Position numbers and translations under genes: made by a program
The notes under the pieces: generated by a model
What the model saw: the letters and a program-made list of their open reading frames with translations, nothing else
Databases searched by the model: none
Told to the model about the DNA's origin: nothing
Source of the DNA: Stygiobacter sp.
GTDB lineage: Bacteria; Pseudomonadota; Alphaproteobacteria; Rhodospirillales; Magnetospirillaceae
Reading direction: 5' to 3'
DNA length: 64,000 bases
NCBI GenBank assembly: GCA_006218045.1
Contig: VBWB01000016.1
Coordinates: 124,001 to 188,000, forward strand
Shown here: in pieces, positions 1 through 64,000 of the stretch
Layout of the letters: each line of letters starts with the position of its first letter
Numbering within the stretch: position 1 is the stretch's first letter

Positions 1-1912
1 AGATCCTGCCGTCATGGGCTTCGACCACGCGCCGGCACAGGGCCAAGCCGATGCCCGAGCCGCCTTCCATGCCCGGTGGATGGAAGCGGCGGAAAGGCTC
101 GAAAATGGCGGTGCGGTAATCTTCGGGCACACCGATGCCATTATCGGCGACGGCAAATTCCCAAACACCGTCGCCACGGAAGGCGGCGCTGATCTTCACC
201 TCCGGCGTCCGCTCGGGATGACGATAGCGCAAGGCGTTGCTGATCAGATTCTGGAACAAGGCCGACATCTGGTCGGGATTGATGCGCAGCACCGGCAGGG
301 GGGCGACTTCGACATGGGCGGCGGTGGCGGCGATGGTCGCCGATAAATCGCCGATCACCCGCGCCAGCAGCGCATCCATATCGGTTTGCGTCCGCTCGTC
401 GCTGTGATGGGTGCTGCGCGAATAGGCCAGCAGGCCTTGGATGTTGTTGCGCATGCGATCAGCGCCGCCGACGGCGAAATCGATGTATTCCCGCGATTCC
501 ACGTCAAGGGAATCGCCCGCCCGCCGCTTCAGCAATTGCAGGAACAGGCCGATGGTGCGTAAGGGCTCCTGCAGATCGTGCGAGGCCACATAGGCGAAGC
601 GCTCAAGATCGGCATTGGTCTGCTCCAACTGCGCCGTACGGTCCAGCAACTGGTTTTCCACCTGTTGCCGCCGACTGATCAACTGGTTGGCCGACAGGGC
701 GAAGCCGTGATGTTCGGCAAAGCGCAAGGCGGTGGTGTCGATGGGATGCGGCGAATCCGCCGCCGCCGCCATGGCTCGGGTCAGTATCTGCGCATCCAGG
801 GCGGTCCGCCGCGACGTCCTTCGCATGATCGACAGAGCGACGGCGCCGATCAGCACCGTCGCCAGCAGGGCCATCACCGCCTTGATCCCCAATCCCTGAA
901 CCAACAATTGCCGCTGGCGGGCGATCTCGGCCTCGGTGCGGTCATGGGTCATGCCGGCGCCGACGAACCATTGCCAATCGGGAATACCAGCCACATAGCT
1001 GGTCTTTTCCACCGAACCGCCCTTGAAATCGGTCATGGAATAGGTGACCAGACCGCTGCCGGCCTTGGCCGTGGTGATCAGTTGGGCGGTCCCCTCGCGC
1101 ACGCCCTGGTGGGGGGAGTACAGGCTGTTGGTGCCCTTGAGCGCCCCCACCAGCGACAGCCCGTCCCACTGGCTGACGAAGATATAGCCGTCCTGGTCGA
1201 AGCGCATATGGCTGATCCGTTCCAGCAATTCGGCCTTGATGTCGGTTTCCATGTCCTCGACATATTCGCCGGTGCCGACCACCCAGCCCAGGTCGGGGAT
1301 CAGCCGCACATAGGCGAATTTCAGGTGATCGTTACCGGGCTTGCCCGGCTGTGCCCAGTAATACCGGTACAGGCCGCCGCCGTCCTTGGCGACCAGTTGC
1401 AACATATCGTAGACGACGAACTCCCCCCTGGCGCCGGTCTGGCCCAGCATGTTGGTGCCTTCCAACTGGGGCCGCAACGGAAACAGCTTTTCGATGCCGG
1501 CCAGATCGAAAGCGAAGTAATAGCCGCGCCCGTTATTGAAGCGGATGGGACGCAGGGCCTCGCGCACCATGGATTCCACTTCCACCCGGCTCTTGTCTTT
1601 CTGCGTCTTCAGCAGATTGGCGATGATCGCTTCCGCCTCGTCCACCCGACCGCGCAAGGAATCCTCGACCCTCGCCTCGGTGCGATGACGCTCGAAGGCG
1701 ATGGTTTCCATCACATCGTCGATCATCCGCTTCAGGTAAGCCCGGGTGCTGTGCTGCTGGGCCTCCCGCAGCTGGTCGGAGCGGCGGCTGAACTCGATGA
1801 ATTCCACCGTCGCCCAGATCAGACACAGCAACACCAATCCCACCCCGGCGACCATGGTCAGGCGCAGAAAAAGATGGTCGATCAGGCTGGCTTTTCCACG
1901 CACGGCGGACAC
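1..1912 (-). CDS. Cache-domain sensor histidine kinase (partial, C-terminus cut by window edge)
   Basis: Membrane sensor kinase read from the reverse strand; it runs off the left edge after its ATP-binding G box (GGSGIGLALCRRVVEAHDG). A transmembrane segment lies near residues 18-38, followed by a periplasmic region with two Cache-like units (GRGYYFAFDLAG; LGWVVGTGEYVEDMETDI and a second WFVGAGMTHDRTE). A second membrane segment lies near 340-362, then the HisKA phosphoacceptor motif ASHDLQEPLR with His at about residue 445, then the HATPase domain. Cache domains usually bind small organic ligands, but the ligand here is unknown. The GTG at 1912 is chosen because an in-frame stop lies just upstream; a GTG at 1903 has better spacing to the GGAG at about 1915-1918 and is equally possible. 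No partner response regulator lies next to it. Confidence 0.85.
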   Translation of the reverse strand, partial: MSAVRGKASLIDHLFLRLTMVAGVGLVLLCLIWATVEFIEFSRRSDQLREAQQHSTRAYLKRMIDDVMETIAFERHRTEARVEDSLRGRVDEAEAIIANLLKTQKDKSRVEVESMVREALRPIRFNNGRGYYFAFDLAGIEKLFPLRPQLEGTNMLGQTGARGEFVVYDMLQLVAKDGGGLYRYYWAQPGKPGNDHLKFAYVRLIPDLGWVVGTGEYVEDMETDIKAELLERISHMRFDQDGYIFVSQWDGLSLVGALKGTNSLYSPHQGVREGTAQLITTAKAGSGLVTYSMTDFKGGSVEKTSYVAGIPDWQWFVGAGMTHDRTEAEIARQRQLLVQGLGIKAVMALLATVLIGAVALSIMRRTSRRTALDAQILTRAMAAAADSPHPIDTTALRFAEHHGFALSANQLISRRQQVENQLLDRTAQLEQTNADLERFAYVASHDLQEPLRTIGLFLQLLKRRAGDSLDVESREYIDFAVGGADRMRNNIQGLLAYSRSTHHSDERTQTDMDALLARVIGDLSATIAATAAHVEVAPLPVLRINPDQMSALFQNLISNALRYRHPERTPEVKISAAFRGDGVWEFAVADNGIGVPEDYRTAIFEPFRRFHPPGMEGGSGIGLALCRRVVEAHDGRI

Positions 1913-2032
1913 AGCTCCACTTACAACTCTTGGTCAGAATACAGTCTTTCGCCAAAGCCGTATCCCTATCTTTAGCAGCATTATACGTCCTTCCCTTGCC
2001 CGGTCCTCTCCCCTTCTGGCAGTGTGGGCGGT

Positions 2033-3241
2033 ATGATCACCACCCCCGCCCAGGCGCGCGCAGCGCTGTCCTTCTCATGCATCGGCCATCTTTACGCCCA
2101 TGTGTTCGAGCCCATCTTCTATATCGTCGCCCTGGTGCTGCCGGGCGAGTTGGGCTTGCCCTATGAACAGGTGCTGGCGTTGATCATCGCCGCCAAGCTG
2201 CTCTATGGCGTGCTCGCCCCCGCCGCCGGCTGGCTGGGTGATCGCTGGTCGACGGTGGGGATGATGGCGGTGTTCTTCATCGGCCTGGGCCTGTCGGCCA
2301 TGGCGGTGGGGCTGACCGACACCGCCTTGGGCCTGAGCATCGCCTTGGCCGCCACCGGATTGTTCGGCTCCATCTACCATCCGGTGGGGATTTCCTGGCT
2401 TTTGCGTAACGCCGTCGACAAGGGCAAGGCCATCGGTTTCAACGGCGTCTTCGGCGGCATCGGCCCGGCGGTGGCCGGCCTGATCGCCGGCGGCCTGATC
2501 GAAACCATCGGCTGGCGCCATGCCTTCATCCTGCCCGGCGCGGCGGTGGTGCTCACCGGTCTGGCCTTCCTGTGGGCCTTGCATCGCGGTCTGGTGGTGG
2601 AGACCAAGGCCGACCGCGCCCCCACCGCCACCGCCAGCAAGGGCGACACCATCCGCGCCGGCATCGTGCTGACGGTGACCATGCTGTGCGCCGGCCTGAT
2701 CTATCAGGCGACCCAACCGGCCTTGCCCAAGCTGTTTTCCGAACGCCTGGATGACAGTATCGGCGTCGCCGGCGCCGCTTTCGCCGTCACCGCCGTCTAT
2801 CTGGTCGCCGGTCTGATGCAGGTGGTCGCCGGTCATCTGGCCGACCGTTTTCCGGCCAAGACCATCTATGTGGTCGCCGCCCTGGTGCAAGCGCCGCTTC
2901 TCGCCCTGGTCGCCTGGGGTAGCGGCCTGCCGCTGGTGGCGGCGTCCATGCTGGCGGTGGTCTTCAACATGGCCGGCATCCCGGCGGAAAACCTGCTGCT
3001 CAACAAATACACGCCGGCCAAATGGCGGGGCACCGCCTTCGGCCTGAAATTCGTCCTGTCCTTCGGTGTCTCGGGGCTGGCGGTGCCGCTGGTGTCCTTG
3101 ATCCGCGGCATGACCGGCGGCTTCGAGCTTTTGTTCCTGCTGCTGGCCGGCTCGGCGGTGATGGTCGCCGGCGCCGCCACCTTGCTGCCGGCGGAAACGT
3201 CAAAAAAAACCGCCGCACCCGAAGGCGCGGCGGCGGAGTGA
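2033..3241 (+). CDS. MFS transporter, fosmidomycin-resistance-like
   Basis: Inner-membrane major facilitator of 402 residues, the normal 12-helix length. The sequence is hydrophobic throughout, with the MFS loop motif GWLGDRWS after helix 2 and YHPVGISWLL in the middle, which resembles the Fsr/fosmidomycin-resistance subgroup. It probably exports a small molecule with proton exchange; the substrate cannot be told from sequence. The ATG at 2033 is taken as start; an in-frame GTG at 2024 adds three residues and neither has a strong ribosome binding site. Its last codons contain the hairpin and A-run that serve as terminator for rpoH on the other strand. Confidence 0.85.
   Translation: MITTPAQARAALSFSCIGHLYAHVFEPIFYIVALVLPGELGLPYEQVLALIIAAKLLYGVLAPAAGWLGDRWSTVGMMAVFFIGLGLSAMAVGLTDTALGLSIALAATGLFGSIYHPVGISWLLRNAVDKGKAIGFNGVFGGIGPAVAGLIAGGLIETIGWRHAFILPGAAVVLTGLAFLWALHRGLVVETKADRAPTATASKGDTIRAGIVLTVTMLCAGLIYQATQPALPKLFSERLDDSIGVAGAAFAVTAVYLVAGLMQVVAGHLADRFPAKTIYVVAALVQAPLLALVAWGSGLPLVAASMLAVVFNMAGIPAENLLLNKYTPAKWRGTAFGLKFVLSFGVSGLAVPLVSLIRGMTGGFELLFLLLAGSAVMVAGAATLLPAETSKKTAAPEGAAAE
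3202..3233 (-). terminator. Rho-independent terminator of rpoH, inside the MFS coding end
   Basis: Read on the minus strand, the arm CCGCCGC (right arm 3227-3233), a 10-nt loop and GCGGCGG are followed by eight T residues (plus-strand A-run 3202-3209). It lies 50 bp after the rpoH stop and overlaps the last codons of the convergent MFS gene, which encode a Lys-Lys-Thr-Ala-Ala stretch. Confidence 0.75.
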
Positions 3242-3278
3242 AACGACAGAATAAAGCGGAGTGAAACGACAGAATAAA
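3233..3278. repeat. Exact 23-bp tandem duplication
   Basis: Two perfect head-to-tail copies (3233-3255 and 3256-3278) of a 23-bp unit starting GCGGAGTGAAACGACAG. The first copy contains the stop codon of the MFS gene, so the duplication extends the 3' intergenic space between the convergent MFS and rpoH genes. No function is evident. Confidence 0.9.
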
Positions 3279-3283
3279 ACGGA

Positions 3284-4159
3284 TCAGGCGGTTTGCGCCT
3301 TGGGGATCAGTTTTGCCTCGGCGGCACGGACCAAGGCCTTGAGCTTGGTCAGGGCCGAGCCCTCGATCTGGCGCACCCGCTCACGGCTGATGTTATAGCG
3401 CTGGGCCAGATCCTCCAGCCGCAGCGGGTTTTCCCGCAAGGTGCGCTGGGTGACGATATCGCGCTCGCGTTCGGTCAGCCCTTCCCAGGCATGCTTCAGC
3501 AATTCGCGCCGGTACATCAGTTCCTGGCGCTCACCCAAGGTGTCTTCCACCGAGGGCCTGTCGTCGGCCAGCAATTCCCCGAACGGAATACCGCTTTCCC
3601 CCACCGGGGCATCGAGCGAACGCGGGCTTTGCGTCAGCAGCCGTTCCATTTCGGCGACGCGTTGGTCGCGCACCCCCAATTCGCCGGCCACCTGGGCGGT
3701 TTCCGCCACCGACAGGGCATTGCCCGACGGACCGGTCAGTCGCGCCTTGATGCCGCGCAACTTGAAGAACAGCTTCTTACGTTCCGCCGACAGGCCGAAA
3801 TTCACCGGGGTCGAGAATTTCAGCACATATTCAAACATCGCCGCCCGCACCCACCATTGGGCATAGGTGGAAAAGCGCAGATTGCGGCCCGGATCAAAGC
3901 TTTCCAAGGCGCGCACCAGCCCCAGATTGCCTTCGGCCACCAGATCGGCGCCCGACAGGCCATAGCCCTTGAACTGGCCGGCGGTCTTCACCACCAGCCG
4001 CAGATGGGCGGAAAGCAGGCGGGTGCGGGCTTTTTCGTCGCCTTCATCCTTCCAGCGGCGGATCAGCTCCGCCTCGTCTTCTCCCGACAGCAAAGCGGTC
4101 TCGCGCATGGCCTTGTAATAGGCGCTGGCGGTATCCGAGGCGGGGCGAAGAATGGACAT
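3284..4159 (-). CDS. rpoH: RNA polymerase sigma factor RpoH (sigma-32 type)
   Basis: Group 3/heat-shock type sigma-70 factor of 291 residues. Region 2 is clear (DLVAEGNLGLVRALESFDP, then RFSTYAQWWVRAAMFEYVL). The RpoH-box-like stretch ERKKLFFKLRG follows, and region 4.2 ends in the helix-turn-helix ISRERVRQIEGSALTKLK. It directs RNA polymerase to heat or stress promoters; alphaproteobacteria often have several RpoH paralogues, so this may be one of two. The ATG at 4159 is preferred because GGAGA lies about 6 nt before it; the ATG at 4171 overlaps that site. It is divergent from the OxyR-like gene and ends at a hairpin within the MFS gene. Confidence 0.9.
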   Translation of the reverse strand: MSILRPASDTASAYYKAMRETALLSGEDEAELIRRWKDEGDEKARTRLLSAHLRLVVKTAGQFKGYGLSGADLVAEGNLGLVRALESFDPGRNLRFSTYAQWWVRAAMFEYVLKFSTPVNFGLSAERKKLFFKLRGIKARLTGPSGNALSVAETAQVAGELGVRDQRVAEMERLLTQSPRSLDAPVGESGIPFGELLADDRPSVEDTLGERQELMYRRELLKHAWEGLTERERDIVTQRTLRENPLRLEDLAQRYNISRERVRQIEGSALTKLKALVRAAEAKLIPKAQTA

Positions 4160-4240
4160 CGTCGTCTCCATTGGGCTGTTGTCCGTGATTGAAACTATGC
4201 CCGCTTCTCCGTGATAATTCCAATCGATATATCTTGAGTT

Positions 4241-4263
4241 ATTGATAACTAAAAGCTATCAAT
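4241..4263. promoter_or_regulatory. Likely LysR-type operator in the rpoH/oxyR-like divergent region
   Basis: A perfect inverted repeat ATTGATA (4241-4247) - 9 nt - TATCAAT (4257-4263) lies 5 bp before the LysR-type start codon, and the region is AT-rich. Symmetric sites at the regulator's own promoter are typical of autoregulated LysR genes. The assignment to this regulator is inferred from position. Confidence 0.5.
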
Positions 4264-4268
4264 AGGCC

Positions 4269-5180
4269 ATGATCAGCTTCCGCCAATTGCAATGCTTGGC
4301 CGCCGTTGCCGACACCTTGCACTTTCGCCGTGCCGCCGAGCGGCTGCACCTGTCGCAGCCGGCCTTGTCGGCGCAGATCTCCCAACTGGAGGAGCATCTG
4401 GGGGTGATGCTGGTCGAGCGCACCCGGCGCAAGGTTTTGTTGACCCCCATCGGGCGCGACATGGCGGCCCGGGCCAAGGCGGTCTTGCGCGACGTCGCCG
4501 AGCTTGAGGATCTGGCCCGCCAAGCCCAGGCGCCGCTATCGGGAACCTTGCGCGTCGGCGTCTTGCGCACCTTGGGGCCGTATCTGCTGCCGCACATCCT
4601 GCCGGAACTGCGCCGACGCTTCCCCGAACTGAAACTGTATCTGCGGGAGGAACCGCGTGAACGGCTGCTGGCCGAACTGGCCCAGGGCGACCTGGACATC
4701 CTGCTGATTTCCGCCGCCCCCGAGGGTGACGACCACCTGACGGTGACGCCCTTGTTCCACGAACCGCTGTGGCTGACCATGCCGCTGGGCCACCGTCTGG
4801 CCGAGCGGGTCAAACTGGCCCCCGCCGATCTGGCCGGTGAGAATCTGATCATGCTGGAAGTGGGCGACGGCATGCGCGACCCGGCCCTGGATTTGTGCCG
4901 GCGCTCGGGCGCGACCGAACACCCGGATTTTCGCGCCACCTCGCTGGATTCGCTGCGCCAGATGGTCGCGACCGGCCTGGGCACCACCTTGCTGCCGGCT
5001 CTTTACGTCCAGGCCGAAGCCCTGGGCGACGATCAGGTCGCCGTGCGCCCCTTCGCCGTCGGCGCCCCCTCGCGCCCCATCGACATGGTCTGGCGCCGCA
5101 CCACCGCCCGATCCGAGGAATACCGCCTGTTCGCCCATCTGCTGCACCAGAACCTGCCGCCCTGCGTGCAAGGGCGATAG
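4269..5180 (+). CDS. OxyR-like LysR-family regulator without the peroxidatic cysteine
   Basis: LysR-family protein of 303 residues. The N-terminal winged helix (FRRAAERLHLSQPALSAQIS) is followed by a substrate-binding-like domain very similar to OxyR (FRATSLDSLRQMVATGLGTT, LLPAL). At the OxyR redox loop the E. coli order is Gly-His-Cys-Leu-Arg-Asp with a second Cys nine residues on. Here it reads GDGMRDPALDLC, so the first (peroxidatic) cysteine is Gly201 and only Cys210 remains. Peroxide sensing by the usual disulfide is therefore unlikely; it may be constitutively folded or respond to another signal. It is divergent from rpoH. Confidence 0.85.
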   Translation: MISFRQLQCLAAVADTLHFRRAAERLHLSQPALSAQISQLEEHLGVMLVERTRRKVLLTPIGRDMAARAKAVLRDVAELEDLARQAQAPLSGTLRVGVLRTLGPYLLPHILPELRRRFPELKLYLREEPRERLLAELAQGDLDILLISAAPEGDDHLTVTPLFHEPLWLTMPLGHRLAERVKLAPADLAGENLIMLEVGDGMRDPALDLCRRSGATEHPDFRATSLDSLRQMVATGLGTTLLPALYVQAEALGDDQVAVRPFAVGAPSRPIDMVWRRTTARSEEYRLFAHLLHQNLPPCVQGR

Positions 5181-5193
5181 CCGCCCCGGGTCA

Positions 5194-6252
5194 TCAGTGC
5201 CGCGGCAAATCGCCGACACCGTCGCCGACGGGCTGCTGGATGATGATGCCGTACCACCCCATGCCTTCATAGGTTTCGTAACCCGGGGTCAGGGCGAAGC
5301 CGACCACGTTGCCGAATTCATCCACATAGGCGCCCATATTGCCGCCGCCGGTTTGCAGGCGCACCACATCCTTCAGCACGCCAGCCCCATCCGACGCCGC
5401 CAGCACCTTCATGGTGCGATCGACCAGCAGGCAGCGGGTCCGGGCCTTTTCCTCGTCACGCAGACGCACGCCCCTAAGCACCGCATCGGCCTGCGGCTGC
5501 CAGTCGAAGAAAATGCCCAAGACCCCCAAGGGCGTGCCATCGGCCTCGCCGCCTTGGCGGATGGCGGTGGCATAGGTGCCGACCAGGGCGCCGCCCAGGG
5601 CGGCATTGGCCTCGATGTCGGCCATGGCATAATCGTTGCCGCCGGCCGTGTTCATGGAATCAACGAACCACTTCTGTCCCGACACGTCGGTGCCGATGAC
5701 ATCGGGATAGCGTCCGGGCCGACCATTGGCGATCACCCGGCCTTCCGCATCGGCCACCCACAAATCCAGATAGACGGTATAGGAGTCCAGGATCACCCCC
5801 AACCGGCGCGCGGCAAAGGTGGCGGTGCCGGCATCGCGGTGGGTCAGGCAATCGACCATGGCCGAATCGGTGGCCCACCAGCGTACGTCGCAGGAACGCT
5901 CATACAGGTTGCGGTCGATGATCTCGATCATGTTGAGCGCCAGATCGGCCAAGCGCGAACCGCGCAACTGGCCGATCAGGGTTTGCCCCAGACTCATCAG
6001 GTCGCGGATGGTGGAGGACAATTCGCCTTCCAGCGCCTGGGTGATGGCATCAATGCTTTGCGAAACGTGCTTGACCTCGTTGGCGACGACGGCGAAGCCC
6101 TTGCCCGCCTCCCCCGCCCGGGTCGCCTCGATCAGCGCGTTCAGCGACAGGATGCGCGTGGTGCCGGTGACTTTCTTGATGGCTTGGATTTTGTCGTTGG
6201 CCACGTTGTGGACCGCACGGGTCAGTTCAAGAATTCGTTCCGGCTCAGACAT
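5194..6252 (-). CDS. Soluble methyl-accepting-type signalling protein with C-terminal Cache-like domain
   Basis: 352 residues with no transmembrane helix or signal peptide. The N-terminal ~85 residues are a shortened chemoreceptor signalling tip (RILSLNALIEATRAGEAGKG, AVVANEVKHVSQS). The remainder resembles a Cache sensor fold (LDLWVADAEGRVIANGRPG, GTDVSGQKWF, LGVLGIFFDWQPQA). The order is reversed relative to normal receptors, with the signalling tip first and the sensor last. It could bind CheA/CheW in the cytoplasm, or a separate partner. The ATG at 6252 has a G-rich ribosome binding site (GGGGGGA); an upstream in-frame ATG at 6285 is less likely. Confidence 0.75.
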   Translation of the reverse strand: MSEPERILELTRAVHNVANDKIQAIKKVTGTTRILSLNALIEATRAGEAGKGFAVVANEVKHVSQSIDAITQALEGELSSTIRDLMSLGQTLIGQLRGSRLADLALNMIEIIDRNLYERSCDVRWWATDSAMVDCLTHRDAGTATFAARRLGVILDSYTVYLDLWVADAEGRVIANGRPGRYPDVIGTDVSGQKWFVDSMNTAGGNDYAMADIEANAALGGALVGTYATAIRQGGEADGTPLGVLGIFFDWQPQADAVLRGVRLRDEEKARTRCLLVDRTMKVLAASDGAGVLKDVVRLQTGGGNMGAYVDEFGNVVGFALTPGYETYEGMGWYGIIIQQPVGDGVGDLPRH

Positions 6253-6368
6253 GGCATCCCCCCAAAGTCTATTTTTTATGCACACCCCGACATTCAGACC
6301 AATTTATAGGCATTGCGTTTATGTTTCAATAACCACCGGCACATTGGATCGAAATGTCCGGTGGAAAC

Positions 6369-6397
6369 GAAAAAAGCCCCGCGCTGCGGGGCTTTTT
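6369..6397. terminator. Bidirectional rho-independent terminator after dksA
   Basis: Perfect 7-bp stem GCCCCGC (6376-6382), loop GCT, GCGGGGC (6386-6392), flanked by an A-run on the left and a T-run on the right, so it works in both directions. It lies 22 bp after the dksA stop codon. Confidence 0.9.
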
Positions 6398-6418
6398 CAA
6401 AAACAAGGTGATGTCGGA

Positions 6419-6835
6419 TCAGTCCTCGCGGTGGGTCCGCTCCATCCGTTCGTGTCGCTCCTGCGCCTCGATGGACATGGTGGCGATGGGGCGGGCTTCC
6501 AGGCGGCGGATGGTGATGGGCTCACCGGTTTCCTCGCAATAGCCGTAGGAGCCGTCATTGATGCGCTCGATGGCCGCGTCGATCTTGGCGATCAGCTTGC
6601 GCTCGCGGTCACGGGTGCGCAATTCCAAGGCCCGGTCGGTCTCGGCCGAGGCACGGTCGGCGATGTCAGGTTCCTGCAATCCACCTTCTTGCAGATGGGC
6701 CAGGGTTTCATCGGATTCGCGCAGCAGTTCCGAGCGCCAGGCAAGCAACTTCTGGCGAAAATATTCCTTCATGGATTCGTTCATGAAAGGCTCGTCCTCG
6801 GACGGGCGGTAATCCGGCGGCAGCGTCACGGTCAT
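6419..6835 (-). CDS. dksA: DksA/TraR-family RNA polymerase-binding regulator
   Basis: 138 residues, with a coiled-coil N-terminal half followed by the DksA C-terminal finger. DksA inserts into the secondary channel of RNA polymerase and with ppGpp tunes rRNA and stress transcription. E. coli DksA has four zinc cysteines in two CxxC pairs; here they read CEET and SIEA, leaving one cysteine. This reduced pattern is common in alphaproteobacterial DksA and the fold is thought not to need zinc. The start at 6835 follows a GGGGGATTGG ribosome binding site. A strong terminator follows. Confidence 0.9.
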   Translation of the reverse strand: MTVTLPPDYRPSEDEPFMNESMKEYFRQKLLAWRSELLRESDETLAHLQEGGLQEPDIADRASAETDRALELRTRDRERKLIAKIDAAIERINDGSYGYCEETGEPITIRRLEARPIATMSIEAQERHERMERTHRED

Positions 6836-6951
6836 CCAATCCCCCGATTTGATGTCGGTTCGGTCAAGTCGGGACGCAATATATGGGGTGACCCACCCTA
6901 TCGCAAGCGCCGATGTTCAGGTTGGGTTCGATGCCGAGCGAAAGCCGGTCC

Positions 6952-7389
6952 TCAGCGACCACGGCTGAGCTTGGCGATTTCCACCTCGGCCCGCAATTCG
7001 ATCTCGTCAAGCAAAGCGGCAAGACGCGGATCGGGACAGGATTCCTTGCGCAACCGCACCATGTCGGCCAGTTGCGCCAGCTTGGATTCCGGCACCGTGC
7101 CCAGCAACAGGCCATGGCGCAACTCTTCCAGCTTGTCCAAGATGTCCTCGGCATGGCGGATGTGGCGCTGGCGTGCCTCGCGGTCGGTGGAATCGCCCAC
7201 CGCCTGGGCCACCAGCAACGCATCGACGGCACCGATGGCCGCCGGCGCTTCCGCCGCATAGACGTCATCCATGGTCTCCATGGCGTTGACCAGGGCTTGC
7301 TTGAATTCGCCTTTCTTGCCGTCGGCCTTACCGACGCGCCGGGCGCCGCCGGACGCGGCGGCCCCCGAACCGACCCCAGAAACCTTCAT
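6952..7389 (-). CDS. fliX: Flagellar assembly regulator FliX
   Basis: 145 residues. The C-terminal half is the FliX signature (LRKESCPDPRLAALLDEIEL, ELRAEVEIAKL) and the N-terminus MKVSG with a Gly/Ala-rich stretch fits Caulobacter FliX. FliX couples flagellar basal-body assembly to the sigma54 activator FlbD. It is divergent from flgI, whose upstream region carries a sigma54-type promoter and an inverted repeat. The ATG at 7389 is chosen by homology; a longer reading frame extending upstream to 7716 runs antisense into flgI and is not credible. Confidence 0.88.
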   Translation of the reverse strand: MKVSGVGSGAAASGGARRVGKADGKKGEFKQALVNAMETMDDVYAAEAPAAIGAVDALLVAQAVGDSTDREARQRHIRHAEDILDKLEELRHGLLLGTVPESKLAQLADMVRLRKESCPDPRLAALLDEIELRAEVEIAKLSRGR

Positions 7390-7478
7390 GGAACCCCAAT
7401 GGCTGTGGGTTGGTTGGATACCCTGCCAGTGTAGCTTTCCTGGCGTTGCGGTGAAAGCCGCTATTTCTGCCGGGTAGG

Positions 7479-7493
7479 CGGCAAGTTTTGCCG
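7479..7493. promoter_or_regulatory. Inverted repeat, candidate FlbD enhancer site
   Basis: Perfect inverted repeat CGGCAA-GTT-TTGCCG, within a region that also has TGCCGGGTA twice (7468-7476 and 7489-7497). It lies about 65-80 bp upstream of the sigma54-type promoter of flgI, a normal position for an enhancer. FlbD binding is inferred from the fliX/flgI context. Confidence 0.45.
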
Positions 7494-7556
7494 GGTAAAC
7501 CCGGTCAGAAACCTGACGATGGACATATATCATCCTGATTTCATTGAAAAAAACAT

Positions 7557-7574
7557 CTGGCACGGACTTCGCAT
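7557..7574 (+). promoter_or_regulatory. Sigma54 (-24/-12) promoter of the flgI operon
   Basis: The sequence CTGGCACGGACTTCGCAT has GG at 7559-7560 and GC at 7571-7572, separated by exactly 10 nt, with a perfect TGGCACG in the -24 half. It is 48 bp upstream of the chosen flgI start. Sigma54 control of hook and rod genes is usual in FliX/FlbD organisms. Confidence 0.7.
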
Positions 7575-7621
7575 CGACAAACGCGACCATTTTTGTTCGC
7601 CGCGTTGCCATCGAGGTCGTC

Positions 7622-8809
7622 ATGAGCCGTATCGCCAAAGCCCAAGCCGCTTCCTCCACCGCCATCCGGGCCTTTGCCCTGGCTGCCGGTCTGGTGGCCG
7701 CGACCATCCTGGCCATGCCGCCCGTCGCTTACGGCGCATCGCGCATCAAGGATATCGCCGATTACGAAGGCGTTCGCGACAACCTTTTGGTCGGTTACGG
7801 CCTGGTGGTCGGCCTGGCCGGCACCGGCGACGACCTGACCAACGCGCCGTTCACCAAGGAATCCCTGGTCGCCATGCTGGAACGCCTGGGCGTCAACATC
7901 CGTGAACAGGGCGGCACCATCGCCACCGTCAAGCCCAAGAACGTGGCCGCCGTCATGGTCACCGCCACCTTGCCGGCCTTTTCCCGCCAGGGCACCCGCC
8001 TGGATGTGTCGGTCGCCGCCATGGGCGACGCCAAGTCGCTGGAAGGCGGCACGCTGCTGGTTACCCCGCTGGTCGGCGCCGACGGCGAAATCTATGCCGT
8101 GGCCCAGGGCGGCCTGGCCGGCGTCGGCTTCACCGCCTCGGGCGGCGGCACCACCGGTGCCGGTTCTTCCGTGCGCAAGGGCATCCCCACCACCGGCAAG
8201 ATCGCCAACGGCGCCATCATCGAACGCGAATTGCCGTTCGAGATGGCCCACCTGGAATCGGTCAAGCTGTCGCTCAGGAACCCCGATCTCACCACCGCCA
8301 ACCGCACCGCCCAGGCGGTCAACGCCTTCCTCGGCAGCGCGGTGGCTCGCCCCACCGACCCCAGCACCGTGCAGATCGTCGTCCCCCCCGATTATCGCGG
8401 CAACGTCGTCGGCCTGCTCACCGACATCGAGCAATTGAAGGTCGAGCCCGACCAGATCGCCAAGATCGTCATCGACGACGCCACCGGCACCATCGTCATG
8501 GGCGAGAACGTCCGCATCAGCACCGTCGCCGTCGCCCAGGGCCAGTTGACCGTGCGCATCACCGAAACCCCGCAGGTGTCGCAGCCGTCGCCGTTCTCGA
8601 CCACCGGCGACACCACCGTGGTCGACCGTACCGACATCGAAGTGGACGAAGGCCAGGGCAAAAAGCTGATGGTCGTCCCCCACGGCGTCACCCTTCAGGA
8701 TCTGGTGACCGGCCTGAACGCCCTGGGCATCAGCCCGCGCGACCTGATCGCCATCTTGCAAACCATCAAGGCCGCCGGGGCCATCCAGGCCGACATCGAG
8801 GTGATGTGA
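7622..8809 (+). CDS. flgI: Flagellar P-ring protein FlgI
   Basis: 395 residues forming the periplasmic P ring around the flagellar rod in the peptidoglycan layer. A signal peptide (residues ~1-40, AAGLVAATILAMPPVAYGA) is followed by the FlgI opening SRIKDIADYEGVRDNLLVG and YGLVVGLAGTGDD. The end contains LMVVPHGVTLQDLVTGLNAL, also typical. The ATG at 7622 follows a GAGG site and gives a proper signal peptide; the longer form from 7544 would overlap the promoter. The stop overlaps the flgJ start (TGATG). Confidence 0.95.
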   Translation: MSRIAKAQAASSTAIRAFALAAGLVAATILAMPPVAYGASRIKDIADYEGVRDNLLVGYGLVVGLAGTGDDLTNAPFTKESLVAMLERLGVNIREQGGTIATVKPKNVAAVMVTATLPAFSRQGTRLDVSVAAMGDAKSLEGGTLLVTPLVGADGEIYAVAQGGLAGVGFTASGGGTTGAGSSVRKGIPTTGKIANGAIIERELPFEMAHLESVKLSLRNPDLTTANRTAQAVNAFLGSAVARPTDPSTVQIVVPPDYRGNVVGLLTDIEQLKVEPDQIAKIVIDDATGTIVMGENVRISTVAVAQGQLTVRITETPQVSQPSPFSTTGDTTVVDRTDIEVDEGQGKKLMVVPHGVTLQDLVTGLNALGISPRDLIAILQTIKAAGAIQADIEVM

Positions 8810-9117
8810 TGAACGTCAACACCGACACCGCCCAACTGGCCGCCAGCGCCCCGCGCCCCGTCAACGTCAACGCCGCCACCCGCGAGCAGGCCGAGGCCGT
8901 GGGCAAGCAATTCGAGACCATGTTCATGAGCCAGATGCTGCAACACATGTTCAGCGGCATCAAAACCGAGGAAGGCCCGTTCGGCGGCGGCCATGCCGAA
9001 GCGATGTTTCGTCCCATGTTGCTGGACGAATATGCGAAAATGGTCTCCAACCGCCCCGGTGGCATCGGCCTGGCCGATCAGGTCACCCGGTCGATGTTGC
9101 AGACGCAGGAGGTTTGA
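8809..9117 (+). CDS. flgJ: Rod-binding protein FlgJ (short form)
   Basis: 102 residues matching only the N-terminal rod-binding domain of FlgJ (AVGKQFETMFMSQMLQHMFSG, then MLLDEYAKMVSNRPGGIGLA). The C-terminal muramidase of enterobacterial FlgJ is absent, as in most alphaproteobacteria, so a separate lytic enzyme must open the peptidoglycan. It probably caps the growing rod. It overlaps the flgI stop by one base and flgN follows after 3 bp, indicating translational coupling. Confidence 0.9.
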   Translation: MNVNTDTAQLAASAPRPVNVNAATREQAEAVGKQFETMFMSQMLQHMFSGIKTEEGPFGGGHAEAMFRPMLLDEYAKMVSNRPGGIGLADQVTRSMLQTQEV

Positions 9118-9120
9118 GCG

Positions 9121-9558
9121 ATGACCGCGACCGTTCTTAACATTGATGACATCGTTTGGGCCTGCACCAACCTATGCGAATTGCTGGAATTCGAGAACGA
9201 GGCGCTGGTCCGTCACGATTCACGCACCGTGCGCGAACTGACCGACAACAAGACCGCCCTGGCCCGCATCTATGAAAACGCCATCGCCCCCTTGGCCGAC
9301 GACCCGCATCTGGCCGAGACGCTGGAGCCCGAGCAGAAGGAAGAGCTGACCGCCCTGGGCCTGCGGCTGAAGGCGCTGGTGGAAGAAAACGCCCTGCGTC
9401 TGCGGGCCGAGATCGACGCCACCCAGATGCTGATGGACGCCATGGTCAACGCCGTCAAGGCCAACACCACCAGTTCCGTCCATTACGGCCCCGCCGGACA
9501 GTACGGCACCCAGGCCACCGGCGAGCAGAATTCGCTGGCCTTCAACCAGACCCTGTAG
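9121..9558 (+). CDS. flgN: FlgN-like flagellar export chaperone
   Basis: 145 residues, largely helical and charged (ALVRHDSRTVRELTDNKTAL, ALGLRLKALVEENALRLRAE), with the size and composition of FlgN-type chaperones for the hook-associated proteins. Its position directly before flgK and flgL, its presumed clients, supports the call. Sequence identity to well-studied FlgN cannot be judged here, so the assignment rests on context, length and helical pattern. Confidence 0.75.
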   Translation: MTATVLNIDDIVWACTNLCELLEFENEALVRHDSRTVRELTDNKTALARIYENAIAPLADDPHLAETLEPEQKEELTALGLRLKALVEENALRLRAEIDATQMLMDAMVNAVKANTTSSVHYGPAGQYGTQATGEQNSLAFNQTL

Positions 9559-9570
9559 GGAGGACCGGCC

Positions 9571-12390
9571 ATGGCACTCACCCTCGGACTGAACACGGCG
9601 CTTTCCGGTCTGCTGACCAATCAGCGCGCCCTGGACACCGTCGCCCAGAACGTCACCAATGTGAACACCAAGGGTTACGTCCGCAAGGTGATGAACCAGG
9701 AATCCCGGGTTCTCAACGGCTTCGGCGCCGGCGTCCAGGTGGGCTCGGTCACCCGTCAGGTCAATGAAGGGCTGCTGAAGGATATCCGCAAGCAGACCGC
9801 CGAGCTGGGCAAACTGCAGGTGGAAAGCAGCTATTACCCGCGTATCGACGACCTGTTCGGCAATGTCGCCGACAATTCCTCCATCTCGCACAAACTGAAC
9901 GACCTGTACGAAGCCTTCGAGCTGTTGGGCACCCAGGTGGACAAGCCGTCCATCCAATGGTCCTCGGTCCAGTCCGGCCAGGACGTGGCCGATCTGTTCG
10001 ACCGCATGACCGACCAGTTGCAGAGCCTGCGCCTGGAGGCCGACCGCGAGATCGAAACCACCGTCCAGCTGATCAACGACAAGCTGGCCGACATCCACGA
10101 CCTTAACCAGAAGATCGTCAAGAATGCCGCCGTCGCCACCGGCACCACCGACCTGGAAGACAAGCGCGACCAGGCGCTGACCGATCTGGCCCAGTACATC
10201 GACGTCCAGTACTACCATCGCCAGGACGGCTCGATGATCGTCTACACCAATTCGGGTGAGATGCTGGTCGACAACCAGGACCAGCCGCTCTCCTACACCG
10301 CCAATACCCGTATCGACACCTGGATGACCGCCGCCGGCGGCCAGTTCAACAAGATTTCGGTCGACGGCGGTACCGACGATCTGGGGCCGCTGGTCAAGGG
10401 CGGCAAGCTGCGGGCGCTGTTGGACATGCGCGACAAGACGGTGACCGACCTGCAAGCCAGCCTGGACGAGGCGGCCCAGACCATGCTGGAAGAGGTCAAC
10501 AAGGCGCATAACCGCGGCACCTCCTATCCCAATCCGTCCTATCGCTACGAAGGCAGCCGCACCTTCGCCAAGCAAGGACAGGTCGTGCCCAACGCCGCCG
10601 ACACCGCCGCGCGTTTCATGTTCGGCAGCACCACGGTGACCAGTGCCGGCTATACCAGTCTGACCATCGCCGCCAGCGCCACCAATCCGTGGCAGACGAC
10701 CATGACCGCCAGTGCCGGCACGCCGTTTTCCACCATGAGCGCGGGCACCACCTTCAGCGTCGACAGCGCCGAGGACACCAGCAACAACGGCACCTATCGG
10801 GTGGTCAGCGTCGGCGGCGGCGGCGCCAACATCACGGTGGAAAAGGTCAATCCGCGCCAGACCATTCAAATGTCCGGCACCGAGGACGTGGTCCTCGCCG
10901 TGTTCGGCAGCGACGGCAAGGAAGCCCAGCAGACCACGCTCAACACCATCATGCAGACCAATTATTCCGGTTCCTATACCGCCGGCACCGTCGGCACCGG
11001 TCGGTCCTTGTCCGATTTCCAGGCCAAGGGCGATCATGATCAGTGGAGCATCAACGAGGTCAGCGCCCACGTGGAAGCATGGCTCAGTTCGCAGGGCTAC
11101 AGCAGCGCCTCGGTCAACCTCGACAGCGCCGGCAAGATGGTCATCGACCTGGGGGTGACCAACAAATCCCTGGCCTTCCGCGACCAGACCGCCACCGCCG
11201 ACGGCTCGGCCAGTACCGACGCCACCATTTCCTTCGACGTCGACGGCGACGGCGCCGTCGACCAGACCGTCAAGGGGTTCGCCAATTTCTTCGGCCTCAA
11301 CGACTTCTTCTCCAATTCCAACCAGAATTCCATCCAGGATTCCAACATCCTGCCGTCCACCTTCAATACCAGCACTACGCGTGATCTGAAGATCCTGGAC
11401 GGCACCGGCCAGCTTGGCCCCAACATGTCCATCCCGGCGGGGTCCAGCCTGGAAGACATCGCCGACATCATCAACCGCTACAGCCGTACCACCGAATCGG
11501 CGCTGCTGAGCTCGGCCCAGACCACCTTCACCCTGACCAGCGCCGCCACCATCAGCGTCACCAATACCAGCGGCCAGGTTTCCACCGCCACCGTCGGCCC
11601 CGGCGCCGTCACCATGGAGGAAATCGCCGGCAAGCTGACCTCGGGCACCGTGGTCGGTTCGGTGGTCCAAGATGGCGCCGGCTACCGCCTGCGCCTGCAC
11701 AGCACCGCCGGGGCGGAACTGACCGTCTCCATCACCGGCGGCGCCATGGCCAGCGGTTCGCTCAGCGAGAGCCTGGGCATGAACAAGGTGGAACGGATCA
11801 GCGCCTCGGTCATCCCCGAGGGCTCGGGCTATCGGCTGCGCGTGGTCCAGTCGGAAAACAAGGAAGTCTTCCTGTCGTCGACGCTGGATGTCGGCAACAA
11901 CAACCTGCTGACCGAGCTTGAGATGAAGCCGGCGGCCACCCGCGCGGCCGGCAATCTGAGCGTCCGCGCCGACCTGATGTCGGGGCCGGAGAAGATGGGA
12001 CGTGGCGCCGTGCAATGGAACGCCGATCTCAACGGCTATTACATCTCGGAAGGCGACAACACCACTGCCCTGGCCATGGCCGACGCCATGGGCGACAAGC
12101 GCGCCATGCAAAGCGCCGGCGGGCTTTACGCCGGCAATTACTCGCTCAGCGAATACGGCGCCGCGGCCATCTCGCTGGTCACCCGCGACGCCGAGCATGC
12201 GTCCAAGCAGCTTGAATACCAGACCGCCTTGAGCCAGTCGCTGGACTTCCAGAACACCTCGTTCAGCGGGGTAAACCTGGACGAAGAGGTGTCGGCTATG
12301 ATTGACTTCCAACAGGCATATTCGGCGACCGCCAAGGTGATCACCGTGCTCCAGGAAATGCTGGAAACGCTCACCGCGATGATTAACTGA
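9571..12390 (+). CDS. flgK: Flagellar hook-associated protein 1 FlgK (enlarged)
   Basis: 939 residues, much longer than the usual 450-650. The N-terminus (LNTALSGLLTNQRALDTVAQ, NVTNVNTKGYVRKV) and the C-terminus (SGVNLDEEVSAMIDFQQAYS followed by ATAKVITVLQEML) are canonical and pack in the filament core. The extra length is a Thr/Ser/Gly-rich central region (~350-800) that should face outward. It includes a small beta module near residues 370-425 (TTFSVDSAEDTSNNGTYRVV) closely resembling one in FlgL. FlgK joins hook to filament. Start 9571 follows AGGGAGGA. Confidence 0.95.
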   Translation: MALTLGLNTALSGLLTNQRALDTVAQNVTNVNTKGYVRKVMNQESRVLNGFGAGVQVGSVTRQVNEGLLKDIRKQTAELGKLQVESSYYPRIDDLFGNVADNSSISHKLNDLYEAFELLGTQVDKPSIQWSSVQSGQDVADLFDRMTDQLQSLRLEADREIETTVQLINDKLADIHDLNQKIVKNAAVATGTTDLEDKRDQALTDLAQYIDVQYYHRQDGSMIVYTNSGEMLVDNQDQPLSYTANTRIDTWMTAAGGQFNKISVDGGTDDLGPLVKGGKLRALLDMRDKTVTDLQASLDEAAQTMLEEVNKAHNRGTSYPNPSYRYEGSRTFAKQGQVVPNAADTAARFMFGSTTVTSAGYTSLTIAASATNPWQTTMTASAGTPFSTMSAGTTFSVDSAEDTSNNGTYRVVSVGGGGANITVEKVNPRQTIQMSGTEDVVLAVFGSDGKEAQQTTLNTIMQTNYSGSYTAGTVGTGRSLSDFQAKGDHDQWSINEVSAHVEAWLSSQGYSSASVNLDSAGKMVIDLGVTNKSLAFRDQTATADGSASTDATISFDVDGDGAVDQTVKGFANFFGLNDFFSNSNQNSIQDSNILPSTFNTSTTRDLKILDGTGQLGPNMSIPAGSSLEDIADIINRYSRTTESALLSSAQTTFTLTSAATISVTNTSGQVSTATVGPGAVTMEEIAGKLTSGTVVGSVVQDGAGYRLRLHSTAGAELTVSITGGAMASGSLSESLGMNKVERISASVIPEGSGYRLRVVQSENKEVFLSSTLDVGNNNLLTELEMKPAATRAAGNLSVRADLMSGPEKMGRGAVQWNADLNGYYISEGDNTTALAMADAMGDKRAMQSAGGLYAGNYSLSEYGAAAISLVTRDAEHASKQLEYQTALSQSLDFQNTSFSGVNLDEEVSAMIDFQQAYSATAKVITVLQEMLETLTAMIN

Positions 12391-12401
12391 CGGAGGATGC
12401 C

Positions 12402-13907
12402 ATGACCCGCGTCGCTACCTATGGCTCCAACCAGCTTTACCTGTCGCGCATCACCGCCGTGCAGGAACGCGTCAACATGCGCACCCTTCAGGTGGTCACC
12501 GAGAAGAAGTCGCCCAACTACACCGGCATTTCCGCCGATGCCAACCGGCTGATCAATTTCGAGAACGAGAAGGCGCGCTCGCAGGCCTTCATCAACAACA
12601 ACGCCTCGCTGCAAACCACCATCGGTCTGGCGGACGTGTCGTTGACCGCGGTCGAAGCGACCATGAAGACCTTCCGCGACCGGCTGGAGACCTTCTACAC
12701 CAACAAGAACCGCACCCAGCAGGACATCGAATCGATCCAGACCCTGGCCTTCCAGTCGATGATCGACATGCAGTCGTATCTGTCCAGCAGCGCCGACGGC
12801 AAATACCTGTTCTCGGGCGGTCTGGTGTCGCAGGAACCGGTGCAATTGCCCGCCGCCACCCATTCGGCCTTCAAGGATATCTACGACGGCTTCAGCGTCA
12901 CCTATCCGACCACCCGCGACGCCCACATGCTGGAGACCATCACCAAGACGGCGACCACCGGCAATTTGACCTTCAATGCCGCCAACGGCACCATCACCGC
13001 CGCCAATGCCGGCACCTTGTCGCAATTCCCGGTGGGCAGCAAGATCACCGCCGCCGGCGCGTCCGGCGCCAACAACCAGTCCTACACGGTGGTGGCCAAT
13101 ACCGGCACCCAGATCAAGGTGTCGCAGCTGACCACCGAGGGGCCGACCGCCGCCACCATCAGCTATTACCCGGCCGGCAACACCACCACCCCCAACACCT
13201 TGAACGGCAACCTGACCTTTACCCCCGGTGCCGACACCATCCAGGTGTCCAGCACCACCGGCTTCGCCGTCGGGCAGGTGTTCAGCGTCGCCGGCACCAC
13301 CAGCAATAACGGCAGCTACAAGGTGTCGTCCATCGCCGCCGGCCCGCCCGACACCATCACGGTGGAAAGCGTCAAGGTCGGCGCCACCGAAACCGTCGCC
13401 GCCACCTTGCAGTCTGAATCCTGGTACAAGGGCGACAACATCGCCATCGAACAGCGCATCGACCGCGAACGCACCGTCGCCATCGGCATCTTCGCCTCCG
13501 ATCCGGCCTTTGAAAAAGCCTTCCGCGCCATGGGCCTGATCGCCCAGGGCAATTACGGTACCGCCGGCGGCCTGGAAAACAACATGGAGCGGGTCGAGCA
13601 GGCCCGCTACCTGATCCGTGATTCCATGCTGCATCCCGCCGGCAACTCGGCCCCCTTCGGCACGGAAGAATCAAGCGATCTGGAATCGGTGCGGTCACAA
13701 TTGGGGGTGACGCAAAACCTGATCAAGACCAAGACGGAAAAGCATCAATCCTATATCGGCTTCCTCGACGACCGCATCATCTCCATGGAGAACGTCGACA
13801 AGAACGAAGCCATCACCTTGTTGCTGGACGACCAGCGCGCCCTGGAGGCCGGCTATCAGGCCTTGTCCAAGGTTCGGGAAATGTCGCTGATGAACTTCCT
13901 CAATTAA
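12402..13907 (+). CDS. flgL: Flagellar hook-associated protein 3 FlgL (with duplicated inserted module)
   Basis: 501 residues. The flagellin-like N-terminal helix (YLSRITAVQERVNMRTLQVV) and C-terminal helix (LLDDQRALEAGYQALSKVRE) identify FlgL, the second junction protein between hook and filament. The middle (~187-336) holds two consecutive beta modules, each opening GNLTF, the second with VFSVAGTTSNNGSYKVSSI, which resembles the module in FlgK. Typical FlgL is about 300-400 residues, so the modules account for the extra size. It is last gene of the operon; a GC-rich hairpin follows. Confidence 0.93.
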   Translation: MTRVATYGSNQLYLSRITAVQERVNMRTLQVVTEKKSPNYTGISADANRLINFENEKARSQAFINNNASLQTTIGLADVSLTAVEATMKTFRDRLETFYTNKNRTQQDIESIQTLAFQSMIDMQSYLSSSADGKYLFSGGLVSQEPVQLPAATHSAFKDIYDGFSVTYPTTRDAHMLETITKTATTGNLTFNAANGTITAANAGTLSQFPVGSKITAAGASGANNQSYTVVANTGTQIKVSQLTTEGPTAATISYYPAGNTTTPNTLNGNLTFTPGADTIQVSSTTGFAVGQVFSVAGTTSNNGSYKVSSIAAGPPDTITVESVKVGATETVAATLQSESWYKGDNIAIEQRIDRERTVAIGIFASDPAFEKAFRAMGLIAQGNYGTAGGLENNMERVEQARYLIRDSMLHPAGNSAPFGTEESSDLESVRSQLGVTQNLIKTKTEKHQSYIGFLDDRIISMENVDKNEAITLLLDDQRALEAGYQALSKVREMSLMNFLN

Positions 13908-13934
13908 ACCCAGCCCGTCTCGGATAGGCATACA

Positions 13935-13963
13935 GGCCCGGCCACGTGATGCGTGGTCGGGCC
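13935..13963 (+). terminator. GC-rich hairpin after flgL
   Basis: A 12-bp stem GGCCCGGCCACG - TGATG - CGTGGTCGGGCC with one G-U pair, 28 bp after the flgL stop. There is no T-run, so it may be a weak or Rho-assisted terminator, or an mRNA-stabilising end. Confidence 0.55.
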
Positions 13964-13970
13964 GTACCGT

Positions 13971-14051
13971 TCAGCGCAGATACTGAAAAACGGCATGGCC
14001 CAGAGCCACCATCAGGACAGCCACGGCAACCCAGGTATGACTTCCGGACAT
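13971..14051 (-). CDS. Possible 26-residue single-pass membrane protein
   Basis: Small reading frame encoding MSGSHTWVAVAVLMVALG and a short C-terminus ending in Arg, i.e. one hydrophobic helix of about 16 residues with a positive end. A GAGG sequence lies about 10 nt before the ATG. Such tiny proteins sit in the inner membrane and often escape annotation. It is convergent to flgL across the hairpin. There is no homology evidence; the frame could be chance. Confidence 0.35.
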   Translation of the reverse strand: MSGSHTWVAVAVLMVALGHAVFQYLR

Positions 14052-14420
14052 AACTATTGAACCTCAAAATAAAAACATTTCACCTTCCGCAAGGTAGCAA
14101 CACACGACACGAATAACCAACACATACATACGATGCCTGCCGAAGGTGCAAAGCGACAAAAACATCATTATTAGATTTATTGTAAATCATTGTCAGGGAC
14201 GGCAGCGAACAGGCTTCGGCACAACCTCCTCCCCCTTTTCAGATATTGCATGGACATGCGCTGAGACACATCGTAATACCCGTCACGGGGATGTCCTGGT
14301 TGCGGGCATGGCGCCCCACCCCGCTCTGTCGCAGCCGCCACCTTTCCAGGTGCGTAAACGACAAGCCATATCGACTCCCCTTCGGTCTTTTCTTATTCTA
14401 AGGTATATGACCCGGCCCAG
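14052..14420. other. Gene-poor intergenic stretch
   Basis: 369 bp between the small membrane ORF and the deacetylase gene. The left part (14052-14200) is AT-rich and could hold promoters in both directions; the right part is GC-rich. Open frames that cross it lack ribosome binding sites and coding character. No repeat or clear hairpin with a T-run was seen. Confidence 0.5.
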
Positions 14421-15410
14421 ATGTCGGGCCGCGAGCGGCGTCAAGCCGCCAGAACGAGGGAGCATCCGCTTTTGTCCTCCACCGTCATCTATACCCATCC
14501 CCTCTGCCTGGAACACGACACCGGGGAATTTCACCCGGAATGCGCCGACCGGCTCAGGGCCATCGGCCATATCCTCGACCGCGAGGAGTTCATGTACGTC
14601 CCGCGTGAAGAGGCGCCCAAGGCCAGTTTGGCGCAGATCCTGCGCGCCCATACCCAGGATCATTACGATCGGGTGATGGAGGCGATTCCGGCCGAGGGAT
14701 CGGTGGAGTTGGACGGCGACACCTTCGTCTCGCCGCGCTCGGGCGAGGCGGCGCTTTATTCCGCCGGCGCCGCCATCGCCGCCGTCGATGAAGTGGCGAC
14801 GGGTCGCAGCCGCAACGCCTTTTGCGCCACCCGCCCGCCCGGACACCATGCCGAACGCAACGCCATCATGGGCTTTTGCCTGTTTTCCAATGCCGCCATC
14901 GCCGCCTTGCACGCCCGCGACCAGCACGGTTTCAAGCGGGTGGCGGTGGTCGATTTCGACGTCCACCACGGCAACGGCACCCAGGACGTGCTGTGGAACG
15001 AGCCCGGCACCTTCTATGCCTCGTCGCACCAGGACGACGCCTTCCCCTATACCGGCAAGGTCGACGAAGTGGGGCCGCCCGGCGGCTGCACCGTGGTCAA
15101 CGTGCCTTTGCCGGCGGGCACCGCGTCGGATGTCTTCCGCACCGCCTACACCGACATCATCCTGCCCAAGCTCGAGGCCTTCGCCCCCGACTTCCTGATC
15201 ATTTCCGCCGGCTTCGACGCCCATGCCGCCGACCCCATGGCCCATTTGCGCCTCCAGGTGGCCGATTTCGAGTGGCTGACGCAAAAACTTGCGGGCATCG
15301 CCCGCACCCATGCCCAACGCCGAGTGGTCTCGGTGCTGGAAGGCGGCTATGAAACCCGCGCCCTGGCGGCCTGCGTGGCCGCTCATCTTCGTGTGCTGAT
15401 GGAAGGCTAG
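14421..15410 (+). CDS. Histone-deacetylase-family (acetoin utilisation-type) amidohydrolase
   Basis: 329 residues of the class II HDAC/acetylpolyamine amidohydrolase fold, a cytoplasmic zinc enzyme removing acyl groups from lysine or polyamines. Visible motifs are RPPGHHAERNAIMGFC (tandem His general base), VDFDVHHGNGTQD (zinc Asp and His), SAGFDAHAADP (second zinc Asp) and LEGGYE. The substrate is unknown. The ATG at 14421 has no good ribosome binding site; a TTG at 14472 lies about 9 nt after GAGGGAG and would give MSSTVIYTHPLC, the more natural N-terminus, so it may be the true start. It is followed after 3 bp by the hemerythrin gene, suggesting co-transcription. Confidence 0.88.
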   Translation: MSGRERRQAARTREHPLLSSTVIYTHPLCLEHDTGEFHPECADRLRAIGHILDREEFMYVPREEAPKASLAQILRAHTQDHYDRVMEAIPAEGSVELDGDTFVSPRSGEAALYSAGAAIAAVDEVATGRSRNAFCATRPPGHHAERNAIMGFCLFSNAAIAALHARDQHGFKRVAVVDFDVHHGNGTQDVLWNEPGTFYASSHQDDAFPYTGKVDEVGPPGGCTVVNVPLPAGTASDVFRTAYTDIILPKLEAFAPDFLIISAGFDAHAADPMAHLRLQVADFEWLTQKLAGIARTHAQRRVVSVLEGGYETRALAACVAAHLRVLMEG

Positions 15411-15413
15411 ATC

Positions 15414-15860
15414 ATGAACTTCGTTGAATGGACCGCCGAAATGTCGGTGGGTTCGGACGCACTGGACGATCATCACAAAATGATCATCGACTGCCTGAAC
15501 GATCTTCATCCGCTGCTGGAAACCCACGCCCCCGAAGCCAAGGTGCTGGCGGTGATGGCCAAGCTGGAAGATTTCGTCCTGGTCCATTTCAGCCAGGAGG
15601 AACAGGACATGAAGCGGGCCGGCTATCCCGACTGGCCGGCGCACAAGGAACTGCACGACCGCATGTACGACGTGGTCTTCGCCCTGAAATCCGACATCCA
15701 GAGCGGCGAGGATGTGGACGCCCAGCGCCTGTTCCAACTGATCCAGGACTGGCTGGTCACCCACATCCTGGGCGAGGACCGCAAATACGTCCCCTACATG
15801 ACCGATCCCGCCGCCAAGCCGGTGGCCCAGTGGAAGCGGTCCAACGGCAGGGATTGCTGA
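15414..15860 (+). CDS. Bacteriohemerythrin
   Basis: 148-residue four-helix protein with the di-iron ligands of hemerythrin in order: DDHHKMIIDCLNDLH in helix 1, HFSQEEQDM and HKELHDRM in the middle, and HILGEDRKY at the end. It binds O2 reversibly at a di-iron centre and in microaerobic motile bacteria may supply, buffer or sense oxygen. It is a single-domain soluble protein in an apparent two-gene unit with the deacetylase. Confidence 0.92.
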   Translation: MNFVEWTAEMSVGSDALDDHHKMIIDCLNDLHPLLETHAPEAKVLAVMAKLEDFVLVHFSQEEQDMKRAGYPDWPAHKELHDRMYDVVFALKSDIQSGEDVDAQRLFQLIQDWLVTHILGEDRKYVPYMTDPAAKPVAQWKRSNGRDC

Positions 15861-15939
15861 TCCCCTGAAAACAACGAAAGGCGCCACCGGCGCGGCCCTC
15901 GCCGCGGTCGGTCACGCTTGCTTCGGCGGCGCAACAAAT

Positions 15940-15969
15940 GTATCATTTTCCACACCAGCGAAATGATAC
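15940..15969. promoter_or_regulatory. ArsR operator upstream of the ars operon
   Basis: Perfect inverted repeat GTATCATTT (15940-15948) - 12 nt - AAATGATAC (15961-15969), 13 bp before the GTG start of arsR. A symmetric AT-rich site in front of an ArsR gene is the normal autorepression operator. An in-frame ATG at 15938 lies inside the site, which argues for the GTG at 15983 as start. Confidence 0.75.
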
Positions 15970-15982
15970 TAGAGTGCCCGCC

Positions 15983-16399
15983 GTGCTTGAGACCTTTGAG
16001 ATCACCGCCAAAGCCATCGCCGATCCCAGTCGGGTGCGCATCGTCAAGTTATTGGAAAATGACGAATTGTGCGTCTGTCAGATCACTACGGTGCTGGGGC
16101 TGGCGGCGGCCACGGTGTCAAAGCATCTGTCGGCGCTGAAAACCGCCGGTCTGGTGCAAAGTCGCCGCGACGGCAAGTGGGTGTATTACCGACTGGCCGA
16201 ACGCGACCTCAATGCCTATGTCCGCGGTTTCCTGACCTTGCTGGCGGCTTCGCTCGACGACGATCCCACCATCGCCGCCGACCGCCGTCTGTTGGGGCAG
16301 GTCAATGCGGTGCCGTTGCAGATGCTGTGCGACCAGGGCCGGGCGGCCCTGGACTTGACGGCTCAAGCCCCAACCACTTGTTGCGGGGCAACACCATGA
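15983..16399 (+). CDS. arsR: Arsenic-responsive repressor ArsR
   Basis: 138-residue winged-helix repressor of the ArsR/SmtB family. The metalloid-binding motif ELCVCQ stands at the start of the DNA-binding helix-turn-helix (AATVSKHLSALKTAGLVQSR), followed by the beta wing (DGKWVYYRL). As(III) binding to the two cysteines should release the operator at 15940-15969. Two further cysteines near the C-terminus (TTCCGATP) could add a binding site. The stop overlaps the first arsC start (ATGA). Confidence 0.92.
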   Translation: MLETFEITAKAIADPSRVRIVKLLENDELCVCQITTVLGLAAATVSKHLSALKTAGLVQSRRDGKWVYYRLAERDLNAYVRGFLTLLAASLDDDPTIAADRRLLGQVNAVPLQMLCDQGRAALDLTAQAPTTCCGATP

Positions 16400-16893
16400 C
16401 CGACCATGTCTTTAACGTCCTGTTCCTGTGCACCGGTAATTCCGCCCGTTCGATCATGGCCGAGGCCATCTTGAACGCCGACCTGTCCGGCAAGTTCAAG
16501 GCCTTCAGCGCCGGCAGCCAGCCCAAGGGCGAGATCGACCCCACCGTGCTGGCGCTGCTGAAAAAGACCAATTACCCCACCGATGGCCTGCGCTCGAAAT
16601 CCTGGGAGGAATTCGCGCAAGCGGGCGCGCCGGTCATGGATTTCGTCTTCACCGTCTGCGACAACGCCGCCGGCGAGGTTTGCCCCGTCTGGCCGGGCCA
16701 GCCGATGACCGCCCATTGGGGCGTGCCCGACCCGGTGGGCTTTGCTGGTTCCGAGGCGGAAAAGGCCGCCCATGCGGCGGAAATCATGCGCATGCTGCAC
16801 AGCCGCATCCAGATTTTCACGGCGCTGCCCATGCGCGGCCTCGACAAGCTGACCCTGCAAAAGCGTCTCACCGACATCGGCAAGAAAGACTGA
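16396..16893 (+). CDS. arsC: Arsenate reductase, thioredoxin-type (LMW phosphatase fold), copy 1
   Basis: 165 residues. The P-loop FLCTGNSARSIMAEAIL carries the first catalytic cysteine, and VCDNAAGEVCPVWPG carries the other two cysteines of the relay used by pI258-type ArsC to reduce arsenate to arsenite with thioredoxin. It differs from copy 2 downstream by extra residues near the middle and C-terminus. Translationally coupled to arsR by a 4-bp overlap; copy 2 begins 2 bp after its stop. Confidence 0.92.
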   Translation: MTDHVFNVLFLCTGNSARSIMAEAILNADLSGKFKAFSAGSQPKGEIDPTVLALLKKTNYPTDGLRSKSWEEFAQAGAPVMDFVFTVCDNAAGEVCPVWPGQPMTAHWGVPDPVGFAGSEAEKAAHAAEIMRMLHSRIQIFTALPMRGLDKLTLQKRLTDIGKKD

Positions 16894-16895
16894 CC

Positions 16896-17345
16896 ATGAC
16901 CACTAATGTTCTGGTGCTGTGTACCGGCAATTCCGCCCGCTCGGTCCTGGCAGAATGCCTGATCAACGATCTGGGCGGCGGCCAATGGCAGGCCTACAGC
17001 GCCGGAAGCAACCCCACCGGCATGGTCAACCCGCTGTCCATCGAGATCTTGCGGGAAAAAGGCCATGCCGCCCTTGGGTTGCGGTCGAAATCGTGGGACG
17101 AGTTCGCCCAAGCCGACGCGCCCCGGATGGATCTGGTCATCACCGTCTGCGACAACGCCGCCGGCGAGGTCTGTCCGATCTGGCCGGGCCATCCGTCCAA
17201 GCTCCATGTGGGCTTCCCCGACCCGGCGGCGGCGGAAGGCAGCCACGACGAGAAGCTGGCGGTATTCCGCCAAGTCTACGACATGATCAAAGCCAAGGTC
17301 GAACGTCTGATCGCCCTTGGCCCCGACCGCGCGGCAGAGGTGTAG
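16896..17345 (+). CDS. arsC: Arsenate reductase, thioredoxin-type, copy 2
   Basis: 149 residues with the same motifs as copy 1 (VLCTGNSARSVLAECLI; VCDNAAGEVCPIWPGHP) and SKSWDEFA against SKSWEEFA. The two copies are clearly paralogous but differ at many positions, so the duplication is not recent. It may differ in arsenate affinity or redox partner. The acr3 gene starts one base after its stop. Confidence 0.92.
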   Translation: MTTNVLVLCTGNSARSVLAECLINDLGGGQWQAYSAGSNPTGMVNPLSIEILREKGHAALGLRSKSWDEFAQADAPRMDLVITVCDNAAGEVCPIWPGHPSKLHVGFPDPAAAEGSHDEKLAVFRQVYDMIKAKVERLIALGPDRAAEV

Positions 17346-17346
17346 G

Positions 17347-18420
17347 ATGTCGGCCCAATGCGAAGTGGCCGGCAAAGCTGCCGCCAAGGCCCCCATGGGC
17401 TTTTTCGAGCGTTACCTGACCTTGTGGGTGGCCTTGTGCATCATCGCCGGGGTGGCGCTGGGGCATTTCATCCCGACGCCGTTCCAGGCCATCGGTCGCA
17501 TGGAAATCGCCCAGGTCAACCTGCCGGTGGCGGTGCTGATCTGGCTGATGGTCATCCCCATGCTGCTGAAGATCGATTTCGGCGCCCTGCATCAGGTCAA
17601 GGAGCATTGGAAGGGCATCGGCGTCACCTTGTTCATCAACTGGGCGGTGAAGCCGTTTTCCATGGCGCTCTTGGGCTATGTCTTCATCAGCACCTTGTTT
17701 CGGCCCTGGCTGCCGGCCGAGCAGATCGACAGCTACATCGCCGGCCTGATCCTGCTGGCGGCGGCGCCGTGCACCGCCATGGTCTTCGTCTGGTCCAACC
17801 TGACCAAGGGCGAGCCCCATTTCACCTTGTCGCAGGTGGCGCTGAACGACCTGATCATGGTCTTCGCCTTCGCCCCCATCGTCGGCCTGCTGCTGGGACT
17901 GTCCTCCATCACCGTGCCATGGAACACGCTTTTGCTGTCGGTGGTGCTTTACATCGTCATCCCGGTGATCGTCGCCCAGATCTGGCGCAAGGCATTGCTG
18001 GCCCGTGGCCCGCAAGCCCTGGCCGCCACCTTGGCCGTGCTGGGGCCGGCATCGCTGGCGGCGCTGCTGACCACCTTGGTGCTGCTGTTCGGCTTCCAAG
18101 GCGAACAGATCATCGCCCAGCCGCTGGTCATCCTGATGCTGGCGGTGCCCATCACCATCCAGGTCTATTTCAATTCCGGCCTCGCTTATCTGCTGTCGAA
18201 GAAACTGGGCGTCGCCCATTGCGTCGCCGGCCCGTCGGCGTTGATCGGCGCCAGCAATTTCTTTGAACTGGCGGTGGCCGCCGCCATCTCGCTGTTCGGC
18301 TTTCATTCGGGGGCGGCGTTGGCCACCGTGGTCGGCGTGCTGATCGAGGTTCCGGTCATGCTGTCGGTGGTGAAAATCGTCAATTCGTCCAAGGATTGGT
18401 ATGAAGGGAAAGCACCATGA
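17347..18420 (+). CDS. acr3: ACR3-family arsenite efflux permease
   Basis: 357 residues with about ten transmembrane helices. Diagnostic ACR3 segments are visible: VIPMLLKIDFGALHQV, LILLAAAPCTAMVFVWSNLT with the conserved transport cysteine, ALNDLIMVFAFAPIV, and SALIGASNFFELAVA. It exports As(III), and possibly Sb(III), across the inner membrane using the proton gradient. Its stop overlaps the arsD start (ATGA). The ArsD/ArsA pair downstream suggests ATP-assisted arsenite delivery. Confidence 0.95.
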   Translation: MSAQCEVAGKAAAKAPMGFFERYLTLWVALCIIAGVALGHFIPTPFQAIGRMEIAQVNLPVAVLIWLMVIPMLLKIDFGALHQVKEHWKGIGVTLFINWAVKPFSMALLGYVFISTLFRPWLPAEQIDSYIAGLILLAAAPCTAMVFVWSNLTKGEPHFTLSQVALNDLIMVFAFAPIVGLLLGLSSITVPWNTLLLSVVLYIVIPVIVAQIWRKALLARGPQALAATLAVLGPASLAALLTTLVLLFGFQGEQIIAQPLVILMLAVPITIQVYFNSGLAYLLSKKLGVAHCVAGPSALIGASNFFELAVAAAISLFGFHSGAALATVVGVLIEVPVMLSVVKIVNSSKDWYEGKAP

Positions 18421-18785
18421 CCAAACTTGAAGTCTATGATCCCGCCATGTGCTGCTCCACCGGCGTGTGCGGCCCCGACGTCGACCCGGTCCTGGTGGCC
18501 TTCGCCGCCGATCTGAAATGGGCGGCGGAACACGGCATCGAGGTGGTGCGCTACAATCTGGGCCAGGAGCCCCAGGCCTTTGTCGTCAACTCAGCGGTAG
18601 TCAAGGAAATGGAGGCCGGCATGGACCGTCTGCCGGTCATCGCCCTTGACGGCCACATCATTTCCACCGGTCTTTATCCGACCCGCGCGCAATTGGCGGC
18701 CAAGCTGGGCCTGGGCACCGCCCAGCCCAAGATCACCGTCAAGGAAGCCTCGTCGTGCTGCCCGCCCAAATCCGGGTGCTGTTAA
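18417..18785 (+). CDS. arsD: Arsenite metallochaperone ArsD
   Basis: 122 residues with a thioredoxin-like fold. Cys12-Cys13-Cys18 (YDPAMCCSTGVCGPDVDP) is the arsenite-transfer site of ArsD, and the C-terminus has two vicinal pairs (SSCCPPKSGCC). ArsD hands As(III) to ArsA and raises its affinity. It lies between acr3 and arsA, but 164 bp containing a perfect hairpin separates it from arsA. Confidence 0.93.
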   Translation: MTKLEVYDPAMCCSTGVCGPDVDPVLVAFAADLKWAAEHGIEVVRYNLGQEPQAFVVNSAVVKEMEAGMDRLPVIALDGHIISTGLYPTRAQLAAKLGLGTAQPKITVKEASSCCPPKSGCC

Positions 18786-18898
18786 TACGCAATCCCGCTG
18801 AGGTCGACTCATCGGGATTGGGGTAGGCCCAAGGGGCCGCGCGGCTCATGCCGCTGGAGGCAAGGATTGCCGAGCAACCCGCCCGCCGCTTGAGGGGG

Positions 18899-18922
18899 CC
18901 GCTGATCGGTCACGATCAGCGG
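18899..18922 (+). terminator. Perfect 10-bp hairpin between arsD and arsA
   Basis: CCGCTGATCG - GTCA - CGATCAGCGG, with no mismatch and a tetraloop, 27 bp before the arsA start. A weaker 7-bp stem (AATCCCG...CGGGATT) follows arsD at about 18789-18818. No T-run is present, so it may be an mRNA processing or stability element that sets the arsA level rather than a terminator. Confidence 0.4.
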
Positions 18923-18949
18923 GATATGGTATTTAAGGACATGATCATC

Positions 18950-20656
18950 ATGAACGCCTTGCCGATCCCCACCACCCGCCATGCTTTCTTCACCGGCAAG
19001 GGCGGCGTCGGCAAGACCTCGCTGTCTTGTGCCTGCGGCTTGGCCTTGGCCGAGACCGGCAAGCGGGTGCTGATCGTCAGCACCGACCCGGCGTCGAATC
19101 TGGACGAGGTGTTGGGCACGAAGCTTTCAGGCGTGCCCACCGCCATTGCCGGGGCGCCGGGCCTGTTCGCGCTCAACATCGACCCCGAGGCCGCCGCCCA
19201 CGACTACAAGGAACGCATGGTCGGCCCCTATCGCGGCATTCTGCCCGCCGCCGCCATCGCCAGCATGGAAGAGCAGTTTTCCGGCGCCTGCACGGTGGAA
19301 ATCGCCGCCTTCGACGAATTCGCCAAGCTGCTGGGCGATGAAACCGCCACCAGCGCCTTCGACCACGTCATCTTCGACACCGCGCCCACCGGCCATACTT
19401 TGCGGCTGCTGACCCTGCCGTCGGCCTGGACCGAGTTCATCGCCTCGTCCACCGGCGGCGCCTCGTGCCTGGGGCCGCTGGCCGGGCTGGAAAAGCAAAA
19501 GGCGCTTTATGCCGCCACCGTGGCGCAATTGTCCGACGCGGCTGCCACCACCATCATCCTGGTCAGCCGCCCGGAAAAATCAGCGCTGCGCGAGGCCGAG
19601 CGGACCAGAGGCGAACTGGCCGAGTTGGGGGTGAGCAATCTGCGCCTGGCCGTCAACGGTCTCTTCACCGCCCTTCGATCCGGCGATGCCATCGCCGATG
19701 CCATGACCGCGCGGGCTGCCCTTTCCCTGGCCGCCATGCCCCCGGCCCTGGCCGCGCTGCCGCGCCATGAGATCGGCTATGTCGCCAAGGGCACGGTCGG
19801 CCTCGACTCGCTGCGCGCCTTGGGACAGCCCATTCCCCCCGCCGTCATGATCGGGACCACGGTCCCACCCGACTTGCCGCCCGGCCTCGACGGCCTGATC
19901 GCCGAGGTCGCCGCCACCGGCCATGGCGTGATCATGACCATGGGCAAGGGCGGCGTCGGCAAGACCAGCGTCGCCGCCGCCATCGCCACCGCCCTGGCCC
20001 GGGCCGGCCACGCCGTCACCTTGTCGACCACCGACCCCGCCGCCCATGTGGCCGACGCGGTGGCCACCGACATCCCCGGCCTGAGCGTCACCCGCATCGA
20101 CCCGGAAGCCGAGGTCGCCCTTTATCGCGACGAGGTGCTGGCCAAGGCCGGCGCTGGTCTGGATTCTGGCGGTCGGGCCATGCTGGAAGAGGATCTGCGC
20201 TCGCCCTGCACCGAGGAGATTGCCGTCTTCCGCGCCTTCGCCCGCACCGTCGACCAGGGCCGCGACCGCTTCGTCGTGTTGGACACCGCTCCCACCGGCC
20301 ACACCATCTTGTTGCTGGACGCGGCCCAGGCCTATCACCGCGAAGTGCTGCGCACCCAGGCGGAAATGCCGCAAGCGGTGCGCGACCTGTTGCCGCGCCT
20401 GCGCGATGCCGATTACACCAAGACCATCATCGTCACCCTGGCCGAGGCCACCCCGGTGCACGAGGCCGAACGCCTGCAAGCCGACCTCGCCCGCGCCGTC
20501 ATCACCCCCTTCGCCTGGGTCATCAATCAAAGCCTGCTGGCCAGCGGTACCACCGACCCGGTGCTGGCCCTGCGCGGACAGTACGAAATTCCGTTCATCC
20601 AAAGGGTGACGCGGGATTTGTCGAAGCGTACGGTATTGATCCCCTGGCGGGCCTGA
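18950..20656 (+). CDS. arsA: Arsenite-transporting ATPase ArsA
   Basis: 568 residues with two homologous halves. Each half has a deviant Walker A (FTGKGGVGKTS at ~15-24; TMGKGGVGKTSVAA at ~330-342) and a switch region DTAPTGHT. ArsA takes As(III) from ArsD and powers export; with ACR3 it would energise that permease. The ATG at 18950 is chosen because AAGG lies 11 nt upstream; the ATG at 18941 is possible. The last codons lie in the first copy of a 30-bp tandem repeat. Confidence 0.93.
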   Translation: MNALPIPTTRHAFFTGKGGVGKTSLSCACGLALAETGKRVLIVSTDPASNLDEVLGTKLSGVPTAIAGAPGLFALNIDPEAAAHDYKERMVGPYRGILPAAAIASMEEQFSGACTVEIAAFDEFAKLLGDETATSAFDHVIFDTAPTGHTLRLLTLPSAWTEFIASSTGGASCLGPLAGLEKQKALYAATVAQLSDAAATTIILVSRPEKSALREAERTRGELAELGVSNLRLAVNGLFTALRSGDAIADAMTARAALSLAAMPPALAALPRHEIGYVAKGTVGLDSLRALGQPIPPAVMIGTTVPPDLPPGLDGLIAEVAATGHGVIMTMGKGGVGKTSVAAAIATALARAGHAVTLSTTDPAAHVADAVATDIPGLSVTRIDPEAEVALYRDEVLAKAGAGLDSGGRAMLEEDLRSPCTEEIAVFRAFARTVDQGRDRFVVLDTAPTGHTILLLDAAQAYHREVLRTQAEMPQAVRDLLPRLRDADYTKTIIVTLAEATPVHEAERLQADLARAVITPFAWVINQSLLASGTTDPVLALRGQYEIPFIQRVTRDLSKRTVLIPWRA

Positions 20657-20700
20657 CGCCCGCCGATCACCCCCTGGCGGGCCTGACGCCCGCCGATCAC
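20641..20700. repeat. Exact 30-bp tandem duplication carrying a hairpin
   Basis: Two identical head-to-tail copies, 20641-20670 and 20671-20700. Each contains the stem-loop GGCGGGC-CTGAC-GCCCGCC. The first copy includes the last four codons and stop of arsA. Neither hairpin has a T-run, but two stems in series could strengthen termination or protect the mRNA end. Confidence 0.9.
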
Positions 20701-20714
20701 CATAGGCCAGCGCC

Positions 20715-21410
20715 GTGCCGCGCTTTTCCGTCTCCCGACTGTGGCCGCGTCTGGCCATGGCAGCCTTCGTCGTGCTGGTGGCGGCGCCGCTGGCGCTGAC
20801 CTTGTTCTATCGCCTGGTGCCACCGCCGGTGACACCGCTGATGCTGATCCGTCTGGCCCAGGGGCACGGGCTGGACAAGGACTGGCAACCCCTTGAAGCC
20901 ATCTCGCCGCATCTGCGCCGAGCGGTGATCGGATCAGAGGACGGCACGTTCTGCACCCATTGGGGGTTTGACTGGCACGCCATCGACAACGCCATCGAAA
21001 AGTATGGCGAAGGCGGCAGGGTACTGGGGGCCAGCACCCTTTCCATGCAGACGGCCAAGAACCTGTATCTGTGGCCCAGCCGCACCTTCATCCGCAAGGG
21101 GCTGGAAGCCTATCTGACCCTGTACCTGGAAGCCCTGTGGCCCAAACGGCGGATATTGGAAGTCTATCTGAACATCGCCGAATTCGGCCCCGGCCTGTAC
21201 GGGGCCGAGGCGGCATCGCGCCGCCATTTCGGCAAATCGGCGGCGGCCCTGAGCGCGCGTGAAGCGGCGCTGCTGGCCGCCGTGCTGCCCAACCCGCTGG
21301 AACGCTCGGCCTCGAAGCCATCGTCCTATGTCGCCCGCCGCGCCGCCCTGATCGATGCCCGCGCCGATCAGGTGAGGCTGGGGAAAGATGGCGCCTGCGC
21401 CGGTGATTAG
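20715..21410 (+). CDS. mtgA: Monofunctional peptidoglycan glycosyltransferase MtgA
   Basis: 231 residues: one N-terminal membrane anchor ([19 protein letters not shown]) then a family 51 glycosyltransferase domain with [14 protein letters not shown] (catalytic Glu), [19 protein letters not shown] and [20 protein letters not shown]. It polymerises lipid II into glycan strands in the periplasm. The GTG at 20715 is used as start. The 3' end matters: a diverged copy of its last ~22 codons lies at 25085-25149, on the far side of the efflux cassette. Confidence 0.95.
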
Positions 21411-21559
21411 GCAGCCACCGCTTCGACCACACGGGCCAAGGCGTCCAGGCGGACACGAAACTCTTCGCGCGCCACATCGAAGCGGTGAAGATGCTGATTG
21501 ATCCGCCGCATACGCTCGGCAAGCGATGGTGAAAAAGCCGGTAAATCGGTTTTATTCAT
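21407..21559 (-). CDS. Small hypothetical protein, 50 residues
   Basis: Short soluble, helical, charged protein ([34 protein letters not shown]). The ATG at 21559 is preceded by AGGGGGG, a strong ribosome binding site, which makes it a credible gene. Its stop codon overlaps that of the convergent mtgA by three bases. It lies at the junction between mtgA and the efflux cassette. Function unknown; no recognisable domain. Confidence 0.55.
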
Positions 21560-21656
21560 GATCTGCCCCCCTGATTTTGCAGGGAAAATAGCGCCTTTCC
21601 CATTGATGCATCCAGCATACATCAGAATGTCGGGCCTTGACCTGATCGCCGACCAC

Positions 21657-21679
21657 GTGCTAGTAAGTTAGCACTTACT
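21657..21679. promoter_or_regulatory. Two overlapping palindromes, likely TetR operator of the efflux cassette
   Basis: GTGCTA-6 nt-TAGCAC (21657-21674) overlaps AGTAAGT-TAGC-ACTTACT (21662-21679). Both are perfect inverted repeats and end 17 bp before the chosen adaptor start. The TetR regulator at the end of the same cassette is the obvious candidate ligand, which would make the operon autoregulated. Confidence 0.6.
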
Positions 21680-21696
21680 TACCAATGGATCGTGCC

Positions 21697-22614
21697 ATGA
21701 AAAAACGGCCTTCGACCACCGCCTCCCCCTTTATCGCCATCATCCTGACATCCTTGCTGATGGCGGATAGCGGCTTTATCTCTGCGGCCCAAGCCGCCGG
21801 CGACGCTCGCACGCAGGTTTACGGGCTGGGGACGATAGAGGCCAAGGTCTTGGCCCGCCTGGGATTCGAGGTGGCCGGACGCCTGACCGACATGGCCGTC
21901 GACCAAGGGCAGACGGTGGAAGCCGGGCGGGTTCTGGCCCGTCTCGATGCGTCCGAGCAAGCGGCGCGGTTGGCCCAGGCCGAAGCCGATTTGCGGCAGG
22001 CCGAAGCCGCCCAGGGTCAAGCCAAGGCTCGACTCGATCGGGCCAAGGCTCTATTGGTCCAGCGGCGCAGCATCAATGACCGTCGCCAGAGCCTGGTACG
22101 GCGCGGCACCGTGTCGCAGGAAGCGGCAGAAGACGCCGAGGCTGGATCCGCCGTCGCCGCCGCCGACGTCGCCGTTGCCGCCAGCGACGTGGAGGCCGCC
22201 CGCGGCGCCGCCGAAGCGGCGAAAGCCCGCATTCAGCTTGAACGTGCGGTGCTCGACAAATTCACGCTGTCCGCCCCCTTCCCGGCCCTGGTGGTCGAAC
22301 GCCTGCTGGAAAAGGGGGCGACGGTGGCTCCTGGCGGGATCGCGCTCACCGTTATCGATCCGTCCACCGTCTGGGTCCGCGCCTTTGTCGACGAATCCCT
22401 GGCCGGACGACTGGCCATCGGCCAGAAAACAAGCATCACCCTGCGCTCGCGCCCCGGTCAGCCCCTGAGCGGGCGGATCGCCCGCATCGATATCGAGAAC
22501 GACCGCGTTTCGGAAGAACGCAAGGTTCACGTCGCTTTCGATTCTCTCCCCACGAACTTCCATCTGGGTGAGCAGGCGGAAATCCTGGTCAACGCCGAAG
22601 GCGATCGGCCATGA
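21697..22614 (+). CDS. HlyD/RND-type periplasmic adaptor (membrane fusion protein)
   Basis: 305 residues: an N-terminal signal/anchor (SPFIAIILTSLLMADSGF), a lipoyl-like part (GTIEAKVLARLGFEVAGRLT), a long Ala/Arg-rich coiled coil (~90-190), the second lipoyl half (FTLSAPFPALVVERLLEKGA) and a beta-barrel. It links the inner-membrane ABC permease to the outer envelope, as in DevBCA or MacAB-like exporters. The ATG at 21697 begins a normal MKKR signal and follows GGAT; an in-frame ATG at 21685 abuts the operator. It overlaps the permease start (ATGA). Confidence 0.85.
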   Translation: MKKRPSTTASPFIAIILTSLLMADSGFISAAQAAGDARTQVYGLGTIEAKVLARLGFEVAGRLTDMAVDQGQTVEAGRVLARLDASEQAARLAQAEADLRQAEAAQGQAKARLDRAKALLVQRRSINDRRQSLVRRGTVSQEAAEDAEAGSAVAAADVAVAASDVEAARGAAEAAKARIQLERAVLDKFTLSAPFPALVVERLLEKGATVAPGGIALTVIDPSTVWVRAFVDESLAGRLAIGQKTSITLRSRPGQPLSGRIARIDIENDRVSEERKVHVAFDSLPTNFHLGEQAEILVNAEGDRP

Positions 22615-23741
22615 ATTTGGCTATTCGCGACATCCGCCATCATCTGGGCCGGTTCGTCCTGACCTGTCTTGGACTGGCGCTGTTGTTGGGCGTGGTCATC
22701 TCCATGATCGGCATCTATCGCGGTCTGGTGGCCGACGCCCTGGTCCTGGTCCGCGCCCCCCAGGCCGACCTGTGGGTGGTCGAGGGCGGCACACGCGGCC
22801 CCTTTGCCGAATCGTCGCGCCTGCCCTATGACACCCGCAACGCCATCGCCAGAATTGCCGGTATCGCCGAGGCCGGGGCCGTCACCTATCAATCGGTGCA
22901 GATCGAAACCGATGGTCACCGGCAACGATTATTCGTCATCGGCTATGAACCCGGGCGCCCAGGCGAACCGCATGGGGTGATCGAAGGCCAGCCCATCGAC
23001 CGCAGCCATTTCCAGGTGATCGCCGACCGCCGGTCGGGGCTGGCACTGGGCAGTACCCTGCGGCTGGGCGGCGACGATTTCACCATTGTCGGTCGCACCG
23101 CCGGCCACGTGGATTCCGCCGGCAACCCAGTGATCTACATGACCTTGAAGGATGCCCAGAAACTGCAATTCCAGCTGTTGGGCGGTGCCGCCCGCCAGCA
23201 AGCGGCGCGTGGCGAAAGCGCCAACAGCAACCAAGTCAACGCCATCCTGGCCCGCCTGCCCCCCGGCGGCGACGTCGCCGCCACCGTCGCCGCCGTCGAG
23301 CGCTGGAAGCACCTGTCCGCCCTGTCGCAACAAGACCAGGAAAACCTGCTGTTGGGCGCCGTGGTCGACAAAGCCCGCAAACAGATCGGCATGTTCACCG
23401 TGGTCCTGCTGACGGTGTCGACGGTGATCATCGCCCTGATCATCCACACCATGACCATGGATAAAAGGCGCGAGATCGCCACCTTGAAACTGATCGGCGC
23501 CCCCGACCGCACCATTTTGGCGCTGATCGTGCAGCAAGCCCTGCTGATGGGCGGCATCAGTTTCGTCACCGGCGCCGGCCTGATCACCGCCGTGGCCGGC
23601 TATTTTCCCCGCCGGGTCATGGTCGAGGCCGGCGATATCGCCGTTCTGGCGGCGGTGGTCGTGTTGGTCTGCGCCGTGGCCAGCCTGTTGGGGGTCCGCC
23701 AGGCCTTGCGCATCGACCCGGCCCAGGCCTTGGGGGGTTGA
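22611..23741 (+). CDS. ABC exporter permease, FtsX/DevC-like
   Basis: 376 residues with the FtsX/MacB layout: one N-terminal helix (FVLTCLGLALLLGVVISMIG), a large periplasmic domain (~40-260), then three helices (TVVLLTVSTVIIALIIHTMT; ALLMGGISFVTGAGLITAV; IAVLAAVVVLVCAVASLLG). DKRREIATLKLIGAP is the coupling segment typical of these permeases. It exports an unidentified molecule, using the adjacent ATPase. It is tightly packed between the adaptor (4-bp overlap) and the ATPase (2-bp gap). Confidence 0.88.
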   Translation: MNLAIRDIRHHLGRFVLTCLGLALLLGVVISMIGIYRGLVADALVLVRAPQADLWVVEGGTRGPFAESSRLPYDTRNAIARIAGIAEAGAVTYQSVQIETDGHRQRLFVIGYEPGRPGEPHGVIEGQPIDRSHFQVIADRRSGLALGSTLRLGGDDFTIVGRTAGHVDSAGNPVIYMTLKDAQKLQFQLLGGAARQQAARGESANSNQVNAILARLPPGGDVAATVAAVERWKHLSALSQQDQENLLLGAVVDKARKQIGMFTVVLLTVSTVIIALIIHTMTMDKRREIATLKLIGAPDRTILALIVQQALLMGGISFVTGAGLITAVAGYFPRRVMVEAGDIAVLAAVVVLVCAVASLLGVRQALRIDPAQALGG

Positions 23742-23743
23742 CC

Positions 23744-24439
23744 ATGACCGCATCTCCCGCTCCGTTGGTCAGCCTGCGCGGTGTCGCCAAGCATTATGGC
23801 GAGGGCAGCGCCCGCGTCGATGCCCTGAAACCGCTGGACCTGGACATCCAGGCCGGAACCGTAATCGGCCTGCTCGGCCCCAGCGGCTCGGGCAAAAGCA
23901 CGGTTCTCAACCTGATCGGCGCCATCGTCGAGCCCGATCAAGGCCGCATCGTCCTCGACGGCGAAACCGTCTATGACGGCGGCTGGTGCCGCCGCGACCT
24001 GCGCCGCTTACGGCTGGAAAAGATCGGCTTCATCTTCCAGTTCCACAACCTCATTCCGTTTTTGACCATCAGCGAGAATATCGAGGTGGTGCTGACCCTG
24101 GCAGGGCGGACCAAGGCCGAGGCGCGTCGCCGCGCCGCCGAATTGCTGGACTATCTTCAGGTGGAACGCCCCCGGGCCATGCCGTCGCAGGTGTCGGGCG
24201 GACAGGCCCAGCGGGTGGCCATCGCCCGCGCCTTGGCCAACAGCCCGCGTATCATCCTGGCCGATGAACCCACCGCCGCCCTCGATTCCGAACGCGCCGG
24301 CATCGTCATGGACCTGCTGCGCAAGGTGGCGCGGGACCAGGGAGCCAGCGTCATCGTCGTCACCCACGACGAAAAGATCATGGCCCGCTTCGACGCCCTG
24401 CACGTCCTGCGCGACGGGGTCCTGGTGGAACCATCATGA
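23744..24439 (+). CDS. ABC exporter ATP-binding protein, MacB/DevA/LolD-like
   Basis: 231 residues with Walker A GPSGSGKST, Q-loop FIFQFHNLIPF, signature VSGGQAQRVAIARAL, Walker B IILADEPTAALD and the switch His (VVTHDEK). It powers the FtsX-type permease encoded just upstream. The signature SGGQ and the length fit the LolD/DevA group. The stop overlaps the TetR start (ATGA). Confidence 0.92.
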   Translation: MTASPAPLVSLRGVAKHYGEGSARVDALKPLDLDIQAGTVIGLLGPSGSGKSTVLNLIGAIVEPDQGRIVLDGETVYDGGWCRRDLRRLRLEKIGFIFQFHNLIPFLTISENIEVVLTLAGRTKAEARRRAAELLDYLQVERPRAMPSQVSGGQAQRVAIARALANSPRIILADEPTAALDSERAGIVMDLLRKVARDQGASVIVVTHDEKIMARFDALHVLRDGVLVEPS

Positions 24440-24996
24440 CGCCACGTAAAACCGGCGAACAGCGCAAGGCGGAAATCATTGAAACCGCCCTGCTGCTGGC
24501 CGCCGAACTGGGCCCCGACCGCATCACCGCCGAAGCCATCGCGATCAGACTGGGGATCAGCCAACCGGCCATCTTCAAGCACTTTCCGCGCAAGGGCGAT
24601 ATCTGGGATGCGGTGATCGACTGGTTGGCCCGGTCCTTAGGCCGGGTCTGGACGGAAAGCACCACGGACGAGCCGCCCGAACAGCGCCTGTTCGCCCTGT
24701 TGGACGCCCATTTCGCCTTCATCGCCGCCCATCCCGCCGTGCCGCTGGTGTTGCTGTCGCCGGAATTGCAGGCCCGCCATCCGCCTCTGCGCCAGACGAT
24801 CATGCGGCTGATGGCGCTGTTCCATACCGAACTGCGACAAGCGATCAACGCCGGCCCCAGCCCACCGGGCAATGCCGACCAACGGGCATGGATGATGCTG
24901 TCCCTGGTCCAGGGCATTGCCGTCCGCTGGGCCCTGTCCGGCCACGCCTTCGACATCAGGGCCGAAGGTGGGGAACTGGTGAGACTTGTATGGTGA
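24436..24996 (+). CDS. TetR-family regulator of the efflux cassette, probably C-terminally altered
   Basis: 186 residues. The helix-turn-helix is clear (ITAEAIAIRLGISQPAIFKH followed by FPRKGDIWDAV). The C-terminal ligand domain is less conserved. It is the last gene of the adaptor-permease-ATPase operon and is the likely repressor acting on the palindromes at 21657-21679. Its final codons and stop lie within a transposon-like left end that starts at 24987, so the original C-terminus may have been replaced by insertion. Confidence 0.85.
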   Translation: MTPRKTGEQRKAEIIETALLLAAELGPDRITAEAIAIRLGISQPAIFKHFPRKGDIWDAVIDWLARSLGRVWTESTTDEPPEQRLFALLDAHFAFIAAHPAVPLVLLSPELQARHPPLRQTIMRLMALFHTELRQAINAGPSPPGNADQRAWMMLSLVQGIAVRWALSGHAFDIRAEGGELVRLVW

Positions 24997-25051
24997 CGCA
25001 ATTGTTTCATACTGAAACTGCGCTAAGTCATTGATTTTTCGTCACACGGAA
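24987..25051 (+). repeat. Tn7-like left-end element A, upstream of the NACHT gene
   Basis: Starts TGTATGGTGACG, contains GTTTCATACTGAAAC and ends CGTCACACGGA, so it has inverted GGTGACG/CGTCAC boxes at 24992 and 25040. Its 55-bp core (24992-25046) matches element B (27880-27934) at about 43 of 55 positions, in the same orientation. A further related site (GTTCCATACTG) lies at 25071-25081. It overlaps the tetR stop codon. It may be the left end of an older insertion, or a solo mini-element. Confidence 0.7.
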
Positions 25052-25084
25052 AAATCGTAACGACGTTAACGTTCCATACTGTCG

Positions 25085-25149
25085 TCCGCCGCGCTGCCCT
25101 GATTGATGCCTGCGCCGATCCAGTGGGGCTGGGGAAAGACGGCGCCTGC
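25085..25149 (+). pseudogene. Remnant copy of the mtgA 3' end
   Basis: 65 bp matching 57 of 65 positions of mtgA codons at 21334-21398. In frame it reads [20 protein letters not shown] before diverging to a stop, against the mtgA end [19 protein letters not shown]. It lies between the TetR gene and the NACHT gene, so the efflux cassette is bracketed by the true mtgA end and this diverged copy in the same orientation. Confidence 0.8.
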
Positions 25150-25190
25150 TCAACACAATGAAAAGATTGCGTCGAGCGAAATTTTATCTA

Positions 25191-25214
25191 CCCTTAAGGT
25201 GTATTGCTTAAGGG
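25191..25214. promoter_or_regulatory. Perfect inverted repeat just upstream of the NACHT gene
   Basis: CCCTTAAG (25191-25198) - 8 nt - CTTAAGGG (25207-25214), ending 10 bp before the ATG. It could be an operator, or an mRNA hairpin whose right arm sits beside the ribosome binding site and limits translation. Tight control would suit a toxic defence protein. Function inferred from position only. Confidence 0.45.
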
Positions 25215-25224
25215 CGGGACGGTC

Positions 25225-27873
25225 ATGGGCATTCCTTTTGACATCGATATCAAGCATGCCACCGATTGGCGCACCTTTGCCGGTAAAATGGGCGATGTCG
25301 CCGCCCAGGGCTTCCTGACCGCCTTGGGCGGCGACGGTATCAGCGGCGGCATCTCCGCCCTGTTCGACGCCCTGGCCGCCATCGGCAAGACCGAGAAATC
25401 GCCGGGGCGGCAGGGCTGGGAATTGTTCTGCCTGTCCTTCGCCTGGGCCTTCGATTCCCTGCGCCAGGATTTCTGCAAACCCGATGTGGCCAAACAGGCG
25501 GCGAAAGCAGCGCTGGAACAGGCGCGCACCCGCCTGACCGAGGCACAATACGAAATCACCACGGATTTCCTGAACTATCCCAGCAGCCTGCCGCTGTACC
25601 GGGAAATCCGCGATGCCTTCGTCGACCGCCGGGCCGAGTTCCGCCCGCAAGGCACGGAAAGCGCGGAAAGCCTGAAAGCCCGTTTCGATTCCGCCTTCAA
25701 CCGCGCCATCCATGCGGTATGGTCGCAACAGCCCGACCGCTTCGCCGCCCTGGCCCAGGCGCTGCACGCCCCCGGCCTCGAGGCCAGCGCATCCGAACGG
25801 CAATGGCAGGCCTATCGCCAACAGCTGATCCATGAATTCACCGTCAAGCCGGTCTTCGGCCAGGAACAGACCCGGGTGTCGCTGTCGCAGCTTTACGTGC
25901 CGCTGCGCGGGACATGGCGGGAGAAGGCCAAAGGCCGCGATGAGCGCTATCAGGAACACATCCCCGAGCGCGCCCCGCGCCATCTGCTGCGCCTGGATGA
26001 CATGCTGGACAATTGGGTGGATGCCACATCGTCCAAAGAAGACTGGCTGCGCCTGATCGGCGGCGGGCCGGGCAGCGGCAAATCCACCACCTTGAAGGCA
26101 TTGGCCGCCCGCTTGGCCGGGCGCGACGATATCCGCCCGATCTATGTGCCGCTACAACACATGAATCTAAACCAATCACTGCGCGAGGCGGTGAATTCCT
26201 GGCTGACGCAGACGGTGGAATCAGCGTTCCGCCAGCCGCCACTGGAACGCCAAGCGGTGGAAAACGGCCCGCGTCTGGTGCTGATCTTCGACGGCCTCGA
26301 CGAATTGTCCCGTCCCGGCGGCGAGGGGGCTGCGCAGGTGGTCAATTTGTTCGCCAACCGCCTGCAAGCGCTGCGCAACGAATTGGGGACACACATCCTG
26401 GCCCTGGTGGCCAGCCGTACCGTCGGGTTCCAAGAGGCGATCAAATATTTGGCTACCCAGCCGGAGCAAGCCGTCGAGGTGGCAGGATTATGCCTCCTTG
26501 GCAACACCAGCAACATGATCGGCGACGAAGCGATCAAGAGGCAGGATCAACGTCCAGATTGGTGGTACAGCTACGCCATCGCCACCGGCCAGCGGAGTGC
26601 CACCCCGGTGGCGATGACCCATAAATCCTTGAAGACTCTGACCACTGAACCGTTGCTATGCTATTTACTGGCCCTATCCGGCTATGTCACCGACAACTGG
26701 CGGGAAGCGGCGGAAAACCACAACCGCATCTATGAAAGACTGATCGGCGATGTGTGGCGGCGCGGCTGGGGCGACGGCGGTCGGTTGGGGCCGGGACGGG
26801 CCCTGACGCAAGAGGATTTCGTCCGCCTGATGGAAAGCGTGGCCCTGGCCGCCTGGCATGGCGGCGACACCCGTACCGCCGACGAAACCCGCTTCGCCGA
26901 GGCCTGCGACATCCTTGGCACCACGGACATATGGGCGGATTTCAAGAATATCAACGGCCCGGACATGGGCAATTTGGCACTGACTTTTTACCTGAAGACC
27001 TGTGACCACGACCGCCGTGGATTTGAATTCACCCATAAGAGCTTTGGTGACTACCTGACCGCCCGCGCCCTGTTTGCCATCGCCAGGGATTTGGCGCCAC
27101 AGATCAAACGCAATAAAAAGTCAGCAGCGGGAGAATGGCTGAAAGCCATCGGCAATGGGAAACTGACAGCCGAAATCATCGACTTCATTCGGGCGGAAGC
27201 GAGCCTTGCTGGCCCCCAAACCTGCAAAGATGTGCAAGCCAGCTTTGAAATGCTGGCGCCCCATGCCCTTGCAGAAGGCTTGCCAGCCCATAATGATGCG
27301 AAATATTGGCGTGAAGCGGAGATCCGACAGGACTCGGCGGAATGGGCCGTTTGGGCGATGATGAATGCGGCAGCGCGCATCACCGGCACTCTGTCGAACA
27401 TAAAATTCCCAGACAGAAATTCGCTCGACGCCTTACTCTCCAGAGTCAGACATGACGGGCATCTATTCAACACATGCCTATCCCATACAGAAATAAATCA
27501 TACAGATATAATCTTAAGATCACTACACATCATGGATATAACTCGGTCAAATATTAAAGATGTAAAATTTACGCAAGTTCAAACAACTCAATCTACTATG
27601 ACCAACACAATATTTACAGGGTGTGCCTTTTACGGCGTTTCATTTATTCGCAGCTTCATCTCTGACGCAAAATTTTACAACTGTACCTTCAAAGACAGCC
27701 TATTTGAGTATTGCGATATTTCGAATACATACATTGAAAACACCACCACAGACGAAAAATTATGTGGCGAAATTGGCGCACAAGGCACGCTCCGGAAAGA
27801 CGGACTCATACTCATCCCCCCCGGTTACCTGAATACCGACGAGGACGGCAACATCCGCTTCACCCCGAAATAG
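25225..27873 (+). CDS. NACHT-domain STAND NTPase with pentapeptide repeats, candidate antiphage protein
   Basis: 882 residues in three parts. Residues 1-~265 are an unidentified, mostly helical N-terminal domain, in the place of an effector or signalling domain. The NACHT module has Walker A GGGPGSGKSTTL (~279-290), Walker B LIFDGLDEL (~353-361), an Arg sensor region (LVASRTVGF), TTEPLLCYLL and FEFTHKSFGDYLTAR (~600-615), all typical of bacterial NACHT proteins. The end (~745-840) is pentapeptide-repeat-like (FTGCAFYGVSF, AKFYNCTFKDSLFEYCDIS) and probably acts as the ligand-sensing solenoid. Such proteins sense phage components and trigger abortive infection. The ATG at 25225 is used; a TTG at 25204 lies inside an inverted repeat. 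The pentapeptide part is strikingly AT-rich, and the last codons are duplicated at 39166-39188. Confidence 0.88.
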   Translation: MGIPFDIDIKHATDWRTFAGKMGDVAAQGFLTALGGDGISGGISALFDALAAIGKTEKSPGRQGWELFCLSFAWAFDSLRQDFCKPDVAKQAAKAALEQARTRLTEAQYEITTDFLNYPSSLPLYREIRDAFVDRRAEFRPQGTESAESLKARFDSAFNRAIHAVWSQQPDRFAALAQALHAPGLEASASERQWQAYRQQLIHEFTVKPVFGQEQTRVSLSQLYVPLRGTWREKAKGRDERYQEHIPERAPRHLLRLDDMLDNWVDATSSKEDWLRLIGGGPGSGKSTTLKALAARLAGRDDIRPIYVPLQHMNLNQSLREAVNSWLTQTVESAFRQPPLERQAVENGPRLVLIFDGLDELSRPGGEGAAQVVNLFANRLQALRNELGTHILALVASRTVGFQEAIKYLATQPEQAVEVAGLCLLGNTSNMIGDEAIKRQDQRPDWWYSYAIATGQRSATPVAMTHKSLKTLTTEPLLCYLLALSGYVTDNWREAAENHNRIYERLIGDVWRRGWGDGGRLGPGRALTQEDFVRLMESVALAAWHGGDTRTADETRFAEACDILGTTDIWADFKNINGPDMGNLALTFYLKTCDHDRRGFEFTHKSFGDYLTARALFAIARDLAPQIKRNKKSAAGEWLKAIGNGKLTAEIIDFIRAEASLAGPQTCKDVQASFEMLAPHALAEGLPAHNDAKYWREAEIRQDSAEWAVWAMMNAAARITGTLSNIKFPDRNSLDALLSRVRHDGHLFNTCLSHTEINHTDIILRSLHIMDITRSNIKDVKFTQVQTTQSTMTNTIFTGCAFYGVSFIRSFISDAKFYNCTFKDSLFEYCDISNTYIENTTTDEKLCGEIGAQGTLRKDGLILIPPGYLNTDEDGNIRFTPK

Positions 27874-27874
27874 C
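27851..27874 (+). repeat. Direct repeat copy 1 (3' end of the NACHT gene)
   Basis: 24 bp covering the last codons (IRFTPK) and stop of the NACHT gene plus one base. It is identical to 39166-39189 and in the same orientation. It abuts the TGT start of the transposon-like block at 27875. Confidence 0.95.
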
Positions 27875-27934
27875 TGTAGGGTGACGTAATAGTTTCATAC
27901 TGAAATGGCGTTAACACGCTGGTTTATCGTCACC
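27875..27934 (+). repeat. Tn7-like left-end element B
   Basis: Starts TGTAGGGTGACG, contains GTTTCATACTGAAA and ends ATCGTCACC. Positions 27875-27900 pair as inverted repeat with 39141-39166. The core 27880-27934 is the 55-bp relative of element A. It begins immediately after the 24-bp direct repeat at the end of the NACHT gene. Confidence 0.75.
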
Positions 27935-28223
27935 GCAGGTCCCAGGGCATGGGCTAAGGTTTCATACTTTTCCGTGGGCATAGACGTACCACCAAGCCTG
28001 CATGACGTGAACGAATCATACCGGCCGATGCCCGCCAGTACCTCCCCATGACACCAACGAGAACAAAGCATGACAGAGATGCAGCATGGTTGCCCATGGC
28101 AACCATCCGGAAAAGAAACGGCAAGCGTCCATAGGTGACGGACGGCTCATCCCTCTTCTCATTCTCGAAACCAGCGAACGGCCTGATCTGGAAGAGTTGA
28201 TCCGGTGACCTGCCATGGAACGC

Positions 28224-28431
28224 TCACGCAACCATTGGTCGCACACCATCCAAAGTTACGCTGTCTGGAGCGGGTTGGCCGACAGGCTTTGTGCAGGCCC
28301 GACGCGCGCTCATCTCGAAGGCACACCGCAGACGGACAACAGCGTCCCGCTTGGCGGCGACAAATCTCCGCCGCCGCGGCTCTGGCCACAGACTCAATGA
28401 TCCGTTCTTCTGAAATCCTGCCGCGTTTCAT
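28224..28431 (-). pseudogene. Remnant of an IS3-family transposase
   Basis: The minus strand begins MKRGRISEERIIESV, like an IS3-family OrfA start. After a frame change it continues RDAVVRLRCAFEMSARRAC, like the start of OrfB, and then stops. The helix-turn-helix, the leucine zipper and the whole DDE catalytic domain are missing, so this is an internally deleted, dead fragment. It lies close to the left end of the larger element. Confidence 0.6.
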
Positions 28432-28628
28432 AAGTCCGCCCTTTCTGTGGGCCGGATTCCACTTCATTTTTGAGGAAATCAACCCAGGCCGACCAAAGGG
28501 CAAGTGTGTAAAAACCATTAACTTCATTTGTTAAATATATGCCGTGATCTTTTCACGGTAACTTGTTTGCAGTTGCGTGATGCGATACCTTCGCATGTCC
28601 AACGGCGCGATTTGCGGAGTTCGCGGTC

Positions 28629-30344
28629 ATGAGCTTTATTGACGGATTGAAGATTCGAAACAAGATTCTGGTCTCGATCGTGACCGTGGTGATGGCGGCG
28701 ACGGCGGCCTTGACCTATCTGTCCGTCACTCTCAAAAACACCACCGATGAGTTTAATCATCTGATCTTCGGGCCGCTGGAAGCCGCCAGGGTCGGGAGCG
28801 AATGGCAATTTCAACTGGCGGAGATGGGGCGGCTGACCAATCAGGCCCTGTTGCAGGGCGACACTATCAATTTGGCGGATTTGCGCACCAAGCTGACGGC
28901 CATCAACGCGGCGCGCCGGACGTCGCGTGAAACGTTGCAGGGCTTGTTGCCCGAATACGCGCAGCGATGGACCGAGATGAACGCGACGGCCGCGCTTTTG
29001 AACACGGATGCGGACAAGTTCCTGACTCTGTTGGGCCAGCCCGGGGGCACCGCCGCCGCTGACCGTTTCTGGAGCGAAGCCGGACGTCCGGCCCTGATCA
29101 AGCAGCGCGACGCCCTGCAGACCATCATCGAAGAGGTGAAAAGCAAGGCCCATCAGGAAACCGACGCCGTCGAGGACGATGTCCACAAAGCGTTGCTGCA
29201 TTCGGTCCTGGGCGCCTCTATCGGCATGCTGTTGGCGACTCTGCTGGCCCTTTATATCGCCCAAACCCGCATCGTGCGGCCGCTTTCGGTGCTGACCACC
29301 AAGACGGTGCGTCTGTCCAAGGGCGATGACGCGTTTGATCTGAACGAAGTGGATCGGCGCGACGAGCTGGGCGATCTGGGCCGGGCGCTGCAAAGCTTCA
29401 AGGATAACGCCGCCACCTTGCGCGCCATGACCAAGGCCGAGGCGGTGACCCGCCAGATTGGCGAAGTGATCGGCGCCGCCGCCAACAAGGATTTTTCCGC
29501 CAAGGTCGATCTCAACCTGACCGAAGGGTTCTTGAAGGACATCGGTGTGGCCGTCAACCGCTTGCTGGAAACCTGCGCCGGGGCGTTTAAGGATTTCACC
29601 CAGCAAGCCACCCAAACCGCCCTTTCCGTGGATGAAGCCAGCACCGCGGTCGGTCAGATTTCCGACGGCGCCCGCACCCAGACCAATCAATTGGCCCAGG
29701 TTTCCACCGCTTTGGGCGATGCCGCCCAGGCCATCCGTTTGGTGACGCAGACCGCCGGCAGCGCCCGCGACAAGGCGGAAGTCGCCGCCAAGGCGGTGGA
29801 TGCCGGCAAGGACGCGGTGGGGCAATTGGCCACCATCGTCGAAGCCATCACCCAGAACAGCCGCAAGGTCAATCAGATCACCCAGGTGATCGCCCAGATC
29901 GCCGACCGCACCCACATCTTGTCGTTGAATGCCGCCATCGAGGCGGCGCGGGCCGGCGAACACGGCAAGGGCTTCGTGGTGGTGGCGCAGGAAGTGGGCA
30001 AGCTGGCGGAAAGCTCGGCCCAGAACGCCAAGCAGATCGCCGACATCGTCGAACAGGCGTCGCAAGAAGCGTTGCTGGGCAAGGCCGCCACCAAGACGGT
30101 GGGCGATTGCATGGGCGACATCGCGTCGGGCACCGACGAAACCAACACGATGATCCGTTCCATCGCGGTCGCCATGGACGAACAGCAAGCCACCGTGGCG
30201 CAGATCGAAGGCAATGTGGCGGCGTTGAAGAACATCGCCCTGACCAATTCCAGCTCGGCGGAAGAAATCACCGCCACCATGATCCAATTGTCCAAGCAGT
30301 CCAACACCATGCGCCAGCGTCTCGCCGAATTCAAAACGGCCTGA
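28629..30344 (+). CDS. Methyl-accepting chemotaxis protein of the chemosensory operon
   Basis: 571 residues: transmembrane helix ~13-33 ([20 protein letters not shown]), a helical periplasmic sensor (~35-190, four-helix-bundle-like), a second helix (~193-215, [20 protein letters not shown]), HAMP, then a signalling domain with tip [20 protein letters not shown]. It is the first gene of the operon and the dedicated receptor for the CheA encoded downstream. Ligand unknown. The ATG at 28629 has GGAG upstream. cheR follows after 7 bp. Confidence 0.92.
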
Positions 30345-30351
30345 GCCCGTC

Positions 30352-31194
30352 ATGGAAGAGACGTCGACGCGTCTGGCGCACTTGATCGAGGAGCGCATCG
30401 GCATGCAAGCCAAGCTGTCGATTCCCCGGATCGCGGCCATGCTTGAAACCATGGCACCGGCCGCGCGCCAGACGTGGAGCAAATCCTTGTTGGATTCCCA
30501 ACCCGACGATCCGTCCTGGCTGGATTTCATCGAAGACATTTTCAATCACGAAACGTTTTTCTTTCGCCACCCCCGTCAATTGCAGCATCTGGCCGAAAAC
30601 GTCCTGCCGGATCTGATCCGGGCGCGGCGGCAGCGCGGCGAAACCCGGTTCCGAGTGTGGTGCGCCGGATGTTCCTCGGGCGAGGAAGTGCACTCCATCG
30701 CCCTGTTGGTCCGCCAGTCCCTGGCGTCCCCTGAAGGGGGGGGCGTTGGTCAGTGGGACCTGGAATTCCTGGGCACGGATTTGTCGTCCCGCATCCTGGA
30801 CACCGCCCGCCGGGGCCATTACGTCGCCAGTCCGGGGTTGAACAGTTTCCGCGACATTCCCGATTACGCCCAGGATTGGTTCCGGGCCGTGCTGCATGAA
30901 GGCCGCGATGTCTGGAGCCCGGATCCCGATCTGGCCCGGCGCATGCGGTTCCTGCCCCATAACCTGACCTGCGACCCGCCCCCCCTGGGGGATGTGGATC
31001 TGGTTCTGTGCCGCAACATCCTGATTTATTTCAACCTGCGCCACGCCCATGCCGCCATCGCCACACTGGCCCAGGCGTTGCGCCCTGGCGGCATCCTGGT
31101 GCTGGGACCAGCGGACGGATTACGCGAAGCGCCGGGGCTGGAGATGGTCTGCGACCCCCAAGCGGTTGTCTGGCGCAAGCGGGAGGCGGCATGA
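30352..31194 (+). CDS. cheR: Chemoreceptor methyltransferase CheR
   Basis: 280 residues. The N-terminal helical part is followed by the SAM-binding fold with VWCAGCSSGEEVHSIAL and the late motif VDLVLCRNILIYFN. HETFFFRHPRQLQHL is the usual CheR segment before the SAM site. It methylates glutamates on the receptor for adaptation. The stop overlaps the cheB start (ATGA). Confidence 0.93.
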   Translation: MEETSTRLAHLIEERIGMQAKLSIPRIAAMLETMAPAARQTWSKSLLDSQPDDPSWLDFIEDIFNHETFFFRHPRQLQHLAENVLPDLIRARRQRGETRFRVWCAGCSSGEEVHSIALLVRQSLASPEGGGVGQWDLEFLGTDLSSRILDTARRGHYVASPGLNSFRDIPDYAQDWFRAVLHEGRDVWSPDPDLARRMRFLPHNLTCDPPPLGDVDLVLCRNILIYFNLRHAHAAIATLAQALRPGGILVLGPADGLREAPGLEMVCDPQAVVWRKREAA

Positions 31195-32234
31195 CCACGC
31201 GGGTAAGTGTCGCCACCGCGTCTTCGTTCCTGTCTTTGGTGATCCGCCGCACCCTGGCGGCGGTGCGCCATATGGACAGCCTGCCCGTGGACCGCGATGC
31301 CCAAACCGCCGTGACCACCCTGACCGCCAATCCGGAACTGGCCATCATCGACGCCGAATTGTTGGGCGGCGAGGACGGGGCCTTGACGGTGGCGTTGGCA
31401 CGCCGGACGCGCCCAAGCATCGTGCTGGATTCCTATGGCCGGGGCATCCCCACTGCCTTGGCCGCCTGCCCGCACATATACGCCCTGAGCGGACGACTGA
31501 AGGGCGAACTGGATCTGGAAAGCATCGAATCCGGCTTGCGCCCGCTGATCAGCGAAGCACGGCGCAACCGCCCCTTGATCGCACATGACCAGCCCGTGGT
31601 GGTCCCGAAGCCGCCTTCGGGCCCGGCCTTGCCGCCCGCCGGCGCGCTGGATCTGGTGGTGGTGGGCGTATCCACCGGTGGGCCGCCGTTGTTATTGCAA
31701 TTGATGTGCGACTTGCGCGAACCGATGGTGCCGCTGTTGATCGTTCAGCACATGCCGGAAAACCATACCGCCGGTTTCGCCGCCAGGCTGGCCGAGGAAT
31801 GCGGCCGCGAGGTGGTGGAAGTGGGGGCGGGACCGTTGCCGCCGCCCCATGTCATCGGCGTGGTGCGCGGCGGGCGCGATTACGGGGTGATCCGCCGCCC
31901 CAGCGGCGGATTGTCCCTGCGCGAAGTGCGTTTGCCCGACAATCCGTTCCATCCCAGTATCGATTCCGTGCTGCTAAGCGCCGTCGCCGCCGACCTGGCG
32001 GTCGCCGCCGCCATCCTGACCGGCATGGGTCAGGATGGGGCCGAAGGCGCGGTGGCGTTGGCCGCACGCGGCTTGCCGGTGGTGGCCCAGAGGCCCGACA
32101 CCTGCGCCGTGGCGGGCATGCCGCAGGCGGTCATCGATCGTGGTGCGGCCCAGCGCGTCTGCGGTCCCGAGGGATTGATCACGACCTTGAACACGTGGTG
32201 TTCCGCATCGACCCAACGCGAGGATTGCCCATGA
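31191..32234 (+). CDS. cheB: Chemoreceptor methylesterase CheB with degenerate receiver
   Basis: 347 residues. The C-terminal methylesterase is intact: GVSTGGPP (catalytic Ser), IVQHMPENHT (His) and TGMGQDGAEG (Asp). The N-terminal ~120 residues occupy the receiver position but read VATASSF where the acidic pair should be. An Asp at ~54 (AIIDAELLGG) remains; no clear switch Thr/Ser-Lys pair is seen. It may therefore not be regulated by phosphorylation in the normal way. Its stop overlaps the next gene by 4 bp. Confidence 0.9.
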   Translation: MTTRVSVATASSFLSLVIRRTLAAVRHMDSLPVDRDAQTAVTTLTANPELAIIDAELLGGEDGALTVALARRTRPSIVLDSYGRGIPTALAACPHIYALSGRLKGELDLESIESGLRPLISEARRNRPLIAHDQPVVVPKPPSGPALPPAGALDLVVVGVSTGGPPLLLQLMCDLREPMVPLLIVQHMPENHTAGFAARLAEECGREVVEVGAGPLPPPHVIGVVRGGRDYGVIRRPSGGLSLREVRLPDNPFHPSIDSVLLSAVAADLAVAAAILTGMGQDGAEGAVALAARGLPVVAQRPDTCAVAGMPQAVIDRGAAQRVCGPEGLITTLNTWCSASTQREDCP

Positions 32235-32659
32235 CACGCCCCCCTGTCGGATTGGTGCTGATCACTGCGGACACCACCTTCGCCACCCTTTTCCGCCATG
32301 CGTTGGAAACGCGCGAGGATCTGGTCGTGCACGACGCCGTCATCCCCGATCAGGCGCTTGAGACCGTCCGTCGCCATGGCCCCGCCCATGTCGTCGTCGA
32401 TGCCGACGGACAGGCCGTGGCCAATGTGGTGCGCCTGTGCCGCAAACTTTTGCTGGTCCGTCCGGTGGGGGTGGTGCTGACCGGGGCCTATCTGGGGCTG
32501 GGTTCGGCGGTCCTCACCCACATCCTGGAAGCGGTGCCGGCCCGATCGGTGATGAAGCCGGGAGGCTGCGCCGGATTGGCCCTGGCCGACGAGACCACGG
32601 CCGCTAGCTTTGCCGACGCCCTGGTCCGCGCCCTTGGTTGCGGAACGGAGGCGGCATGA
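32231..32659 (+). CDS. Pseudo-receiver-like protein, 142 residues
   Basis: Size and pattern of alternating hydrophobic strands (VGLVLITADTTFATLF, AHVVVDADGQAVANV, LVRPVGVVLTGAYLG) suggest a response-regulator fold. The receiver acidic pair is absent and the putative Asp site reads VVVDAD. It resembles the degenerate receiver at the front of the adjacent CheB in style. Coupled to cheB and cheA by 4-bp overlaps on both sides, so it is a true operon member. It might be a phosphorylation-independent adaptor. Function unknown. Confidence 0.65.
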   Translation: MTRPPVGLVLITADTTFATLFRHALETREDLVVHDAVIPDQALETVRRHGPAHVVVDADGQAVANVVRLCRKLLLVRPVGVVLTGAYLGLGSAVLTHILEAVPARSVMKPGGCAGLALADETTAASFADALVRALGCGTEAA

Positions 32660-35364
32660 TGCACGACATCGATCCCGGTCTGATCGCCGATTTCGCCGAG
32701 GAAGTGATCGAGCACGTGGCCAGTGCTGAAACCGTGCTGGTGCGGGCCGCCGCCGAACAGATCGGCGCCGATGACATCAATCTGCTGTTCCGCAGCTTTC
32801 ACTCGGTCAAAGGGTTGGCCCGGGTCATCGGTTTTCAGGCCGCCGAATCCTTGGCCCATGCCGCCGAAACGGTCCTGTCCGACGTGCGTGATGGCCGCCG
32901 CCCCTTGGACGAGCGGGTGCAAAACCTGCTGCTCCAATCCCTGGACGCCCTGAAACTGGCCCGCTCCAGCCTGTTGGACGGGATCGGTTATGCCGGCGAC
33001 GATGCGTTGCTGGCCCAGTTGCAGGCGCTGGGCGATCCCCAGGCCGCCCCTCAGGCCGACAATCCGTCCCGGCTGCCCGATCATCCCCTGGCCGATCTGT
33101 ACTTCGACGCCGGAACCTTGGACGGTCTGGTGGAATTGCTGGAAGAAGTGCTGCCCGATATCGCCGCCTGCATCGCCCGCGGCGCCGATCCGGCGGGGGG
33201 GGACGTGGACACCTTGGTCTTCGCCTTGGAACGCATCGATTGCCTGGGGCCGGTGCAGCCCCTGCAACGGCTGAAGCGGGAACCGTCGGTGTCGGTCCTG
33301 GTGGAATGCCTGCTGGCGTTGTCGCATTTGTTCCAGGTGATGGAATGCGACGGATTGGCCCCGACCCTGGCGCTGATCCGGCCCAATCTGGTCCAGGCCC
33401 TGGTCAAGGCGCTGGATCAGGGGCAGTGGTCGTCCATCGAGAACCTGGCCCGCATATTGCTGCCCCATTCCCCCTATCACGGGGTTTTGGCGCAAATCCC
33501 GCGTGATGACTGCCCCGCCGATCTGCGGGCGCGGGCCTACGAGGTGACGGCGGCGGCGTTGCGGTCTGAACTGGGGGGCGACGACAACACGCCACCGTCG
33601 GAATTGGGCGGCTTGGCCGCCACCGAAATGCGCAACGAACTGGCCGCCCGGCTGGGCCCGCCCGACGCAGCCATGAAGATCCTGGGAAACCGCAGGATCG
33701 ATCCGCACCGCTTCCGCGCCGCCGGTTCCGCGCTGGCGCAACGGCTGGCCCGGCTGCAAGACGCGTCCGGCGAATTCTTCGAAGTGCGCTTCGATGTGCC
33801 GCCCGCCAGCCCGGCATTGATCGAGACGGCCCGCATCCTGGCCTTGGACTGGGACCCATTGCTGGCCGAGACCGCCCTGGTGGACGGCGTCCAATGTTTG
33901 TGTCTTCTGGTCTTCAGCGATCTGTCGGAAGACAATATCAGAGCCCGGCTGGATAACGTTCCCGCCTTGCCGGTGGTGGTGGGCGTGACCAAGATGAACG
34001 GCCAGCAAGGCCAGGTCCGCTTCACCTTGATCGAACGCCGCGAAGGCGCGGCGGTCGGCAGCGGCATCCAAGTCCGCGTGCCGGTGGCGCTGTTGGACAC
34101 CATGTTCGGGCGATTGGGGCAATTCTTCGGGGTGATGACACGCTTCAACGCCTTGGTGCTGGACAACGAAGTGCCCGCGGCCTTGCGCGAATTGTCCGAT
34201 TACGCGGTGCTGCACGCCCCACATCTGGCGGCCAAGGTGGATTTGCTGGCACGCCAGCACCGCGACCTGTCGACGATCGAAGCCGAGGCCCACCGCCTGT
34301 TGTCGGTGGTGCACGAAACCACCCTGGGGCTGCGCGTCATCCCGCTCGACACCTTGTTCTCGCGCTTTCCCCGCATGGTGCGCGACACCGCCCAGCAGAC
34401 GGGCAAGCAAGTGCGCTTCGACGCCCGCGCCAACGGTATCCGGGTGGATAACGGCATGCTGGAATTGCTGTCCGACCCGTTGATGCACATGCTGCGCAAC
34501 AGCATCGATCACGGCGTCGAGCCCCCTGCCGATCGCGCCGCCCTGGGCAAGCCGGCCCAAGCCACGGTGATCGTCAGCGCCGAACAGCGCGGCAACCACA
34601 TCGTCATCGAAATCCGCGACGACGGGCGCGGCATCAATATCGAACGCGTGTTGGAAAAAGCCGTCGCCAACGATCTGGTCAGCCGCGAACAGGCGGCGCT
34701 GCTGACCGACGACCAGATCGCCCGCTTCATCTTCGCCCCCGGCTTTTCCACCGCCCAGGCGGTCACCGACACGTCGGGGCGTGGCGTCGGCATGGATGTG
34801 GCCCTGGTCAACATCACCAAGCTGGGCGGCAAGATCGACATCATCAACCGTCCCGGCCTGGGCTGCTGTTTCCGTCTGGAAATTCCGCTGTCCAAGGCCA
34901 TCCAGTCCATGCTGCTGGCCGATACGGGCATCCAGAAAGTGGCCTTTCCCGACCGCACGGTGTCGGAAGTGGTGATCTGTGCCACGGACGGGGTGCAGTT
35001 GGTCAACGGCCAGAGGTCGATGCTGCTGCATGACCGCTTCCTGCCTTTGTTCCGGTTGATCGACCTGTTGGGCCTGCCGCCCGGCCCCCCCCGGATCCAC
35101 GGCGATTTTTCCGTGGTGGTGTGCGAACATGACGGCCAGCGCATCGGCGTCGAGGTGGCGGCGATCCTGCGTCGCGCCGATCTGTTGATCCAGGAAATGC
35201 ACCCGCGCATCGCCCATCTTCCGGGTATTGGCGGCATTTCCACCATCGGAACCGACAAGATCGTCATCGTCGTCGATCCCGACGGCCTGTTCGCTTTGGC
35301 CCGCCAGGCGGCGGTGTTCGGGCTGCGGTCCCACGACGTCCGGGTGGCGGAGGGGTTGTTCTGA
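32656..35364 (+). CDS. cheA: Chemotaxis histidine kinase CheA
   Basis: 902 residues. The N-terminal Hpt domain has FHSVKGLARVIGF with phosphoacceptor His49. A long divergent middle (~130-470) replaces standard P2 and may hold further Hpt-like helices. The dimerisation and ATPase domains follow (MHMLRNSIDHGVEP; IRDDGRGINIERV; TSGRGVGMDVA), then a CheW-like P5 domain. No C-terminal receiver is fused. It should autophosphorylate in response to the operon's receptor and pass phosphate to a receiver, most plausibly that of the cyclase downstream. It overlaps its neighbours at both ends. Confidence 0.93.
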   Translation: MMHDIDPGLIADFAEEVIEHVASAETVLVRAAAEQIGADDINLLFRSFHSVKGLARVIGFQAAESLAHAAETVLSDVRDGRRPLDERVQNLLLQSLDALKLARSSLLDGIGYAGDDALLAQLQALGDPQAAPQADNPSRLPDHPLADLYFDAGTLDGLVELLEEVLPDIAACIARGADPAGGDVDTLVFALERIDCLGPVQPLQRLKREPSVSVLVECLLALSHLFQVMECDGLAPTLALIRPNLVQALVKALDQGQWSSIENLARILLPHSPYHGVLAQIPRDDCPADLRARAYEVTAAALRSELGGDDNTPPSELGGLAATEMRNELAARLGPPDAAMKILGNRRIDPHRFRAAGSALAQRLARLQDASGEFFEVRFDVPPASPALIETARILALDWDPLLAETALVDGVQCLCLLVFSDLSEDNIRARLDNVPALPVVVGVTKMNGQQGQVRFTLIERREGAAVGSGIQVRVPVALLDTMFGRLGQFFGVMTRFNALVLDNEVPAALRELSDYAVLHAPHLAAKVDLLARQHRDLSTIEAEAHRLLSVVHETTLGLRVIPLDTLFSRFPRMVRDTAQQTGKQVRFDARANGIRVDNGMLELLSDPLMHMLRNSIDHGVEPPADRAALGKPAQATVIVSAEQRGNHIVIEIRDDGRGINIERVLEKAVANDLVSREQAALLTDDQIARFIFAPGFSTAQAVTDTSGRGVGMDVALVNITKLGGKIDIINRPGLGCCFRLEIPLSKAIQSMLLADTGIQKVAFPDRTVSEVVICATDGVQLVNGQRSMLLHDRFLPLFRLIDLLGLPPGPPRIHGDFSVVVCEHDGQRIGVEVAAILRRADLLIQEMHPRIAHLPGIGGISTIGTDKIVIVVDPDGLFALARQAAVFGLRSHDVRVAEGLF

Positions 35365-35810
35365 TGATCGAGCATCTGGTCGCCCGCTGCGGTGTCTATC
35401 GCATGCTGTTTCCCAGCGAAAATGTCGGCGACATCCGCCCCCTGCCCGAATTCGTCCGTTTGTCTCCGGTCAAGATCCGGCGTACCGTCCCCGTGGTTTT
35501 GGATTTGCGGGTCTATCTGGGAGTGCCTGCTCCCGATTGCGGGGTGCGCATGGGCTGGCATTCCACGGATGGCGCACGCCGTGTGGATCTGGTGCTGGAC
35601 GAGGTCGAAGCCATCGTTCATTGCGGCCCCGGCGACCGCCGCCCCACCCCCATGCTGCCGCCACGCCTGCGTCTGTTGTGCGACGGCGCCATGCCTGATT
35701 CCCAGGGCCGGTTCCGGCTGTGTATCCGACCTGATACGGCTCTGCCCGTGTCCAGCCCACGCGACCGCCGCGACGTCCTGGCGGCCCTGCGTTTCGAGGA
35801 GATGCCATGA
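35364..35810 (+). CDS. CheW-like coupling protein (divergent)
   Basis: 148 residues. YRMLFPSENVGDIRPLPEFV and VVLDLRVYLGVP resemble CheW strands where the docking proteins meet CheA and receptor, but the family match is weak. It sits between cheA and the cyclase, overlapping both (TGATG and ATGA junctions). It probably couples receptor and CheA, alongside the triple-CheW protein at the end of the operon. Confidence 0.65.
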   Translation: MIEHLVARCGVYRMLFPSENVGDIRPLPEFVRLSPVKIRRTVPVVLDLRVYLGVPAPDCGVRMGWHSTDGARRVDLVLDEVEAIVHCGPGDRRPTPMLPPRLRLLCDGAMPDSQGRFRLCIRPDTALPVSSPRDRRDVLAALRFEEMP

Positions 35811-37531
35811 CCACCGACAGCAAGACGATCCTGATCGTCGACGACAGTTCGATCATGCGCCGCTTGGTCCGCGAAATCGTCGAGGCCGACCCGATCTTCC
35901 GGGTGGTCGATGTCGCCGAGAACGGCAAGATCGCGTTGCAGAAAGTGCGCGAACATAAACCCGACGCGGTATTGCTGGACATCGAGATGCCGGAATTGTC
36001 GGGCCTTGACACCATGCGCCGCCTGGGTCTGCGCAGTTCGTCCAAGATCATCATCTTGTCGTCCCTGGGTTATGAGGGATCGAAGGAGCGCGCGGAAGCA
36101 TTGCGCCTGGGGGCCGCCGACGTCATCGACAAGCCGTCGGGGTCGGTCAGCATGGACATCAAGGCGGCGCGGGCCTCGGTGATCAACCAGACCCTGCGCC
36201 GGGTGCTGGGCCTGCCCCCCGCCCCAGAGGCCGCCGATGCGGCGCCCTCGGCCGCCCTCGAAGAAACCGTTTCCACCCCCCCGACCCAGCCCGCCGGCGG
36301 TTCCGCCGCCGGTTCCGCCCCCCTGGCGATGGCTTTGGACACGGTTCGTCAAGCGGTGCTGGCCTTCGGCATCGATGGTCGCCTGTTCTATGCCAATGCG
36401 GTCGCGCCCAGGCTTTTGGGCGATGACGGCATCGCCGCCGGGCGCAGCACGCTGGATCAGGTCTTCGACGGCCTGAACGAATTCATCGTCGATGATATCC
36501 GCGCCGTTTTAGCCGACGGCGCGGCCAAGGCCGCCTTGCCGGTGGATTACGCCCTGCCGTCGGGGGATTGGCTGCCGTGCCTGTTCACCATCGTGCCGGT
36601 GCCCGATCCCAACGGGCGCGGCAACGGCGTCTTGGTGCTGATCGAAGACAAGTCGGTCGAACATTCCTTGCGCAAGGTGTTGGATCAGACCATGTCGTCC
36701 AGCGTCACCGACGCCATCATCGCCGGTGATTCCTTGGGACTGGACGGCAAGGAAGCGGACGCGACCATGTTGTTTTGCGACATCCGCTCGTTCACGACCT
36801 TGTGCGAGAACATGTCGGCGGGGTCCCTGGTGGCCATGCTGAACGAGTATTTCACCTTCATGGCCGATGTAATCCGGGGCAATAACGGCATCATCGACAA
36901 ATATATCGGCGACGCCATCATGGCGTTGTTCGGGGTGCCGAGCGCCAATCCGCGCCAGGCCGACGACGCGGTGGCGGCGGCCATCGCCATGATCCAGGCG
37001 CTGGAACTGTTCAACGGCGATCGCGCCAAGGCGGGGGAAGCGTCGTTCCAGATCGGGATCGGCATCGCCAGCGGCATGGTCATCGCCGGCACCTTGGGGT
37101 CACCCGAACGCAAGAATTACACGGTGATCGGCGATGCGGTGAATTTGGCGTCGCGCATCGAAGGCCTGACCAAGCTTTACGGCGCCGAGATCCTGGTCTG
37201 CGGCCGCACCCGCGCCGCCATGACGGGCCGCGTGCCGACCCGTCTGGTCGATGTGGTCAAGGTCAAGGGCCAGGACACGGCCACGGAACTGCACCAGATT
37301 TTGAACCGCGCCATTCTGGGGGCGGCGCTGGACACCCATCTGTCCAGTTTTGCCGCCGCCCTCGCCGCCTATCAGGAGGGGCGGTTCCAGGCAGCCGGAG
37401 AGGCCTTTGACGCCATCGCGCGCCATATTCCCGACGACGCCACATCCGCCATGCTGGCGGCGCGCTGTCGCGATCTGGCCGCCGCCCCGCCGGCGAATTG
37501 GCAGGGAATCTGGAAATTGGACAGCAAATAG
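35807..37531 (+). CDS. Receiver-PAS-adenylate cyclase, likely output of the chemosensory operon
   Basis: 574 residues. The receiver (1-125) has Asp12/Asp13, phosphoacceptor Asp58 (LLDIEMP) and a CheB-like end (DKPSGSVSMDIKAAR). A Pro/Ala linker, a PAS domain (~180-300, VLAFGIDGRLFYANAVAPRL) and a class III cyclase follow. Catalytic residues are visible: metal Asp325 (LFCDIRSF) and Asp369 (GDAIMALFG), adenine-selecting Lys365 (IIDKYIGD) and YTVIGDAVNLASRIE. Lys plus Asp indicates ATP rather than GTP. CheA phosphorylation of Asp58 would set cAMP levels. The operon has no CheY. Confidence 0.9.
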   Translation: MTTDSKTILIVDDSSIMRRLVREIVEADPIFRVVDVAENGKIALQKVREHKPDAVLLDIEMPELSGLDTMRRLGLRSSSKIIILSSLGYEGSKERAEALRLGAADVIDKPSGSVSMDIKAARASVINQTLRRVLGLPPAPEAADAAPSAALEETVSTPPTQPAGGSAAGSAPLAMALDTVRQAVLAFGIDGRLFYANAVAPRLLGDDGIAAGRSTLDQVFDGLNEFIVDDIRAVLADGAAKAALPVDYALPSGDWLPCLFTIVPVPDPNGRGNGVLVLIEDKSVEHSLRKVLDQTMSSSVTDAIIAGDSLGLDGKEADATMLFCDIRSFTTLCENMSAGSLVAMLNEYFTFMADVIRGNNGIIDKYIGDAIMALFGVPSANPRQADDAVAAAIAMIQALELFNGDRAKAGEASFQIGIGIASGMVIAGTLGSPERKNYTVIGDAVNLASRIEGLTKLYGAEILVCGRTRAAMTGRVPTRLVDVVKVKGQDTATELHQILNRAILGAALDTHLSSFAAALAAYQEGRFQAAGEAFDAIARHIPDDATSAMLAARCRDLAAAPPANWQGIWKLDSK

Positions 37532-37541
37532 GGGGCAGGCC

Positions 37542-38936
37542 ATGGCACAACGCGACCTTCTGTGCTGCAATTTTTCCGACGGGATCGTCGCTGTTCCGCT
37601 GGAACAGGTGGTCGGCGTGGTCGAAGGCGGGCCGGTCACGCCCTTGCCCTATACGGCATCATCCTTTGAAGGCCTGGTCGAGGCCTTGGGCCAAGTCATG
37701 CCCCAGGTCGACCTGGGGGCGTTGCTGGGCCTGGATTCGACCGCCTCGGGTATCTTGGTGGTGGTCTCGCATCTGGGCGGATCGTTGGCCCTGCGGGTCC
37801 CCAAGGTCAGCGCCATGATTTCAGTGGACGGCGACAAATTCGCCGCCGCCGCCCGCGACCGCAATGCCCTGTATCTGTCCGAATTCGAACAAGGTGGCCA
37901 GATCTTCTCGGTCCTGGACCTGGACATGGTGGCCAAGGCCGAGGAACTGGGAGGCGCGGTGCCCGAAGGGGCGGTGATGCTGGCCGAGGCCAGCCACCGC
38001 GCCCCCCCGGCCGCTCCCGTGGACGACATCCAGTTGGTCTTTCTAATGCTGGAGGTGGACGGTGAACCCTATGCCATCCGCAACAGTGACATCGCTGAAA
38101 TCAATCTGCCCCACCATGTGCGGCCCATGCCGAAATCTCCCGACTGGATCGGCGGACTGATCGATTTGCGCGGGCGGCCCGTGGTGGTTCTGTCTACCGC
38201 AGCCCTGTTGGGCCGCGACGCGGCCAGCGCCACCGCCGGGGATGCCCCGCAGGTCTGCCTGATCGCCGAAATCGAACCGGGCCTGGAAGTGGCTTTGGCG
38301 GTGGACCGCGCCGTCGGGCTGGAACGGTTGTCGCCTGACGACGTCCACACCATGCCCCAGGCCATGGCCGGAGTGGAAAGCTATTTCGTGCGCGGCGCCG
38401 ATGAAATCGTCGGCATCATCGATCCCGTCGCCCTGGTGACGCAAATTCTGTTCACCTTGCGCCAATGGTTGCCGCAAAACGTCGCTGCCCCGGTCGCGAC
38501 CGGCGAGATGGGGGGCAATTATCGTCGGTTCCTGACGCTGAGGGTGCGCGATGAATTGTTCGGGATGGCGCTGGACCGCATCGAACGCATTCAGGCTGCG
38601 GTGGATTTGACGCCGTTGCCCGACACCATCGCCTTTTTCGACGGCATGGCCGATGTGGGGGACACGGTGGTACCGGTGATCGATCTGAACCGGCAATTGG
38701 ACCGCAGCCTGTCCAGCCTGGACGGCGACCGTCACCCCCCCTGCATCCTGACCATGCTGGAAGGATCGTTGACCGGCATCTTGGTGGATCAGGTGCTCAG
38801 CATCCTGGACGTGCCCTCGGACAGCATCGAACCCGTGGTCAACGCGCCCAAGCTGCCGATTTCCCATATCGTTCCCCATGGCGGGCGCATGATTTCAATT
38901 CTCAGCATCGACCGGTTGTTGCCGGCGCAATCCTGA
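37542..38936 (+). CDS. Protein with three CheW-like domains
   Basis: 464 residues with three consecutive CheW folds (~1-150, ~160-310, ~325-464). Typical strands recur: IQLVFLMLEVDGEPYAIRN, GLIDLRGRPVVVLSTAALLG, and RRFLTLRVRDELFGMALDRI. The third ends with LPISHIVPHGGRMISILSID. Proteins with several CheW domains act as scaffolds that join receptors and CheA into arrays. It is the last gene of the operon, 10 bp after the cyclase, with a good GGGGGCAGG site before the ATG at 37542. Confidence 0.85.
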   Translation: MAQRDLLCCNFSDGIVAVPLEQVVGVVEGGPVTPLPYTASSFEGLVEALGQVMPQVDLGALLGLDSTASGILVVVSHLGGSLALRVPKVSAMISVDGDKFAAAARDRNALYLSEFEQGGQIFSVLDLDMVAKAEELGGAVPEGAVMLAEASHRAPPAAPVDDIQLVFLMLEVDGEPYAIRNSDIAEINLPHHVRPMPKSPDWIGGLIDLRGRPVVVLSTAALLGRDAASATAGDAPQVCLIAEIEPGLEVALAVDRAVGLERLSPDDVHTMPQAMAGVESYFVRGADEIVGIIDPVALVTQILFTLRQWLPQNVAAPVATGEMGGNYRRFLTLRVRDELFGMALDRIERIQAAVDLTPLPDTIAFFDGMADVGDTVVPVIDLNRQLDRSLSSLDGDRHPPCILTMLEGSLTGILVDQVLSILDVPSDSIEPVVNAPKLPISHIVPHGGRMISILSIDRLLPAQS

Positions 38937-39007
38937 TCCGGACGCAGATCAAGAGGTCACGCCCAAAGCAATGTCGAGAATAGTGGGTTGACGCCACCGG
39001 ACAAAAA

Positions 39008-39033
39008 TATCCGGTGACGCGATAGTGTCATAC
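39008..39033 (+). repeat. Transposon end-like site C
   Basis: TATCCGGTGACGCG... followed by a GTGTCATAC end; 22 of 26 positions match the right-end site D3 in inverted orientation. With D3 it bounds a 159-bp mini-element (39008-39166) whose 9-bp inverted ends CCGGTGACG/CGTCACCGG (39011-39019, 39155-39163) are perfect. It may be a left end from another round of insertion at glmS. Confidence 0.65.
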
Positions 39034-39100
39034 CAAACAACACCTAACCTGACCTGTTCCCCGGCTTGATCCCGTTCAGAGGTTGGGTATCCTGGATTCG

Positions 39101-39166
39101 GTATGAAACTATTTCGTCCGGTATGAGACTATTTCGTCGAGTATGAAACTATTTCGTCACCGGACA
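39101..39166 (-). repeat. Tn7-like right end: three tandem 18-nt sites plus terminal ACA
   Basis: GTATGAAACTATTTCGTC occurs at 39101, 39121 (one mismatch) and 39141, with exact 20-bp period. The outermost copy continues ACCGGACA to the presumed terminus at 39166. Closely packed transposase sites in the end nearest glmS are the layout of the Tn7 right end. Three copies with 2-bp gaps rule out a CRISPR array. Confidence 0.75.
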
Positions 39167-39189
39167 CATCCGCTTCACCCCGAAATAGC
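39166..39189 (+). repeat. Direct repeat copy 2, beside the glmS stop
   Basis: Identical to 27851-27874. In the NACHT frame it encodes IRFTPK and a stop. It ends 2 bp before the glmS stop codon (39192-39194). It is either a remnant of a NACHT gene once adjacent to glmS, or a duplicated attachment site. Confidence 0.95.
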
Positions 39190-39191
39190 GC

Positions 39192-41015
39192 CTATTCCAC
39201 CGTCACGGATTTGGCCAGATTGCGCGGCTGATCCACGTCGGTGCCGCGCGCCAGGGCGACGTGATAGGCCAGCACCTGTACCGGCACCGCGTACAGGATG
39301 GGGGCGACGAAGGGATCGACCGGCGGCATCTGGAACGAGGCCATGGGCTTGACCGCCAGTTTGCTCAGGCCTTCGGAATCGGAGATGAAGATCACGCGGG
39401 CGCCGCGCGCGATCACTTCCTGCACATTCGACGCCGTCTTGTCGTACAGATCGTCCGACGGACACAGCACCACCACCGGCACGTGGTCGTCGATCAGGGC
39501 GATGGGGCCGTGTTTCAATTCGCCCGCCGCATAGCCCTCGGCGTGGATATAGCTGACTTCCTTCAGCTTCAACGCCCCTTCCAGGGCGATGGGGTAGCAC
39601 GGGCCACGGCCCAGATACAGCACGTCGCGGGCCTGGGCCACGTCTTCGGCGATCTGGCGGATCTTGTCCTCGCCGCGCAGCATCTCGGCGATGCGCGCCG
39701 GTACTTCGGCCAGGGCCTGCGACAGCCGCGCTTCCTCCGCCGCGTCAAGGCGGTTGTTGGCCCGGGCCATGCCCATGGCCAGGCAGGCCAGCACCACCAA
39801 TTGGGTGGTGAAGGCCTTGGTCGAGGCGACGCCGATTTCCGGCCCGGCCTGGGTCAACAGCGCGGTGGTCGCCTCGCGCGCTATGGTGCTTTCCGCCACG
39901 TTGACCAGGGCCACGGTGTGCAGACCGGCGTCACGGCAATAGCGCAAAGCCGCCAGGGTGTCGGCGGTTTCCCCCGATTGCGAGATGAACACCGCCATGT
40001 CGCCGGGCACCAGCACCGGCTGGCGGTAACGGAATTCCGAGGCGATTTCCACTTCCACCGGCACCCGCGCCAGTTTCTCGATCCAGTACTTGGCGACCGA
40101 GCCAGCGTAATACGAGGTGCCGCAGGCGACGATGGTCACCCGCTTGACCGTGGCCAGATCAAACGGCAGATCGGGCAAGGTGATGGTGCGGCTGGCCGGG
40201 TTGAGCATGGTGTTCAGGGTGTCGCCGATCACCTGCGGCTGCTCGTAGATTTCCTTGATCATGAAATGGCGGTGCTGGCCCTTGCCGATCAGGGCGCCGG
40301 ACAATTGGGTCAACCGCACCTCGCGCTTGACGATCCTGTCATCACGGTCGCGGATGACCACGCTGGAGGGCGTCAGCACCGCCCAATCGCCCTCGGCCAG
40401 ATAGCTGATCTTCTGGGTCAGGGGCGCCAAGGCCAGGGCGTCGGAGCCCAGGAACATCTCGCCGTCGCCATAGCCGATGGCCAGCGGGCTGCCTTCACGC
40501 GCGGCGATCAACAGATCGGGGTGATCGGCGAAAATGATACCGAGGGCGAAGGCGCCGTGCAGGCGCTTCAGCGCGGCGGCGGTGGCCTCCTCGGGCGATT
40601 TGCCTTGGCCCAGGTAGAAGTCGATCAGTTGCGCCACCGCCTCGGTGTCGGTGTCGCTCTCGAACACATGGCCGCAGGCGGTCAGCTCGGCCTTGAGCTC
40701 GGCGTAATTCTCGATGATGCCGTTATGCACCACCGCCACCCGCGCGGTGGCATGCGGATGGGCGTTGCGTTCGGTCGGCACGCCGTGGGTGGCCCAGCGG
40801 GTATGGCCGATGCCGATGATGCCGCCCAAGGGCTGGGTGACCAGCAGGCGCTCCAGGTTGATCAGCTTGCCCTCGGCCCGGCGACGCTCGATCCGGCCCG
40901 CGACCAAGGTGGCGATGCCGGCGGAATCATAGCCGCGATATTCCAGCCGCTTCAGCCCTTCCACCAGATGCGGGGCGACCAGATCCTTACCGATGATGCC
41001 GACGATGCCGCACAT
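39192..41015 (-). CDS. glmS: Glucosamine-6-phosphate synthase GlmS
   Basis: 607 residues. The N-terminal glutaminase starts MCGIVGIIG with the nucleophile Cys, and HTRWATHG and two SIS isomerase domains follow (VACGTSYYAG; ISQSGETADT; GRGPCYPIALEGALKLKEVS). It makes glucosamine-6-phosphate from fructose-6-phosphate and glutamine for cell-wall precursors. The end PRNLAKSVTVE is the conserved Tn7 target-site coding sequence. It is the second gene of a glmU-glmS unit, 3 bp after glmU. Confidence 0.97.
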   Translation of the reverse strand: MCGIVGIIGKDLVAPHLVEGLKRLEYRGYDSAGIATLVAGRIERRRAEGKLINLERLLVTQPLGGIIGIGHTRWATHGVPTERNAHPHATARVAVVHNGIIENYAELKAELTACGHVFESDTDTEAVAQLIDFYLGQGKSPEEATAAALKRLHGAFALGIIFADHPDLLIAAREGSPLAIGYGDGEMFLGSDALALAPLTQKISYLAEGDWAVLTPSSVVIRDRDDRIVKREVRLTQLSGALIGKGQHRHFMIKEIYEQPQVIGDTLNTMLNPASRTITLPDLPFDLATVKRVTIVACGTSYYAGSVAKYWIEKLARVPVEVEIASEFRYRQPVLVPGDMAVFISQSGETADTLAALRYCRDAGLHTVALVNVAESTIAREATTALLTQAGPEIGVASTKAFTTQLVVLACLAMGMARANNRLDAAEEARLSQALAEVPARIAEMLRGEDKIRQIAEDVAQARDVLYLGRGPCYPIALEGALKLKEVSYIHAEGYAAGELKHGPIALIDDHVPVVVLCPSDDLYDKTASNVQEVIARGARVIFISDSEGLSKLAVKPMASFQMPPVDPFVAPILYAVPVQVLAYHVALARGTDVDQPRNLAKSVTVE

Positions 41016-41018
41016 GGA

Positions 41019-42446
41019 TCACTTCCCCTGCTTCTTGGCCTTTTCCGCCGCCTTGGCGGCGCGGAAGCGGTCGGCCCAGCCGGCCACCTCCATCTGGGCG
41101 CCACGGCCCACGGCCAGGGCGCCATCGGATACGTCCTTGGTGATCACCGATCCGGCGCCGATCATGGCACGGGCACCGACCTTGACCGGGGCGACCAGCG
41201 ACGAATTGGAACCGATGAAGGCGTCATCGCCGATTTCGGTTTGCGACTTGGTGAAACCGTCGTAATTGCAGGTGATGGTCCCCGCCCCCACATTGGCCCC
41301 CGCCCCCACATGGGCGTCACCGATATAGGACAGGTGGTTGACCTTGGCGCCGGCCTCGATCGCCGATTTCTTCACCTCGACGAAATTGCCGATATGGGCG
41401 CCCGTGCCGATCTCGGCGCCGGGGCGCAGGCGGGCATAGGGGCCGACATCGGCGCCGTCGGCGATGGTGCAGCCCTCGAAATGACAGAAGCCCTTGATCA
41501 CCACATGGTCGCCGATGGTGACACCGGGGCCGAACACCACATGCGGCCATACCGTCACATCGCGGCCCAGACGGGTATCCCAGGAAAACCACACGCTGGC
41601 CGGATCGACCAAGGTGGCGCCGTTATCCATGGCGGCGCGGCGCAATTCCGCCTGAATGATGGCCTCGGCCCCGGCCAGTTCGACGCGCGAATTGACGCCC
41701 AGCAATTCCTGTTCGTCGCCGAGGACGAAGGAACAATTGGCGCCATCGCCACGGGCCAGACCGACCACGTCGGTCAGATAATATTCGCCCTTGGCATTGT
41801 CGTTGCCGACACGGTCCAACAGCCCCCACAGACAGGCGCCGTCAAAGGCCATGACGCCGGAATTGCACAAGGGGATTTCGCGCTGGTCGTGATTGGCGTC
41901 CTTGAACTCGACAATGGCCTTCAGCCCTTCGGCCCCGACCACCAAACGACCGTAATGACCGGAATCGACGGGCTTGAAACCCAGCACCACCACCGCCGGG
42001 CTTTTGTCGGCATTGCGGCGCTCGGCCAGCATGCGCTGCAAGGTGGCCTTGGTGATCAGCGGTGTGTCGCCGTACAACACCAGCACGTCGCCCTGGAAGT
42101 CCTTGAGCAGGTCGCGCGCCTGCATGACCGCGTGGCCGGTGCCCAAACGCTCGGTCTGCACCACGGTTCGGGCCGGGGCCACCTCTTGCGCCACCACGTC
42201 CATACCGGGACCGACCACCACCACCACCTTGTCCGGGCTCAGGCCCGACACGGTCTCCATCAGGTGCTGGATCATCGGTCGTCCGGCCAGGGGATGCATG
42301 ACCTTGGGCAGGTCGGATTTCATGCGCGTGCCCATGCCGGCGGCAAGGACGATGACGGCCAATTGGGGAGCGGCGAGTTCGGATGTGCCCTGGTCCAAAG
42401 CGATCAATACCCAAGCGGTTGCGGTGATCGGCGGAAAGTGCCACAA
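41019..42446 (-). CDS. glmU: Bifunctional UDP-GlcNAc pyrophosphorylase/acetyltransferase GlmU
   Basis: 475 residues as drawn. The N-terminal uridyltransferase has LAAGMGTRMKSDLPKVMHPL and LYGDTPLI; the C-terminal left-handed beta-helix acetyltransferase has hexapeptide repeats (GAHIGNFVEVKKSAIEAGAK, NHLSYIGDAHVGAGANVGAG, ITCNYDG). It acts after GlmS to give UDP-GlcNAc for peptidoglycan and lipid A. The start is uncertain: a TTG at 42446 gives 475 residues, while a TTG at 42395 gives 458, closer to the family. It is divergent from gph. Confidence 0.93.
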   Translation of the reverse strand: MWHFPPITATAWVLIALDQGTSELAAPQLAVIVLAAGMGTRMKSDLPKVMHPLAGRPMIQHLMETVSGLSPDKVVVVVGPGMDVVAQEVAPARTVVQTERLGTGHAVMQARDLLKDFQGDVLVLYGDTPLITKATLQRMLAERRNADKSPAVVVLGFKPVDSGHYGRLVVGAEGLKAIVEFKDANHDQREIPLCNSGVMAFDGACLWGLLDRVGNDNAKGEYYLTDVVGLARGDGANCSFVLGDEQELLGVNSRVELAGAEAIIQAELRRAAMDNGATLVDPASVWFSWDTRLGRDVTVWPHVVFGPGVTIGDHVVIKGFCHFEGCTIADGADVGPYARLRPGAEIGTGAHIGNFVEVKKSAIEAGAKVNHLSYIGDAHVGAGANVGAGTITCNYDGFTKSQTEIGDDAFIGSNSSLVAPVKVGARAMIGAGSVITKDVSDGALAVGRGAQMEVAGWADRFRAAKAAEKAKKQGK

Positions 42447-42489
42447 AGGAACGATACGAGCCAGTCAATCTTTATTGCGGAAGGTTTCA

Positions 42490-43152
42490 ATGAACCGGGT
42501 CAGACGGGCGGCGATTTTCGATTTGGACGGCACCCTTATCCACTCGCTGCCCGATTTAACGGTGGCCGTGAACAAGACTCTCGCCGATTGGGAGCGTGCC
42601 CCCTTGCCCGACAGCGAGGTCGGCCCCATGGTCGGCGATGGCGCCGGTACCTTGGTAACGCGGGCCTTCAACGCCCGCGGCGGCCTGCCCGGCCCCGATG
42701 TCGCCCCCTATCTGCAACGCTTCCTCGATCATTACGAGCCCCATGCCACCGACCTGACCCGGCCCTGGCCCGGCGTCATCGAAACCTTGGAATATCTGCG
42801 GGCCAAGGGGCTGATCCTGGCGGTGTGCACCAACAAGCCGACCAAGGCCACCCACGATATCCTGAGCACCCTGGGTCTCGATCATTTCTTCGCCGTGGTG
42901 GTCGGCGGCGACGACGCCCCGGCGCTGAAACCCAACCCGGCTCATATCAATGCCGTCCTCGACCGTCTGGGCATGAATCACGAAGACGCGGTGATGGTGG
43001 GCGATTCCATCAACGACGTATTGGCCGCCAAGGGCGCCAAGGTGCCGGTGGTGGTGTTGAGCTTCGGCTATTCCCGCGTGCCGCCGCATGAATTGGGCGC
43101 CGATCTGGTGGTTGACGACTTCACCATGCTGAAGCGGGTCATCGCCGGTTGA
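42490..43152 (+). CDS. gph: Phosphoglycolate phosphatase (HAD family)
   Basis: 220 residues. HAD motifs in order: FDLDGTLIHS (Asp nucleophile), VCTNKPTKAT, KPNPAHI and MVGDSINDVLAAKGA. It dephosphorylates 2-phosphoglycolate, a product of DNA repair and oxygenase side reactions, although related HAD enzymes act on other sugars. A GGAAGG site lies 6 nt before the ATG at 42490. Its stop codon is in the first unit of a 26-bp tandem repeat. Confidence 0.85.
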   Translation: MNRVRRAAIFDLDGTLIHSLPDLTVAVNKTLADWERAPLPDSEVGPMVGDGAGTLVTRAFNARGGLPGPDVAPYLQRFLDHYEPHATDLTRPWPGVIETLEYLRAKGLILAVCTNKPTKATHDILSTLGLDHFFAVVVGGDDAPALKPNPAHINAVLDRLGMNHEDAVMVGDSINDVLAAKGAKVPVVVLSFGYSRVPPHELGADLVVDDFTMLKRVIAG

Positions 43153-43256
43153 ACCGGCAAAAGGTTAGCGCCGGTTGAACCGGCAAAAGGTTAGCGCCGG
43201 CTGAACCGGCAAAAGGTTAGCGCCGGCTGAGCCGGCAAAAGGTTAGCGCCGGCTGA
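43143..43256. repeat. 26-bp tandem repeat, four copies plus a partial
   Basis: Units start at 43143, 43169, 43195 and 43221, with a 10-bp partial at 43247. Each contains GCCGG-TTGAA-CCGGC or a variant (a short hairpin) and then AAAAGGTTAG. The gph stop lies in unit 1 and the znuB-domain stop in unit 4, so the array is the whole convergent gap. Copies differ by one or two bases. Confidence 0.92.
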
Positions 43257-44823
43257 CGCGCACCAGCCCGAACAGCACCACCGCCGCCAGTACCACGGAG
43301 GGGCCCGACGGCGTGTCGAAACGCCAGCTTCCGCCCAGGCCGCAAACCACCGCCACCATGCCCAGGGCCGAGGCCCACAGCGCCATCTGTTCCGGCGTGC
43401 GGGCCAAAGCGCGGGCGGCGGCGGCGGGAATGATCAACAACGCGGTGACCAGCAGCACGCCGACCACCTTCATGGCGCCGGCCACCACCAGGGCGATCAG
43501 CAGCATCAGCCCCAGGCGGGCACGGATGACGTTGTGGCCCTCGGCGGCGGCCAGATCCTCGTCGATGGTGGTGGCCAGCAAAGACGGCCACAGCCGCCAC
43601 AGGGCCAGCAGGGCGACGACGGCGCCGCCCCAGATCACCGCCACGTCGATCCAGCCCACCGCCAGGATATCGCCCAACAGCCAGCCCACCAGATTGACGC
43701 GCACATCATCCAGCAGCGACAGCGCCACCAGACCGGCGGCCAAGGCCCCGTGCGAGACGATGCCCAGCACGGTGTCGGATGCCAGCTTCTTTTGCCCCTC
43801 ACTCACCCCCAGCACCACCGCCAGGACCACGGCCAGCAAGGTGATGCCCAAGGACGGCGACAGGCCGGCGACCATGCCCAGCACCACGCCGAGCAAGGCG
43901 GAATGGGCCAGGGTATCGCCGAAATAGGCCATGCGCCGCCAGACGACGAAACAGCCGAACGGCCCGGCCACCAGGGCCAAACCCAAGCCAGCGGCCAGGG
44001 CACGCAGCAAAAACTCATCCATGGCGGCAATCCGGTCCGTGGATGTGCTCGACCGTGCCGTCGGGGAGATGTTCGACAGTCCCGTCGGGGAGATGTTCGA
44101 CAGTCCCGTCGGGGAGGGACGGTGGGCATGGTCATGCACATGGGTATAAACCGCCAGCGAGGCGGCGACGCGCGGCCCGAACAGGGCCAGATATTCCGGG
44201 TGGCGGGCGACGTTTTCCGGGTGGCCGGCACAGCAGACATGACGGTTCAGGCACACCACCTCGTCGGTGGCGGCCATGACCACGTGCAGGTCATGGCTGA
44301 CCATCAGCACGCCGCGCCCCTCGTCGCGAGCCAGACCGGCGATCAGGTCATAGATTTCCGCCTGACCGGCCATGTCGACGCCGCCCACCGGTTCATCCAA
44401 CACCAACAGATCGGGTTGGCGCAACAAGGCCCGGGCCAGCATCACCCGTTGCAGTTCTCCCCCCGACAGCTCGCGCACCTGTCGCCCCATCACATGGCCG
44501 GCGGCCACCCGGTCGAGCGCCGCCACCACATCGCCCTTGGGCGCCGCCATATGCAGGAAACGGCGGACCGACAGCGGCAGGGCGGCCGGAATATGCAAGC
44601 GCTGCGGTACATAACCGGCCACCAATCCGGGGCGGCGGGTGACGACGCCCGTTTGCGGCACCAGCAACCCCAATGCCACCTTGACCAGAGTGGATTTGCC
44701 GGCGCCATTGGGACCGATGACGGTGACGATCCTGCCCGGTTCCACCGTCAGCGAGATCCCCGACAAGGCCAGATGGCCGTCATGGCTGACGCTGACATCG
44801 TCCAGGCGGACCAGCGCGTTCAT
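43243..44823 (-). CDS. znuCB: ZnuC-ZnuB fusion: zinc ABC transporter ATPase and permease in one frame
   Basis: 526-residue continuous frame. Residues 1-~250 are the ATPase ZnuC ([45 protein letters not shown]). Residues 268-526 are the permease ZnuB ([60 protein letters not shown]). Between them is a His-rich stretch and a linker made by a 24-bp tandem repeat (PTGLSNIS twice). There is no stop between the domains; ZnuB could also be started internally at Met268 (44022). Together with ZnuA it imports Zn(II). Start overlaps the zur stop (ATGA). Confidence 0.85.
44059..44116. repeat. In-frame 24-bp tandem repeat in the ZnuC-ZnuB linker
   Basis: Two exact 24-bp units (44059-44082, 44083-44106) plus 10 bp of a third, starting CGTCGGGGAGATGTTCGACA. 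As a multiple of three it keeps the two domains in frame and encodes the repeated octapeptide PTGLSNIS on the minus strand. Confidence 0.92.
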
Positions 44824-45284
44824 GGACTTTCCCCCCGGCAGGCGGGACACAGTCCCTCGGCCTCGACGGTCAGGGTGGCGAGCTCGAAGCCATGGCGCCG
44901 CGCCGCATCGCGTACCGCCGCCTCGATCACAGCATCGTTCAGTTCGGCGGCGCTGCCGCATTGGCGGCACAGCAAAAACTGACCGGCCTGATCGTGGCCG
45001 GGATGGGCGCAACCCACATAGGCATTGAGCTTTTCGATACGGTGGATGAGCCCATGGGCCAGCAGAAAATCCAACGCCCGATAAACCGTGGGCGGCGCCG
45101 CCTTGCCCAAGGCCTGCAACAGGGCATAGGCGCCGATGGGGGCATGGCTGCGCCACACCAATTCCAGCACCCGGCGGCGGATATCGGTCAGGCGGGCGCC
45201 GCGGCGGCGGCACTCCTCCTCGGCGGCGCCCAAGGCCTGGGTGATGCAATTGTGGTGATCGTGCTGCGGCGACGGAAAGTTCAT
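44820..45284 (-). CDS. zur: Zinc uptake regulator Zur (Fur family)
   Basis: 154 residues. Winged helix ([40 protein letters not shown]) and a metal-binding C-terminus with [14 protein letters not shown] and CPAC, the structural zinc pairs. With bound zinc it represses uptake genes. The gene is divergent from znuA across a palindrome matching the alphaproteobacterial Zur box and is the first gene of the zur-znuCB unit. Confidence 0.92.
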
Positions 45285-45304
45285 GGGGCTTGCCAGGGCT
45301 GAAT

Positions 45305-45317
45305 GTTATATTATAAC
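45305..45317. promoter_or_regulatory. Zur box between zur and znuA
   Basis: Perfect 13-bp palindrome GTTATA-T-TATAAC, within TGTTATATTATAACG, in the 70-bp gap between the divergent zur and znuA starts. One site there can repress both directions. The match to the alphaproteobacterial Zur motif is from general knowledge of the family. Confidence 0.8.
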
Positions 45318-45354
45318 GTCCGGTTCGTAATTCATCATTGCACGGAGCAATCCC

Positions 45355-46287
45355 ATGTGGAAGTCCCTGGCGCTATGCGTGCCGCTGCTGGCCCTGTCTG
45401 CGGCCCCGGTCCTGGCCGAGGTGCCCAAGGTGGTGGCGTCGATTCAGCCGCTGCATTCCTTGGCCGCCATGGTCATGGACGGCATCGGCCAGCCGACCCT
45501 GCTGGTCAGCGGTAATGCGTCGGAACATGGTTATACGCTGAAGCCGTCGGACATGCGGGTGCTGGAACAGGCCGAGATCGCGGTGATCGTCGATACCGGC
45601 TATGAAACCTTTCTGGCCAAGCCGCTGAAGGCCCGGGGCAAGAAGATCGACGTGGTGGCCATGGCCGACCTGCCCGGCATGACGGTGCTGGAACCGCGCG
45701 AAGGCGGATTGTGGGACGGCCACCACGAAAAGCACGACCACGGCAGCCATGGTCACGACCACCATGACCAATTGGACGGCCATGTGTGGTTGAACACCGC
45801 CAATGCCCAAATCCTGGTGGCGGCGCTGACCGAAATACTGGCGGAAAAGGATCCGGCCAACGCCGTCCGCTATCGCCGCAACGCCGACGCCGCCAAGACC
45901 CGGCTGGCCGCCCTGGACGCCCGGTTGCGCGACACTCTGGCCCAGATCAAGGACCGACCCTATGTGGTGTTCCACGACGCCTATCAATATTTCGAGGCGC
46001 GTTACGGCCTGTCGCCCGCCGGCTCCATCACCGTCGACCCCGACCGTCCGCCGCCGCCCAAGCGTCTGGCGGCGCTGAAGGACAAGCTGGTGCAGGCCAA
46101 GGCGGCCTGTGTGTTCCGCGAGCCGCAATTCCCCGCCCCCATCGTCGAAACCCTGGCCAAATCGGCGGGCGCCAAGGTCGCCCTGCTCGATCCGCAAGGT
46201 GCCGCCCTGCCCCCCGGTCCCGATCTCTACCCGGCGCTGTTGACCAATCTGGCCGATTCCTTGACCAAGTGCCTGTCGGCACCTTAA
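45355..46287 (+). CDS. znuA: Periplasmic zinc-binding protein ZnuA
   Basis: 310 residues: signal peptide ending near residue 21 ([11 protein letters not shown]), cluster A-I metal-binding folds with His ligands in [18 protein letters not shown] and [13 protein letters not shown], and a His/Asp-rich loop ([17 protein letters not shown], ~122-138) typical of zinc rather than manganese proteins. It delivers zinc to the ZnuCB transporter. Transcribed from the Zur-controlled divergent region, followed by hisI and the GTPase gene. Confidence 0.95.
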
Positions 46288-46318
46288 TACCAGGGGACGG
46301 TATTCCCCGGAGACGATC

Positions 46319-46708
46319 ATGCCCAAGTTCGACGCTGCCCTGGCCGCCATCAAGTTCAACGAAGACGGCTTGGTTGCGGCCATCGCCCAGCAGCACGACA
46401 GCGGCGAAGTGCTGATGATGGCGTGGATGAACGCCGATGCGGTGCGCGAGACCCTGGAAACCGGGCGCGTCTGCTATTGGTCGCGCTCGCGCCAGGGATT
46501 GTGGCGCAAGGGCGAGACCTCGGGCCAGCAGCAGCGCTTGAAGGAATTGCTGATCGATTGCGACGGCGACACCTTGCTGGTCAAGGTCGATCAGGACGGC
46601 GTCGCCTGCCACACCGGGCGGCGCACCTGCTTTTATACCGCCGCCCGCGGTGACGATCTGGTGGAAGTGGAACCGGTCAGGATCGACCCCAAGGAACTCT
46701 ACAAATAA
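46319..46708 (+). CDS. hisI: Phosphoribosyl-AMP cyclohydrolase HisI
   Basis: 129 residues. Signature segments: EVLMMAWMNADAVRETLETG, YWSRSRQGLWRKGETSG, and the zinc cysteines in DCDGDTLLVKVDQDGVACHT and RRTCFY. It catalyses the third step of histidine synthesis and needs zinc. It lies away from other his genes and between znuA and a COG0523 GTPase, so it may be a zinc-regulated copy; whether another hisI exists elsewhere is unknown. Its stop overlaps the next ATG by one base. Confidence 0.93.
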   Translation: MPKFDAALAAIKFNEDGLVAAIAQQHDSGEVLMMAWMNADAVRETLETGRVCYWSRSRQGLWRKGETSGQQQRLKELLIDCDGDTLLVKVDQDGVACHTGRRTCFYTAARGDDLVEVEPVRIDPKELYK

Positions 46709-47745
46709 TGGATACCATTCCCGTCACCGTGTTGACCGGCTTTTTGGGCAGCGGCAAGACCACGCTGCTCAATCATTTGCTGGCCCATCCCGGGCTGGCC
46801 CAAACCGCCGTGCTGATCAACGAATTCGGCGAAATCGGCCTCGACCATCTGCTGGTCAAGCATGTGGCCGAGGATATCGTTTTGCTCAATTCCGGCTGCC
46901 TGTGCTGCACCGTGCGCGGCGACATGGTCAATGCGTTACGTGACCTGTTCCTGAAACGGGTCAAGGGCGAGGTGCCGGACTTCACCCGCGTCATCATCGA
47001 GACCACCGGCCTGGCCGACCCCGCCCCGATCATCCATACCCTGATGACCGACCCGCTGCTGGCCAGCCGCTATCGCCTGGACGGCATCGTCGCCACCGTG
47101 GACGGCGTCAACGGCACGCGCACCTTGGACAACCACGCCGAGGCGGTGAAACAGGCGGCCATCGCCGACCGACTGGTGCTGACCAAGACCGACATCGCCG
47201 ATTATGCCGCCATCGAGGTGCTGCACGCCCGCTTGCGCCAGTTGAACCCCGCCGCCCCCATCCTGCGCGCCGATAACGGCAGGCTGGACCCGGCGGAAAT
47301 TTTGGATGCCGGCCTGTTCAACGACCGCGACAAGATCCCCGATGTGCGCAAATGGCTGAACGCCGAGGCCTATGCCGACGAACATGATCACGGCCACCAT
47401 CACCACGACGTCAACCGCCATGACGACCGGGTGGCTGCCTTCGTCTTCACCACCGACAAGCCGGTCAGTTGGCCCGCATTGTCCTTCGCCCTGGAACTGC
47501 TGATTTCCAGCAAGGGCGAGAACATCCTGCGGGTCAAGGGCATCGTCAACGCCATCGGCCACGACAAGCCACTGGCCATTCACGGCGTCCAGCACGTGTT
47601 TCATCCGCCGGCCGCCCTGGATTCCTGGCCCGATGCCGACCGGCGCACCCGCATCGTCTTCATCACCCGCGATTTCGGCCGCGAAGCCATCGAGCGCATG
47701 CTGGGTGGGGTGTTGAGCATCGCTGACGAGACCGGGGTCAATTAA
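46708..47745 (+). CDS. COG0523 GTPase, probable zinc metallochaperone (ZigA/YeiR-type)
   Basis: 345 residues. Walker A LTGFLGSGKTT, the hallmark metal motif GCLCCT, Walker B-like ETTGLADP, the G4 motif TKTD, then a His-rich linker (DEHDHGHHHHDVNRHDD, ~223-239) and a CobW C-terminal domain. Located after znuA and hisI in a Zur-controlled unit, it most likely delivers zinc to an essential enzyme under starvation, HisI being one candidate client. CobW (cobalt) is the alternative, but no cobalamin genes are near. Confidence 0.9.
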   Translation: MDTIPVTVLTGFLGSGKTTLLNHLLAHPGLAQTAVLINEFGEIGLDHLLVKHVAEDIVLLNSGCLCCTVRGDMVNALRDLFLKRVKGEVPDFTRVIIETTGLADPAPIIHTLMTDPLLASRYRLDGIVATVDGVNGTRTLDNHAEAVKQAAIADRLVLTKTDIADYAAIEVLHARLRQLNPAAPILRADNGRLDPAEILDAGLFNDRDKIPDVRKWLNAEAYADEHDHGHHHHDVNRHDDRVAAFVFTTDKPVSWPALSFALELLISSKGENILRVKGIVNAIGHDKPLAIHGVQHVFHPPAALDSWPDADRRTRIVFITRDFGREAIERMLGGVLSIADETGVN

Positions 47746-47789
47746 GAATCCACATTAGAATTGTTATTGATTTGCAAGTGCGAATGGTC

Positions 47790-47889
47790 TAGCGTTCTTG
47801 TCAGATGTTGGCCTCTCCGAGGTCAGCCTCCCTCTCTAAGACAACTCCTTCGCCGCCCGCCTCCCCCCCTTGGCGGGCGGCTTTTTCTT
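47790..47889 (+). ncRNA. Candidate small RNA with CU-rich region and strong terminator
   Basis: About 95 nt in the gap between the GTPase gene and the ugpB-like gene. A stem TGGCCTC-TCC-GAGGTCA lies at about 47809-47825. It is followed by CCTCCCTCTC and CTCCTTC, single-stranded anti-Shine-Dalgarno-like motifs, and a perfect 10-bp terminator. A -10-like TAGCGT lies just before. The exact start is a guess; it could instead be the 3' UTR of the zinc operon. Confidence 0.4.
47852..47889 (+). terminator. Strong rho-independent terminator
   Basis: GCCGCCCGCC (47852-47861), 10-nt loop, GGCGGGCGGC (47872-47881), then TTTTTCTT. It ends the znuA-hisI-GTPase transcript or the candidate small RNA. Confidence 0.92.
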
Positions 47890-47970
47890 GGCTGCACCGT
47901 CATCTTTTTGTAACCCTTGGTGGATTTGCCTTCCCTCTTCAACTCTGCTATCCAGAAGAGGGAGAGAGGG

Positions 47971-49305
47971 ATGATGAAACCTTTTGTTCGTATTGGGCAC
48001 ATCCTGGCCTGCTGCGCCTTGTTGACCGTCGGCAGCGGACGGGCCTGGGCCAAGACCGATCTGGTCTGGTGGCATTCCATGCCCGGCGCCCTGGGGGCGT
48101 GGATCGACGATCTGGCCGACGGCTTCAACAGCCAAAATCCCCATTACCGTATCGTTCCCAAGTACCAGGGCAGCTATGATGCCAGCATGCAGGCGGCCCT
48201 GGCCGCCCATGGCCAGGGCAAGGCGCCGCATCTGGTGCAGGTGTTCGAGGTCGGCACCGCCACCATGATGGCGGCCCGCGACGTCATCCGCCCGGTCTAT
48301 GAGGTGATGGCCCAGGCCGGGCTGGATTTTCTCGACAACGCCTATCTGCCGGCGGTGCAGCTTTATTATTCCAGTCTGGATGGCAAATTGCTGTCGCTGC
48401 CGCTCAATTCATCGACGCCGGTGCTGGTGGTCAGCCGCAAGGCGCTGGTTCAGGCCGGGCTCAACCCCGGCCAGTTGCCGGCAACTTGGCCCGAGGTGGA
48501 AACCATGGCCCGCAGCTTGCTGAAATCGGGCTATGCATGCGGTTTCACCAGCCAGTGGCAATCGTGGATCTTGCTGGAAAACATGTCGGCCTGGCACGAC
48601 GTGCCCTTCGCCAGCAAACAAAACGGTATCGGCGGCATCGACATCGAGTTGAAATTCAACTCCCCCTTCCATGTCCGCCACGTGGAAAGGCTGGCGTCCT
48701 GGGTCAAGGACAAGGTGTTCGTGCCCATCGGGCGCCGTGACGAGGCCCTGGCCAAGTTCCTGGACGGCACCTGCCCCATGCTGCTGGCCACCTCGGCCTC
48801 CTATGGCGAATTGAAGGCGACGCAGAACAAGGATTTCGCCATCGGCATGCTGCCCTATTGGCCGGAAATCCAGTGGGCGCCGCGCAATTCCATCATCGGC
48901 GGCGCGACGCTTTGGGTGATGAGCGGTCATCCCCCCGGCGATTACACCGGTATCGCCCAATTCTTTCAGTACCTGTCGACGCCCGAGGTGCAGGCGGCAT
49001 CGCATCAGCGTACCGGCTACCTGCCGATCACCCGGGCCGCCTATTCGCTGTCGCGGCGCCAGGGCTTCTATGAAGGCAATCCCGAGGCGGAAACCGCCAT
49101 CAAGCAGATCACCTTGCACTGGCCGACGGAAAATTCACGTGGGGTGCGCCTGGGCAATTTCGTCGCCATCCGCGCCATCATCGACCAGCAGTTGGACGCC
49201 ATCTGGGCCGGCAAGGTGACCGCCCAGCAAGGCCTGGACGAAGCGGTCAGCAAGGGCAACGAATTGCTGAAAGCCTTTGCCCGCGATGTCACCGTCAAGC
49301 GCTGA
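47971..49305 (+). CDS. ABC sugar/glycerol-3-phosphate-type binding protein (UgpB-like), orphan
   Basis: 444 residues: signal peptide (ILACCALLTVGSGRAWA) followed by an extracellular solute-binding family 1 fold. The start WWHSMPGALGAWIDDLADGF and APHLVQVFEVGTATMMAA closely resemble UgpB, which binds sn-glycerol-3-phosphate and glycerophosphodiesters. GGATLWVMSG and FFQYLSTPEVQAA are typical later segments. No ugpA, ugpE or ugpC lies nearby, so it must work with a transporter encoded elsewhere or feed the adjacent chemoreceptor. The ATG at 47971 follows GAGAGAGGG. Confidence 0.87.
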   Translation: MMKPFVRIGHILACCALLTVGSGRAWAKTDLVWWHSMPGALGAWIDDLADGFNSQNPHYRIVPKYQGSYDASMQAALAAHGQGKAPHLVQVFEVGTATMMAARDVIRPVYEVMAQAGLDFLDNAYLPAVQLYYSSLDGKLLSLPLNSSTPVLVVSRKALVQAGLNPGQLPATWPEVETMARSLLKSGYACGFTSQWQSWILLENMSAWHDVPFASKQNGIGGIDIELKFNSPFHVRHVERLASWVKDKVFVPIGRRDEALAKFLDGTCPMLLATSASYGELKATQNKDFAIGMLPYWPEIQWAPRNSIIGGATLWVMSGHPPGDYTGIAQFFQYLSTPEVQAASHQRTGYLPITRAAYSLSRRQGFYEGNPEAETAIKQITLHWPTENSRGVRLGNFVAIRAIIDQQLDAIWAGKVTAQQGLDEAVSKGNELLKAFARDVTVKR

Positions 49306-49339
49306 TCGGTCTGCCGTGAAATAACTTTTTCACGGTCGA

Positions 49340-51028
49340 CTACATCTTGCGGACTTCGGCCAAAAAGCGCGACAGGCCGCCGGTCAGTTCCTGAGCGTCA
49401 TGGGCCAGATGGTCGGCGGCGCTTTGCACTTCACGCGCGGCGGTGCCGGTTTCGTTGGCGGCCTGGGTGACCGACCCGATATGGCTGCCCACTTCCTGGG
49501 CCCCATGGGCCGCTTCGCCCACCGAACGGGCGATCTCGTTGGTGGCGGCGCCTTGTTCCTCGACCGCGGTGGCGATGGATCCGGCGATTTCGCTCATTTG
49601 GGCGATGGTGCGACCGATCTCGCCGATGGCATTGACCACGTCACCGGTGGTGTCCTGGATGGCGCCGATTTGCGTGGTGATCTCATCGGTGGCCTTGGCC
49701 GTCTGGTTGGCCAGATGCTTGACCTCGTTGGCGACGACGGCAAAACCCTTGCCGGCATCACCGGCCCGCGCCGCCTCGATGGTGGCGTTCAGGGCCAGCA
49801 GATTGGTCTGGGCGGCGATGGTGTTGATCAGGCCGACCACCTGACCGATGCGCGACGCCGCTTCCGACAGGCCACGCACGACGCCGTCGGTGCGATCGGC
49901 GGCAGCCACCGCATTGTGGGCGATGGCGGTGGATTGCGACACTTGGCGGGTGATTTCGCCGATGGAGGCATTCAATTCCTCGGCGGCGGCGGCGACGGTT
50001 TCCACATTGCTGGTGGTCTGCTCGACGGCCGCCGCGACCATGGAGGTCTCGGCGCTGGTCTGATCGGCATTGCGGGTCATGGTGCCGGCGGAGGCCCGCA
50101 TCTGCGAGGCGGCGGCATTGACCGCCTGCGCCGCCGAGGAAACCCCGGCTTCCAACTCGTCGGCCAGCCGGGTCAGAGTCTGTCGGCGATCGGCTTCCGC
50201 CTGCCGGCGCACCGCCTCTTGCTCCTCGCGCATCTTTTGCATGGCGATGGCGTTATCGCGAAACACCATCACCGACCGGGCCATTTCGCCGATTTCGTCC
50301 TTGCGCCCGGCGCCTTGCGGCATCGCGTTGGTATCGCCGTCGGCCAGCTTGTGCATGATGCCGGTGATGTCGGCCATGGCCCCGACCATGCCGCGACCGA
50401 CCACATAGGACACCACCAGCACCAGGACCACGATCAGACCGATGCGCAGGCCCTGACTGACCAGTTCGGCGCGAAAGGCGGTATCGACGTCATCCACATA
50501 GATGCCCGAGCCGACCACCCAGCCCCAGGCATCGGCGCCCTTGACATAGGAAATCTTGGCGACCGGCGCCTCGTGTCCCGGCTTGGGCCACAGATAATCG
50601 ACAAAGCCGGCCTTGTCCTTGGCCACCACCTCGACGAAGGCGACGAACAGAGCCTTGCCGTTGCCATCCTTCAGCCCCGACATGTCCTTGCCGTTCAGTT
50701 CCGGCTTGATCGGGTGCATGACCACGCGCGAGGCCATGTCATTGATCCAGAAATATTCGTTGTCGCCATAGCGCAGCGCCTGCAACGCGGTCATCGCCGC
50801 CTTCTTGGCGTCATCCTCGGCCATCAATCCGGAATTGGCCTGCTCGATGAAATGCTCGACCAGGGCCGTACCCGTCTCGACGATGTGCTGGGTCTTGAGC
50901 CGCCGTCCCTCCAGCATTTCCGAACGCAAATTGCTGAGGGCCAAGCCGACCAGCACGATCATGCCGACCAGAGAAACTCCTAGGATCAGCAGTATCTTGC
51001 TGCGAAAACGCCAGTTGTCGATGAACAT
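49340..51028 (-). CDS. Methyl-accepting chemotaxis protein with single Cache sensor
   Basis: 562 residues: transmembrane helix ~10-31 (ILLILGVSLVGMIVLVGLAL), periplasmic Cache domain (YGDNEYFWINDMASRVVMHP; GKALFVAFVEVVAKDKAGFV; WGWVVGSGIYVDDVD), second helix ~190-212 (IGLIVVLVLVVSYVVGRGM), HAMP, then a signalling domain with tip [20 protein letters not shown]. Cache receptors often sense carboxylates. It is convergent with the UgpB-like gene; a weak stem CCGTGAA...TTCACGG at 49314-49335 separates them. Confidence 0.93.
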   Translation of the reverse strand: MFIDNWRFRSKILLILGVSLVGMIVLVGLALSNLRSEMLEGRRLKTQHIVETGTALVEHFIEQANSGLMAEDDAKKAAMTALQALRYGDNEYFWINDMASRVVMHPIKPELNGKDMSGLKDGNGKALFVAFVEVVAKDKAGFVDYLWPKPGHEAPVAKISYVKGADAWGWVVGSGIYVDDVDTAFRAELVSQGLRIGLIVVLVLVVSYVVGRGMVGAMADITGIMHKLADGDTNAMPQGAGRKDEIGEMARSVMVFRDNAIAMQKMREEQEAVRRQAEADRRQTLTRLADELEAGVSSAAQAVNAAASQMRASAGTMTRNADQTSAETSMVAAAVEQTTSNVETVAAAAEELNASIGEITRQVSQSTAIAHNAVAAADRTDGVVRGLSEAASRIGQVVGLINTIAAQTNLLALNATIEAARAGDAGKGFAVVANEVKHLANQTAKATDEITTQIGAIQDTTGDVVNAIGEIGRTIAQMSEIAGSIATAVEEQGAATNEIARSVGEAAHGAQEVGSHIGSVTQAANETGTAAREVQSAADHLAHDAQELTGGLSRFLAEVRKM

Positions 51029-51196
51029 GCCCGAGACCCCGATAGGATGAATTATTGTTATAATTCAGCGCCAAACGCCATAGATGGTGATTATTGTGGC
51101 ATCCCGGTGCGGCGGGTCAACGTGAATATGACCGGCTACGCCTTTGGGTTAGGCCTCAATCCGCTGAAAAGATGAGAAAACTCCAGCAACAATACG

Positions 51197-51231
51197 AAAA
51201 AGGGCGTTGCCGCAGCGCAGCGGCAACGCCC
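51197..51231 (-). terminator. Rho-independent terminator of gltBD
   Basis: 12-bp perfect stem GGGCGTTGCCGC - AGCGCA - GCGGCAACGCCC, with a T-run on the minus strand (plus-strand A-run 51197-51201). It lies 20 bp after the gltD stop. Confidence 0.92.
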
Positions 51232-51251
51232 CATGCTTTCCCACCAAGGGA

Positions 51252-52664
51252 TCACCGCGGCAGGGTGGTCGCGCCCATCAGGAATTCATCCACGGCACGC
51301 GCCGCTTGCCGCCCTTCGCGGATGGCCCACACCACCAGGCTTTGGCCGCGGCGGATATCGCCGGCGGCGAACACCTTGGGGTTCGAGGTCCGGTAGCTGA
51401 CGGTGTCGGCCAGGATATTGCCGCGACCGTCCTTTTGCAGGCCCAGGCCATCGACCAGACCTTCATGCACCGGGTGGACGAAGCCCATGGCCAGCAGCAC
51501 CAGATCGGCTTCCAGGACGAACTCGGTGCCCTTGATGGGTTGGAACTTGGCATCGACCTCGACGCAGTTCAGCCCCTTGAGCACGCCGCCTTCGCCGAAG
51601 AAGGACTGGGTCGCCACCGACCAGCGCCGCTCGCAGCCTTCGTCGTGCGACGACGAGGTGCGCAGGCGGTTCGGCCATTTCGGCCAAGTCACCAGCTTGT
51701 CTTCCAGCACCGGCGGCTTGGCCATGATTTCGATCTGGGTGATCGAGGCAGCGCCCTGACGGTTGGAGGTGCCGACGCAATCGGCCCCGGTATCGCCGCC
51801 ACCGATCACCACCACCTTCTTGGCCGCAGCCAGGATGTCGGCCGCGCCCAGCACTTCACCGGAAACCCGGCGGTTCTGCTGGGTCAGGAAGTCCATGGCG
51901 AAATGCACGCCGGTCAGTTCGCGCCCCGGCACCGTCAGATCGCGCGGCTTCTCCGACCCACCGGTCAGCACCACGGCATCATAGCCATCCAGTTCGGCCA
52001 CCGGCACCGAGACACCCACATGGGCGCCCACGCGGAACTCGACGCCTTCCGCCATCATCTGGGCGGCGCGGCGTTCGATCACCGACTTGTCCAGCTTGAA
52101 ATCGGGGATGCCATAGCGCAACAGACCGCCCACATGGGCGTTCTTCTCATAGACCACCACGTGATGACCGGCGCGGGCCAATTGCTGGGCCGCCGCCAGA
52201 CCGGCGGGACCGCCGCCGACCACCGCCACCTTCTTGCCGGTGCGCGGCTTGGAATTGTCCGGCTTGATCCAGCCTTCGGCCCAGGCCCGCTCGATGATGG
52301 CGTTCTCGATGGTCTTGATGGCCACCGGAATATCTTCCAGGTTCAGGGTGCACGACGCCTCGCAGGGCGCGGGGCAGATGCGCCCGGTGAATTCCGGGAA
52401 GTTGTTGGTGGAGTGCAGCACCTCGATGGCTTCGGCCCAACGGTCGCGATAGACCAGATCGTTCCAGTCGGGGATGATGTTGTTGACCGGGCAGCCCTGG
52501 TGACAGAACGGCACACCGCAATCCATGCAGCGCGCGCCTTGCTTGGCCAACTCGGCGTCGGACAACGACTTGGTGAACTCGTTGTAGTGCTTCACCCGCT
52601 CTTCCGGCTTTTCATAGCCGGGAGTTTGCCGCGGGAATTCCTTGAAACCGGTCGCCTTGCCCAT
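51252..52664 (-). CDS. gltD: Glutamate synthase small subunit GltD
   Basis: 470 residues. N-terminal iron-sulfur cysteines ([32 protein letters not shown]), FAD motif [20 protein letters not shown] and NADPH motif [20 protein letters not shown]. It supplies electrons from NADPH to GltB for glutamate formation from glutamine and 2-oxoglutarate. It lies one base after gltB, so the two are translated together. A strong terminator follows. Confidence 0.96.
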
Positions 52665-52665
52665 C

Positions 52666-57321
<4,656 letters not shown>

Positions 57322-57771
57322 CGTACACTCGGTTCCCTTAGGGCCCTCCCGCAAGGCCGAAACGGCTGGCGGACGCGGCCTAATTTCCAATGTTGTCCCA
57401 TGGCGCCCGGCAAAGCCGCTGCACCATCCGGCGATGGGTTTATCCATCCTTCCGAAGCGAAGCCGACTTCATACGGCATTCCGCCGCGCTCGCCAAGCAT
57501 CGCTTGCCCTTGTTTTCCGCAACTTGGTGAATCAGGGCATTTTGCCGTCCCACCCCCGCCCCATGGGAGGGGGGGCTGCCTACCCGGTGGACGGATGTCC
57601 AGTCATTTTGGAATGGCTCCACGCATGGCCGTCAGTCCTGCGATTTTCTTTGACTCACCCGATGGATGTGTTTTGCTGCTTGTGTCCGGCGCAGGGCAGT
57701 CGATCGAAATGGGTGACTGCGCCGAAAGATCAAGGCGTTATAGACACTTAGTATTAAAATATTAGGCCCGC
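57322..57771. other. Divergent intergenic region, gltB / globin-like receptor
   Basis: 450 bp. It contains a C/G-rich stem (CCCCCGCCC-AT-GGGAGGGGG, about 57551-57573) and an AT-rich stretch just before 57772 (TTAGTATTAAAATATTAG) that may be the receptor promoter. A 60-codon frame on the minus strand (57318-57500) overlaps the gltB leader and lacks support. No sigma54 motif with correct spacing was found for gltB. Confidence 0.5.
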
Positions 57772-59214
57772 ATGACCGACGATTTCGAGCTTTTCGACGA
57801 CGCCCCCGCGCCCCCCGCCGTTGGCTCCGCCCCTGCCGCCGGTGGCGATCTGTTTTTCGACGATGACGAACCCGGCGCCACCGACATCCCCGCCGGCATG
57901 AGCATGACCGAGCGCGTCGCCCAGTATCTCGACCTGTTCCAGGTGGATGACGCCGCCCAACGCCTGATCGCCAATCATTGCGGCAAGGTGGTCGCCGCGG
58001 TCGAAACCATGGTCAGCCGCGCCTCCGACTGGGTGCAGCGCACGCCGCCTTTCGGCGAGAAGATGAACAGCGAGGCCGGGGCCACCTTGAAAAGCGCCCT
58101 GGTCGAGCATTGGTCGCGGTTGTACCGGGCCGAATTCACCGCCGATTACATCGCCACCGCCCAGCAATTGGGCTTCATGCTGGCCTATCTGGATCTGGGC
58201 GCGTCGTGGTATCAGGCCATGGCCGCCAATGCCGCATCGCAAGCACTGACGCTGCTGCGCGACCAGCGCCGTTTCGACGATCTGGCCGGAGTACTGACGC
58301 GGGCCAGCCAGTTGGACGTGTCGCTGGTCACCCACGATTATTTCGAGGCGGCCAAGCAGACCCGTTCACGCATGGTCACCGATCTGGCCCAGGGCTTTGA
58401 AAAGTCCATCAAAGGCGTGGTCGACGAGGTGGGCGCCATGGCGGCGACGCTGAAAGCCAATTCGTCGCAGATGCTGCACCGCCTGTCGCACATGGATTAC
58501 GAGACCGTCAACATGGCCGCCGCCGCCGAGGAAGCCGCCTATTCGGTGCAGAACATTTCGGCCAATTCGTCGGAACTGGCCGGATCGATCCAGCATATCC
58601 TGGGCAACGTGGTGCGCACGGCGGAATCGGCGGAACAGGCGGCAATCGCCGCCAACGCCACCTCGGAGGCCATGCAGGTGCTGCTGGGGGTGGCGTCGCG
58701 CATCGGCCGCATCGGCGAGACCATCGACACCATCGCCCGCCAAACCCGCATGCTGGCCTTGAACGCCACCATCGAGGCGGCCCGCGCCGGTCAGGCCGGG
58801 CGCGGCTTCGCCGTCGTCGCCCAGGAAATCAAGAAGCTGTCGGAACAGACCAGCACCGCCACCCACGACATCGCCGCCAGCGTCGCCGAAGCCGTCGACG
58901 CCACCAATGCCGCCGCCGACACCATCCAGAACACGGTTTCAGCGGTATCGGGCATCAATCAGGTGGCGGCGGAAGTTCGCATCGCGGTGGAAGCCCAGAC
59001 CCAGGCCACCGCCACCATCGCCGACCATGTGGGCGAGGCGGCATCGGGGGCCAAGGCGGTGACCTCGTCGGTCAACAGCGCCATCGAGGCACTGAGTGTT
59101 TCCGCCTCCGCCGCCGGGGAACTGAACGAAAGCGCCGATGCCCTGGCCATCAAGGCCGATCACATGCGTAGCGAGGTCGATTCCTATCTCGTCCGCCTGC
59201 GCGCCCTGGGCTGA
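57772..59214 (+). CDS. Soluble globin-like (protoglobin-type) chemoreceptor
   Basis: 480 residues with no transmembrane helix. An acidic N-terminal tail (~1-40) is followed by a protoglobin-like sensor (~45-190: [42 protein letters not shown]) and a receptor signalling domain with tip [20 protein letters not shown]. HemAT-type sensors bind heme through a proximal His nine residues before the Trp-Tyr pair; here that position is Leu ([13 protein letters not shown]), so classical heme ligation looks absent. It may sense something else, or bind heme differently. Confidence 0.8.
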
Positions 59215-59229
59215 TCATGACCGGCCAAG

Positions 59230-59931
59230 TCAGCCCCGACTGACCGCGGATACGAAGCGATAGCCGTGGCCGCGGCAGGTTTCGATCAGACCATCCTCGC
59301 CCCCCAGTTTCTTGCGTAGCCGGCTGATCAGGATGTCGATGCTGCGCGGCCCCGAATCGGCGTCGTCGGACCCCAGGGCGACCATCAGCGCGTCGCGGCT
59401 TTGAATGCGCCCGGCCCGGCTGACCAGGATGTGCAACAGATCGAATTCGGCCGGCGTCAGATCAATGGTACGCCCCAGACCATCAAGCACCGCCCGCGCC
59501 GTCAGGTCCATGCACCAGCCGGCGAAACGTAAACGATTGGCGGAACCATTGCCGCGCAGCCCGGCGCGGCGCGCCAACACGCTTTTCACCCGCGCCAGCA
59601 ATTCACGCGGATAGACCGGCTTGGCCAGATAATCGTCGGCGCCGGTTTCGATACCCAGCGCCCGGTCGTCGGGGCCGCCGCGCTCGGTCACCATGATCAC
59701 CCCCACATCGGAATGTGCGCGCAGATCGCGGGTTAGGCTGATGCCGTCACCGTCGGGCAGATTGACGTCCAGCAGCACCAGATCGATCTGGCCGGTGGCC
59801 AGCCACGCCCGCATGCCCGCCGCATCCTCGGCCTGTTCGACGCGATAGCCGGCCTTGGCCGCCGATGCCGCGATCAGGGCGCGGACGGTTTCGTCATCGT
59901 CGACCACCAGAATGCTGGATTTGACGCTCAT
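59230..59931 (-). CDS. OmpR/PhoB-family response regulator
   Basis: 233 residues. Receiver with DDDE (acidic pocket), Asp phosphoacceptor in LVLLDVNLPDGDG, and the conserved Lys in DDYLAKPVYPRELLARVKSV; then a winged-helix output (LTPAEFDLLHILVSRAGRIQ, RSIDILISRLRKKLGGE, ETCRGHGYRFV). It binds DNA when phosphorylated. No histidine kinase is adjacent, so it is an orphan. The ATG at 59931 follows GAGGCGGC. Confidence 0.93.
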   Translation of the reverse strand: MSVKSSILVVDDDETVRALIAASAAKAGYRVEQAEDAAGMRAWLATGQIDLVLLDVNLPDGDGISLTRDLRAHSDVGVIMVTERGGPDDRALGIETGADDYLAKPVYPRELLARVKSVLARRAGLRGNGSANRLRFAGWCMDLTARAVLDGLGRTIDLTPAEFDLLHILVSRAGRIQSRDALMVALGSDDADSGPRSIDILISRLRKKLGGEDGLIETCRGHGYRFVSAVSRG

Positions 59932-60222
59932 GCCGCCTCTTTTCTCGATCCGGGAAAAATACCAGAAACACAAGCCCGTTACAGTCCCCTTCGTCACTCA
60001 TTTGCACACACGGCCCGCGCCTGCAATAATAATTGCATGGCGTTAAAGTTATTTATGAGTATAAAGAAACAATTCAGAAATATTGCTAAGCAGTCAATGC
60101 CGTGATTTTGGGCAATAGATAACCATAAGCTTGTTATGGTCAAAAAAATTTCAGCCCTTGCCAGCCGCCACGTTCACGGTGATTTGTGACTTTTTCCACC
60201 ATCATCGTAATGCATATATTTT

Positions 60223-60251
60223 AACCATCACCGCCGCGATGGTTATTTTTT
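60223..60251 (+). terminator. Terminator-like hairpin with no upstream gene
   Basis: AACCATC (60223-60229), 8-nt loop, GATGGTT (60238-60244), then ATTTTTT. It would stop a plus-strand transcript, although no annotated plus-strand gene starts between 59215 and here. This suggests a small RNA or a long urtA leader. Confidence 0.55.
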
Positions 60252-60362
60252 AAACACTTGCTGCCACTGCTATCGGCACTCTTTCGCTATTGCACAAATA
60301 ACTTGCACCATCGCTGCTACTAAAATTATTGAAAATCAATGAGATAAGCAAAATCCTCCGAC

Positions 60363-60380
60363 TTGGCCCAAGCCTTGCCT
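60363..60380 (+). promoter_or_regulatory. Sigma54 promoter of the urea transporter operon
   Basis: TTGGCCCAAGCCTTGCC: GG at 60365-60366 and GC at 60377-60378 with exactly 10 nt between. It is 40 bp before the urtA start. Sigma54/NtrC control under nitrogen limitation is the usual mode for urea uptake. Confidence 0.7.
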
Positions 60381-60420
60381 ATTCCCTCGGCACCTGCAAT
60401 CTCGCACGGGGGATATCAGA

Positions 60421-61695
60421 ATGAAGTTCAACCGGATTCTTGGCGCCGGACTGTTCGCCACCGCCACCGCCCTACCCATGCTGGCGCAAGCCGCCGAAGA
60501 CACCATCAAGGTCGGCGTGCTGCATTCGCTGTCGGGCACCATGGCCATTTCCGAAACCACCTTGAAGGACACCGTCCTGATGATGGTTGACGACATCAAC
60601 AAGAAGGGCGGCCTGCTCGGCAAGAAGGTTGAAGCGGTGGTGGTCGATCCGGCCTCCAACTGGCCGCTGTTCGCCGAAAAGGCCCAGGAATTGTTGGAAA
60701 AGGAAAAGGTCGCCGCCGTGTTCGGCTGCTGGACCTCGGTGTCGCGCAAGTCGGTGCTGCCGGTGTTCGAGAAGATGAACGGCCTGCTGTTCTATCCGGT
60801 GCAGTACGAGGGCGAGGAAAGCTCGCGCAACGTCTTCTACACCGGTGCCGCGCCCAATCAGCAGGCCATCCCCGCCGTCGATTACCTGATGAGCAAGGAT
60901 GGCGGCGAAGTGAAGCGTTGGGTGCTGGCCGGCACCGATTACGTCTATCCGCGCACCACCAACAAGATTTTGGAAGCCTATCTGAAGTCCAAGGGCGTGG
61001 CGCCAGCGGACATCATGATCAACTATACCCCGTTCGGGCATAGCGATTGGCAGACCATCGTCGCCGACATCAAGAAGTTCGGCACCGCCGGCAAGAAAAC
61101 CGCCGTGGTCTCCACCATCAACGGCGACGCCAACGTGCCGTTCTACAAGGAACTGGCCAATCTCGGCGTCAAGGCCGACCAGATCCCGGTCGTCGCCTTC
61201 TCGGTCGGCGAAGAGGAACTGGCCGGTATCGACACCAAGAATCTGGTCGGTCATCTGGCCGCCTGGAACTACTTCCAGTCGGTGAAGAGCCCCGAAAACG
61301 ACGCCTTCATCAAGCAGTGGCAGACCTTCATCAAGAGCCCCAAGCGCGTCACCAACGACCCCATGGAAGCCACCTATATCGGCTTCAAGATGTGGACCCA
61401 GGCCGTGCAACAGGCCGGCAGCACCAACGTCGACGCCGTGCGTCAGGCCATGTACGGCCAGCAGGTCAAGAACCTGACCGGCGGCACCGCCGTAATGAAC
61501 ACCAACCACCACCTGTCCAAGCCGGTGTTCATCGGCGAAATCCAGGCCAACGGCCAGTTGCAGACCGTGTGGAAGACCAAGGACGTCATCAAGGCCGACG
61601 CCTGGAGCCCCTATATCCCGGAAAGCGCCAAGCTGACCGCCAACTGGACCTATCCGTGGGTGTGCGGCAACTGCACCGAGCCCAAGTTCAAGTAA
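60421..61695 (+). CDS. urtA: Urea ABC transporter substrate-binding protein UrtA
   Basis: 424 residues. Signal peptide (ILGAGLFATATALPMLAQA) followed by the amide-binding fold of the branched-chain amino acid family; diagnostic UrtA segments are VGVLHSLSGTMAISETTLKD, GCWTSVSRKSVLPVFEK and NGLLFYPVQYEGEESSRNV. It captures urea in the periplasm under nitrogen limitation. A sigma54 promoter lies upstream, and a strong terminator hairpin separates it from urtB. Confidence 0.96.
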   Translation: MKFNRILGAGLFATATALPMLAQAAEDTIKVGVLHSLSGTMAISETTLKDTVLMMVDDINKKGGLLGKKVEAVVVDPASNWPLFAEKAQELLEKEKVAAVFGCWTSVSRKSVLPVFEKMNGLLFYPVQYEGEESSRNVFYTGAAPNQQAIPAVDYLMSKDGGEVKRWVLAGTDYVYPRTTNKILEAYLKSKGVAPADIMINYTPFGHSDWQTIVADIKKFGTAGKKTAVVSTINGDANVPFYKELANLGVKADQIPVVAFSVGEEELAGIDTKNLVGHLAAWNYFQSVKSPENDAFIKQWQTFIKSPKRVTNDPMEATYIGFKMWTQAVQQAGSTNVDAVRQAMYGQQVKNLTGGTAVMNTNHHLSKPVFIGEIQANGQLQTVWKTKDVIKADAWSPYIPESAKLTANWTYPWVCGNCTEPKFK

Positions 61696-61703
61696 GCCTG
61701 CCC

Positions 61704-61734
61704 GACCGGCCCCCGCCCGGGGGCCGGTCTTTTT
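61704..61734 (+). terminator. Strong hairpin with T-run between urtA and urtB
   Basis: 11-bp perfect stem GACCGGCCCCC (61704-61714), 4-nt loop, GGGGGCCGGTC (61719-61729), then five T residues, only 16 bp before the urtB start. It probably causes partial termination so that the binding protein is made in excess over the membrane parts. Confidence 0.88.
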
Positions 61735-61750
61735 CCCGCCGGGGGTGCCC

Positions 61751-63337
61751 ATGCGTGCGTTCCACCTGATCCTTGCCTTGGCCGCGCTGCTGCTGGCGGC
61801 GCCCGCCGCCCGCGCCGACGATGCCTTCGCTCAAGCCCTCGGCGCCCTTAATGCCGAATCCTATGCCGACAAGATCAATGCCGCCGAGGCCCTGGCCGCC
61901 CTGGGCGACGGTCGCGCCGCGCAAGTCCTCGACGCCTTGGCCGATGGCCGCCTGATGGTCGCCGCTGGCGGCGCCATCCTGATCGACCGGGGCGGCAGCT
62001 ATGCCGACCCGATCAGCGGCCAGATCGTCACCGCCCAGGCCGATGCCATCACCGTCAACAACCGTCTGCGGAGCGTGGCGCGGGCCGCCGCCGGCCGGTT
62101 GGCCCTGTTCAGCCCCGACGCCGCCGCCCGCAAATCGGCGGTCGAGGCGATCATGAATTCCCCCGGCCCCGAGGCCGCCGACATGGTGCGGGCCGCCCTG
62201 GCCAAGGAATTCGATGACAGCGTCAAGGCGGCCATGATCACCGCCCTGGCCAGCCTGGATTTGACCAGCGCCGATCCGGCCCGCCGGTTGGACGCGGTCA
62301 GGCAATTGGCCGATTCCTCCGACCCGTCGGTACGTAGCCAGATCGAAACCCTGCTGCAAACGGAAACCGATGCCAGCGTGCGGCAGGTGGCGGAAAAGAG
62401 CCTGGCCTCCATCCAGTTCCGCGTCACCCTCATGGGCTTCGTCGCCAATCTGTTCCAGGGACTGTCCTTAGGCAGCGTGCTGCTGTTGGCCGCCATCGGT
62501 CTGGCCGTCACCTTCGGCGTCATGGGCGTCATCAACATGGCCCATGGCGAGATGATCATGCTGGGCGCCTATACCACCTTTGCCGTGCAGCAGCTGTTCC
62601 GCGCTTTACTGCCGCCCGATCTGGTCGACCTTTATCTGGTCGCCGCCATCCCCGCCGCCTTCGTCGTCACCGCCTTGGTCGGCATGGGGCTGGAGCGGGG
62701 CATCATCCGTTTCCTCTATGGTCGTCCGCTGGAAACCATGCTGGCCACCTGGGGCATCTCGCTGGTGCTGCAACAGGTGGTGCGCCAGATTTTCGGCGCC
62801 ACCAATATGGAAGTGGCCAACCCGGCTTGGATGACCGGCGGCTGGGAACTGGCCGGCGGCTTCACCCTGACCTACAACCGCGTCATCATCATCTTCTTTT
62901 GTCTGGCCGTCCTGGGCGGGCTGGCGGCATTGCTGCGCTGGTCCAGCTTCGGCCTGCACATGCGCGCGGTGACCCAGAACCGCCCGATGGCGGCGGCCAT
63001 GGGCATTCCCACCGGCCGCGTCGACGCGCTGACCTTCGGCCTGGGGTCGGGGATCGCCGGCATCGCCGGGGTGGCGCTGTCGCAAATCGGCAATGTCAGC
63101 CCCAATCTGGGCCAGGCCTATATCGTCGATTCGTTCATGGTCGTGGTCTTCGGCGGCGTCGGCAGCCTGTGGGGCACCCTGGTCGGCGCCGTGTCCCTGG
63201 GCGTGGTCAACAAGTTCCTGGAACCCTATGCCGGGGCCATGCTGGGCAAGATACTGGTGCTGGTCTTCATCATCCTGTTCATCCAAAAGCGCCCGCGCGG
63301 CTTGTTCGCGCTCAAGGGCCGCTCGGTGGAATCGTAA
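61751..63337 (+). CDS. urtB: Urea ABC transporter permease UrtB
   Basis: 528 residues. A signal peptide and an N-terminal periplasmic helical domain (~25-225, Ala-rich HEAT-like: RAALAKEFDDSVKAAMITAL) precede the LivH-type permease (LGSVLLLAAIGLAVTFGVMG, VINMAHGEMIMLGAYTTF, and later LTFGLGSGIAGIAGVALSQI). The N-terminal extension is a normal feature of UrtB. It forms the inner-membrane channel with UrtC. The ATG at 61751 follows GGGGGT. Confidence 0.95.
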   Translation: MRAFHLILALAALLLAAPAARADDAFAQALGALNAESYADKINAAEALAALGDGRAAQVLDALADGRLMVAAGGAILIDRGGSYADPISGQIVTAQADAITVNNRLRSVARAAAGRLALFSPDAAARKSAVEAIMNSPGPEAADMVRAALAKEFDDSVKAAMITALASLDLTSADPARRLDAVRQLADSSDPSVRSQIETLLQTETDASVRQVAEKSLASIQFRVTLMGFVANLFQGLSLGSVLLLAAIGLAVTFGVMGVINMAHGEMIMLGAYTTFAVQQLFRALLPPDLVDLYLVAAIPAAFVVTALVGMGLERGIIRFLYGRPLETMLATWGISLVLQQVVRQIFGATNMEVANPAWMTGGWELAGGFTLTYNRVIIIFFCLAVLGGLAALLRWSSFGLHMRAVTQNRPMAAAMGIPTGRVDALTFGLGSGIAGIAGVALSQIGNVSPNLGQAYIVDSFMVVVFGGVGSLWGTLVGAVSLGVVNKFLEPYAGAMLGKILVLVFIILFIQKRPRGLFALKGRSVES

Positions 63338-63349
63338 GGGGGCGCCGTC

Positions 63350-64000
63350 ATGCATTCCATCTTGAACCCCGCCCGACGCGGCTTCTGGTTCGGCTTCATC
63401 GGTTTGGGCGCGCTGTTCCTGCTGGTCATTCCGGGGCTGAACCTGCTGGTCCCCGTCGAATCCGCCCTGCATGTGCCCAATTACATGGTCACCTTGATCG
63501 GCAAGTATCTGTGTTACGCCATCCTGGCCATGGCCATGAATCTGGTATGGGGCTATTGCGGCGTCTTGTCCCTGGGCCATGGCGCCTTTTTCGCCCTGGG
63601 CGGCTATGCCATGGGCATGTACATGATGCGCGCCATCGGCACCCGTGGGTCATACGGCAATGCCGAATTGCCCGATTTCATGGTGTTCCTGAACTGGAAG
63701 GAATTGCCGTGGTTCTGGTATGGCTTCGACAATTTCGCCTTCGCCCTGTTGATGGTCATGCTCATCCCCGGCGTGCTCGCCTTCATCTTCGGCTGGCTGG
63801 CCTTTCGCTCGCGCATCAACGGCGTTTACCTGTCCATCGTCACCCAGGCCATGACCTATGCCCTGATGCTGGCCTTCTTCCGCAACGAAATGGGCTTCGG
63901 CGGCAATAACGGCCTGACCGATTTCAAGGACATCCTCGGCTTCGATCTGTCGCAATCCTCGACCAAGCTGGGGCTTTACTGGCTGACCGCCTTGCTGCTG
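63350..64000 (+). CDS. urtC: Urea ABC transporter permease UrtC (partial, runs off the right edge)
   Basis: 217 codons are present. LivM-type permease start: LGALFLLVIPGLNLLVP, LCYAILAMAMNLVWGYCGVL, SLGHGAFFALGGYAMGMYMM, then FRSRINGVYLSIVTQAMTYA and FGGNNGLTDF. It pairs with UrtB; the ATPases urtD and urtE are expected downstream. The start at 63350 has AAGGGGG upstream and is 12 bp after urtB. Confidence 0.95.
   Translation, partial: MHSILNPARRGFWFGFIGLGALFLLVIPGLNLLVPVESALHVPNYMVTLIGKYLCYAILAMAMNLVWGYCGVLSLGHGAFFALGGYAMGMYMMRAIGTRGSYGNAELPDFMVFLNWKELPWFWYGFDNFAFALLMVMLIPGVLAFIFGWLAFRSRINGVYLSIVTQAMTYALMLAFFRNEMGFGGNNGLTDFKDILGFDLSQSSTKLGLYWLTALLL

Follow-up and report, generated by a model that had tools for sequence, protein, structure and literature searches.

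Genes and features at the glmS locus

The stretch of DNA analysed here as a whole, the window, is 64,000 nucleotides long and belongs to a Magnetospirillum-like bacterium. Beside glmS it contains an island (24987–39191) in which transposon ends enclose a NACHT gene and a chemosensory operon. The features are given below by position and strand, L and R standing for left and right ends.

24436–24996, + strand: TetR-type regulator (Pfam TetR_N); its reading frame runs into L1
24987–25012, + strand: left end 1 (L1), terminus TGTATGGTGACG and core site, 1 mismatch to the core
25204–27873, + strand: NNH3-NACHT-pentapeptide STAND NTPase (Pfam NNH3 1.1e-13, NACHT 4.4e-10)
27852–27874, + strand: left copy of an exact 23-bp direct repeat, formed by the last codons of the NACHT gene
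27875–28021, + strand: left end 2 (L2); 27875–27900 holds its terminus and core site, 28001–28021 a weaker site
28629–30344, + strand: methyl-accepting chemotaxis protein, MCP (Pfam HAMP and MCPsignal; conserved signalling motif present)
30352–31194, + strand: CheR methyltransferase (Pfam 4.7e-37)
31191–32234, + strand: CheB methylesterase (Pfam 1.3e-38; motifs GVSTGG, QHM and GMGQDG)
32231–32659, + strand: small ORF separating cheB from cheA; a Pfam scan of 32222–32659 gave no match
32656–35364, + strand: CheA histidine kinase (Pfam Hpt, HATPase_c and CheW; HSVKG, DDGRG, GFST and GRGVG present)
35364–35810, + strand: small protein that has relatives in the corresponding position of loci L084 and L087; no Pfam match
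35807–37531, + strand: receiver-PAS-class III nucleotidyl cyclase (Pfam Response_reg 2.8e-23, PAS_4 1.5e-07, Guanylate_cyc 1.9e-25; motifs present)
37542–38936, + strand: CheW with three CheW stretches (Pfam 4.7e-54 in the longer ORF 37350–38936; coordinates from the first ATG)
38978–39003, − strand: R2, decayed old right end that points right and belongs to a related end family, 19 of 26 positions matching the variant terminus left of the element in congener G001
39008–39033, + strand: left end 3 (L3), all that bounds a gutted mini-element on its left, 1 mismatch to the core
39099–39166, − strand: R3, the right end, with terminus CGTCACCGGACA and three binding sites at a 20-bp period
39167–39189, + strand: right copy of the 23-bp repeat, between R3 and glmS
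39192–41015, − strand: glmS, the attachment-site gene, with a match in each of the 13 genus genomes (counting the own one)

The operon runs MCP-CheR-CheB-ORF-CheA-ORF-REC/PAS/cyclase-CheW3 with its reading frames and motifs intact, and the parts of a Che pathway are all there: an MCP, a CheA with Hpt, HATPase and CheW domains (its N-box is seen as NSIDHG in the translation), CheW, CheR, CheB, and an output protein whose receiver retains the phosphorylation-site motifs VDDS and LLDIE and is fused to PAS and cyclase domains. The N-terminal part of CheB gave no Pfam receiver match; the small ORF that follows is possibly a decayed receiver domain, judged by eye only. The output of the pathway is predicted to be the receiver-PAS-cyclase, and hence its messenger to be cAMP, instead of a flagellar CheY. 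The array pathway, with its MCP, CheA and CheR/CheB adaptation, would phosphorylate this protein and so change cAMP; both cAMP as the product and the function of the operon are inferred.

The NNH3-NACHT-pentapeptide gene forms the left-hand cargo and is a candidate for an anti-phage role. Among 55 family genomes, its protein was found at E<=1e-20 in the own genome alone; it gave no match on plasmids at 1e-20, and matched only mads_8, weakly (2e-4), in PADLOC. The window contains no tRNA.

Transposon ends and the attachment site

Tn7 enters beside glmS through recognition by TnsD, and its TGT/ACA termini enclose a dense right end and a sparse left end. The preliminary description of this DNA had proposed such an element for the block 27875–39166, and most of what it claimed for the ends was reproduced. 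The sequence reads TGT at 27875–27877 and ACA at 39164–39166, and recomputation returned the same inverted repeats in the outer 26 nt (23 of 26 matching, with mismatches at positions 4, 5 and 13). The three right-end sites at a 20-bp period are 20-nt copies starting at 39099, 39119 and 39139, with 90–100% identity to the reference copy. The spaced related sites ascribed to the left end were borne out in part: L2 has one strong site (27880), and the others are weaker than claimed, namely a second site at 28001 of 16.5 bits (13.3 bits with the first matrix) and a half-site, GTTTCATAC, at 27959–27967; the six end sites of the window score 24.3–31.5 bits. An array of transposase sites of about 20 bp, denser at the right end, thus lies between TGT and ACA termini, as in Tn7-like elements. 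The 21-nt core GGTGACGnAATAGTnTCATAC, allowing up to 3 mismatches, occurs six times in the window, against a mean and a maximum of 0 in 100 shuffles. In the own 4.33-Mb genome these six are the only matches, the reversed core used as a control giving none, and the genome-wide scatter that had been named as a possible objection is not seen, every copy lying inside the island.

The right boundary lies 25 bp from the glmS stop codon (39192–39194), as first described. The same gap measures 24 bp in the congeners G001 and G005, 25 bp in G012 and G009, and 23 bp in G011, so that wherever an end adjoins glmS (six genomes, counting the own one, G000) it keeps a fixed distance of 23–25 bp downstream of the gene. 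These right ends, looked for downstream of glmS in relatives as had been suggested, are near-identical in G001, G005, G011 and G012 and variant in G009; R3 itself is near-identical to those of G001, G012 and G005. All five congeners hold tnsB, and tnsA, tnsB, tnsC and tnsD adjoin the right end in G001, G005 and G009, which supplies the full elements that had been sought, two with a near-identical and one with the variant right end. The proteins of G001 match TnsA N and C, Mu-transpos_C, TniB/AAA and TnsD/TniQ in Pfam; an unnamed 646-residue protein beside tnsD has no Pfam, NCBIfam or PDB match.

An empty glmS site, also sought at the outset, was found in the close congener G002, which follows the window collinearly as far as 24978, resumes at 39192, and in which a relative of the TetR-type regulator (90% identical) directly adjoins glmS. 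The site is not base-perfect because about 14 bp differ, unmatched, at the junction. Neither the NACHT gene nor the chemosensory operon is present there. The congener ends and tns genes, the 23–25 bp spacing and the empty site support Tn7-type insertion at glmS.

The absence of transposition genes from the block was upheld: neither TnsA, B, C and D of G001 nor its 646-residue protein, five queries in all, had a tblastn match in the window at 1e-3, and tnsA, tnsB, tnsC or tnsD-tniQ is not found within 27875–39166. At E<=1e-20 no such TnsB turned up in the own genome, where the search for one gave only a distant rve-type protein at C29. No second strain carrying the same element was found.

Stacked elements and the flanking repeat

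The original interpretation needs widening because the island begins at 24987, its elements are stacked and decayed, and the flanking repeat is 23 bp and not 5. L1 (24987), R2 (38978–39003), L3 (39008) and the 23-bp repeat are absent from the preliminary description. The island as a whole reaches out to L1 and consists of stacked, decayed elements: L1, a left end additional to L2, lies with the NACHT gene on its left side, and R2 and L3 (together 38978–39033) lie within the block. When the variant G001 terminus was scanned over the window, at least 19 of 26 positions matched at five places, R2 and four known ends.

The target-site duplication expected of Tn7 is 5 bp. None pairs L1 or L3 with R3, and the 5-nt flank of L1, AGACT, has no partner. 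What directly adjoins both boundaries of 27875–39166 is the exact 23-bp direct repeat. Short direct repeats were seen at congener elements in G001 (ACCTG, 5 bp), G012 (CAACC, 5 bp, two contigs) and G009 (TGGCGA, 6 bp); in G011 the left-end and right-end flanks do not match each other, and for G005 a left end was not found. The 40-residue C terminus of the NACHT protein, sought in 55 family genomes, is present in the own genome only, and the 23-bp repeat may be native to the NACHT gene or, alternatively, to an old attachment site.

Could the block have been gained by recombination across the repeat, which would then be a recombination core and not a transposition duplication, with the Tn7-type ends as passengers? 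An identity of 23 bp exactly at both boundaries, far longer than 5 bp, speaks for this, but the boundaries are transposon termini at the standard glmS spacing, and no recombinase is among the nine larger proteins of the block that were scanned with Pfam; we regard this origin as improbable. Somewhat better placed, yet still doubtful, are two separate complete insertions, L2–R2 (27875–39003) and then an independent mini-element L3–R3 (39008–39166) between it and glmS. The R2 relic and L3 are 4 bp apart, resembling the old-right/new-left junction of G001, and neighbouring left ends are also seen in G012; against this, the left flank of L3 (AAAAA) differs from the right flank of R3 (CATCC), whereas the flanks of L2 and R3 share the exact 23-bp repeat.

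We favour, with a confidence of 0.87, the reading of 27875–39166 as a non-autonomous composite that has Tn7-type ends at its boundaries and an unusual, intact chemosensory cargo, formed from successive insertions at glmS. At least two TnsD-type elements would have inserted successively beside glmS, one of them (L2–R2) with the chemosensory operon inside; its neighbour would have shrunk to a 159-bp L3–R3 remnant that kept the strong right end, after which L2 and R3 may have acted as one unit, or remained as one after a deletion. Insertion beside glmS would have required tnsABCD in trans from another element, of the kind seen in congeners. Counted against the composite were the 23-bp repeat, the missing 5-bp partners of L1 and L3, the flank mismatch in G011, the missing left end in G005, the difference of about 14 bp in G002, the lack of tns genes in the block, a host-like G+C content, long-branch warnings in the CheA tree and the single strain. 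Rather speculatively, the left end of one stacked element and the right end of another might move everything between them, so that a complete array-based cAMP pathway would travel between distant bacteria as one piece, the strand joinings here being 23 bp apart instead of 5.

Origin of the operon and comparison with known systems

The operon is patchily distributed. A full-length CheA match was confined to the own genome among the 13 genomes of the genus searched; at 1e-75, four of the 55 family genomes had a CheA match, among them the own genome and one other in which it was nearly full length, in a search that scored at most 16 first-look candidates per genome and may have missed some. Further wide searches scored at most 4, 2 and 2 such candidates per genome, with misses likewise possible. 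In a CheA tree of 24 rows, which carries long-branch warnings, the window forms a clade with L087, a Verrucomicrobiota MAG, and L084, the family member G048 (100/99 support), apart from the remaining 19 genus CheA sequences that were included. No Tn7-type ends surround the loci L084–L087 (best matrix scores 6.2–9.7 bits), and the tns queries had no match there at 1e-8. Since the two closest partners of its CheA in this tree, the Verrucomicrobiota MAG and the family member, both lack such ends alongside, the operon is probably horizontally acquired cargo. The receiver-cyclase and CheA had no match on plasmids at 1e-60, and the receiver-cyclase none in viral contigs.

Base composition as a test of foreign origin was dropped, the G+C of the operon being like that of the host; G+C is low in the 3′ portion of the NACHT gene and, to a smaller degree, over the left end and the start of the MCP gene. 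A host-like G+C would suit an old chromosomal chemosensory operon beside which Tn7-type ends had gathered by chance, but the 12 other genus genomes give no full-length CheA match, the operon is missing from the G002 site, and the CheA of the operon falls with the Verrucomicrobiota MAG and the family member; this was already disfavoured and is very hard to sustain. The view of the chemosensory genes as cargo, put forward in the preliminary description, agrees with the empty G002 site and with the lack of a full-length CheA match in the 12 genomes.

Known Tn7-type cargo consists chiefly of defence, resistance and other mobile genes, and a chemosensory operon predicted to make cAMP is an unusual passenger. 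A multi-gene signalling module with its own output enzyme can ride at glmS as a unit; such carriage would offer a concrete route for the patchy distribution of the operon, and the stack points to a way in which decayed elements sharing a site may turn into composite units. A survey of Tn7-like cargo reported that defence genes were enriched (PMC8649781), and the NACHT gene is in keeping with that; neither 'chemotaxis' nor 'chemosensory' occurs in the main text of that article, where the sole word beginning with 'chea' is an author name.

The L087 operon (CAMAUX010000017.1, from a MAG named Chthoniobacter flavus) has its known genes in the same order as the window, with 55% identity over the full length of the receiver-PAS-cyclase and 49% over 914 columns of CheA, whereas the gene order in G048 differs; no Tn7-type ends were found around either. 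Whole chemotaxis operons have been acquired horizontally in Azospirillum (PMC3245306), a related group, and the window operon would resemble these in its gain, although a Tn7-type carrier goes unmentioned in the part of that article drawn on here. With Tn7 and Tn7-like elements such as those of G001, G005 and G009 the block shares TGT/ACA termini, a dense right and sparse left end, and a fixed spacing and orientation at glmS. Unlike them, it is devoid of tns genes, is flanked by 23 bp instead of 5, combines several ends, and carries chemosensory genes as its cargo.

Ends and transposition genes beside glmS

The block at 27875-39166 was confirmed as first described by re-reading of the sequence. 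The 21-nt core of its end motif occurs six times in the window, where none would be expected, and the search proposed in the preliminary description located it nowhere else in the 4.33-Mb genome. The three left ends and two right ends are as follows:

24987, left end (L1)
27875, left end (L2)
39008, left end (L3)
39099-39166, strong right end (R3)
38978-39003, decayed right end, matching at 19 of 26 positions the variant terminus left of the element in G001, a congener

At least 19 matches to this variant terminus were found at five places in the window, the four besides 38978-39003 being known ends, and five plain shuffles gave a maximum of 17.

Thirteen genomes of the genus, the present one (G000) included, were searched for the core with up to three mismatches; it was present in 8, in G006 as a single match with three mismatches, and a reversed-core control matched once, in G009. 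A glmS match was obtained in all 13, and the sequence past its stop codon was readable in 12, G007 yielding glmS only as its first 248 residues. A Tn7-type end follows the stop codon in six genomes, at a distance of 23 bp (G011), 24 bp (G001 and G005) or 25 bp (G000, G009 and G012); no such end lies within the 90 bp read past glmS in G002, G003, G004, G006, G008 and G010. The G009 end is of the variant type, and a second glmS in that genome has no end. Flanking direct repeats are ACCTG in G001, TGGCGA in G009 and, with an inferred pairing of two contigs, CAACC in G012. The flanks of the left and right ends of G011, which lie on two contigs, disagree (ACAGC versus AGCCC), and a left end was looked for in G005 and not found.

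The search for transposition genes accompanying such ends was positive: tnsA, tnsB, tnsC and tnsD adjoin the right end in G001, G005 and G009 (the G009 tnsD match being in two pieces), and tns fragments occur on the broken contigs of G011 and G012. Pfam searches place the G001 proteins in the families of TnsA, the Mu-type transposase C-terminus, TniB/AAA and TnsD/TniQ; no NCBIfam model was reached by any of them at 0.01. TnsB is present in 5 of the 13 genomes and was not found in the present genome in this search. The ends and their spacing suggest a TnsD-type insertion beside glmS, for which the targeting would be supplied in trans by another element. Adjoining tnsD in G001 is a gene for a 646-residue protein (L029:5830-7770, minus strand), conserved in G001, G005 and, piecewise, G009, and without a match in Pfam, NCBIfam or PDB; it is a candidate accessory target selector.

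In G001 an old right end lies next to a new left end, as neighbouring elements. Another stack of elements is found in G012 (L036:9601-10578), with two left ends 782 bp apart; the interval contains a fragment resembling TnsA (61%) and what looks by eye like a different end-repeat type. Among the genes of the G001 element (L028:5204-13086 and L029:1126-3627) are those for STAND NTPase, TPR and CHAT proteins and for type III restriction (ResIII), all typical defence cargo.

The chemosensory operon

The operon comprises eight co-directional genes, the majority overlapping, in the order MCP, CheR, CheB, small ORF, CheA, small ORF, receiver-PAS-cyclase and triple CheW, and motifs for phosphorylation, methyltransfer, methylesterase and cyclase functions were all found in its proteins. 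From these domains, a signal would be predicted to pass from the MCP through CheA to the receiver-cyclase and on to cAMP.

Among the 13 genomes of the genus, a full-length CheA match is confined to the present genome, the other 12 having paralogues of 33-38% over part of the protein. In wider searches of family, order and phylum, which scored few candidates per genome, CheA was found at 1e-75 in 4 of 55 family genomes, the present one included (of the others, G048 alone nearly full length); the receiver-cyclase at 1e-100 in 2 of 317 genomes of the order (the present one and G048); and CheA at 1e-90 in 2 of 398 of the phylum sample (the present one and G902, where the match covers the kinase half at 41%). 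Among the best 80 of 124 receiver-cyclase relatives examined by contig scan, one alone matches full length, at 55%; the runner-up reaches 36% over residues 278-574 only. The full-length match is on CAMAUX010000017.1 (L087), from a MAG named Chthoniobacter flavus, and has the same gene order as the window's operon; its flanks were inspected by eye, and the contig could be mis-binned. In a CheA tree of 24 rows, which came with a long-branch warning, the window, L087 and the G048 locus are joined at 100/99, with 93/84 for the window-L087 fork. Two further loci, in G013 and G049, hold a related chemosensory operon type, matched by the window's receiver-cyclase in its receiver part only.

In the literature searched, in which subscription journals were thinly covered, no paper was found that describes a chemosensory operon carried by a Tn7-like element. 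In the portions available, the main text of PMC8649781 uses chemotaxis or chemosensory 0 times, its sole word starting with 'chea' being an author name in the references, and PMC10293859 uses chemotaxis 0 times. Horizontal gain of chemotaxis operons is not new per se, since Azospirillum, according to the available part of PMC3245306, gained such operons, one class by horizontal transfer.

Extent of the island and its units

The proposed search for an empty site found one in G002, in which a TetR gene directly adjoins glmS. Its alignment with the window runs up to 24978 and resumes from 39192, and the outer junction is not base-perfect because about 14 bp differ between the aligned stretches. 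The piece missing in G002 is about 14.2 kb, beyond the 11.3 kb claimed, and includes the gene for an NNH3-NACHT-pentapeptide protein (25204-27873), which sits between L1 and L2. This protein, a candidate anti-phage product, was found at 1e-20 in 1 of 55 family genomes, the present one, and at 1e-30 in 2 of 385 of the class sample, the present one and one at 28%.

An exact 23-bp repeat (27852-27874 and 39167-39189) directly borders L2 and R3 and identifies this pair as the two termini of a single unit; its left copy is the terminal part of the NACHT gene. In Tn7 itself the repeat is 5 bp long, whereas that flanking L2 and R3 is 23 bp.
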